From IMG/VR virus record IMGVR_UViG_3300003437_000058, positions 1 to 40,519 of that record: a stretch of 40,519 bases of DNA; one strand, 5' to 3'. Positions 1 to 40,519 of this stretch are shown here, one piece after another (the first letter of the stretch is position 1; every line of letters starts with the position of its first letter). The notes below the pieces were generated by a model, which saw nothing but the letters and a program-made list of their open reading frames with translations, did not search any database and was not told the DNA's origin. The DNA is from a virus. The position numbers and the translations under genes are program-made.

Positions 1-629
1 ATGACGCTTTTCGTAACTGACCCTGACTTGATATCTGGATAGATATATCCTTTTATTTGAAAATTTAAAGTCCATATAATTTCTCTCCTTAAACTGAGTT
101 CACCTTCGTATGAATCTTCAAGGGAAACACCATTTAATATTATAGTAATATCAGGCTTAATATTCATGGCGGGAACTAAATTCACACTAACTGTAAATTC
201 TGGAGTAAAGAAAGGAACAATCTGTTCAAAAATCTGTGCACCATCTTCTGAATTATCTACCAGTGCTGACAATGTAAAATCAAAATTATAAGGAACAGGA
301 TTATACTGCTTCATAAGGGAACTGGTTCCCGCTGCAGTATTTGCGGCATAAGTTTGACCTAAAGTATTTAATTTCCTAGTTCCATCATAAGTAATTCCAG
401 TTAAAGAAAATCCCATTCTTGGAAGGGTTGTTGAAACACCCCCATCAGCCTGAACTGCTCTCATTCTAAGAATTAATTTGTCTTTGGCTTCGTATGAAAT
501 AGGAACTTTAATCTGTTCTGTTATAACTCCAGCTGAATTTCTCCTTTGAATGTTTATATCATTAAAAAGTGTACCAAAAATTGCCACATATTTTCTAATA
601 GTTTCATGATAATAAGTTGTTCCTAACAT
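1..629 (-). CDS. gp15: Tail sheath stabilizer/terminator gp15, partial (3' end outside window)
   Basis: I translated this by hand; the frame is open from an ATG at 627-629 to the window edge, giving 209 codons with the C-terminus cut off. The N-terminus MLGTTYYHETIRKYVAIFGT, the central LPRMGF segment, PVPYNFDF, then EQIVPFFTPEF and EDSYEG..RREIIWTLNF match the pattern of T4-like gp15. In T4 this protein forms a ring that caps the finished tail tube and sheath and joins the tail to the neck. The start codon overlaps the gp14 stop (TAATG), so the two are probably translationally coupled at the end of the neck cluster gp13-gp14-gp15. The identification rests on remembered family motifs, not on a search. 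Confidence 0.9.
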   Translation of the reverse strand, partial: MLGTTYYHETIRKYVAIFGTLFNDINIQRRNSAGVITEQIKVPISYEAKDKLILRMRAVQADGGVSTTLPRMGFSLTGITYDGTRKLNTLGQTYAANTAAGTSSLMKQYNPVPYNFDFTLSALVDNSEDGAQIFEQIVPFFTPEFTVSVNLVPAMNIKPDITIILNGVSLEDSYEGELSLRREIIWTLNFQIKGYIYPDIKSGSVTKSV

Positions 630-1498
630 TATAGACTCCCGAATGGATTACCTTCGGTGAAATCAATAATAGCATCTGCGGCCGCTTCTATTTCTACATT
701 ACTTGCAGCTGCAGCTGTATCTGCGGCAGATGATTGGGCATCAAAAGAAGTAATAGAGTAAGTCGCACTAGAATCATCTCCAATAATGTTTACAGTTCCA
801 GAAAAGTTGCCTGTCATGTTTATGAGATTTAATAGTTTGTCAGCTGCATTCCAACTGGCCACCTCTCCCTTGACTGTAGCAGCGGCGAGTGATGCCCCCT
901 GATAAACTTGTTCACCAACAGTATAATTACCACTACCAGTATTCATTGTAAAATCAATAGAATAAGATTGTGCTCGTTCAATTGCATCTATAACTTCAAT
1001 ACCAGTATTAAGAGATTGATCAGAATAAAAGAACATTTCACATAGAAGATCGTAAACTTGTAATCCACCAGTTTGATAAAATATGGATTCATCTTCTACA
1101 AACATTACTTGAAATAATGATCCAGTAGTAGGAAAATAAATTAGATCTCCCCCTGCTGGTGCGTCTGCTCTTCCTTCACCTTGAACATTCAATTCCGCCC
1201 ATCTGCGTCTCGCAACAGTAAAAGTAATTTGATCTTTTATTTGTATTCCAAACTTTGAAATAAAATCACCCTCACCCTCAAATCCGTCTATGGATTTAAT
1301 ATACATTTCAATTGTATGAGCACTATTATAAGATGCAGTATTATCCTCGCCCATCAATGTATCTTCATCATTCAATGTTCTGGGACAATAATATACATCC
1401 ATACCAAAGGTTTTGATAGCTTCAATATTTAAATTTTCTATCAATCTTTGCTCTGGTGTATTTGTACCATGCAGATTGAAATACTGATTTGTTGCCAT
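629..1498 (-). CDS. gp14: Neck protein gp14
   Basis: This 289-residue protein (T4 gp14 is about 256) opens with MATNQYFNLHG and carries DVYYCPR near residue 35, EMYIKSIDGFEGEGDFISKF near 64-83 and a FxxARRRW stretch, all typical of T4-like gp14. The protein forms part of the head-tail connector collar that receives the tail. Residues about 190-253 (YTVGEQVYQG...NMTGNFSGTV) look like an added beta-module of a kind also seen in gp13, gp8 and two giant proteins here. The C-terminal tail is rich in Ala and Glu. It lies 3 bp after gp13 and overlaps gp15 by one base. Confidence 0.9.
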   Translation of the reverse strand: MATNQYFNLHGTNTPEQRLIENLNIEAIKTFGMDVYYCPRTLNDEDTLMGEDNTASYNSAHTIEMYIKSIDGFEGEGDFISKFGIQIKDQITFTVARRRWAELNVQGEGRADAPAGGDLIYFPTTGSLFQVMFVEDESIFYQTGGLQVYDLLCEMFFYSDQSLNTGIEVIDAIERAQSYSIDFTMNTGSGNYTVGEQVYQGASLAAATVKGEVASWNAADKLLNLINMTGNFSGTVNIIGDDSSATYSITSFDAQSSAADTAAAASNVEIEAAADAIIDFTEGNPFGSL

Positions 1499-1501
1499 TT
1501 A

Positions 1502-2512
1502 TTATCCTATTAAATGATCTATTGGTAGTTCATACCGTAGCGACATTTCTGTTTGAATGGTTTCTAACTCTGCGGTTGCGTCATCATATAATTGTCTTCC
1601 ATTCATCGTTACTCCACCCGGCAATTGCATTCCCTCAAACTTGGTAAGATTTTGGCCCCATTGTTTTTTCATCAATGCGGTATTATATCTTTTGAGAAAC
1701 ATATCACCCCAAATATCGGTATACGTGGCCGGATCAAGAATTTTATCTACTTCAACAACAATAAAATCATCTATGGTAACATCTGAGCCCCATGAAATAT
1801 CAAGATATAGTTTGTCTGCATGTCGATTATATCTAAATGATGGCTGACCTGTAAACATTTCATTAATCAACGCTAAATATTCTTGTGCAATTTCAAAACT
1901 TGCTAAACCACCACTTCCCAATGAATGCATTTCAGATAGTGCAAATTGATATTTAGAGGAAAACATAGAATTAGTTCTAGAATTATCAGAAAAAGGAATA
2001 ATTCTTCGAACTCCAATAATTGCTTCGGCTATCGATATGTATTTGTTATCAAAGTCACCTATTGCGGTTGCAGTAGATGCATGAGTTGTTGCGGTTGCTG
2101 AACTTGTATTACCTGTAATAGTTTCGCCAGTAGAGAATGTTGTAGTAGTATTTGCATAAAACGTATTACCATCCCCTCCCGATTTAACTTCTGGGTCTTT
2201 ATATCTTAAAGTAGTATTAGCACTATGATATTCGTGTATAGTTGCTTGAACACCACTTGTTCCACCAGTAATTATTTCACCATTTGAAAAAGTTCCGGTT
2301 GGAGCTCCTGCTAATTTAAGAGTAGATCCAGATACTTGATGTTTTAGAAATGTGTTTTCAGTTGCATCAAAATGATATTCTTGGTAAAATTGGAGAGAAT
2401 CATCGATACAATCTTCTACTTGGTCATCATCAATATTCAATTCGACTACTGGCCATCCAAGTTTCCGTTTACAGTAATCTTTAAAAGTTGTTCTAGTAGT
2501 TGGTTGTGTCAT
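1502..2512 (-). CDS. gp13: Neck protein gp13
   Basis: The 336-residue product starts with a segment (TTRTTFKDYCKRKLGWPVVE, then INIDDDQVEDCIDDSLQFYQ-like residues 26-45) that is the signature N-terminus of T4-like gp13. The later blocks AIIGVRRIIPF, SLGSGGLASFEIAQEYLALI and LDPATYTDIWGDMFLKRY also fit. gp13 works with gp14 in the neck to close the packaged head and dock the tail. Residues about 64-149 contain two copies of a glycine/threonine-rich beta-pattern (F.nGE.ItG.TS), apparently inserted between conserved blocks. The ATG overlaps the end of the preceding gene (TAA/ATG overlap at 2509-2512). Confidence 0.92.
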   Translation of the reverse strand: MTQPTTRTTFKDYCKRKLGWPVVELNIDDDQVEDCIDDSLQFYQEYHFDATENTFLKHQVSGSTLKLAGAPTGTFSNGEIITGGTSGVQATIHEYHSANTTLRYKDPEVKSGGDGNTFYANTTTTFSTGETITGNTSSATATTHASTATAIGDFDNKYISIAEAIIGVRRIIPFSDNSRTNSMFSSKYQFALSEMHSLGSGGLASFEIAQEYLALINEMFTGQPSFRYNRHADKLYLDISWGSDVTIDDFIVVEVDKILDPATYTDIWGDMFLKRYNTALMKKQWGQNLTKFEGMQLPGGVTMNGRQLYDDATAELETIQTEMSLRYELPIDHLIG

Positions 2513-2853
2513 TTAGTTGCCTCTGCAGATATCGTTATAATTCCTTCTGCCAATCGTTCTACTATTGTACCACCCGATTGAGTATATTCAACATCGTAAA
2601 CATAATTTCCAGGGGAAATAGCCGCGGTTTGAGTTGCAGTCAACGAGATTGTTACATTTGATCCTGCAACAGCAGTTGTTAAAGTGGTAATATTATTTGA
2701 TGAGTGGTAAGATTGACGCATCTTAGCGGCACAAGTGCCTGTAGAAATAGTGACATTCTGGCTAACAGAATTTTGTGCGTAGATTACTTTTTCAAACGTG
2801 CAACCTTGATCTAATGCAATGTTTACAGTTTGTTTTTGGAGGGTCAATGCCAC
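2509..2853 (-). CDS. Small beta-rich virion structural protein (unknown role)
   Basis: This 114-residue protein begins at a GTG (2851-2853) preceded by a strong AAAGGAGAAGG ribosome binding site. Its pattern, with an early DQGCTFEKVIYAQN, then CAAKMRQSYHSS and ISPGNYVYDVEYTQ, is familiar from small structural proteins next to gp13 in marine T4-like phages. The alternation of Thr/Ser and hydrophobic residues predicts an Ig-like beta-sandwich. A late-promoter match and a 23-bp palindrome lie directly upstream, so this gene probably heads a transcript that continues into gp13-gp14-gp15. The function is not known to me; a head-neck or fibre attachment role is only inference. Confidence 0.75.
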   Translation of the reverse strand: MALTLQKQTVNIALDQGCTFEKVIYAQNSVSQNVTISTGTCAAKMRQSYHSSNNITTLTTAVAGSNVTISLTATQTAAISPGNYVYDVEYTQSGGTIVERLAEGIITISAEATK

Positions 2854-2877
2854 AATCCTTCTCCTTTTATAATAGTG

Positions 2878-2900
2878 AATAGTATAGTTACTATACTATT
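2878..2900. repeat. Perfect 11-bp inverted repeat between oxygenase and small structural gene
   Basis: The arms AATAGTATAGT and ACTATACTATT are exact reverse complements around a single central T. The palindrome overlaps the 3' edge of the late-promoter box at 2897-2904 and covers the expected transcription start. It has no GC-rich core and no following T-run, so it is a poor terminator. It could instead be an operator, an RNA processing site, or a structure formed only in read-through RNA. Confidence 0.85.
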
Positions 2901-2904
2901 TATA
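2897..2904 (-). promoter_or_regulatory. T4-type late promoter core TATAAATA
   Basis: The minus strand reads TATAAATA, an exact match to the T4 late promoter -10 element recognised by the sigma55-like factor with the sliding clamp. It sits in the 69-bp gap upstream of the GTG-start gene, 44 bp from its start codon, with a strong ribosome binding site between. Transcription would begin near 2890, inside the adjoining palindrome. Confidence 0.7.
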
Positions 2905-2922
2905 TCATAGAGTTATTAATGA

Positions 2923-3543
2923 TTAATCAATAATGGAATATCTTTTTACATTATCTACATCAATAGGAATTGCCAATTGAATATCCATTGCAATAGTGAT
3001 ACGAATATCATCTGTGGGATTGGGATTAACATAGTGTGGGACGGTTCCAGAAAAAATAACTAGTTCTCCTTCTTGATTTGTATCATGATGCTCTTTTCCA
3101 TCTATTATATAAACTGTTCCAATTTTAGGATCACCACAAATAAAAATATTTGCAGCAATGACCAGGGGGTGATGGCGGTGAGTTGTAATTCCTTCATTCT
3201 TTCTAAAGGTATTTACCCATAATTGTATTCTCATGGGAAAATAAGGAGTATATGGACTCCACGCTTTTTTGATGGAAGTTTTGAGTTTTGGAAGGAGAAT
3301 TTTACCAATTGCAGGATGCTCTGATAACCAATCATAACACCAAAATCTTCCAGTTAAAGAATCGTCCTCTGTTCCCGGATATAAATCTGGACCAGAAGCT
3401 TTAACAGACTTTTCATTCTGTAAAATAATTTCTTTAATAGCAGAACATTCTCTACTATCTAATATTTTCTCGCAATAAGGTGTGGGACTGATTTGATGTC
3501 CTTGTATCAAATGAGATATCGGAGATTGCTCACGTGGTTCCAT
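2923..3543 (-). CDS. Putative 2OG-Fe(II) oxygenase (2OG-FeII_Oxy_5-like)
   Basis: The 206-residue protein has a double-stranded beta-helix pattern. LWVNTFRKNEG precedes THRHHP (His122, His124, His125), which would supply the first two-residue part of the metal facial triad. Downstream GELVIFSGTVPH (His170) and RITIAMDI (Arg181) supply the distal histidine and the arginine that binds the 2-oxoglutarate carboxylate. Which histidines of the HRHH cluster bind iron is unclear. Such oxygenases hydroxylate protein or small-molecule substrates using 2-oxoglutarate and O2, and are common in marine T4-like phages. Here it lies 6 bp after the fibre-like gene, suggesting late expression and possible modification of a virion protein, though no substrate can be read from the sequence. 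Confidence 0.72.
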   Translation of the reverse strand: MEPREQSPISHLIQGHQISPTPYCEKILDSRECSAIKEIILQNEKSVKASGPDLYPGTEDDSLTGRFWCYDWLSEHPAIGKILLPKLKTSIKKAWSPYTPYFPMRIQLWVNTFRKNEGITTHRHHPLVIAANIFICGDPKIGTVYIIDGKEHHDTNQEGELVIFSGTVPHYVNPNPTDDIRITIAMDIQLAIPIDVDNVKRYSIID

Positions 3544-3549
3544 AACATA

Positions 3550-5784
3550 TTAGTTTAATTTTGCTTTTAGTTCATCAATTTGAACTTGTTGTTCTTTAAT
3601 TGCTTCAAGAAGAACTGCAGTCATTTTTGAATATTGAATTCCAGCTGGGTTTCCGTCTGGATCATAAGATACCAAATTAGGAAGAATTTTATCCACATCT
3701 TCTGCAATAAGTCCATAATGATTTGATCTCTTATCGTTATCTTTATCTTTTTTCCAATCGAATGTTACTCCTTGCATTTGCATTACAGCTGGAAGTATAT
3801 TTTCAATAGGTTCAATATTATCTTTCATTTCTCTCATAGAAGATTCTGTAATAGTATCTGTAACTGTCAAATTATCACCAATAGTTACTACAGAAGTTGT
3901 ATGCCCTATTGTTACTGCAATACCAGAAGATTCTGTTGCAATCTTCATTATACCCTGTGAATTGGTAATATAAGAATCTGTACCATTATGATATAGTGTC
4001 ATATCTTGAGCGTCACCACACTTAATCGGGGAACTATCTGTTAAGTGTAACGAATCCGTAGCTTGATTCCACAACATAAAAGAACCAGCTGCGGCACCAA
4101 AAAACTTAACATCATATCCAGTATCATCTACACCGACACTTACTGCACCATCTACTTGAACTAATGTAGATGCGTTAATATCAACAGTAGGAGCAGTAAT
4201 GTCTAAAGTTGTTCCAGAATTAATCTCTAAGTGTCCATCGGCGGAAGCGATAATATTTTCACCACCTGCGGCATCATGGAATGAAAGTTTTGAATCTGTA
4301 GTCAAGACCAATTCATCGGCTGACTCATCCCATAACATATATTGTCCAGTAGTAGTACCAAAAAACTTAACATCGTGTCCAGCTGTATCTGCGCCAACCG
4401 TTACTGCACCCACCACCGCTAATGCATCAGCAGTAGCGTGATCATTTCGTAGATAAAGAGTGGTTGAACCAGAACCCGCTGTATTATTTTGAATTATACT
4501 TGCAGTAGTTCTTGTAGCAGTAGAAGATGAATCCGAATCAATATAAAGAGAGGAACCTGTAGTTGCCGAATCATCATAAATGTTTATACCTCTTCCTGTG
4601 GTAAGTGCTTCCGCTTGTACATCAAGGATAGTTCCAGTAGTAGCAGCTGATGCAATCTTGGCGGTATTTGTAGTGTCTTGTTCTGAATCAATTTCTAAAG
4701 AATAACCACCGGCCGCTAGATTCGTATCAATGAATAATCCTCTTCCTGCGTCTGCTACCAATGCGAGAGTTGTTGAGCCTACTGCTGATGCATGATTCTG
4801 TGTTATACTTGCAATATTTCTTGTACCTGTACTTGCAGAATCACTATCAACAACTATAGCTGAACCAGTAGTTAATCCGTCCATTGACATATTAATACCA
4901 GTACCAGTAGTGGCGGCATCTGCTGTAATATCAATAACTTTTCCTGTCATGATTCCAGCTTGACTTACTTCAAGAACTGTTCCGCTTGTTGCAATAGAAG
5001 CTATCTTTGCTACATTTGTAGTAGTTTGTTCTGAATCAACTTCAAGTGCATATCCACCAGCCGCAAGATCAGTATCAATAAATATACCTCTTCCTGCATC
5101 TGCTTGTACAGTAAGTCCTGTTGAGTTTACTGCAGAAGCATGATTTTGAATAATCGTTGCTATACTTCTAGTATCAGTAGCAGAAGAATCAGAATCAATA
5201 TAGAGTGCTGATCCAGTAGTAAGTGCATCAGAAGTAATATCAATAACTTTACCGGTGGTTACTGAATCTGCTGCAATGTCAACAACATCTGCGGTTGTTT
5301 GACTAGCAGTAACACTTACTGCAATTTGATCTACATCTTGTGAAGTAACTGAAAGGGCGGGTTTTCCTGAATCGGTCTTTTGTGTTATACCTGCATGACC
5401 TACCCAAGCATTTGCCCATTGCATTGTAGTATTACCAATATTAAAAGTAAGATTGGCATTTGGAATTAGGCTGGAATTAATATCTGCGGTGAATGTTACT
5501 TGATCTGTGGTTGCATCACCAAAAATGAGATTACCACTTATCGTAGTATCTCCATCTGTGATAAGATTTCCATGTATTCTTAAATTTTCTCCTATCACTG
5601 CCGATTTGAGGATACCCACGCCTCCTGCGGTGATAATCGAGCCAGTAGTATTACTTGTAGAATTTGTAGTATCTAACAACTTAATGAAATTACTCATTCC
5701 ATCAGTTTGTGTCATTACCACAACTTCATTGGTCTTGACTCTCCATTGGTCAAAGGTATCTGTTAATGCGACATTGGCACTCAT
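3550..5784 (-). CDS. Tail-fibre-like protein with C-terminal S74 intramolecular chaperone
   Basis: This 744-residue protein has an N-terminal attachment region (1-130), a repetitive fibrous middle, and a C-terminal Peptidase_S74 chaperone from about 649. The chaperone carries SMREMKDNI, matching the family S-x-R-x-x-K pattern (Ser649, Lys654), then HYGLIAEDV and a C-terminal helix that ends in LKAKLN. In this family the domain trimerises the fibre and then cleaves itself off at the conserved serine. The middle has two long repeats (from about residues 189 and 305) and a partial third (408), with TTGSALYIDSDSS, IIQNHASAV and DAGRG.FIDT.LAAGGY. Two VG.D..G.DVKFFG units follow (461 and 548). It is likely a trimeric receptor-binding or side fibre, following the baseplate genes. 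Confidence 0.85.
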   Translation of the reverse strand: MSANVALTDTFDQWRVKTNEVVVMTQTDGMSNFIKLLDTTNSTSNTTGSIITAGGVGILKSAVIGENLRIHGNLITDGDTTISGNLIFGDATTDQVTFTADINSSLIPNANLTFNIGNTTMQWANAWVGHAGITQKTDSGKPALSVTSQDVDQIAVSVTASQTTADVVDIAADSVTTGKVIDITSDALTTGSALYIDSDSSATDTRSIATIIQNHASAVNSTGLTVQADAGRGIFIDTDLAAGGYALEVDSEQTTTNVAKIASIATSGTVLEVSQAGIMTGKVIDITADAATTGTGINMSMDGLTTGSAIVVDSDSASTGTRNIASITQNHASAVGSTTLALVADAGRGLFIDTNLAAGGYSLEIDSEQDTTNTAKIASAATTGTILDVQAEALTTGRGINIYDDSATTGSSLYIDSDSSSTATRTTASIIQNNTAGSGSTTLYLRNDHATADALAVVGAVTVGADTAGHDVKFFGTTTGQYMLWDESADELVLTTDSKLSFHDAAGGENIIASADGHLEINSGTTLDITAPTVDINASTLVQVDGAVSVGVDDTGYDVKFFGAAAGSFMLWNQATDSLHLTDSSPIKCGDAQDMTLYHNGTDSYITNSQGIMKIATESSGIAVTIGHTTSVVTIGDNLTVTDTITESSMREMKDNIEPIENILPAVMQMQGVTFDWKKDKDNDKRSNHYGLIAEDVDKILPNLVSYDPDGNPAGIQYSKMTAVLLEAIKEQQVQIDELKAKLN

Positions 5785-5796
5785 GGTTTATGACTC

Positions 5797-6027
5797 CTAT
5801 TTTGTTCTAATAAATTCTGTAAGAAGAGTTTTTATTTCAAGCATTTCTACTCTTAGGGTTGTGAGTTCTTCGACTTGATCTCTTAATATATTTATATCAT
5901 TTTGTTGTTTATGAAAATACATTCGTTCTCGTCTATGTTGTTGTAAAGCATTGTAATCTGTATTCAATAATGCCTTCGAATGGGTGTCCCTCATAAATCT
6001 AGAATCTTCTGTTTGTACAATTCCCAT
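5797..6027 (-). CDS. Small coiled-coil protein (unknown role)
   Basis: This 76-residue protein starts MGIVQTEDSRFMRDTHSKAL and continues as a charged helix. Residues 44-73 (NDINILRDQVEELTTLRVEM onwards) form heptad-like leucine/isoleucine/valine spacing that predicts a coiled coil. It begins 1 bp after the DUF4815-type gene and ends 12 bp before the fibre-like gene. Small proteins with this N-terminal pattern recur beside fibre genes in cyanomyoviruses as I remember them. An adaptor or assembly role for the neighbouring trimeric fibre is plausible but unproven. Confidence 0.7.
   Translation of the reverse strand: MGIVQTEDSRFMRDTHSKALLNTDYNALQQHRRERMYFHKQQNDINILRDQVEELTTLRVEMLEIKTLLTEFIRTK
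5889..5896 (-). promoter_or_regulatory. Possible intragenic late promoter core TATAAATA
   Basis: The minus strand carries an exact TATAAATA within the coding sequence of the small coiled-coil gene, 105 bp before the ATG of the fibre-like gene. T4 late promoters often lie inside the preceding gene, and an extra start here would raise fibre expression. In such AT-rich DNA a chance match is possible. Confidence 0.4.
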
Positions 6028-6028
6028 A

Positions 6029-9000
6029 TTAATCTAATGCGATTGCTCGCATGTCCTTTACTCTTGGCATATCGTAGGTAGTATCTGCAACTAATGCTAT
6101 CTTAATTGCAAACGTTTTAAAAGTTTCATATCGTACACTATTCGATGTATATGCGGCGGTTTCTGCGGGAGTTTGATAAATAAATTCTTGAATATCATCT
6201 TTCCCTTTAGAAATAACTCCACTAGAAGTCTCTTGCGTCATTAGTATATAGTTTTTCATATCAAAGTCATCTGGGTCATCGGCGTTCTTAACTTTATAAT
6301 ATACATGAACATTTGTACCTAAAGGTTTATATGCACTTAGAATAATTTTTAAATCTGATGCATCGAAACCATCTTTAAGAGTGACCCTTCGTGAGATATA
6401 TTTTGCTGATATTGGGCCACCACTATTTCTTTCTTCTCCTGTACATTGTACTGCTGAATTAACTGAACCTACTCCAGTAATAGAAGAAATATTAACTGTT
6501 GGATTTTGAGTATATCCAGAACCAGCAACAGTCACTACAACATTTGAAACATAACTATTAGCAATGAGTACAGTCATCTTAGTATTGCTGTAGGCATGTC
6601 CAGATGTGTATACATTCGCCATTGCATTTGCATTTGCCCATATCAAACACCCATTAGTAAATCCGATAGTTCCAGCGGCCGGTGATCCGCCAGGAGTAGG
6701 AATAGTTTTATTGTTTGCATTTGTTTTAATAGTAACTGAAGAAACGTTCTTTGTAGGATCACCATCCAAGTGAGTGACCGCCGAAATAATACCATAGACA
6801 CCACTATTTTCTGCAAGTGTATGTAAGGAATTACCAGAAGTATTACACATCACAGGATCACCAACAACAAAAGAATATGGGGGCGTAGCTCCTCCATTAG
6901 ATGATCCAAGTGTAGTAGAATTCGAATTAACATTCATTGTCATTTCAACATGAACATTTACTGATGCGGTATTTTCTGTTCCTCCACTTATTATAGTTGC
7001 GGTATATGCCGATGACATAACATTTGAATAACCAGATCCTTTGGTTGATATTGAAAAATCTGCATCTGCAAGTCCACCATTGTCAATATAATTTTCGACA
7101 GAAATTAAATTCAAACGATCAAGATCAATAACAGGTGAAATATGAGAATTAGAAGATTTCATTTCTGCTCTAATTCTAAAAGATCCATTAGTATATGCAA
7201 GTACTCTTTTTCTATCTGTCAATTCATAGTTCTGATCTGGACTAAATTTTACATAAGACGCAGATCCTTCAGTACCATCAGCTAATGTAAACGTTCCATT
7301 AGATGCTGCATATTTCCATTGAAGTTCAGTATCACTAAAATCTATAGTAGAAGTTCCAACTTTGATTAAATCTGCCATTACGTTTGTTGTATTACCTGTG
7401 GCAGAATTTGCAGCGGTAATAAATTTTGCAAAGTTATTACTACCACCTCCACCTATATCAAACTCCGCTCTTTGCATATTGAACATAATATACTTATTTG
7501 GATCTGCTTCCCATATTCCTGCGTTTTGAGGTTTATAGAATGATCCTACAAATGAAGGTTTAGATATTTTGGCAATAGACCCTGTAGATGCTTTTCCTTC
7601 TTCTGCCATGTGTACAACATACTCTGTACTATTTGATGTGAGGACTAATGCATACTCATCAGGCGTCAAGAAAACAGGAGAATTAAAAGTAAATGTTGTT
7701 CTTGTAGTTGTATTTGCCAGAGAAGAGTTTGCCGTAGTTGAGACTTGTACTCTATCCGGATTTAATGAAACTTCACTAAATGGAATTACTTTAGAAGCAC
7801 TTGGAAATCCGTTAACAATCGGCCGTAGTTGTAATTTAATTGGAAGCTTAGTATCTTTTGTAGCGAAATTCAAAGTAACATTTCTTAAGAACAGTCCCTT
7901 TGGAAATGAATTGGGATCAACATGAAATGTTTGACATAGTGGATTAACCCAATTTGATTTTTCTGTTGAACGTGCAGTAGTATCTCTAACAATTGCTTTA
8001 TCATTAGGAAGTTCTCGTTGATTTATAGTTTCTCTTGTCGAAATTAATAACTGTTCACGGCTCTGTAAAATTCCTTTTGATACAAATGTTGATTCTGATG
8101 AAGTAATAGTAGCGGAAACATTATTCAATGAATTGTCTGTAATTCTAAGAAGTTTATTTCCTGATCTCCAAGTTGCGTCTGGAAGATGGAATTCTCCCGC
8201 AATCTGTCCAGAATCATCAGTTTGCATAATACCATTCGCTACACCAACTGAAAAGTGAGTTCTTGTTGAAACGTTTGCTGTTGCAGTACTTGTTAAACCT
8301 TCTACGGCATTAGCTACAGTAAATACGTGAGTTGCATCACCAATGGTTGCTATTCCAAATGATTCTCGTTGACCTTCTGGAAGACTATTCGCTGATCCAT
8401 ATTGAGATGAATCGGTTGCGGCGGTATTTCCTGTTATGTTTGAAAGGAAAACTGTAGCAGTATTATTAAACGTATTAGAGGAGAACATAATTGTTCCATA
8501 ATTATTTGCTCCATCCTTAAGTGTTTCTCCTACAGAAAATGTACCATTAACAGTAATAAGAGCCAATTTACTTGCTGGTCTTATATTTGCAGATACATCT
8601 GTTTCACTAAAATATACATAAACATTAGTAAGTGGTTGTAATCCTGTTGCTGCAAAGAAAACAGTTTGTCCTCTTACATACGGCACAACCGTTGTATCAA
8701 CAACTTTATTACCTATTGATTTAAGAACTGATTCTGGTGGAGTATTGGCACTAATTCCAACTCTTGACTTGGAATCGGTCATCTCTGCTGTACTTCTATT
8801 TGCTTTGCCTGTTTTACCTACTTTATCTACACCAGTTTGTGGTTGTTCAGTTACTTGTTTTCCTGTCCAGTTAGTACTCCAATCATCATATTGAGAACCA
8901 AATCCTGTTCTACCAGTAGATGGACTTAATGCCCAATTATCATTTTGACTTTCCAAGTTTGTTGTAACATCAGGCCTCGTTCCTTGTGAAAACCACGTAT

Positions 9001-12000
9001 CAGAATTAGGAAATGTTTTTATTGACCCCATCCAATTTGTAATATTGAAAGGATTGAGGGCTTGAGTAGCACTTGAAAGTGGCTGTACAATAAAATCTGT
9101 ATCAGTATATGGTAAAGTAATTAAATCTCCGGTTTTTGTTACGTTATTACTATATCCTAAACTATATGTAAGTCGATGATTATCATAGTAGAATCCCGGT
9201 CTCATTTCTTTCTTTGCATATTCTACTGAAACGTTATAATCATCATTCATTACATCACCTACTGAGTGACCACTAAAGGAATCTACTAATATACCATTCT
9301 TAAATGCTGTTCCTGTTGGATTGAATAAAGAATCTCTTGCGCCTCCAGTCGAAAAGTTTCTTGAGGCGGTTTCTTTTTCTAGTATGGTTAAGGCGGTATA
9401 ATATTCTATTCTTTCAATTCTCTTTTCCAATTTACCAATGTCTCTCATGGTAAATCGTTTGTTATCAACATATCGTGTAGTAATATCAGTAAGATTAAAA
9501 GTATATGCCGGTATACTCAATGAATACAATGTCATTGAGTCTTCATCATCTGGAGGTGCTACTGGATTAAGGCCAGATTCTCCCCTAAGTGTTTTAAATT
9601 TTCTATCTTTGGTAAGTGCTATTTTATCTACTCTTGACAAATAATAACTGAAAGATGAAGTAATTGTACCATCTGGATCAGGAGTTGGAATTCCTTCAAT
9701 GGCCAATGTATCATTCATATCATTTGATGCGTTTTCCCTTCTCGGGCGTAAATCAATTGCATCTCTTAGATTAACTGTTGCTCCTGTTGTGGGGCTAGTA
9801 AAATCTGGAATTGTCCCATAGCTAAACGGTAAAGTACTTGCGGCATCTACTTTATTATAATCCCCAGATGTTGGATATGAATCTACAGCATGATAACCTT
9901 CACCACCATCCCAATTAAAATAATCGACAACAACCATAATTTTACCTGAGGGTCCTGGCTGACCAGGCTTTAACTTTATAGTAGCGTGATCATAAAAGTT
10001 ATCTTTTTGTCCCGATTCAAATGTGTATCTACTAGCGATATTATTAGCTGATGCCACCATCATTGCTGCTGTAACATGAATAAATGGTTGTCCTGAATCC
10101 ACAACTTTAACTAAATTAAATGCATCCGAAACAGGAACAGTATCGGTTCCAGTTTGTGTTTGATTTGGAGTTTCAAAATAAAACTGTCCACCCGCTACAG
10201 AAGTTGTGGGCACTGCAGGAGATCCAGTAGTTGCAACAATAGCTGATCCGTTTCCTGAAACCAATGTTTTTGTTCTTGGCCCCGGCTCTTTCTTTATAGA
10301 AGAACTTTCTACAGTATAAATAATATCTGCTACAAAAACAGCGCTGGTGTTACAATATATGTCTACTGATTGTCTTGTACCATTAACTGTGACCGGCCTA
10401 ATTGTTGTACCTGCATCATTAACTGCTCCTAAGTCGAGATAATTTCCAGTTGCTAATAGTCTTGCTTCTGCTGGATCTGAACTTGTTAATGTGGCAGTAG
10501 AAGAAACTGCATTAACAAATGTTTGAGCGGCATTAGGAGTCTTAACAACTACAATGAAATTTTCTTTTGAATTGGTTGTAGATAAAGTACCACCACTCGG
10601 CATAAATCGATAATTAGGATTAGATAAAGTAATAGTTAATTTTCCAGAAGCATCCGATGAAAGTGCTTTCTCAACTTTCTTAAACGAGTAACTAACTGTA
10701 TTACCTGTTGCTGAAGTTTCCTTAATTGGACTTTGAGGTAACGGAAAGACAAGAGTATTCTTATCTGTATTAGATAAGATTGTATTTCCTGAAGTACTAC
10801 TATTATATTTTCCGGCATCTGCAATGTCAGCATGTGTATTAATAGTAGGAGGTGCGGCTAATGTTGAAGTAATTATACTTTCTGCATCTTTAATTTTGAA
10901 ATCTATATCGTAAGTAGTATTAGCTAGGGTTGCTTGAGAAAATACGGCATTAGCCACTACATATTTTCCAGCATCCATTAACAATATTTTACCTAATGTC
11001 GATGAATTTGGAGTGCTTGTACTTGTATCATCTTGGAGAATTATATCTGTAGAATCTTCCTGCGTAATACCATTAACGACAGAAAAATAATCATCTATAA
11101 TTCTAACATCACTAGTAGAATCTATACCATTTGTAGTATTAACTGTAATACTTGCACCAGTATAGGCATCATTTGCATAAGAAGTAGTAAGAAGATCTAA
11201 TTGGATCATTCTAGTGTTCGCAGTTGGAGAGTCTACCGAAGCTTCAGCGAAATCATAATTCAAACCACCAACCGTACCTGTGATATTATTTGAAGTATTA
11301 ACATCCCAGAGATATAGTCTGTAATTAGAATGATTTGTATCTGCGTATGCTGAATTTCCAGAACTAGTATCCCAATCCATACTGCGGACTCTTGCTGTTC
11401 CAACTTGAGTCGCGGCAAATGTAGTATTATTAGTTAAGTTAATCGAGGCAAAAGGAACTGAATGTAATTGACAAACTTCAGAAGCACCAACATCAAATAA
11501 ACTACTGGCAGTATCAACCACAAGATAGTTTCCTATTTCTGATGTCATACTATAATCAACAACAGAGTCAGTATCCCTACCCTTATCTACATCAAGATAT
11601 TGTGTATCAATACTCTCATATTCATAACCTTTTACATAAGCCTTACCTGCATCCATACCAGCAGAAATTTCAGACTCGTTGTAAATTATTGCACCGGCTA
11701 AATTTGTAGGGAGAGTTGTTTGTACTGTTAATCTTGTATTATTAGCAATTGCGGTAATAGTTGAAGTTGTAGTATTAGCTCCAAGATAAATCTCATCTCC
11801 TACATCTAATTCAGTTACAAAAAGAGTATTATTTCCATGTACTGTAGTACCATCAACACCTGAAGCTGCGGTTGTACCAGAAATTCCTCTATGAATTTTT
11901 AGATCTAAATTAAATGGAGTGATTGTATAGTCACCAGACTCATCATGTGTCCGCCTTGCCAAAGTTTTTTCAAGTTCCCCATACATGGGATACTTAACTT

Positions 12001-12823
12001 CTTCATTTTTAATACCACTTATAACTTTCAACAACTGGATAAAATTTTCATCTGCAAGTTGTAGAACCGGATCTGTTGATGCGAGTGATTTACTTTTTAG
12101 GGCTAACTCAATTTTATATCTTGCTGCCCCTGGAGCCGCATAGTTGTAAGTACCTGAAGCTGGATCAAGTAACAGAGGATCATCATCACTTGTTTTTGTT
12201 GATTCTGTAATTTCTAATCCAACTCTCCCAGAAGGAGTTTTGGAATAGGCATCCATGATTATAGTATTTGCGGGGGTAAAGAGGAAGAATCCACCAACAT
12301 AAAATACGCCTGTATCGACACTAACAACCGAACCGTTACCAGTTGCACCTTCAATACCTGATGCTCCCGCGGCACTAACAACTGTTGCTTGTACTGCACC
12401 AGCTGCGATTGTTTCTCCGTCTTCAAATGTATCACCTGACAAATAATGGAACATTAACGTAGGTTGAGTACTGGAAGTGGCCGCCTGCGAAGCCACGATC
12501 CGTGCTCTTGCGTTAGAAGTTGCACCAACAACAGTAGTTCCGGAAAAGGAGGCCGCATTAATATTTTCCCCCGATTCTTGAGTTTCTAGCTTAAGAGATT
12601 TAACTTCAGTATCTAAAGTTACCTCTCCACCAAAAACTTTACTACCGTCTTTGAACATATGCTGACCATATCGTTCAATCTGTTTTTGAAGTATGGTCTG
12701 TAATTGTGTTACTTCCCTTGCCTGAACTGCATACCCAGGTCTAAAAAGAATACGATAATAATTCGTTGACTCGTCATAATCATCATAATACGGCGTAACA
12801 TTGAAATTTGTAGAAAGTGGCAT
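6029..12823 (-). CDS. Giant DUF4815-type baseplate/tail structural protein
   Basis: This 2,264-residue protein begins with STNFNVTPYYDDYDES followed by RILFRPGYAVQAREVTQLQT and QIERYGQHMF, the hallmark of DUF4815 structural proteins of marine T4-like phages. A second conserved block near residues 1045-1145 (YYLSRVDKIALTKD, then FTMRDIGKLEKRIERIEYYT) belongs to the same family. Between and after these are many Thr/Ser/Asn-rich beta-modules, including F..GE.I repeats near 92-160 and about 1416-1480, and GSGY motifs toward the C-terminus. It follows gp8, where T4 encodes gp9-gp12, so it probably forms the outer baseplate or fibre-attachment layer. The N-terminal domain is confident; the exact T4 equivalent is not. 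Confidence 0.85.
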   Translation of the reverse strand: MPLSTNFNVTPYYDDYDESTNYYRILFRPGYAVQAREVTQLQTILQKQIERYGQHMFKDGSKVFGGEVTLDTEVKSLKLETQESGENINAASFSGTTVVGATSNARARIVASQAATSSTQPTLMFHYLSGDTFEDGETIAAGAVQATVVSAAGASGIEGATGNGSVVSVDTGVFYVGGFFLFTPANTIIMDAYSKTPSGRVGLEITESTKTSDDDPLLLDPASGTYNYAAPGAARYKIELALKSKSLASTDPVLQLADENFIQLLKVISGIKNEEVKYPMYGELEKTLARRTHDESGDYTITPFNLDLKIHRGISGTTAASGVDGTTVHGNNTLFVTELDVGDEIYLGANTTTSTITAIANNTRLTVQTTLPTNLAGAIIYNESEISAGMDAGKAYVKGYEYESIDTQYLDVDKGRDTDSVVDYSMTSEIGNYLVVDTASSLFDVGASEVCQLHSVPFASINLTNNTTFAATQVGTARVRSMDWDTSSGNSAYADTNHSNYRLYLWDVNTSNNITGTVGGLNYDFAEASVDSPTANTRMIQLDLLTTSYANDAYTGASITVNTTNGIDSTSDVRIIDDYFSVVNGITQEDSTDIILQDDTSTSTPNSSTLGKILLMDAGKYVVANAVFSQATLANTTYDIDFKIKDAESIITSTLAAPPTINTHADIADAGKYNSSTSGNTILSNTDKNTLVFPLPQSPIKETSATGNTVSYSFKKVEKALSSDASGKLTITLSNPNYRFMPSGGTLSTTNSKENFIVVVKTPNAAQTFVNAVSSTATLTSSDPAEARLLATGNYLDLGAVNDAGTTIRPVTVNGTRQSVDIYCNTSAVFVADIIYTVESSSIKKEPGPRTKTLVSGNGSAIVATTGSPAVPTTSVAGGQFYFETPNQTQTGTDTVPVSDAFNLVKVVDSGQPFIHVTAAMMVASANNIASRYTFESGQKDNFYDHATIKLKPGQPGPSGKIMVVVDYFNWDGGEGYHAVDSYPTSGDYNKVDAASTLPFSYGTIPDFTSPTTGATVNLRDAIDLRPRRENASNDMNDTLAIEGIPTPDPDGTITSSFSYYLSRVDKIALTKDRKFKTLRGESGLNPVAPPDDEDSMTLYSLSIPAYTFNLTDITTRYVDNKRFTMRDIGKLEKRIERIEYYTALTILEKETASRNFSTGGARDSLFNPTGTAFKNGILVDSFSGHSVGDVMNDDYNVSVEYAKKEMRPGFYYDNHRLTYSLGYSNNVTKTGDLITLPYTDTDFIVQPLSSATQALNPFNITNWMGSIKTFPNSDTWFSQGTRPDVTTNLESQNDNWALSPSTGRTGFGSQYDDWSTNWTGKQVTEQPQTGVDKVGKTGKANRSTAEMTDSKSRVGISANTPPESVLKSIGNKVVDTTVVPYVRGQTVFFAATGLQPLTNVYVYFSETDVSANIRPASKLALITVNGTFSVGETLKDGANNYGTIMFSSNTFNNTATVFLSNITGNTAATDSSQYGSANSLPEGQRESFGIATIGDATHVFTVANAVEGLTSTATANVSTRTHFSVGVANGIMQTDDSGQIAGEFHLPDATWRSGNKLLRITDNSLNNVSATITSSESTFVSKGILQSREQLLISTRETINQRELPNDKAIVRDTTARSTEKSNWVNPLCQTFHVDPNSFPKGLFLRNVTLNFATKDTKLPIKLQLRPIVNGFPSASKVIPFSEVSLNPDRVQVSTTANSSLANTTTRTTFTFNSPVFLTPDEYALVLTSNSTEYVVHMAEEGKASTGSIAKISKPSFVGSFYKPQNAGIWEADPNKYIMFNMQRAEFDIGGGGSNNFAKFITAANSATGNTTNVMADLIKVGTSTIDFSDTELQWKYAASNGTFTLADGTEGSASYVKFSPDQNYELTDRKRVLAYTNGSFRIRAEMKSSNSHISPVIDLDRLNLISVENYIDNGGLADADFSISTKGSGYSNVMSSAYTATIISGGTENTASVNVHVEMTMNVNSNSTTLGSSNGGATPPYSFVVGDPVMCNTSGNSLHTLAENSGVYGIISAVTHLDGDPTKNVSSVTIKTNANNKTIPTPGGSPAAGTIGFTNGCLIWANANAMANVYTSGHAYSNTKMTVLIANSYVSNVVVTVAGSGYTQNPTVNISSITGVGSVNSAVQCTGEERNSGGPISAKYISRRVTLKDGFDASDLKIILSAYKPLGTNVHVYYKVKNADDPDDFDMKNYILMTQETSSGVISKGKDDIQEFIYQTPAETAAYTSNSVRYETFKTFAIKIALVADTTYDMPRVKDMRAIALD

Positions 12824-12848
12824 TCAATCTTCCTCTAGTATAAAATGA

Positions 12849-14498
12849 TTAGAATTCAATAATTAATTTAACATCTTCTATTTGGTCATCCGCTCTTGTT
12901 ACAGGTGAACGATTTTCTATGTAGAGGACATCTCCAGAAAATTTCTCGAAATCCCCACCAACTACTGCACTAGTATTTGCTGATGCTCCACTTGGTGCTG
13001 TAAAGGTTTCATTTGCTTGAAATGATCCGGCAATGGCGTCATATCCAACAGTAGTGTTTGCTCCCATAGTAACATCAACCAATCTTAGAGTTGTGTTATT
13101 TTTGAAGTCAACAACTTTACCGGTTGCACCCGATTGTGATCCAGTACATAGCTCATCTTCTGCGAATGCTGTACTATTCCAAGATTGAACTGTTATAGTT
13201 ACACATTGATCAATTGTTGATGCGGTTGCAACATCACCATTAGCATATAATGGTTGAGCTATGAGCCCTATCTTACGGAAATCGTTATTTGTAGTAAAGT
13301 TTCCAGACTCTCCGTATTCCAATCGACTATTGACCATGACAAAAAATCCACCAAGTTCCTCAATTGCGTCATCACCATGTCCACCACGTGGGCCGATAAT
13401 TGGTGTAACGGCTCCAGCAGAACCTGCGTTTGTAATAACTGTTGCTACGGCATTACCATAATTGTTACCACCGGCAACAACCACAATATCACCAATAACA
13501 CCAGATGCGGTATTGGTTGCACGAACATTTGCTCCATGTCCATCACCAGTAATTGAAATTTTAGGACCGATAGAATATCCATCACCGTCTGCGGGAACAT
13601 TGGCACTTGCTAATGCAGGTGTCCAAGTTACAACATCAGTACCGGCTTGGAAATCTGTAATCGTTCCACCTTTACCTGTAACACCACTTGCGGAGTCTGA
13701 AGTAAAGTAAATATCATTATTGACAATCTGATCAGTTGCTAAACCAGTACCTGAGATTTTACAAGTAGTTGTGGTTTCTGTGTGTCCAGATTGAACTGTT
13801 CCAGTTTCAAATGTATAAGCACTTCCAGCGGTTGTAACATGAACCACTTCAATGGCTCCATTACCTGAAGTATTTGCTGCAATCTCAACATCATATTGAA
13901 ACGATGAATCAGTAGTATTTGCAATCGCGTTATTTGCTTTACGTACACGTTGTGTAGGTATATAACTCGGTGTTACAAACTTAAGAGCTCTTGCGGCTGA
14001 GATCTGATACATGAACTTCCATTTATAACTATCAGCAGTTGTGATAATGGCTGTTCCTGTTCCAGTAGGTTTAGTTGTAGATGTTCCACCAGCATTGTTG
14101 TTGGCAAGACATTTATATACGTTATAGTCATCTGTCATCACGTAAAATTGTTGATCGAACAAAGCATTATTTGCATGACTGTATGCATAATAGTTTGATG
14201 CTGTTGTCCAATTATAACGTGGTGCTACATGACTTACATCTGTAGATCCGATTTTCTTAGCTGCAATCATGTCTCTCCAATGATTGTAGACCGTATTAGA
14301 AACCGAATCGGTAGGTGTGGGTGGTGCGGTATCATCCGCCCAAGCAGTTACTTTACCAATAAATAAATACATATTAGTATTGAGTAACCCGCTTGCATCC
14401 GTAATAGCAGCGCCAGAAGTAGTAGATATCTCATCGAAAGCTTCTACAAACTGTTTTGCATTATGGATTCTGAATTTATTGGTTACTATAGCAGGCAT
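12849..14498 (-). CDS. gp8: Baseplate wedge protein gp8
   Basis: The 549-residue product starts MPAIVTNKFRIHNAKQFVEA and contains MYLFIGKVTAWADD, VYNHWRDMIAAKK and DSYKWKFMYQIS, the pattern of T4-like gp8. gp8 is part of each of the six wedges that surround the hub. T4 gp8 is only about 334 residues. The extra length lies in inserted beta-rich segments, including GNNYGNAVATV near 350 and FAEDELCTGSQSGATGK from about 445, before a conserved-looking end (VLYIENRSPVTR). The start follows an AGGAGG-like ribosome binding site, TTTGGAGGAATAAGAAA. A late-promoter-like box and a hairpin lie in the 91-bp gap upstream. Confidence 0.88.
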   Translation of the reverse strand: MPAIVTNKFRIHNAKQFVEAFDEISTTSGAAITDASGLLNTNMYLFIGKVTAWADDTAPPTPTDSVSNTVYNHWRDMIAAKKIGSTDVSHVAPRYNWTTASNYYAYSHANNALFDQQFYVMTDDYNVYKCLANNNAGGTSTTKPTGTGTAIITTADSYKWKFMYQISAARALKFVTPSYIPTQRVRKANNAIANTTDSSFQYDVEIAANTSGNGAIEVVHVTTAGSAYTFETGTVQSGHTETTTTCKISGTGLATDQIVNNDIYFTSDSASGVTGKGGTITDFQAGTDVVTWTPALASANVPADGDGYSIGPKISITGDGHGANVRATNTASGVIGDIVVVAGGNNYGNAVATVITNAGSAGAVTPIIGPRGGHGDDAIEELGGFFVMVNSRLEYGESGNFTTNNDFRKIGLIAQPLYANGDVATASTIDQCVTITVQSWNSTAFAEDELCTGSQSGATGKVVDFKNNTTLRLVDVTMGANTTVGYDAIAGSFQANETFTAPSGASANTSAVVGGDFEKFSGDVLYIENRSPVTRADDQIEDVKLIIEF

Positions 14499-14534
14499 TT
14501 TCTTATTCCTCCAAAAAATTGTATAAGTTGTGTT

Positions 14535-14557
14535 AAAAAATCAATGATTGCTCATTG
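14535..14557 (-). terminator. Hairpin plus T-run between gp7-position gene and gp8
   Basis: On the minus strand a 6-bp stem CAATGA/TCATTG closes a GCAA tetraloop at 14557-14542 and is followed by A and six T (14541-14535). This has the form of a weak rho-independent terminator for transcripts leaving the giant upstream gene. The stem has only two G-C pairs, so it may attenuate rather than stop transcription. Confidence 0.5.
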
Positions 14558-14560
14558 TTA

Positions 14561-14568
14561 TATTTATG
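14561..14568 (-). promoter_or_regulatory. Late-promoter-like core CATAAATA upstream of gp8
   Basis: The minus strand reads CATAAATA, one base from TATAAATA and fitting the NATAAATA form I recall for marine T4-like phages. It lies in the 91-bp gap, 63 bp before the gp8 start. The predicted start site (about 14554) falls within the adjacent hairpin, so RNAs made here would lack the full stem. Confidence 0.45.
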
Positions 14569-14589
14569 TCTTTTTCAATTTAATTAAAT

Positions 14590-17500
14590 TTAAAGTTGAT
14601 ATACAGAGTCGCTTATTCCACCCGGCATACATTTTCTAGTTACTTCTAAAGAAGTATCATTAGTAATAGTCTTTACCATAAAAGCTTGTGCATCTAGTAC
14701 TAATTGTTGTCCTCCATCCTCCCAAAGCATATTATTATTTTCCCATTCTGGGGCTTCTCGTTCAATACCACCAGGATAACCGCCGGTATTAGTTTCTGTG
14801 CCAAGGCCGCTTCCGGCATTAGTATCGGCACCAAGAATCCAATAACTTTCAAGAGAAGTATCCCAAGCAGAATATTCTCCTATCACACCGGTATGACTAC
14901 CATGTGCGGCAACAGTAGTATCTTCAGTAGTTATTAACCACCGAAATTTTTCAATTGTACTTCCCATAAAATCTGCTGCGGTAAGTTGTTCATTTTGTAC
15001 ATGAAAAATTCGTATTTCTTCGTGTTCTATTCTTTCATCTGTTTCTAATAATACGCCCCCACCAGTATCTTCAGTTATAATATTTTCATTTGCTGTTTGA
15101 AATTCTTCACCAACCTTAAGTTCTGTAGTAAATAAAGATCCTGATCCGGTTCCAACAACTCCCCCATCAGCGATACTGATTGTTCCCCGTAATCGTGAAA
15201 GTATTCTACTATATCTATATGAAGGAAGAACCGTCCAAGCTTGACTGGGAGTAAACTCTACACCATAATTTTCAGCTGGTGGTTTAGATGTTTCTAATAA
15301 TGCTCGCGCTGTTACTTTACCTTGTGCAACTGTGGTAAATTCTTCGTGCTGAATATAATCTTTTCTATTACCATCAATGGCCCCATCGGTTTGAAGAACA
15401 TCTTCCAACAAAATGAAATCCAAAACTTCTCTTTGAAGGTTCATCATATCTAAACCCAATTCAGGAAAATCTTCATGAAGTAAATAGTTTTGATTTGTTA
15501 CAGGATGTTCTAAAATTATTAATCCTGAATCATCTTCTTGTGTAAATTTATCATCAACAAAATATAAATTGGCTTCAGTCCATTGTGAAACATAATGCGG
15601 CCTAAAGGGTTGCATACCATAAGTTCTTGTAACAACCGTATCCTTCCAAGTTTCAATAGAATCTAATTCATGATTTGCCGGCGTCCAACGCTGTAGATCA
15701 CTCGGCGCCTCTGTTGAATCATACCCCTTAATAATGGTTGGTGCTTTAAATGGGATATCATCTAGTATAAATCTTGATAACTGAATCGCAGTTTCATCTC
15801 CTTCTTCAATAATGTGGTCTTCATCTTCAAACTTTAAGTGATGTCCCAGAGAATCGAGAAGATTATATTCTATTTCACCAGTAGTATATTTGAAATAACC
15901 TTCTTCTAGTTGCGGAATGGATTCATCTTCATAAAGATAATGATAACCATCTTCCATTGCGATATGTTGGCCTGTACCAGCTGTGGCCCTAATCCAAGCG
16001 GTCTTATATGCTGCGGATGCATCTGTCATCACATGCTTATGTGCAAATTTGCCTTCTTCAAGTATATAAGATTTATAAAAGAATGGGGCGGTGCCACTAT
16101 CTTCGGCCGCGATCAATGTTCCTTCCGTATCTTCCATTAATAACCGGCCTGTTGGAGAAATTAAAGGATCATGTATTATAACAGGCGTTCTTTCAAATGG
16201 TGGCTGTTCAGAAATCAATTTTGATTCCAGTTGCGGGCCATCACCTTCACCAGCAATAAAATCTGCACCGTCTTCTGTTTGAAAACCCCCCCTCATTGAA
16301 TCAATAAGATTAAATTCAATTTGGCCAGTAGGATATTTAAACCAACCTTCTTCCATAAGAGGAACCGTTTCATCCTCATAAAGATAATGGTATCCATCTT
16401 CCATTAAGGTATGTTGGCCAGATCTTACTTGATAAGTTTTTTCGATTCCAACGGTCAAATCTTTTACGTGACTTTCTTCAGTAACCGGCCGAGTTCCATC
16501 TTCATATCTTAAATGTGTAAAACCATCCTCTGCTAAGAAGTGCCATCCGGTTGTATCATAAAGATTAAATTCAATTTCACCAACTGGGTCTTGTACTTGA
16601 CCATATTCAATAAGCAATCGCGTATTGTCTTCATGAACAACATGGCTTCCATCTTCAGCGATGACATGCCAACCAACAGTATCATAAAGATCAAATTCTA
16701 CTTCAGCAATACTTTGTGTACCATAATAATCCTCAACCATGATGTAATTATTACCTAAAGCAGAATCTTCCTCAATTATATAATCACCATTCTCTGAAAC
16801 AATTGCATTATAAATTATTCGTAGATCAAATTCCTGTTCAAAAGATCGGTCTTTTGTAATTGGAATTGTGTCTAATGTTAATAGTTCTTCATCTTCATAC
16901 GTGAAACGATCTAAACCACTCTCAGAAATTAAGTGCCATCTCGTTGAATTGTAAATATTTTCTATCACATGAGTATCTACAATTGGAATACTCTCATATT
17001 GGTGATCTGGACCTTGTGTATCTTCTTCAAGAGAAATAAATCTTTGTGGCCCATTGCCTTGTCCCGCAGAAGTTTCATCTAAAAGATAACCCCATCCATA
17101 AGCTCCATTATCATCTTCAAGAAGAATGTCACTATTGAAACTCACATCAATGGATATAACTCCTGTCTCGGCTTCAGGAAATTGAATTGATGGATAGAGA
17201 TAAGATCCTCCTCTTTCAAGTAAAATTTCAGTACCATCTTCATTTAGAACTCCACCACTAAAAGGTGAATCCCAATTTGTTGCATCCGCGCGAAAAACAT
17301 CTGAATATGATATTACTTTAGATTTCAGATAATTTGTTACTTCCATCATCAAATCGGAAGCATCTTCCATAATAACATTATTTCCAGATTGTTGGTCTTC
17401 TAACTGAATATAAAGAAATCCATCATACATGCTTTGTGAAGTGGCGGAGCCATGATCTGGTGATGGAGTAATAGTATATGTGTTTGTAGTGGGTGCTGAT

Positions 17501-20500
17501 GTAACAGTATAATTGCTATTGAATTGTTGACCGGATTCATCCCCTGAAAATTCAATCGTATCACCTTCTTCAAGTCCATGTAATGTTTCTGTAACCACAT
17601 ACATTGTAGAATTGGTTCGTGCTATAGACGAAATTTCTGCATAATTTTCTAGTTGAAGTTGTACATCATCGTATGTCTCCAATCTTGCATCCATCGCTTG
17701 CCACGGATGGTTTGCAGTATAAATTTCTAATTCATTTGCAGTTGCATATGATTGAAATTGTACATTTATAGACGGAGTATTTGCATTGAATAAAGTAATG
17801 TTGTGATATTTTCTTGCGCCATCTGCTCTCTGAGAATCAACATTTCTTGTTGCTGCATCAAACATTTCTACTGAAATGAGACTACGTATGGCCAATTCCC
17901 CGAACATTATTAGGCCGGATGGATGGATCAGTCTTTTTACTGAATTACGATAATCGTTTACATCAAAATCGGTTTTTAGAACATAAGAAAATTGTTGATA
18001 ATACTTATTATCTTGAATTTTTGGTACACCACTAAGTAATCCTTGTGTGTCAGTATAATATCCAGGATATGTTGCATAAGCACCAAGTCCTGCAGTAAGT
18101 TCGGCATTCTGATCACCAGAGGTAGTTGTAAGAATTGGAATAGAAGAATATCCTGCACCAAAATCATAAACTTCTGCAGATTGAATTGCACCAATTGCAA
18201 TAGCAGAAACTGCAATTACAGCATTGTTACCTTTTAGTGAGGTATCCATTGAAACTGCATTAGCTGCGGCGAGCCATACAGACGCAACTGGCATTGCTCT
18301 AAGATCACCAGCAGGAGAAGTTACTGCATTATCTTCTGGCAAAGTATAAGTGTAAGTGGCATTGTTTGCACCTATAACATTGATAGGAAATATACCATTA
18401 AAGATAGCGGTTCCAGATCCAGAAATTTTAACCTTATCGCCTGACCTCAAATAATGTCCGATTTCTGTTACAGTAACCGTTCTATTTCCTGTACCACCAG
18501 CTGACATTGTAACAGTACGGTTTGTTCCCCATGTTAAAGCGGGATTATAACTGATTGAATATGTGTTACCTGCTCCTACTGTTTTTGAATCTTCTACTGT
18601 GAATGATGTAGCATTAGTATATCCAGTTATTGTAGAGGTAGTATCATCGTGATAGGTAATAGTTCCACGAACAAAATCATTTGGAAATACAGTACCAACT
18701 CCTGTAACTACAAGGCCCGATTGAGCCATAGTTCCTGTAGTATATGTAGAAACAGAATTACTATATGCTGTAACACGATCACCTGATGTGGCTTCTGTAT
18801 AAAATCTTGATGCATCGGATTCATTACAAATAAGATCAAGGTCTTCCATCTGTAAGAATTCTACAGAAGTTTCTATCAAAAAGCATCCACCCCCACCTTG
18901 AGCTGATCCAAGTCCAGAATGGGGACCTTGACCAGCAGTGAAATCTTCTAATAAAAGCTTTTCATGTGAATAACGATCATTATGAAAATCTTTTTCTTCT
19001 AATAATATAGCCTCTGTCACACCACAAAAATCTTGAGCAGTAGTCATATCCACTCTCAAGGTTGTATTACCATTTGCAATGTATGGATTAGCAGCGGGTA
19101 GAGTAGCCTTGTCTATAAAATCAAGAACTTTTCCTCTTGCAGTATAGTCATCATTATAGAGTAAAGTATTCCTTGTAATATTATTCGCAAGAGCCATGTA
19201 CGAAATAGAATAGGTTTGCTTATCGGGAAAATCTCCCGTACCATATCCAAAAACTTTCTCTGTAGCTACCCTAATAACAGTAGAATTAGTAACTGCAGTT
19301 ATAGTATCTGTAGCTCCATTTGCGTATGTAAGTGTAAGTAATCCAGAATTTGCTTCCGGAAATGTATCTTCACTAGTTAAGGTAACTACATTACCATTTT
19401 GAGCAATTGTTCCAGCAGTAAAGGAATGTAAATTTACATTAAGCAAGGCGTTAGGAGCACCTGTTACATCTAATGCATTTCCTAAAGTTGGAGTATAACT
19501 ATTAGCAACACTAACAGGAGGTGATGTTTCATATTGACCCCCTCCTGATGTAAGAACAAATGTATCAATTGCTCCAACAGAAACAGAAGTCATATTGAGT
19601 GCACCATTACAAATAAGAACTGGATCGGCAGTTGCACCATGAGCATCGACCATAGTAAAAGTATTAGTTGTTACAGCGGCGGGAGTATTACCAGCTTGAA
19701 AGGTAACACCATTATGCATATTATGTGCATCTACACCTGAGCCTGCGGCCGCTGCTCCCAATTTCGTAAATTTAGAATCATATACTAAGATGTTATCATC
19801 ATTAACAAAATTTTGTACAGTCAAAACATCTATGTCGCTATCACGATAATAAGAACCAACTGAATATAAAAATGCAGTTGTATTGGCACTAATAATTGTA
19901 CCCCAATAAGTATTGCTTGCATAATCAACGGAGAATGCTTGGCCTGCTCCAATTGTGTGAGTATCCCTAACTAGTAAAACAGTATTACTTGAAAATCCTG
20001 TAATGATATTCGTGTTCGCATTTGCATAAGTAAGTTTACCACCAACAACATCTATTTTTTCTTCCTCTGAAAGACCCGATGAAAGAGTAACAGTTTTTAC
20101 TGATTGTGTAAGGGTTACACCTGAAGTGTTTACACTTACTTGTTTCGCAATTCTATCTCCGGCCAATATATGTGCGGTAGCATCATAGTTACCTGTGGAG
20201 CCATACAGTTTTGCAGAACTTGCTTTAATTCCTGCAGAAAATATTAGAGAAGAATTACCAAACAAATGAGTATTAACGGCGTGTCCAATAAATGTTGATG
20301 AATAATCTGAAGCATTTATCTCTTTCAAGGAGAAATTATTAATAATATCTGTATTTCTTAAAATATCACCAGTAGAAATAATGGTTGCAACGTGTCCTGC
20401 GGCCCCACTCCCACCGGTTCCATCATTAATAAAGCCAACTTGATCTCCTACGGCATATCCATCTCCAGAATCTATAATATCAATACCTTCAACAACAGAA

Positions 20501-21669
20501 TCTAAAATAGATGAAACTCTTGCACGTGCACCTGAACCACCACCACCATTAACATGAATTTCATCACCAACTACATAATTAGTTCCACCAACCTGAACAG
20601 AAACCGTTTGTAAAATTCCTGTTGTGGTTGCTTCTGCATATAATCCATCTGAATCAATTTCAGATGTAATTATTTCATCTGGTTGAAAATATAATAATCC
20701 ACCAGCAACAACTCCCTGAACAACATCTGATAATGTTAATTCAGTAATTTCAAGGGCTCCAGCAAAAGAAGTAAGTTGTTTTTCCACCATAGCGGTACAC
20801 TTAGAATCGGCACCTGTAATTCTTCTACCAGTAAATAAAGTAATATTATTTGCACCAGATGTTACAATTTTAATTGATTTATCAAGTGCCCATACTCCAT
20901 CAGATAATCTTAACAAATCTGCTTTGGGATAATAAAATTCTATATCTTCTTTCTCAAACAATGATTGAAATAACCAACTAAAAGAAGCTTCATTTCCTTT
21001 TGCTCGATAGACCTGCTTCATTCTTTTAAGAAGTTGTCGTCTATCAGTAACCGTTGTCTTTGGAAGATTTGTATAAAATTCTTTTTTCCATGCATCATCA
21101 ATAAGACCAACAGAGGTAGTATCAATATCTTGGTCTAAAGATAATTCTTTTATTGCCGCGGCGGGCGCCTTTGAACGAAAAGATTCTACTGATCCTGCGG
21201 GGAATATTCCATCAACAATACCATTTGATAAAGTACCGTATGAGCCGTAGATACTACCTGTAAGTTTTTCTCCATATTCAAACCCTGCTTCACTAGAAGA
21301 TTTTACAAAAGCAATAGTATTTCCTTTTGTTCCAGAAACAACTGCGGTTGCTCCACTTATATTACCTGTAAGGGTTTCTCCAAGTGAGAACATGAGATTT
21401 GCATCACCGGCAGTATCTCTTTCTGATTCTATTTGAATAGGAGATTCATCTTCTAATGTAATATAAATTGTGCCATCTGAATTAGTTTCGGCGAGAAGCT
21501 TCTCTTCATTAAATGTAAATGTAGAACCAAAATAAAGTTGGTGGGATTCCATAAATTCATAGTATTTTTCTATGAATTTTTTGAACTTTGGATGTTGGTC
21601 GTTTATAAACTCTGGTAACTGAGTTTCCAATAAAACAGATACATCTTTTTTATCTTTGACTACGGCCAC
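14590..21669 (-). CDS. Giant baseplate wedge-associated protein in the gp7 position
   Basis: This 2,359-residue protein sits between gp6 and gp8, exactly where T4 encodes wedge protein gp7 (about 1,032 residues). The N-terminus has LLETQLPEFINDQHPKFKKF then YYEFME (residues 13-41), and a helical block RRQLLKRMKQVYRAKGNEAS with WLFQSLFEKEDIEFYYPKAD follows near 220-260. Both are recurrent in large structural proteins at this place in cyanomyoviruses. The middle contains GSGARA/GDGYAVGD modules and three copies of a beta-module near residues 510-1050. Residues about 1420-2220 are full of acidic ED repeats. It starts 2 bp after gp6. Equivalence to gp7 is by position and is not shown by visible homology over the whole length. 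Confidence 0.75.
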   Translation of the reverse strand: MAVVKDKKDVSVLLETQLPEFINDQHPKFKKFIEKYYEFMESHQLYFGSTFTFNEEKLLAETNSDGTIYITLEDESPIQIESERDTAGDANLMFSLGETLTGNISGATAVVSGTKGNTIAFVKSSSEAGFEYGEKLTGSIYGSYGTLSNGIVDGIFPAGSVESFRSKAPAAAIKELSLDQDIDTTSVGLIDDAWKKEFYTNLPKTTVTDRRQLLKRMKQVYRAKGNEASFSWLFQSLFEKEDIEFYYPKADLLRLSDGVWALDKSIKIVTSGANNITLFTGRRITGADSKCTAMVEKQLTSFAGALEITELTLSDVVQGVVAGGLLYFQPDEIITSEIDSDGLYAEATTTGILQTVSVQVGGTNYVVGDEIHVNGGGGSGARARVSSILDSVVEGIDIIDSGDGYAVGDQVGFINDGTGGSGAAGHVATIISTGDILRNTDIINNFSLKEINASDYSSTFIGHAVNTHLFGNSSLIFSAGIKASSAKLYGSTGNYDATAHILAGDRIAKQVSVNTSGVTLTQSVKTVTLSSGLSEEEKIDVVGGKLTYANANTNIITGFSSNTVLLVRDTHTIGAGQAFSVDYASNTYWGTIISANTTAFLYSVGSYYRDSDIDVLTVQNFVNDDNILVYDSKFTKLGAAAAGSGVDAHNMHNGVTFQAGNTPAAVTTNTFTMVDAHGATADPVLICNGALNMTSVSVGAIDTFVLTSGGGQYETSPPVSVANSYTPTLGNALDVTGAPNALLNVNLHSFTAGTIAQNGNVVTLTSEDTFPEANSGLLTLTYANGATDTITAVTNSTVIRVATEKVFGYGTGDFPDKQTYSISYMALANNITRNTLLYNDDYTARGKVLDFIDKATLPAANPYIANGNTTLRVDMTTAQDFCGVTEAILLEEKDFHNDRYSHEKLLLEDFTAGQGPHSGLGSAQGGGGCFLIETSVEFLQMEDLDLICNESDASRFYTEATSGDRVTAYSNSVSTYTTGTMAQSGLVVTGVGTVFPNDFVRGTITYHDDTTSTITGYTNATSFTVEDSKTVGAGNTYSISYNPALTWGTNRTVTMSAGGTGNRTVTVTEIGHYLRSGDKVKISGSGTAIFNGIFPINVIGANNATYTYTLPEDNAVTSPAGDLRAMPVASVWLAAANAVSMDTSLKGNNAVIAVSAIAIGAIQSAEVYDFGAGYSSIPILTTTSGDQNAELTAGLGAYATYPGYYTDTQGLLSGVPKIQDNKYYQQFSYVLKTDFDVNDYRNSVKRLIHPSGLIMFGELAIRSLISVEMFDAATRNVDSQRADGARKYHNITLFNANTPSINVQFQSYATANELEIYTANHPWQAMDARLETYDDVQLQLENYAEISSIARTNSTMYVVTETLHGLEEGDTIEFSGDESGQQFNSNYTVTSAPTTNTYTITPSPDHGSATSQSMYDGFLYIQLEDQQSGNNVIMEDASDLMMEVTNYLKSKVISYSDVFRADATNWDSPFSGGVLNEDGTEILLERGGSYLYPSIQFPEAETGVISIDVSFNSDILLEDDNGAYGWGYLLDETSAGQGNGPQRFISLEEDTQGPDHQYESIPIVDTHVIENIYNSTRWHLISESGLDRFTYEDEELLTLDTIPITKDRSFEQEFDLRIIYNAIVSENGDYIIEEDSALGNNYIMVEDYYGTQSIAEVEFDLYDTVGWHVIAEDGSHVVHEDNTRLLIEYGQVQDPVGEIEFNLYDTTGWHFLAEDGFTHLRYEDGTRPVTEESHVKDLTVGIEKTYQVRSGQHTLMEDGYHYLYEDETVPLMEEGWFKYPTGQIEFNLIDSMRGGFQTEDGADFIAGEGDGPQLESKLISEQPPFERTPVIIHDPLISPTGRLLMEDTEGTLIAAEDSGTAPFFYKSYILEEGKFAHKHVMTDASAAYKTAWIRATAGTGQHIAMEDGYHYLYEDESIPQLEEGYFKYTTGEIEYNLLDSLGHHLKFEDEDHIIEEGDETAIQLSRFILDDIPFKAPTIIKGYDSTEAPSDLQRWTPANHELDSIETWKDTVVTRTYGMQPFRPHYVSQWTEANLYFVDDKFTQEDDSGLIILEHPVTNQNYLLHEDFPELGLDMMNLQREVLDFILLEDVLQTDGAIDGNRKDYIQHEEFTTVAQGKVTARALLETSKPPAENYGVEFTPSQAWTVLPSYRYSRILSRLRGTISIADGGVVGTGSGSLFTTELKVGEEFQTANENIITEDTGGGVLLETDERIEHEEIRIFHVQNEQLTAADFMGSTIEKFRWLITTEDTTVAAHGSHTGVIGEYSAWDTSLESYWILGADTNAGSGLGTETNTGGYPGGIEREAPEWENNNMLWEDGGQQLVLDAQAFMVKTITNDTSLEVTRKCMPGGISDSVYQL

Positions 21670-21671
21670 GT

Positions 21672-23549
21672 TTAATATCCGGTTGAGAGGGTTGTACCAT
21701 CAGTAGTTGCTAAAGTGCCTTCCACATACGTACCTGTTCCAGCATCATCTAACATTGTAATAGTAATATCATCTGATTCGATTAAGATAATTTGTTCTCT
21801 AAGAGGATTAACATCTGATGAAGATGGTGTAACAAAAAACTCTAATGCTGTAGTATTTCCAGTAGTTTCAGAACCTACAGAGATTGGTTTATAATCTTTG
21901 AGCTCCATTTTTCCGGTAAGGTAAGTCATTGATCCTACATTATTATTAACAATAATTCGCTGTTCTCCTGAAGTTCTATAAACTTCAAGAATTCCATTAT
22001 TATCTTGTAATCTACATTCATCCCATAATGTATTTGCAGAATCGTGATATCCAAATACTCCACTAGTTACTGCTCCCCAAAAAGTATTTGAAGGGTGATA
22101 GACTTGATTAGAAAATGGTAGAGTATAGGCTCCACTCGATCCTAATAATGGATAAAGATATCTTTTTAGTTGAAGAGATGTTTGATTACTTTTAATGGAA
22201 ATCTCTGCGGCATCTATAGCCTGAATTAACTTTGAATATCTAAATGATTTGTCAAAGTTTTTTAAATTGGTATTTCCAAAATCTGTAACCGCTGTGGTTA
22301 CTGTTGATTTAAGTACTGAAGCACTATTTGTAGTTTTGCCAGAATCATATTTAACTGTACTACCAATTTTTAAATACATATAATCTGGATCAACAACCTC
22401 TGGTGTAATTCCGACAATGTTTCTTTTTGCCAATATTTCATCACGAACAAATTTTTTAGAAGATTCTGAAAGAACTGTGCCGGATGTTGGTTTAATAGCT
22501 ACATAAACTTTTCCATAAATTGGGGGATCTGCATCTTCTCCACCCCAAGCAACAACTGCTTGTGCATCGCCATAATCTCTTTTTATTAAGGCTACATAGT
22601 CATGAATTGTGACACATCTATTTTGTGCATCAAAATTTTTAGGTGCATTAAATTTAATTTCTTCAATATCTGCGGGTTCTGCTCCTCCTGATGCAGAAGA
22701 TATGGTTTCTATTTTTACATTAGAGTATCCACCAACATCAGTTACAACCGAAAATGATCTTGCGCCATTAGTTATATCGGCATCACAAGTTAAACTTGAC
22801 AATATAACAATATTTCCATTAGCTAATGTTTTTCCCAATATACCATCACCAAATTGAACTTCAAATTTTCCATCTTCTATTTCATCTATAAAATAAACTG
22901 TTGAACTGGAATTTACAGTAGTGATATCAGTAGCTTCAATATATACTATTGTTTCAGAATCAGTAGCGGAATTTTGAATAGAAACTTGCAAAGTACTTAT
23001 ATCTGTATTTGCATTGGGAAGAATAAATTTTTGATCAGGATCACCTGTATTTGCTGTATATCTAAATGTCGTAGGTATTCCCTGTTTGAGATCTACATCG
23101 GATACTGTATAAACACCATTTGCATTAATGTTTACTGAATGAGAATTAGAAGTACACCAAATATATGTTACACCATCTACTTCTCCCTGAAATTGTGTAT
23201 TTTTGGGAATGCTTATGGCAGCGGGAGAGCCCGTTGGAGTAATAGTAAGTGTAACTGCAGCTAATGATCCTTGTGCAGAACGTGGCCGATATCCTAGATG
23301 TTTTGCTCTTGCTACAACAGAATTTCTAAGAGAAGCAGAATCTAAGAACATCTCATTAGCAATCATATTTGCATAATATGAATTATAATGTGTATTGTAG
23401 GCCATTATGTCAAGGAGAACATCAAAAGAAGACCCCTTAAAATTATATCCTACAAATTCTGACTGACTTGTTAAAAATCCCGTAAGATTCTCTTTAATTT
23501 TCGTGAAGTCTAATTCTGATATATTGAGTTTACCGTCTAAGCTTGCCAT
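21672..23549 (-). CDS. gp6: Baseplate wedge protein gp6 (baseplate J-like)
   Basis: This 625-residue protein (T4 gp6 about 660) opens with MASLDGKLNISELDFTKIKE and contains FDVLLDIMAYNTHYNSYYAN, NEMFLDSASLRNSVVARAKH and LGYRPRSA, the classic gp6/baseplate-J N-terminus. VSVNA-type beta segments, FEVQFGDGILGK near 230 and APKNFDAQNRCVTIHDYVAL near 290 complete the conserved core. gp6 forms the inner ring that joins neighbouring wedges and drives the sheath-triggering rearrangement. It lies 7 bp after gp25 with which it interacts in the wedge core, and 2 bp before the gp7-position gene. Confidence 0.93.
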   Translation of the reverse strand: MASLDGKLNISELDFTKIKENLTGFLTSQSEFVGYNFKGSSFDVLLDIMAYNTHYNSYYANMIANEMFLDSASLRNSVVARAKHLGYRPRSAQGSLAAVTLTITPTGSPAAISIPKNTQFQGEVDGVTYIWCTSNSHSVNINANGVYTVSDVDLKQGIPTTFRYTANTGDPDQKFILPNANTDISTLQVSIQNSATDSETIVYIEATDITTVNSSSTVYFIDEIEDGKFEVQFGDGILGKTLANGNIVILSSLTCDADITNGARSFSVVTDVGGYSNVKIETISSASGGAEPADIEEIKFNAPKNFDAQNRCVTIHDYVALIKRDYGDAQAVVAWGGEDADPPIYGKVYVAIKPTSGTVLSESSKKFVRDEILAKRNIVGITPEVVDPDYMYLKIGSTVKYDSGKTTNSASVLKSTVTTAVTDFGNTNLKNFDKSFRYSKLIQAIDAAEISIKSNQTSLQLKRYLYPLLGSSGAYTLPFSNQVYHPSNTFWGAVTSGVFGYHDSANTLWDECRLQDNNGILEVYRTSGEQRIIVNNNVGSMTYLTGKMELKDYKPISVGSETTGNTTALEFFVTPSSSDVNPLREQIILIESDDITITMLDDAGTGTYVEGTLATTDGTTLSTGY

Positions 23550-23556
23550 GTGTTAT

Positions 23557-23949
23557 CTATGTCCTCTCCAAATAGACTTCTAGTGTCGTTTCTTGTATAT
23601 CATTATCTGGTAAATAAACTATGATCACTTCATACGCGTTTTCATCTTGTTTCGCTTTTACAGTTATATTCGCTATTTTCGCTCTAGGTTCGTATGTTTC
23701 TATAGTATATCTAATTGTCTTTTCTAACCTAGAAGTTGTAAGCTGACTGAAATTTTCAAATAAAAGAATCCCAATACCACTATCTACGTTTGGTTGAAAT
23801 AATCTTTCATTTGCTTGCGTACTTAATAGGTTTCTTATAGACCTGCTAATAGCTGTTGATTTTTTGACAGTAGATAAATCTCCATGAGATGGATGTTTTG
23901 TAAAATCCATGTCAAAATCAACGTAATCTTTTCCGTATGTAGTAGCCAT
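23557..23949 (-). CDS. gp25: Baseplate wedge protein gp25
   Basis: The 130-residue length is close to T4 gp25 (132). The sequence DFTKHPSHGDLSTVKKSTAI, then SIRNLLSTQANERLFQPNVD and GIGILLFENF, followed by an Ile/Val-rich beta region, matches the gpW/gp25 family. gp25 sits at the inner end of each wedge and nucleates sheath assembly on the baseplate. It is followed at once by gp6, its partner in the wedge core. Only a weak ribosome binding site (AAGAGCAAG) precedes the ATG, in a 42-bp AT-rich gap. Confidence 0.93.
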   Translation of the reverse strand: MATTYGKDYVDFDMDFTKHPSHGDLSTVKKSTAISRSIRNLLSTQANERLFQPNVDSGIGILLFENFSQLTTSRLEKTIRYTIETYEPRAKIANITVKAKQDENAYEVIIVYLPDNDIQETTLEVYLERT

Positions 23950-23991
23950 ATCTTGCTCTTAATATTTAGTTAAATTAAAATAATAGTGAAC

Positions 23992-25938
23992 CTAATCAAG
24001 AAGGCCCAATACTAGTGCTAATAAATCTATTGGATTTTTACTACCCCCTCCAGCAATAAGTTTATCACCTTCTGTACCGACAAATAATAGTCCTGCCGCA
24101 TATCCCAAATTTGGAATTCCTGTTGCACTAGTAAGTTGTTGTTTTATTCCTTCATTTCCATCAGGTTGATTTGGAATGTAGAGGGCATATACACCCTGTG
24201 ATGGTAATGTTATTTGAAAGAATTTTAAAAACTCATCAATAAGTTTAATCATATATTCCAAAAATGCCTCAACTTGTTTAATCATGTCTATCATGTCTTG
24301 AACAAAAGCCGCGGAATCTGAAATCATCCCTTTTAATTGTAATACAAAATTTTCTAATAATTGAAAAAATTCACCCCAGCCAGGAACAATATCTTTGATT
24401 TGAATTCCTCCAAAATCGGGCGGAGTTGACTCTGGGAGAATCATTAACTTTTCCATTGCAACTATTGCCACCTTTGGATATATCCTTAGTTCTTTTGGTA
24501 ATTCTGTAGTATCTCCACCCACCATAACATAATTAGGAAACATATCATCTACAATTTCAGGATTTCCTGACTCGCCCCTTTTTTCCATCTCCACAACCAT
24601 ATCACCAGCTATCCAGGGGTTTAGTCCATCAAGATTTCTAATTGGATCTAATACTACTTCCATATCAACCCATCTTTCAGTTTCATTCATATTAAAATCT
24701 GTCATAACAGAGGTTATCTCTCCTGCATCATCTGTATCTGCTACCGCTTTTCTTCCTATCATAGTTGTAGGAACTACAGAGCCTTCAACAATCTCTTTGA
24801 TTTTCCCTAGACTCAAATATTTTTGTCCTCCTATAACATCACCTACTACAAATGATTGATACTTAGTATCAACTTGAGTTAATTTAATTGTGACCGGATT
24901 TGGAGTAATAATTTCTGTTAATGCATCTAATAAATTTTTACCAGTAGATGATGAAAATTCAGGAATATCGGAAAACATTTGAGAGAATTTATTAAAAACA
25001 TCAATAAATTCGTCAAAATTTCCAGAGGCAATAATAATTGCTATTGCTCCAGAACCACCCGCGAATTCTGTATTTCCCAAAATATTAGGTTTGCCTGGTG
25101 TAACTTTATTATTAAGAGCCTTTCTTGCAGCCACATAATTTTTAACTGTTGAACCATCTTCACTCGCTTTACCCTTATCAAATAGTTCTAATCCAAAATC
25201 TATCTTGGGGTTCCATCCTGTATAAGCATTACCATCAACATCATATACTATTTCTCCTGCTTTCGGTGCTGCAGAAACCTCTCCCACTAATTTGTATCTA
25301 GGAACATCACCCTCATCATCAAATGCTTTTGTAAATTCTGTAATTACTTCTTTTGTTGTAAATGTAGGATACTTATTTACTCCTCCCTCATCAGGACTTC
25401 TAAGAGGGTCTACTAATGGATTGGAGCTATCATATCCGCCAGGAATTAGTTTTCTAGGAGAGGCCAAATGTGGTTTAGCCTCATCTGCATTTATCTTTGC
25501 TAGTGTGGGAGCGGGATTCCATTTTCCATCAGTTTTGTCAGACCAATTTCCACTATCGTCTTTATATGACCATATTAAATCTCCGGCTTGATTTCTTAAT
25601 TGTTCAAAACCATAACTATATTTTTGGGTAGGTGTAACATTTCTTTCATAATAAGGATCAACATATAAGTACCAATACCCGGCCTCTTTTAAATCTTGAA
25701 TTTGTTTAAGTACTTCATCTGCCAATGCTTCCAATGCTATTAAAAGGGGATTAATATTTTGTAACATTGCTAAAAGTTTAACCACTTCCATTCCAGCACT
25801 TGCAAGAGAAAGACTAGACTTTACAGTTTCAGCAAGAGCAGAAGCCGCAGACGCTAACGTAGCAATATCCCCCGCCTTCGCAATTTGATGGGGTTTCCAT
25901 TCAGCTTTCGCTGTTAATAGTGCACCAAATTCAGCCAT
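23992..25938 (-). CDS. Virion structural protein of unknown function (648 aa)
   Basis: I do not recognise a named family. Residues about 20-85 are Ala/Leu-rich amphipathic helices (LASAASALAETVKSS, then LLAMLQNINPLLIALEALAD). The centre is mixed, with GYWYLYVDPYYERN near 87 and a W-rich segment, and includes FVVGDVIGGQKYLSLGKIKE near 365. Residues about 510-580 are again long helices (LLENFVLQLKGMISDSAAFV, FLEYMIKLIDEFLKFF), and the end is a Gly/Leu tail GLLFVGTEGDKLIAGGG. The position between gp5 and gp25 suggests a hub- or wedge-linked baseplate component, as in cyanomyoviruses. It overlaps the preceding small gene by 8 bp. Confidence 0.7.
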   Translation of the reverse strand: MAEFGALLTAKAEWKPHQIAKAGDIATLASAASALAETVKSSLSLASAGMEVVKLLAMLQNINPLLIALEALADEVLKQIQDLKEAGYWYLYVDPYYERNVTPTQKYSYGFEQLRNQAGDLIWSYKDDSGNWSDKTDGKWNPAPTLAKINADEAKPHLASPRKLIPGGYDSSNPLVDPLRSPDEGGVNKYPTFTTKEVITEFTKAFDDEGDVPRYKLVGEVSAAPKAGEIVYDVDGNAYTGWNPKIDFGLELFDKGKASEDGSTVKNYVAARKALNNKVTPGKPNILGNTEFAGGSGAIAIIIASGNFDEFIDVFNKFSQMFSDIPEFSSSTGKNLLDALTEIITPNPVTIKLTQVDTKYQSFVVGDVIGGQKYLSLGKIKEIVEGSVVPTTMIGRKAVADTDDAGEITSVMTDFNMNETERWVDMEVVLDPIRNLDGLNPWIAGDMVVEMEKRGESGNPEIVDDMFPNYVMVGGDTTELPKELRIYPKVAIVAMEKLMILPESTPPDFGGIQIKDIVPGWGEFFQLLENFVLQLKGMISDSAAFVQDMIDMIKQVEAFLEYMIKLIDEFLKFFQITLPSQGVYALYIPNQPDGNEGIKQQLTSATGIPNLGYAAGLLFVGTEGDKLIAGGGSKNPIDLLALVLGLLD

Positions 25939-26113
25939 TTTGTTTTTCCTTTTCAGCTTTCTTAATCTTTGCCCTTAATACGGCTTCCCAACTTTCTCGC
26001 TTTACTTCCATGATCTCCGAATACATTCCAGCAAGTTTTTTAGTATTTTCTAACAACTTCTTAATATCATCTCTTCTTAATTCTGCTTCTTTCCATTTAT
26101 TTTCTTCAGCCAT
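25931..26113 (-). CDS. Small charged helical protein (60 aa)
   Basis: The product MAEENKWKEAELRRDDIKKL... is 60 residues of almost pure charged helix rich in Lys and Glu, with no cysteines and no membrane segment. Its start overlaps the stop of the preceding 860-residue gene (TAATG), and its end overlaps the next ATG by 8 bp, so it is embedded in a coupled trio. This tight linkage, more than any homology, supports it as a real gene. It could be an assembly factor or a helical clip for the flanking structural proteins. Confidence 0.65.
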   Translation of the reverse strand: MAEENKWKEAELRRDDIKKLLENTKKLAGMYSEIMEVKRESWEAVLRAKIKKAEKEKQNG

Positions 26114-28695
26114 TAACTATACTCCTTCGCTCTACCATTATAAATTTCATATTTGTTTCTAGCCTTTTTTACTAAATCTACTAATTGACCTAAACTCTGT
26201 ATATCTTGTATTAATTGTGTCATTAATTTAAGATCTTTTCCTAGTAAATAATTGCAACTATTATAAAGCGATCTACCATAAGGAACTTGGCCGCTAGTAG
26301 TATTTGCCGCTGGAACTGCTGATACATAAATTGCCGGCGGGGTTCCTCTTACAGTTGATTGAGATCCTGCACGTGTAGGTACACCAATACGTGCATCTAT
26401 TTCTGCAACTCTCTTTACACAATTAGTACTAAGTGTAGATGCTTCAGTATAAAAAGCTGCCCATGCAGTATTCGCATAAGTTATAAGTGTTCCTTTTCCA
26501 GAGTTACCATTATCGGCCCCTGTTCTACTTTGACCAGAAAGAGTACCACGAAAAGTTGTCAATGATGTTGATAGCGATGCCAAATCTGCTTCTGTGGCCA
26601 CATTCATATAAGTATCAAATGCTGCATCAGTTATTCCACTACCTCCAGCTTGTGCTCCTGTGACAATCGGATCACGAAACGCATCAATCGATTGTAAGTC
26701 ATCTACTGTATCACGTATAAATTGTACATCGGCATTCATTGAAGAGTTTGCTGTACCCCCTGCCTCATATATGTGTTTCTGTGCAAAATTATATCGACAC
26801 GGAAATGTGGTTGTAGTTGTAGAAATAACGCCAGTCCAATTAGTTCCTGAAGTAATTGTAACAGACGACCAATATATTCTATTAACATAAATGTAATTAT
26901 TTGCTGCAAGAGTATAATAATTAGCTATGGTTGCACCTTGTGATGGTGCACTTGATGATCCACTTGTAGAGGGTAATGTTGTATCATCATCAGCCGGAAC
27001 ATCACCCGTAGCCCCCACACCAACCGAAACTCCATCACAAGAAACAGAAGTTCCCTGCACTCTTGTTATAGCGGATGATAATCCTGTTTTAACAATAGCA
27101 GCAATAGGTTCTGCAGCATTAGGCATAGGATGTGTAGTACCTACTGTAACCGTACCACAAGTATACTGTGAATTACATGGTAATTCATAATAGAATTTTT
27201 CAGCGCTATCAGTATAATATCTATGTTCTGGTGCTAGAGATGCCACCTCATCAAATGGAACAACTGCCTTAGTTCTTTTTAGATCAAATCTAACATATCT
27301 TCCAGAAGGAATATCATCTTCACCTAATCCTGAAGGTTGTGTTCCTACAATTTCACCATTATCTACTGCATACGCCTTATGTGTTCCTCCTATAGCTGGA
27401 AAGAATGGATTTCGTTCTATATAAGGATATAACGTTTCACTAAATTCCTTTCCTTCAGAAACCCAATCACCTCTTGCACCTTTTGTTAAATCATTCGTTG
27501 CATTAGCAGATCCATTATTTGGATCAAAGAAACTAAGTAGTCCTATAAACTGAGAAGTGTTAGCATTTAATAAAGCATCCGCTCCCGCATTTGTTGCACT
27601 ATAATCTCCTGCGTCATCACCAACCGGCATCCAATCTGGATTTACTACTAATCCTTCTGCTACTACTTCTACTTGACAAAAGATATCATCTTTTTGATAT
27701 CCAAATGGTACACTATTCACAGTAAGAGTAACCGTTCCATCTGCTGTTGCAATTCCCGTATTACTAAGTCTGATTTTACTATCTGCACCTCTTATTCCAG
27801 CTATTGTCACATTATCATCTGGAATCCCCTCACCACTAATCACATCACCATATTTGATTTTAGCGAGATCGGTGTCTGATATTCCTGTTACTTCTATACT
27901 ATCTACTTTAGTAGTGCCGATGATTGTGAATGTGTTCACATGGTCTGCATGTCTCTTTAAATAAAACTTCTGACCGAATGCCGCGCCTAATGGAGTATAA
28001 TCAGTATTACTGCCTGGTGATAAGTGGTCTTGTAATGTCAAGGTAGTTAATTCATTATACAAGCCTTCACTTTGTATTGTTGTACTAGCAATATTCACTT
28101 TAGCATAATTCTCGTTCCATGTTCCCGCCTCACTTGCTACATTTTCTCCCCAAGAAACTGCATTACCAAACGGAGTATCTGCATCTGGTGTAGAATATGG
28201 AGTAATGCTATCATTAATGTCTATTATTTCTCCATTTACTCTTGATCTAACTAGATAATAATCTCCAACAGCAGTACTAAATGTATTATCGCCCTGTGTC
28301 TGCGTTCCGGTCAAAGTAGTTAAATTGATAGTATATGTTTCACCAATATCAGTAGCCTTAATTCCCATAAAAGAAGTATTCGGTTCTGTAAGAAGCAAAG
28401 CTCCATTTACTGTTTCATAGGCCGGAAAAGTAAATTTCTTAAAAGCAGTTTTTAAGTCTCTAGCACCATAACATATAGCACGTTGTTGTGCAAGGGCTTC
28501 ACATATTTGTGCAAGTGAATAACTTCCTGTTGAAGAGGTAAATTTTTCACATAATGCATTTAATCGTGTATGTGCAAATTCTCTTGATAACGTAACAGAA
28601 TCAAGAATTCCAGTACGTGAAGATAAATGAGTAGTGGGACTGTCTTCCAACTCTTCTCTTACTTCAATTATTTTTTTATCAATTGCTCCTGCCAT
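26113..28695 (-). CDS. Virion structural protein of unknown function (860 aa)
   Basis: The N-terminal 95 residues are helical and charged (AIDKKIIEVREELEDSPTTH, ALCEKF, ICEALAQQRAICYGARDLKT). The middle is Thr/Asn/Gly-rich beta structure, including a TGISDTDLAKIKYGDVISGE..IPDDNVTI module near 270-325 of a type seen in many phage fibre and baseplate proteins. The C-terminal 60 residues return to helices (YNSCNYLLGKDLKLMTQLIQ, VDLVKKARNKYEIYNGRAKE). Two helical ends around a beta centre suggest a baseplate strut, but I recognise no named family. It is 7 bp from the 157-residue gene and overlaps the small helical gene. Confidence 0.7.
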   Translation of the reverse strand: MAGAIDKKIIEVREELEDSPTTHLSSRTGILDSVTLSREFAHTRLNALCEKFTSSTGSYSLAQICEALAQQRAICYGARDLKTAFKKFTFPAYETVNGALLLTEPNTSFMGIKATDIGETYTINLTTLTGTQTQGDNTFSTAVGDYYLVRSRVNGEIIDINDSITPYSTPDADTPFGNAVSWGENVASEAGTWNENYAKVNIASTTIQSEGLYNELTTLTLQDHLSPGSNTDYTPLGAAFGQKFYLKRHADHVNTFTIIGTTKVDSIEVTGISDTDLAKIKYGDVISGEGIPDDNVTIAGIRGADSKIRLSNTGIATADGTVTLTVNSVPFGYQKDDIFCQVEVVAEGLVVNPDWMPVGDDAGDYSATNAGADALLNANTSQFIGLLSFFDPNNGSANATNDLTKGARGDWVSEGKEFSETLYPYIERNPFFPAIGGTHKAYAVDNGEIVGTQPSGLGEDDIPSGRYVRFDLKRTKAVVPFDEVASLAPEHRYYTDSAEKFYYELPCNSQYTCGTVTVGTTHPMPNAAEPIAAIVKTGLSSAITRVQGTSVSCDGVSVGVGATGDVPADDDTTLPSTSGSSSAPSQGATIANYYTLAANNYIYVNRIYWSSVTITSGTNWTGVISTTTTTFPCRYNFAQKHIYEAGGTANSSMNADVQFIRDTVDDLQSIDAFRDPIVTGAQAGGSGITDAAFDTYMNVATEADLASLSTSLTTFRGTLSGQSRTGADNGNSGKGTLITYANTAWAAFYTEASTLSTNCVKRVAEIDARIGVPTRAGSQSTVRGTPPAIYVSAVPAANTTSGQVPYGRSLYNSCNYLLGKDLKLMTQLIQDIQSLGQLVDLVKKARNKYEIYNGRAKEYS

Positions 28696-28702
28696 TGTAA
28701 TC

Positions 28703-29176
28703 CTACGATAAAGGTCCTGAAAATGGTATTGGTGGTGCCCCTGGGATCAACCCACTTACTACCCACGTTTTTGTCCATGTGTCTAATACATCTGCCAATT
28801 CTTTTGCGAAACTCATTCCCGATGCTTGTGGCGCAGAAAATAATTGTATTAACTGCGGAGTATGAGAAGGTGTTACAACTGGCGGCCCAATTTGATTTGT
28901 AGACAAATATGTTGCTGCCATAGATGTTAATGCTGATGCTATCTGTGAACCTATTGCCGCACCAGCCGGTAATTGTGATGCAAAAACTTGACCGATTGTC
29001 ATTCCGGTTGGAGCGTCTATTACATTTGTTGTGGGGAATCCTCCGGCATTCATTCCCATTTTTAAATAATTCGCAAATGATTTCGCAATATCTTTTCCCG
29101 GTTTCATTGGATCAGGACTATGAGCTGAAAACGTTTGCAGTAATTCACTAAACAATGTTGCTTTAATTAGTGCCAT
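28703..29176 (-). CDS. Structural or assembly protein of unknown function (157 aa), downstream of gp5
   Basis: This 157-residue protein is Ala/Ser/Pro-rich, with helices near residues 5-45 and 105-135 and a proline-rich end (GLIPGAPPIPFSGPLS). It has no charged low-complexity region, signal peptide or clear enzyme motif. Its ATG overlaps the stop of the spike gene by one base (TAATG), so the two products are probably made together. A role at the spike or hub, for example as a tip or assembly partner, is inferred only from this coupling. Confidence 0.68.
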   Translation of the reverse strand: MALIKATLFSELLQTFSAHSPDPMKPGKDIAKSFANYLKMGMNAGGFPTTNVIDAPTGMTIGQVFASQLPAGAAIGSQIASALTSMAATYLSTNQIGPPVVTPSHTPQLIQLFSAPQASGMSFAKELADVLDTWTKTWVVSGLIPGAPPIPFSGPLS

Positions 29177-31179
29177 TATTCAAAACTCCCACCAAGTTTC
29201 AACGATTTTAATAAAGATAGTTTAGCAGTTGCTGGAGGCATTGGTGGTCCTGACGGCCCTGTTCCTGTTGGATGTGTATGTTCTAATACTATATCTATTA
29301 GTTCATCCAATATCTCTTTCAATGTAGCAATTAATCCAGCAACTTTTACTTTACCTGAAGAACTTACTGTTACCTCACCCAATAATCCTTGCATAGAGGC
29401 CGAGCCTGAACTGTCTAGTTTAAGTGTCGATAATAGACTACTCATTTGAGCACTTCCTACCACACTAGAAAAATCTATGTTTCCCAATAATGCAGTACCT
29501 GTAATACCAGTTGTTCCCAAATTAGAATTTAATTCTATATCGCCAATAGGTTTTATTGCTATAGATCCTCCTAAACCAGCAAGTCCTAAGTTCATTTCAA
29601 TTGCACCTGAAACTAGATTGTCTGTACTTTCCATTGCTATCTTACCTAAAGTAGCAGTAGTCTTTTTAGCATAACCTGCAGTCATTCCTGGTAACACTCC
29701 AAATATAGATTCATTTATAGAATCAGTAATATTGAGTGTCATCCCCCCGCCAGTTTGCACACCGACAGAACCCTGAGAATTTAAACTATATGATCCAGTT
29801 TGATGAGTTAGTTTTCCACCTACTGTTTTCTTCTCATCACCTGTGGTTGTTTCAGATGCGGCTGATGATTTCTTTTCAATAATCACATTATTGGCTGATA
29901 GAGTAAGTGTCTCTGATGCCTTTAATGTCATTTTACCGGCTATTAAATTAATTGACCCTAATGTATTATTAACATTAAATCTTCCTTTTTTTATTGCTAC
30001 AGAATAATCACCATCAATTTTCTCTACTTTATTACCAAGAATGTAATTTTCTTGTGAACCATCAACAGTCGTGTAGTCACCTGCTTCAATATGTGTATAT
30101 TTTGCTCCTAAAATAATATTATAATAATTGTTTACAATCTTATCAACCTTGATACCTACTGGGTGAATTTCAGTAAAAGTTCCTGTTCGATGATACCAAT
30201 GTAATCTTTCCCAATTAGGAGTATCATCCATTTCAATAACATGGCCACTTTCAGTTTGGTGTACGTGATTATATGGATAAATTGCTTGCCAGGGAATTGC
30301 TGGTTCAGACCAAGATTTACCATCAGCAGTAGGAATTCCCATTTGTCCTGCTTTTCGGTTTTCCATTTTCTCAAATACAATACCCGAAACTCTTGGATCA
30401 CTCGTATCAGTATTTCCACGAATACCTCTTGCCAATCTATTTGTAGTAGGTTCTTTTAAATAATCTAAATTTCTAGTCGTTGATATTTGTGTATTTGCTA
30501 AACCCGTATCAGGATATGTTGATCTAAGTGGTTGTTCTACAACCTTAACAGTAAATGGGGGAGTCGTTGTATTGGGACCAGTTGTTCCAATTATAGACCT
30601 CACCATTGAACCAGTTACAGAAACAGTTTGTGGTCCACTTTGTGAAATTGGAACAGTTTGTACATCTACACTAGGATCAGGATTTGAATTATGAATAATG
30701 GTTGCCGGTTCTCTAGGGACCAAATCAGCTACAGGATTATAAAAAAGATCTCTCTTTCCCCCCTCATCTGGAAACATTGGATGGCCAACATCTCCACCTT
30801 CTATTCTTGGATCAAGAAAACCTTGACCACCTATAGCAGTTCCATCATTATTAATTCCCTTTGCATCTAATTCCGGAATACCACCAATTGTTCCAAAAAA
30901 CATTGGTTCTTGTCCCGCCTCACCATCGCGATAGAAACCAATTACCCATGTACCCTCAACTGGACCTAATGGTGAAGAACCAACTCCTGTTTGACTTGCA
31001 GAAGTAATCGGTGCAACAGGATACGCCCACGGCAATCCCGCAGTTGGTTGATCATTCTTGTTTTCCGAATGCCACCCCAAAACTCTAATTTTACATCTAC
31101 CAAGATAAAGCGGATCATGGCGGTCTTCGACAACTCCTTGCCACCAAACAAATCCCCCTTTTCCCATAAAATATGCCAT
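29176..31179 (-). CDS. gp5: Baseplate central spike gp5-like, lacking the lysozyme domain
   Basis: Residues 1-100 are the OB-fold of gp5 (WWQGVVEDRHDPLYLGRCKI, VLGWHS, LPWAYPVAPITSA, GTWVIGFYRDGE, PMFFGTIGG). Residues about 335-375 have the VgrG/gp5 block HVHQTESGHVIEMDDTPNWE, LHWYHRTGTFTEIHP. Regular beta-repeats follow (NYILGNKVEKIDGDYSVAIK and beyond) and would form the triangular spike helix. Nothing between the OB-fold and this block resembles the T4 lysozyme domain, as in other marine relatives. The C-terminus has EHTHPTGTGPSGPP with an HxH (634, 636) like that which binds iron at the tip of P2 gpV. The gene lies 4 bp after the gp27-like hub, its binding partner. Confidence 0.88.
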   Translation of the reverse strand: MAYFMGKGGFVWWQGVVEDRHDPLYLGRCKIRVLGWHSENKNDQPTAGLPWAYPVAPITSASQTGVGSSPLGPVEGTWVIGFYRDGEAGQEPMFFGTIGGIPELDAKGINNDGTAIGGQGFLDPRIEGGDVGHPMFPDEGGKRDLFYNPVADLVPREPATIIHNSNPDPSVDVQTVPISQSGPQTVSVTGSMVRSIIGTTGPNTTTPPFTVKVVEQPLRSTYPDTGLANTQISTTRNLDYLKEPTTNRLARGIRGNTDTSDPRVSGIVFEKMENRKAGQMGIPTADGKSWSEPAIPWQAIYPYNHVHQTESGHVIEMDDTPNWERLHWYHRTGTFTEIHPVGIKVDKIVNNYYNIILGAKYTHIEAGDYTTVDGSQENYILGNKVEKIDGDYSVAIKKGRFNVNNTLGSINLIAGKMTLKASETLTLSANNVIIEKKSSAASETTTGDEKKTVGGKLTHQTGSYSLNSQGSVGVQTGGGMTLNITDSINESIFGVLPGMTAGYAKKTTATLGKIAMESTDNLVSGAIEMNLGLAGLGGSIAIKPIGDIELNSNLGTTGITGTALLGNIDFSSVVGSAQMSSLLSTLKLDSSGSASMQGLLGEVTVSSSGKVKVAGLIATLKEILDELIDIVLEHTHPTGTGPSGPPMPPATAKLSLLKSLKLGGSFE

Positions 31180-31183
31180 AGTA

Positions 31184-32944
31184 TTATCCTACTCCAGCTG
31201 TCTGTGGCTGATTAATATTTGTCGTATCATCAGCTTCCGGTATTGATCTATCTTTTCCAGGAGGTACTTTTAATGAATCTTTTATTGCCTCAAATTCGAT
31301 ATCATATTTTTCTTTAGTGAAATGATGGCGTAATTTAGTAATTAAATAATAACCACTTAAATACGTATGGCCATCCGATGATGTAACTCCATCCCTATCT
31401 TCAAGATATGTTGTAGGTAATTTGAATTCTATTAAATCTCCTACTGCCCTAGTAGACAATCCAGGCGCTCTAATATTCAATTTAATATTATTAGCTTGTT
31501 GGCTTTGTACTAATCGTGATTGCATCCATTGTTCTACTCTATTGGGAATAATGTTTAGATTAGATTTCACTTCTCCCTTTACACCTCTTGATCCTAGATC
31601 TTCTTTAAATCGAATATCATGTGCAAAATTAGTAGGATAAAAACTCATCACCGATTCGGGTGAACCTAATGCATCTTGCATTTCAGTAGATAATTTTCCT
31701 GATCCTAAATGAGTAAAAGAATCGCTAAAGTTTTTCTTATCTGCGGGTTGTTGTGCAGTCTCTGTTATTTCGGTTCCACCCGTATCTTCATTGATAATTT
31801 TTTGTTTTCCTAAAGAAGTTGGATCTAACAAATTAAAATCTAATGTATCATATTTCATTCTAACCAAATCATGTGTAAGTAATCTATTTGCATACATTCC
31901 AGCTGATAAATTTTCAAGAACATCAAAATTAGAAGAAAATGAATATGCATCAACGGCCGTCATTTCTATAGCAATATTTGTAGCTTCATCTTTCTTTGCG
32001 CTTAATCTTTTTGGCTGTACCACGTATACTTCTTTAACTGGTTCTTCTGGTGCGGTATATACTAGTTCACTTGGTGAGCCCCGCATGCCTGGTACTGTAC
32101 TATATCCCATACCACCACCGGACATAAGAGTTTCCATAGAAATAAAAAAGAATCCTCTTATACTTTCATAAAAAACATAACTAGATCCAACCGCCTGTTT
32201 ACCGGCAGATACTGCTCTTGATGCTAAGAAATTAAAAGCTTTGAATGGTGTTTGATTTGGTATAATTAAATCTGTAAGATTCATAGTAGGTTCAATAAAA
32301 ATGCGTTTAGCTCTATCCTGTCTACCTCGTTGAAAAAATTGTCTATAAAGAGATTTTACTATATCAGATATTTTTCGTGGTTCAAGTGAAACTGGATCAA
32401 GCGCGGATTTTTTAACCTTTTGTTTTAGATTTAAAATGGCCTCTTCAGAAACGAAAGATAATTTATAAGTTACTATTCCCTCATTAAGTTTCATAATGTC
32501 AAGAATTTTAACTACTCTAAATTTTAAATTAATTATACCTTCATTTTGACTTCCCTCAAATGGGCCGGGGATTGCTGTTGAATTTCTTTGTCTTTCGACA
32601 CCTTTTGTTTTTACTTGAATGTGTAAAGTTTCTTCACCAATAATAGGAACACTTTCCATTAATCCCACACCATCTACTATCTGTATATTTCCAGTAAGAT
32701 AGCTTCCAAAAAGATCTTCATAGATATTAAAATCTGACCAGGCGGCCTTTAGATCAACAAACCCCTTTCTATTGGGCGAAGTAAGAGTAAGTTTCCGAAG
32801 CTCAAAATCACCAGGAAATGATGGGATTTTTCCTGGTTTTGGATTTTTTAAGAAATCCGTTTTAGATCCATGATCAGCTGACTGAGGATTAACACCCGTA
32901 TCCCCTTTCCGCCGGTCCAACATTGTTGGAGGTCCATTAGCCAT
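31184..32944 (-). CDS. Baseplate hub protein, gp27-like
   Basis: This 586-residue protein (T4 gp27 391) has an early FELRKLTLTSPNRKGFVDLK, then FNIYEDLFGSYLTGNIQIVD and LMESVPIIGEETLHIQVKT, the usual start of the gp27/gpD-like hub fold. FRVVKILDIMKLNEGIVTYK, LSFVSEEAI and ISDIVKSLYRQFF continue it through the first tube-like domain. The second part includes YFVF/FFFISMETL and ends with GHTYLSGYYLITKLRHHFTK, typical of the last beta-hairpin of hub proteins. It would form the trimeric torus that holds the gp5 spike and continues the tail tube. It is overlapped by the gp53 stop, in the order cap, wedge, hub, spike. Confidence 0.82.
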   Translation of the reverse strand: MANGPPTMLDRRKGDTGVNPQSADHGSKTDFLKNPKPGKIPSFPGDFELRKLTLTSPNRKGFVDLKAAWSDFNIYEDLFGSYLTGNIQIVDGVGLMESVPIIGEETLHIQVKTKGVERQRNSTAIPGPFEGSQNEGIINLKFRVVKILDIMKLNEGIVTYKLSFVSEEAILNLKQKVKKSALDPVSLEPRKISDIVKSLYRQFFQRGRQDRAKRIFIEPTMNLTDLIIPNQTPFKAFNFLASRAVSAGKQAVGSSYVFYESIRGFFFISMETLMSGGGMGYSTVPGMRGSPSELVYTAPEEPVKEVYVVQPKRLSAKKDEATNIAIEMTAVDAYSFSSNFDVLENLSAGMYANRLLTHDLVRMKYDTLDFNLLDPTSLGKQKIINEDTGGTEITETAQQPADKKNFSDSFTHLGSGKLSTEMQDALGSPESVMSFYPTNFAHDIRFKEDLGSRGVKGEVKSNLNIIPNRVEQWMQSRLVQSQQANNIKLNIRAPGLSTRAVGDLIEFKLPTTYLEDRDGVTSSDGHTYLSGYYLITKLRHHFTKEKYDIEFEAIKDSLKVPPGKDRSIPEADDTTNINQPQTAGVG

Positions 32945-33519
32945 CAGTCAAGTTTCTCCGAATGTTCAGATAGAATATCTGAAACATATTTTCTATCAAT
33001 TAATTTAATATCTCGTTTAGCTTCATTTCTATCTATTTCCCAATTATAACAATATACAATATTTCGATCAGCAAGATCAAGAGCATCATAAGTTGTTACA
33101 TCAACTTCCAAACATGCTAAAGGAACTGGTTCAGTAGTACCTGTTGCTTCTATTCTCTGCCTAACAATTTGTTCATAATGATGTATACCATTTTTTGCAG
33201 CTGCAAGGGTTCCATATTTATTTTTAACATAATTTCCAAATTCTCTAGAATTCAATGGCCAATCAAAAAGGGGATCGTGCATATCGTTAATTAAAAAAAT
33301 TAACCATGTATATTTTACATCACCATATATCTTAAATGAGGTTATATCGGGACGTTCTGATTCTGGTATTGAATAAGGAAAATAATTAATAATATCATTT
33401 TTAAGAATACTTTTTATTTTTGCCTTCAACATAATGTTAATAGCAATCTTAGTTTTTATGGGTTTTGCCCCAGTAATATCATAATTAATTTGTGGATAGT
33501 GTTGAAAATATTCAGACAT
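32944..33519 (-). CDS. gp53: Baseplate wedge protein gp53
   Basis: The 191-residue length matches T4 gp53 (196). The N-terminal YFQHYPQINYDITG is followed by a transition ITSFKIYGDVKYTWLIFLIN and DMHDPLFDWPLNSREFGNYV, the typical gp53 pattern in which Y-G-D..YtW.I...N..DP resembles a LysM-like fold. In T4 it connects wedges to one another. The C-terminus ends in a charged helix that would contact the hub. It lies 3 bp after the gp48-like gene and shares one base with the gp27-like gene. Confidence 0.9.
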   Translation of the reverse strand: MSEYFQHYPQINYDITGAKPIKTKIAINIMLKAKIKSILKNDIINYFPYSIPESERPDITSFKIYGDVKYTWLIFLINDMHDPLFDWPLNSREFGNYVKNKYGTLAAAKNGIHHYEQIVRQRIEATGTTEPVPLACLEVDVTTYDALDLADRNIVYCYNWEIDRNEAKRDIKLIDRKYVSDILSEHSEKLD

Positions 33520-33522
33520 GTA

Positions 33523-34434
33523 TTATGCTCCTCCATCTATTCGTTCTCGATACATCACTTCTAGCTCCATAAACGAAAGTTTCATTGATATACTTACTGG
33601 AAATTGTGTACCATCAAAAAATAGAGGTACACTCTCTGTAGTAAAATCTAAATCACAACCTAGTAATACTGATTTCCCTATATTAAACATAGGATTTGAA
33701 CCGCTGGCTGGTAATAACTTACCATTAATATAATAATTAATCTTAAATGTATCGGGATATCCAAACAACATTGAAGGTGAGGTTTTAGCATCACCCCCTC
33801 CATGAGAAGGTAACATGGCTTTTTTAAACGCGTTCACAATTTTTACACAAACCTTAGATTGTTCTACACTTTGAGGTAACATTTGAAAAGTAAAATCGTG
33901 TGTTCTCATATCGGAAGGGCCTTTATATGCGGCAACAATATAAGGATTAAGTACAGCACCTTGTGCTCGTTCCATTATAGTTTTTGTTCCTTCTATCATA
34001 ACGTTCGCTTTATCTGCTGCTTTAAGCATTCCTATTTTTCCGGCTTCACTCGTCTGGGCCGAAGTTGTGGCAGCCATAACATCTTTCAATTTTGAAATGC
34101 TCATTCCTTCAGCTGCCGCTGCGGGGTTTGCAAGTGCTGATACGGCTTTATCCACCCCAGATCCAATTCCACCTAATGCAACTGATTCATATTCTGATTT
34201 ATATGATGTGTTTAGGGCGTCGCCAGGGATATATAATGCTATATCAAGAGTTGGCGTTTGAGTTTTGAAACTAGAAGCTTCAAAGGATATCCAATTATCA
34301 GTACCACCTCCAGCTATCTGTCCGTTCTTTCCACTATATCCAATATCAGCGGGGTATTCAAGATATTGTATTGGTACTTGTGCAGGCGCGGTTGGTGATG
34401 GTGCTGTATTATCGTGTGGTGAGCCGCCGGCCAT
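33523..34434 (-). CDS. gp48: Baseplate tail-tube cap, gp48-like
   Basis: This 303-residue protein is smaller than T4 gp48 (364) but shares its arrangement. A low-complexity, Ala-rich start precedes helices (AVSALANPAAAAEGMSISKL), then NPYIVAAYKGPSDMRTHDFT with FQMLPQSVEQS and VKIVNAFKKAMLP, matching the gp48 turn into the tube-like beta domain. The end FPVSISMKLSFMELEVMYRE is a tube-fold terminus. gp48 sits on the hub and gives the template for tail-tube growth. It is the first gene of the minus-strand operon, with a good AAAGGAG ribosome binding site 5 bp before its ATG and a late promoter upstream. Confidence 0.82.
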   Translation of the reverse strand: MAGGSPHDNTAPSPTAPAQVPIQYLEYPADIGYSGKNGQIAGGGTDNWISFEASSFKTQTPTLDIALYIPGDALNTSYKSEYESVALGGIGSGVDKAVSALANPAAAAEGMSISKLKDVMAATTSAQTSEAGKIGMLKAADKANVMIEGTKTIMERAQGAVLNPYIVAAYKGPSDMRTHDFTFQMLPQSVEQSKVCVKIVNAFKKAMLPSHGGGDAKTSPSMLFGYPDTFKINYYINGKLLPASGSNPMFNIGKSVLLGCDLDFTTESVPLFFDGTQFPVSISMKLSFMELEVMYRERIDGGA

Positions 34435-34475
34435 TATTATCTCCTTTTGTGATTGGTATTGTTAAACTATCTATA

Positions 34476-34483
34476 TATTTATA
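34476..34483 (-). promoter_or_regulatory. T4-type late promoter core TATAAATA at divergent junction
   Basis: The minus strand carries an exact TATAAATA 42 bp before the gp48-like ATG and just upstream of its AAAGGAG site, so it probably starts the long baseplate operon. The box overlaps the first base of the oppositely oriented gp4 start codon. No comparable match faces gp4. Confidence 0.7.
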
Positions 34484-34905
34484 TGGCATACAAAGGAAAA
34501 TTTCGCCCTCAAAATTACAAAAAATATAAGGGTGATCATACTAAAATTATTTATCGTTCTGGGTGGGAATTAACCTTCATGAAATACCTAGATAGGCAAC
34601 CTGAAGTCTTGCGATGGTCAAGTGAAGAGATTATTATACTCTATCGTTCACCCATTGATAATAGAGTACATAGATATTATCCAGATTTTTGGGTTAAAAC
34701 TGATCAAGGTGAATCTCTAATTGAAATCAAACCTAAGAAACAAACAAAACCCCCTAAACCAAACCCCAAACATAGGAGAAGATTCCTCAAAGAAGTAAAA
34801 ACATGGGGAATTAATGAAGCTAAATGGAAGGCGGCAGAAGAGTTTTGTGAACACAAAGGTTGGAAATGGCAAATAATAACAGAGGACACTTTGACAACTA
34901 AATAG
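34483..34905 (+). CDS. gp4: Head completion nuclease gp4
   Basis: The 140-residue product (T4 gp4 about 150) starts MAYKGKFRPQNYKKYKGD and is closely patterned on T4-like gp4. A nuclease core is visible: Glu29 in RSGWE, Asp68 in RYYPDFWV, then Glu81-x-Lys83 in LIEIKPKK, a PD-(D/E)XK arrangement. gp4 trims DNA and completes the head before tail joining. An in-frame TTG at 34453 would add ten residues, but the family begins at MAYKGKF and the extension (LLNYLYIY) runs over the divergent promoter, so I choose the ATG. There is no clear ribosome binding site. It heads the plus-strand operon. Confidence 0.92.
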   Translation: MAYKGKFRPQNYKKYKGDHTKIIYRSGWELTFMKYLDRQPEVLRWSSEEIIILYRSPIDNRVHRYYPDFWVKTDQGESLIEIKPKKQTKPPKPNPKHRRRFLKEVKTWGINEAKWKAAEEFCEHKGWKWQIITEDTLTTK

Positions 34906-34912
34906 TTATATT

Positions 34913-35518
34913 ATGGCTACAGTAGAAGAATCCTATTTGGATAAATTAAAAGACGCAATAAAGACCAATTCTGTAACTGCTAAAGCAAGAGCAGCAGGTA
35001 ACTGGTTTCGCTCAATTGTCAATAGAACAAAGGGTCAATTTTCTGATGAAACGCCAAAGACAATACTTTCACGTTCAGAAAGTTTGGTGTCTCAAAGTGT
35101 ACTAGGGAAAATGTATTTCTATTCCTATGATCCTAAATGGAAAAATGATCTTCCCTGGTATGATACCTTTCCTTTGGTTTTTCCTATTGAAAAATATCCA
35201 GATGGATTTCTTGGGTTGAACTTTCATTATCTTGCACCAAAACATAGAGCTATATTAATGGATCAACTTAAAGCATTTGCTAATAATAAGGCGTATGATG
35301 AAACCACTAAATTGAAATTGACATATAATATGCTAAAAGGTTTCACCAAGATTAAAAGAGCAAAACCAACAGTACACAGATATCTTTCAAGTAAGGTTAA
35401 ATCTCAGTATGTACTTGTTAATGCAGATGAATGGGAAGTAGCACTTTTTCTACCAGTAGAAAGATTTAGAAAAGCAACCAAAAAGAAAGTATGGGCACAT
35501 AGTAAAGGAATGTTTTAA
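34913..35518 (+). CDS. Conserved T4-like structural/assembly protein of unknown function
   Basis: This 201-residue protein starts with a basic helix (LDKLKDAIKTNSVTAKARAA, then GNWFRSIVNRTKG), followed by MYFYSYDPKWKNDLPWYDTF and FPIEKYPDGFLGLNFHYLAP, with RAILMDQL after. I recall close relatives beside gp4 in marine T4-like phages, always unnamed. The end is strongly basic (ERFRKATKKKVWAHSKGMF), which could bind DNA or RNA. It is 7 bp after gp4 and its stop overlaps the next ATG (TAATG), so it is likely co-translated with the tube-family protein. A head-completion or tail-initiation role is inference. Confidence 0.72.
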   Translation: MATVEESYLDKLKDAIKTNSVTAKARAAGNWFRSIVNRTKGQFSDETPKTILSRSESLVSQSVLGKMYFYSYDPKWKNDLPWYDTFPLVFPIEKYPDGFLGLNFHYLAPKHRAILMDQLKAFANNKAYDETTKLKLTYNMLKGFTKIKRAKPTVHRYLSSKVKSQYVLVNADEWEVALFLPVERFRKATKKKVWAHSKGMF

Positions 35519-36093
35519 TGGCAGCACCAGCACCGACAGCACGAGCAGATTTTGCAATATCTGATTTTATAGCCAAATTGGATGGTCTAGGAGGTTATGC
35601 AAAAAGAAATAGATTTACTGTTCAAATTATACCACCGGATTCATTAGTTACTAATGTTTCAGCTTCTGCAATAGAATTTCTTATTAAAGCTATATCATTT
35701 CCAGGTAGATCTTTCGGATCAACCACTTTCAGAAGTGGTGGTAAATATGGTTTAGAAGTTCCGTATGAAGTGACAGAAGAACCCGTAGCAATTACTTTCT
35801 TAGGTACAAATGATTGGAAAGCTAGAAAGTTTTGGTATGATTGGCATGAGCATATACAAAGTAATTCTTCATATAATATGCAATATTATAAAAAATTTAT
35901 AGGGACCGTTACAATTTCAGTTTATAATGAAGAATCACAAGTAGCAGGAGGAACAAGTGGAACTGCCACTCATAAAGTAACATTACATGAATGTTGGCCG
36001 AAAACAATAGGTGCTATAGAGTTAGGATGGGAAAGCGGTGAGTTAGTAGATTTTACAGTAGATATTGCATATAGCTGGTGGACACAAGAATAA
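35518..36093 (+). CDS. Tail tube family protein (gp19/gp54-like)
   Basis: The 191-residue product has a short helical lead (FAISDFIAKLDGLGGYAKRN), then FTVQII, IEFLIKAISFPGRSFGS and a typical final part WPKTIGAIELGWESGELVDF with TVDIAYSWW. This closing pattern is that of Phage_T4_gp19 tube proteins, to which T4 gp54 (320 residues) also belongs. The length and ending look closer to gp19 (163). The position, between gp4 and the gp26/tape-measure genes and away from the sheath gene, favours a tube initiator on the baseplate. The major tube gene would be expected next to gp18, outside this window. Which role it has cannot be settled here. Confidence 0.82.
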   Translation: MAAPAPTARADFAISDFIAKLDGLGGYAKRNRFTVQIIPPDSLVTNVSASAIEFLIKAISFPGRSFGSTTFRSGGKYGLEVPYEVTEEPVAITFLGTNDWKARKFWYDWHEHIQSNSSYNMQYYKKFIGTVTISVYNEESQVAGGTSGTATHKVTLHECWPKTIGAIELGWESGELVDFTVDIAYSWWTQE

Positions 36094-36128
36094 GAGTCCA
36101 ATTTTTATAATTATTATAGGAGAATATT

Positions 36129-36875
36129 ATGGCTTTACCAAAGGTAAGCACACCCACTTATGAATTGACAGTACCATCTTCTGGTGAGAAAGTCAGTTAC
36201 AGACCTTTTCTTGTAAAAGAAGAAAAGACATTATTAATGGCTGCGGAAGATCAAAACGTATCTTCCATCACCAAAGCTATGAAAGATATTATATCTGCTT
36301 GTACAGAAGGAGATTTAGATATTAAAAATCTCGCTTCTTATGATATCGAATATATTTTTCTTCAACTTAGAGGAAAATCGATTGGTGATGTAGTAGATCT
36401 TAATCTAGAAAAACCAAAATCTATTGAATGTAAAGAACCTGACTGTCCTGGGAGTAGCGAAGTTAAAGTCAATATTAATGATATAAAAATTGACACTTCA
36501 ACAATATTAGACTCTGAGATAGAACTTACAGAAGATATTGGTATAAAACTAGGATTTCCTAAAATTGATACAGTACAAAAATATGTCGGCAAAGGTGGAG
36601 AACTGGGTCAAGAAGGAGTATTTAGAATGATTAATGATTGTATTGAATATATTTGGGAAGGTAAAGGAAAATCCCAGGAAATATACAAAGCAAAAGATTC
36701 TACTAAAAAAGAATTAACCGATTTTATTGAATCTCTTAATACCGAACAATTTAATAAAATACGAGCGTTTTTTGAATCAATGCCCAGACTAAAACATGAA
36801 ATTACATGGACATGTTCGAAATGTGACAAGTCAGCACCCCTGCTACTTGAGGGGATTGACTCTTTTTTCGGATAG
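36129..36875 (+). CDS. gp26: gp26-like baseplate hub / tail assembly chaperone
   Basis: This 248-residue protein begins MALPKVSTPTYELTVPSSGE and continues SYRPFLVKEEKTLLMAAED, matching gp26 of T4-like phages (T4 gp26 208, gp51 249). Four cysteines (101, 106, 229, 232; ECKEPDC and TCSKC) could bind one zinc. It ends GIDSFFG at a TAG. It lies directly before the tape-measure gene, where long-tailed phages encode the tail assembly chaperone whose longer form arises by frameshifting. A T TTT TTC slippery site at 36863-36869 in the last codons, and an open -1 frame behind it, suggest the same here. The start follows an AGGAGA ribosome binding site. Confidence 0.85.
   Translation: MALPKVSTPTYELTVPSSGEKVSYRPFLVKEEKTLLMAAEDQNVSSITKAMKDIISACTEGDLDIKNLASYDIEYIFLQLRGKSIGDVVDLNLEKPKSIECKEPDCPGSSEVKVNINDIKIDTSTILDSEIELTEDIGIKLGFPKIDTVQKYVGKGGELGQEGVFRMINDCIEYIWEGKGKSQEIYKAKDSTKKELTDFIESLNTEQFNKIRAFFESMPRLKHEITWTCSKCDKSAPLLLEGIDSFFG
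36849..36854 (+). promoter_or_regulatory. Shine-Dalgarno-like stimulator before the slippery site
   Basis: GAGGGG occurs inside the gp26-like coding sequence eight bases before the slippery heptamer. Internal Shine-Dalgarno-like sites at about this distance stimulate -1 frameshifting in bacteria, as in dnaX. The sequence also encodes Glu-Gly, so its role as a stimulator is inferred. Confidence 0.5.
36863..36869 (+). other. Predicted -1 ribosomal frameshift slippery site
   Basis: T TTT TTC in the correct phase (zero-frame codons TCT TTT TTC) fits the X XXY YYZ rule for -1 slippage. After a shift the next codons are CGG ATA GGG CTG and the frame stays open for 66 codons to a TAA at 37067-37069. 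A weak stem, GAGT with ACTC around CATGAT, begins 10 bases downstream. The zero frame stops four bases after the slip, at TAG 36873-36875. Confidence 0.72.
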
Positions 36876-37069
36876 GGCTGAGTCATGATACTCTGGCGAA
36901 TCATTATCAAACAAACTTCGCTATGATTCAGCATCATAAGTGGAGTTTAACAGAACTTGATAATATGATTCCATTCGAAAGAGAAATATATGCAATGTTA
37001 TTACAACAATGGATTAAAGAAGAGAATGATAGAATAAAAGAACAGAACCTTAAATCAGGGAGAAGATAA
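36869..37069 (+). CDS. C-terminal extension of gp26-like protein in the -1 frame (gpGT-like)
   Basis: After -1 slippage this adds 66 residues (RIGLSHDTLANHYQTNFAMI, ELDNMIPFEREIYAMLLQQW, then KEENDRIKEQNLKSGRR) to residues 1-247 of the gp26-like protein, giving about 313. The extension is mostly helix with a basic end, comparable to the T domain of lambda gpGT, which carries the tape measure to the tail. It ends immediately before the tape-measure ATG (TAA ATG). An internal ATG at 36923 would give 48 residues but has no ribosome binding site. The protein-like composition and conserved W and PF..EIY pattern make this more than chance. Confidence 0.7.
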   Translation, partial: RIGLSHDTLANHYQTNFAMIQHHKWSLTELDNMIPFEREIYAMLLQQWIKEENDRIKEQNLKSGRR

Positions 37070-39472
37070 ATGGCAGAAATTCCTGCTTCTGAATCATCAT
37101 TAAATAAAATAACGGATCAACTAAAGGATCAAAATTACAAGCTTACTCAACTCCGTAACATAGGTGAGGCTCAAGCTGAAAATGCAACAGACCTTGTTCA
37201 ACCGATTGCTGAATTGGTTCGCCAAGGTGAAGCTCAAATTGAAGCCGCACAAGATGCTGCCAGGCTTTCTGCAGAAGCCGCTAGAGAAGCGGCTAGAAAA
37301 GGAAAAGGAGATGAAGAAGGTCCTGAAGTTGCTGTTAAAGTAGAAATGGAAGAAGCTCCAAGTTTATTCAAAAAATTGAAACTGGGTGGTTTAGCATTGT
37401 CATTCCTTGGCTCTGCATTGACGGGACTTACTACCGCATTTACATGGTTGGGTAATATGTTTGGACCCAAACTGTTACTAAAATTAAAAGGTCTTGCGCC
37501 TTGGGCAATGATCATAACTGGTCTTACCATGGCTATTGAGGATGGAATTACTGGATGGTTAAGTGCAGAGAGCTGGGGGGTAAGTAAAACTTCTGGTTTC
37601 TTAGGTGCATTTTTTGGTGGAGATGCAAATGGTGGAATAAAGAATGCATTCAAAAATGCTGGAAAATGGGCATTGATTGGTGCAGGAGTTGGTAGTTTTA
37701 TTCCAGTAGTTGGAACTATTATTGGAGGTTTAATTGGTGCGGTAATAGGTGGAATACTTGGATTTATTGGTGGTAAAAAACTTGCGAAAGGTTTTGATAA
37801 AATAGGTGCATGGTTCAAAAAACAATTTGATGACCTTATTTTAGGACCAATCAAAGCAATATGGGATCTCATTGCACCAGACTGGGCAAAATCAGTAACA
37901 AATAATATGGAATGGAGTGACCTACTTCCTCCCGGCCTAACCAAACTTTTCAATGGTGAATACTTTACATTTGATTTTCCAAAATTTGAATGGGTAGATA
38001 TCTTTCCAAAATTCCTAGTTGATCTTTTCAAAAATTCGATGAAGGGTGTAAAAGAAGCAGATTTTAAATGGACAGATTTAATGCCAAAATTTCTTGTTAA
38101 GTTTTTCTCAGGTGAATACGATAAAGAAGGTTCATTTGAATGGAGTGATCTCCTACCAGGATTCATTACCAAAATAATCGGCGTTGCAAAAACTGCATGG
38201 GCAGATACTCCGTTCACATGGAAAAGTTTAGTACCAAATTTCATTCTTAAAATCATAGATGGATTTACAGCAACAGGAGAATTTTCATGGATGGATTTGG
38301 TTCCAAAATTCATATCAGACTTAGTAGCAGCAGGCGCAGATGAAGCAACCAAAACTGGTGCATTTAGTTGGAAGGCTCTTCTCCCAGATTGGATGATAGG
38401 TGCATGGGATTCTACAAAAGGATTAGCTAGACAAGTAGGTGCTTTTGATTGGAGAGCAATACTTCCAAAATTTATTGCAGATTTATTTCCAGGAGATCAA
38501 CCCCTAACAATCGCCGCTGGATTAAGTGCTGTCGCTGGATTTGATTGGAGAGCATTACTTCCAAAATTTATTGCTGATCTATTTCCAGGAGATAAACCTC
38601 TTACTATAGCGGCCGGATTGGCAGCAGTAGGTGCATGGAATTGGAAATCTCTCTTACCAAAATTTATTCAAGACTTCATTACTGATCCTACACAACTCGC
38701 AGGAGATGAATATAAGTTTGATTGGAAAGATCTCTTACCTGAATTTATTAGAGATTTCTTCGGTGACAAGAAGATTGATAAGGTTGCAAAAACAGCCGGT
38801 CTAGCTATGGATTGGTGGAAGTCTCTACTTCCCGATTTCATTGTAAATATAATGGAAGGCAAGTCTCCATTCGCAGACAGAGATGAGGGTGCAGACCTGA
38901 AGAAAGCAGAAGAAGCTAAAAAGAAACTTGGAGAAGGTGTAGCTGATCTGACTGGTGGAGATGCGGGTGGTGGAATCGCAGATATGTTTAATCTTGGAAC
39001 TTTGATGGCTCCAATTAGGGATAAGATAACAACTCTCCTAGATCCAAAAACCGCGCCTTGGGGATTGGGTAAATTTACTGGGTTTTTACAAGAAAAACTA
39101 TTAGCCATGATACCAGCAGTTGGCAAAATGGCAGAAGGTGGTTTGGTAGGATTGTCTAAAATGGGACCACAAAGTATGGGTGCAGCTATGGGGCTTGAAA
39201 GTGGTGGATTGTTTACTCTGTCTCAGGGGGAATTCGTTCTTGACAATCAAGCTGCAGCAACATTCCTACAAGCGGCTTCGATATTAAAAGGACAAGATTT
39301 AAGTAGTGGTCAAAGTCTTATGGACTTAGAGAGAGACAAGCAGAGAACAGTCGGATCATCGAGCACTGTGGTTGTTAATAATACAACAAGTAACCAAGTA
39401 AACTCTTCTCAACCTGTAGTACTCCCCGCCTCAGGAGTTAGTCCAGCTAGTCCAGAGACAAGGATGAGTTGA
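37070..39472 (+). CDS. Tail tape-measure protein (gp29 position) with 12 tryptophan repeats
   Basis: This 800-residue protein is in the place of a tape measure, right after the frameshifted chaperone. It has an N-terminal coiled-coil region (residues 1-80, Glu/Ala-rich), hydrophobic Gly-rich segments near 105-130, 140-165 and 200-240 (GAGVGSFIPVVGTIIGGLIG) like those that insert in membranes, then about 12 degenerate repeats F.W..LLP.FI..L from 279 to 595. The C-terminus has AEGGLVGLS and LSQGEFVLDN, a motif often found near the end of tape measures. It should fill the tail tube, set its length and be ejected with DNA. No gp29 homology is obvious by eye. It starts just after a GGGAGAAG ribosome binding site. 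Confidence 0.82.
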   Translation: MAEIPASESSLNKITDQLKDQNYKLTQLRNIGEAQAENATDLVQPIAELVRQGEAQIEAAQDAARLSAEAAREAARKGKGDEEGPEVAVKVEMEEAPSLFKKLKLGGLALSFLGSALTGLTTAFTWLGNMFGPKLLLKLKGLAPWAMIITGLTMAIEDGITGWLSAESWGVSKTSGFLGAFFGGDANGGIKNAFKNAGKWALIGAGVGSFIPVVGTIIGGLIGAVIGGILGFIGGKKLAKGFDKIGAWFKKQFDDLILGPIKAIWDLIAPDWAKSVTNNMEWSDLLPPGLTKLFNGEYFTFDFPKFEWVDIFPKFLVDLFKNSMKGVKEADFKWTDLMPKFLVKFFSGEYDKEGSFEWSDLLPGFITKIIGVAKTAWADTPFTWKSLVPNFILKIIDGFTATGEFSWMDLVPKFISDLVAAGADEATKTGAFSWKALLPDWMIGAWDSTKGLARQVGAFDWRAILPKFIADLFPGDQPLTIAAGLSAVAGFDWRALLPKFIADLFPGDKPLTIAAGLAAVGAWNWKSLLPKFIQDFITDPTQLAGDEYKFDWKDLLPEFIRDFFGDKKIDKVAKTAGLAMDWWKSLLPDFIVNIMEGKSPFADRDEGADLKKAEEAKKKLGEGVADLTGGDAGGGIADMFNLGTLMAPIRDKITTLLDPKTAPWGLGKFTGFLQEKLLAMIPAVGKMAEGGLVGLSKMGPQSMGAAMGLESGGLFTLSQGEFVLDNQAAATFLQAASILKGQDLSSGQSLMDLERDKQRTVGSSSTVVVNNTTSNQVNSSQPVVLPASGVSPASPETRMS
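37905..38865 (+). repeat. Twelve degenerate F.W..LLP.F repeats in the tape measure
   Basis: The coding sequence holds about twelve units of 20-32 codons, each with an aromatic-x-Trp, a short polar pair, Leu-Leu/Val-Pro and an aromatic/Phe-Ile helix (for example FEWSDLLPGFI, FTWKSLVPNFI, FSWMDLVPKFI, FDWKDLLPEFI). Spacers differ in length and composition. The regular spacing suggests stacked helical units, perhaps each matching a tube or trimer step. Confidence 0.85.
38444..38635 (+). repeat. Two adjacent 96-bp tandem copies inside the tape measure
   Basis: Units 38444-38539 and 38540-38635 encode nearly the same 32 residues (FDWRA[IL]LPKFIADLFPGD, then .PLTIAAGL.AV). They differ mainly at third codon positions. 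They are the most alike pair of the twelve units, so they are the most recent duplication. Confidence 0.9.
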
Positions 39473-39483
39473 GCAATTAAGTT

Positions 39484-39615
39484 TTATTTATAATATCCAT
39501 CTGACAAATAGTAAATAAGGGCGTCAATCAAATCAGGGTCTCCCCATGATGATGCCGCCCATATTACTAACAAAGCACAGAATAAAAATCCAAACAAATT
39601 ACTTTCTTTACTCAT
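39484..39615 (-). CDS. Small membrane peptide downstream of gp32 (43 aa)
   Basis: Hand translation gives MSKESNLFGFLFCALLVIWA ending in LIYYLSDGYYK. Residues 7-22 are a hydrophobic segment (LFGFLFCALLVIWAAS) long enough for one membrane span, followed by WGDPDLIDALIYYL. The ATG overlaps the gp32 stop by one base (TAATG), so it is probably co-translated with gp32. It is oriented toward the tape-measure gene, 11 bp from its stop. A short membrane peptide beside an early/middle replication gene could act on the host envelope or replication machinery, but no family is recognised. Confidence 0.65.
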   Translation of the reverse strand: MSKESNLFGFLFCALLVIWAASSWGDPDLIDALIYYLSDGYYK

Positions 39616-40514
39616 TATTCTTGTTCAGCCAATTTTGCAAAGTATGAATACTCTTCTGTATCACCAGCTGAACCGGCTGATTCTGCGGTTGTAATACTTT
39701 CAACAACAGGATCTACATGGGGAGTAGTCATAGGTTTACCACCATCAAATGGCGCATCGAAACTATTAGACTTTGGTGTAGGGGTATTAGTTGTTACTCC
39801 AAGTACTCTATCCAATTTCTCTTTCAACTCTGCATAAGTCTTGAAGTTCTTTGGATCAGTAAAATCTTCCAATGAATGTTCTGTTTTCCAAATTTCTTCC
39901 ATCTTAGCGTCATCTGCATCAAGAGGAGCTGGATTTTCAAATTCACTCTTATCATAATTTGAGAACCCATCAATCTTACGAATCTTTATTTTGAAATTCG
40001 CGCCTTCCCATAAATCAAAGGGATTGACTGGAGTTTCATCTTCGAATTGAGGATTCATCTTATCATTGAGTTTGTCCCAGATTTTCTTCCCATACTTGTA
40101 CAGGCGAACTTGATTTTCGTTCTGAGGATTTGCTGGGTCTTTGAGAACATAAACATTTGAGACATAAGTAAGTCTACGTTTCTGTTTACGGGCGATCTCT
40201 TTGTTCGCCTCGATACCTGAGTTCCAGAGTTGTGAATTATGTTCACTTACTGGATCTTTTTGACCAAGAGTGGTCAAAGAGTTTTCAATGTACCATCCAC
40301 CGGGTCCTTGAAATCCATGATTCCATGAACGTGACCAGGGGAGATCTTCTCCATCTGGAGCAGGGAGGAATCGAACAACGGCCATTCCGTTGCCTGACTT
40401 GTCCAATTCTGGACGCCAGAATCGATCATCATCACCTTGACCTCTTGAGGGGGTATTTATTTTTGCGGTTTCTTTTAGGAGGGATTGGAGTTTATCTCCA
40501 CGTTTTTTCTTCAT
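39615..40514 (-). CDS. gp32: Single-stranded DNA-binding protein gp32 (possibly 5'-partial)
   Basis: The 299 residues visible match T4-like gp32. NGMAVVRFLPAPDGEDLPW, NHGFQGPGGWYIENSLTTLG, KRRLTYVSNVYVLKDPANP, KYGKKIWDKL, PFDLWEGANFKIKI and DGFSNYDKSEF trace the OB-fold core; LEDFTDPKNFKTYAELKEKL follows. gp32 coats ssDNA and organises replication, recombination and repair. The T4 zinc ligands (His64, Cys77, Cys87, Cys90) are not present; the whole protein has no cysteine, as I recall for cyanophages. The frame remains open upstream of this ATG to the window edge, so the true start, with the basic cooperative-binding arm, may lie outside. The C-terminus ends SYFAKLAEQE, the usual acidic protein-interaction tail. 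Confidence 0.93.
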   Translation of the reverse strand: MKKKRGDKLQSLLKETAKINTPSRGQGDDDRFWRPELDKSGNGMAVVRFLPAPDGEDLPWSRSWNHGFQGPGGWYIENSLTTLGQKDPVSEHNSQLWNSGIEANKEIARKQKRRLTYVSNVYVLKDPANPQNENQVRLYKYGKKIWDKLNDKMNPQFEDETPVNPFDLWEGANFKIKIRKIDGFSNYDKSEFENPAPLDADDAKMEEIWKTEHSLEDFTDPKNFKTYAELKEKLDRVLGVTTNTPTPKSNSFDAPFDGGKPMTTPHVDPVVESITTAESAGSAGDTEEYSYFAKLAEQE

Positions 40515-40519
40515 ATCTG

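Follow-up and report, generated by a model that had tools for sequence, protein, structure and literature searches.

A probable programmed -1 frameshift joins gp26-type and gp51-like tail assembly chaperone sequences in T4-like phages

One gene in front of the tape-measure ORF very probably encodes two tail assembly chaperones, a short form of 248 aa and a long form of 313 aa, through -1 ribosomal frameshifting. The gene was analyzed in a 40,519-nt record of a marine T4-like virus, which we call the window. Its two-frame anatomy, the conservation of this anatomy and the selected signals around the slip are established by sequence and comparison. Table 1 gives the positions of the features.

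Table 1. Features of the chaperone locus and its downstream neighbor in the window.
Feature	Position	Strand	Evidence
gp26-type short-form chaperone ORF, 248 aa, Pfam T4_baseplate	36129..36875	+	PF12322 and phrog_150 matches
Shine-Dalgarno-like stimulator GAGGGG, 8 nt upstream of the heptamer	36849..36854	+	anti-SD pairing above synonymous-codon shuffles
Slippery heptamer T TTT TTC	36863..36869	+	kept in relatives; synonymous conservation 1.00
Downstream RNA structure region, GAGU/ACUC hairpin weak in the window	36876..36900	+	group-level z -1.9
-1 frame extension, 66 codons + TAA, T4 gp51 counterpart	36869..37069	+	phrog_634 and phrog_150 matches
Probable tail tape measure protein, 800 aa	37070..39472	+	position and weak phrog_167 match

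The gp26-type ORF ends with GAG GGG ATT GAC TCT TTT TTC GGA TAG. One codon separates the heptamer from the zero-frame TAG (36873-36875). After the slip, the -1 frame reads CGG ATA GGG CTG AGT and so on, with the CGG starting at 36869. The last of its 66 open codons ends at 37066, and the stop TAA (37067-37069) is directly followed by the tape-measure ATG at 37070. Upstream, this frame is closed by a TGA at 36857-36859. The earliest ATG, GTG or TTG in it, an ATG at 36923, lies about 20 codons after the slip and opens an ORF of 48 aa. The fused product is predicted to have 313 aa and the junction ...DSFF-RIGLSHDTL... The main ORFs of the window comprise 12,818 codons and contain two in-phase copies of T TTT TTN.

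These features agree with the initial annotation, base for base in the case of the heptamer and its -1 phase before the TAG. It had also placed GAGGGG 8 bases upstream and had seen a 66-codon open frame ending at the tape-measure ATG, and both are there. Likewise, the proposed resemblance to lambda G/GT holds: two ORFs overlap in the 0 and -1 frames immediately 5' of an ORF that weakly matches the tape measure. The record of 40.5 kb, possibly a fragment, contains no second chaperone copy.

On the plus strand, at 34453-36093, a head closure gene (gp4-like), a DNA end protector gene (gp2-like) and a gene for a tail tube-like protein precede the chaperone gene in this order. Pelagibacter phage Mosig and Methylophilales phage Melnitz-3 have a similar order. 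The 800-aa ORF is probably the tail tape measure and the expected client of the chaperones, with a weak match to phrog_167 (tail length tape measure, E=4e-5). On the minus strand, the baseplate gene cluster contains two very large ORFs of 2264 aa (6029-12823) and 2359 aa (14590-21669). The former has a very strong match to phrog_358, of unknown function. Two other minus-strand ORFs, of 648 aa (23992-25938) and 860 aa (26113-28695), lie between baseplate wedge and hub genes and show no PHROG match at 1e-5.

The junction was compared in relatives, as the initial annotation had suggested. The sample consisted of 187 distinct junctions with both parts scorable, from loci on viral contigs and in annotated phage records. 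Scans with the alignment A2 and with the XG4 protein as queries gave no loci. The extension is in the -1 frame in all 187 and in frame 0 or +1 in none. An in-phase T TTT TTN is present in 167, of which 152 have TTTTTTC with one codon between the heptamer and the stop. By comparison, in 41 diverged gp26 genes the rest of the sequence has the in-phase motif at 12 of 9,579 codon positions. The remaining 20 are Ackermannviridae-type phages, which lack the canonical heptamer but keep the extension in the -1 frame. The pattern that the initial annotation had named as speaking against frameshifting, a lost slippery site with a downstream gene in frame or separately started, was not seen. A +1 shift was rejected: this frame closes no more than 27 codons from the stop in every isolate examined, mostly at 2-9 codons.

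Among the isolates with this two-frame layout are KVP40, VH7D, Aeh1, Aswh_1, VmeM-32, P-SSM2, Sf-CH8, Mosig, Melnitz, pf16, Mendera, X1, RHph_I1_9, XG4 and Desulfovibrio phage 7757. Some sites vary in detail. Mosig (L143:3175-3232) has about eight codons between the slippery site and the zero-frame stop, and Melnitz (L144:3187-3196) has none (AGT TTT TTT TAA). In the Ackermannviridae (loci L156, L152, L154 and L239-L257), RTT TTC ATY TAA/TGA replaces the heptamer. Kuja has CTT TTT CAA TAA in its place and keeps the -1 extension. At sites of this Ackermannviridae/Kuja type, full re-pairing is possible for the A-site tRNA only.

The codon before the TTT of the heptamer can be TCT, AGT, GAT, GCT, AAT, ACT or CGT. 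It means that the amino acid varies and the final T is constant. For this final T, log10 P is -9.7 with 41 representatives less than 70% identical and -4.1 with 17 less than 50% identical. The first phenylalanine is always TTT (log10 P of -6.7 and -3.5 for the same sets). These values are conditional on the amino acid and codon usage and are rough, as the representatives were treated as independent. Synonymous conservation near the slip is 1.00 for TCT, TTT, TTC, ATA and CTG, 0.96 for GGG and 0.92 for AGT, with 0.5-0.8 expected. The value for ATA is partly due to the zero-frame TAG.

We tested the signals around the slip on 41 representatives less than 70% identical, against synonymous-codon shuffles. 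Anti-Shine-Dalgarno pairing peaks in windows that start 15-21 nt before the first slip codon. Its excess over the shuffles is about 1.5 kcal/mol, and only at that peak. Glutamate codons at the SD-like site are GAG in 21 of 26 cases, compared with 23% elsewhere. Downstream, 42-nt windows from the slip have a mean z of -1.7 to -2.0, and control windows in the preceding 366 nt average +0.2 to -0.6. The structure signal fades about 30 nt past the slip. A conserved hairpin in one fixed register was rejected. The registers differ between lineages, so a lineage-wise structure test was used. Many cyanophages have strong hairpins, and that of P-SSM2 has 11 bp (-15.6 kcal/mol, z -5.9). The initial annotation had proposed a weak GAGT/ACTC stem in the window. 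Its arms are present (36880-36883 and 36890-36893). However, this hairpin (-7.6 kcal/mol, z -0.16) folds no better than shuffled sequence, and the selected structure belongs to the relatives as a group. As judged from these comparisons, the upstream SD-like element and the downstream RNA hairpin are under selection in the relatives, with the hairpin weak in the window. Bacterial -1 sites such as that of dnaX are known to have three elements: an SD-like element, a slippery site and a hairpin.

Under programmed frameshifting, the majority of ribosomes would terminate at the TAG and release the gp26-like short form. Some would slip back one base with two phenylalanine tRNAs on T TTT TTC. The slip may be aided by the upstream GAGGGG and, in most relatives, also by the downstream hairpin. 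The slipped ribosomes would then read 66 more codons and produce the long form. By analogy with lambda G/GT, both forms might coat the tape measure protein, the extension might recruit tail tube subunits, and the efficiency of the slip might set the ratio of the two forms.

The same protein would result from transcriptional slippage, in which RNA polymerase adds one U on the T6 run and a fraction of the mRNAs encodes the long form. The run of six, sometimes seven, T is indeed present. Nevertheless, T6 is short for slippage by a bacterial polymerase, and the SD-like and hairpin elements under selection act on the ribosome. We consider polymerase slippage very unlikely.

The two parts of the gene belong to one protein family. 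The core matches PF12322 with E=7e-59 and 199.5 bits (curated cut-off 24.5), as do T4 gp26 and T4 gp51. It aligns to positions 5-232 of the 282 in phrog_150 (E=9e-65). The extension matches phrog_634 ('baseplate hub assembly catalyst', E=2e-29) and covers positions 232-278 of phrog_150. Core and extension thus cover adjoining stretches of a single profile that meet at the slip. In the same profile, T4 gp51 covers positions 13-280 and T4 gp26 positions 14-235. We built a fusion HMM from 16 fused sequences. The alignment of T4 gp51 to it continued past the junction, and that of T4 gp26 ended at the slip codon. Because T4 gp51 spans the junction and T4 gp26 stops there, gp51 corresponds to the predicted slipped product and gp26 to the unslipped one. 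In the window, the gp51-like C-terminal extension is continuous with the core only through the -1 frame.

T4 has two genes on opposite strands, one short and one in-frame long. Production of a short form from T4 gene 51 by a -1 slip was also considered and rejected, as the junction in this gene has no slippery sequence. A pair of short and long genes is also present in 44RR and Pseudotevenvirus EC-F2, with short copies that match the profile weakly. In Enterobacter phage EC-F2 (L264:2001-3294), the gp51-like long and gp26-like short copies are in tandem on the same strand and overlap by 8 bases, in contrast to the T4 pair.

Database records for P-SSM2, Mosig, Melnitz, KVP40 and Sf-CH8 list the extension as a separate gene. 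Such a small gene ('gp51') would start at an internal ATG, here 36923, and encode a 48-aa protein. The conservation does not follow this start. It sets in at the slip codon, some 20 codons ahead of the ATG, and the window has no start codon between the -1 stop and the conserved stretch. In tblastn searches with the -1 product, the cyanophage alignments start at residue 1, with 50-63% identity. In the -1 frame, a start codon precedes the slip in only one of 167 relatives. From the slip to the first possible start, the distance varies between 3 and 34 codons among relatives. A separate gene would also leave the conservation of the heptamer, SD element and hairpin without explanation, and T4 gp51 is a single protein across the junction. 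A 248-aa protein with an independent 48-aa gene was thus rejected, given the conservation from the slip codon and the lack of a suitable start, and a separately started gene appears extremely unlikely. Finally, a sequencing or assembly indel could have split one continuous gene, since errors are frequent in homopolymer runs and T4 gp51 is unbroken, but the same layout in 187 distinct sequences, including finished isolate genomes of several phage families, already refutes it at the level of comparison.

The programmed -1 frameshift proposed in the initial annotation is therefore supported by the conservation of heptamer and phase and by the absence of a start codon upstream of the slip in the -1 frame. 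The extension conserved from the slip codon, the stimulators and the in-frame T4 gp51 give further support. For P-SSM2, the predicted junction peptides are ...LQSFFR and then ISMAHEDLESYYK.

The fold of the core was also considered. The AlphaFold model of the core has a pLDDT of 90.6. Its most probable PDB structure match is the HK97 chaperone 2OB9 (2ob9_B; probability 0.72, 61 columns, E 1.3). A lower match is 3FGX (probability 0.21, E 6), which is counted among tail assembly chaperones (PMC9603447). No significant PDB sequence match was found for the core. The link of the modeled fold to known tail assembly chaperones is weak and suggestive only.

Hundreds of T4-like records hold this junction. 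In those examined, gp26 and gp51 appear as separate genes or gp51 is left out. Among the annotated isolate records examined, none joins the gene, and the extension is mostly a short separate CDS or absent. In Aeh1 (L262:737-1683), the -1 extension lies behind gp26 (GAT TTT TTC GAC TGA) in unannotated sequence and precedes the next large ORF. Where records list two genes, they most likely describe one gene with two product forms. Sullivan et al. 2010 reported that gp51 of cyanophages reaches only about 20% of its usual length and that Aeh1 has no gp51 (PMC3037559). The -1 extension accounts for both this length and the gene that Aeh1 seemed to lack.

We lean slightly towards a single frameshifted gene as the ancestral state of the T4 superfamily. 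The set of SD-like element, T TTT TTN and hairpin would have been kept in Kyanoviridae, Vibrio and Aeromonas Straboviridae, Pootjesviridae and others. The gp26 and gp51 pairs of T4, 44RR and Pseudotevenvirus would be derived by duplication and in-frame fusion. In the Ackermannviridae, the shift would take place at a degenerate site where full re-pairing is limited to the A site. These phages offer a natural comparison between frameshifting and gene duplication for making two chaperone forms. The SD-like and hairpin stimulators are additions that can be tested with reporters.

The locus resembles lambda G/GT (layout in PMC5009743) in its overlapping frames 5' of the tape measure gene, with a predicted -1 slip close to where the first frame ends and a predicted short and extended product. 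It differs in its slippery site (T TTT TTC), its PF12322 protein and its SD-like and hairpin stimulators. A 2016 review described G-T frameshifting as conserved in long-tailed phages 'except T4' (PMC5009743). In T4, gp26 and gp51 are classed as chaperones of hub assembly; gp51 is absent from the final particle, and the presence of gp26 in the hub is disputed (PMC3004832). Their protein family is that of the chaperone gene in the window, with gp26 similar to the short form and gp51 to core plus extension. However, T4 has its two genes on opposite strands and no slippery site at the equivalent codons, whereas the window very probably has one slipped gene. In the group of phage Adele (Vandenendeviridae/Andersonviridae), a conserved -1 site ends the short form, and the extension is routinely annotated as a separate hypothetical gene (PMC12846349). 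This likeness is one of layout, and the site in the Adele group is a GTTTTT motif rather than T TTT TTC.

Vladimirov, Gautam and Davidson (Virology 2022) reportedly identified the tail assembly chaperones of T4-like phages. That work is cited for poly-T slippery sites in T4-like chaperone genes (PMC12846349) and for the presence, in some T4-like phages, of a short and a fused long copy (PMC10885494). Judged through these citing papers, its chaperones are apparently the same gene set as the one described here. The impression in the initial annotation that such slippage was unreported for this branch does not hold in general: poly-T sites in T4-like chaperone genes are described as known from the 2022 work (PMC12846349). 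The frameshift principle was already known in tailed phages and, according to the citing papers, in T4-like ones. As far as could be searched, the evidence on the SD-like element and the hairpin, together with the breadth of the survey, is what the present analysis adds.
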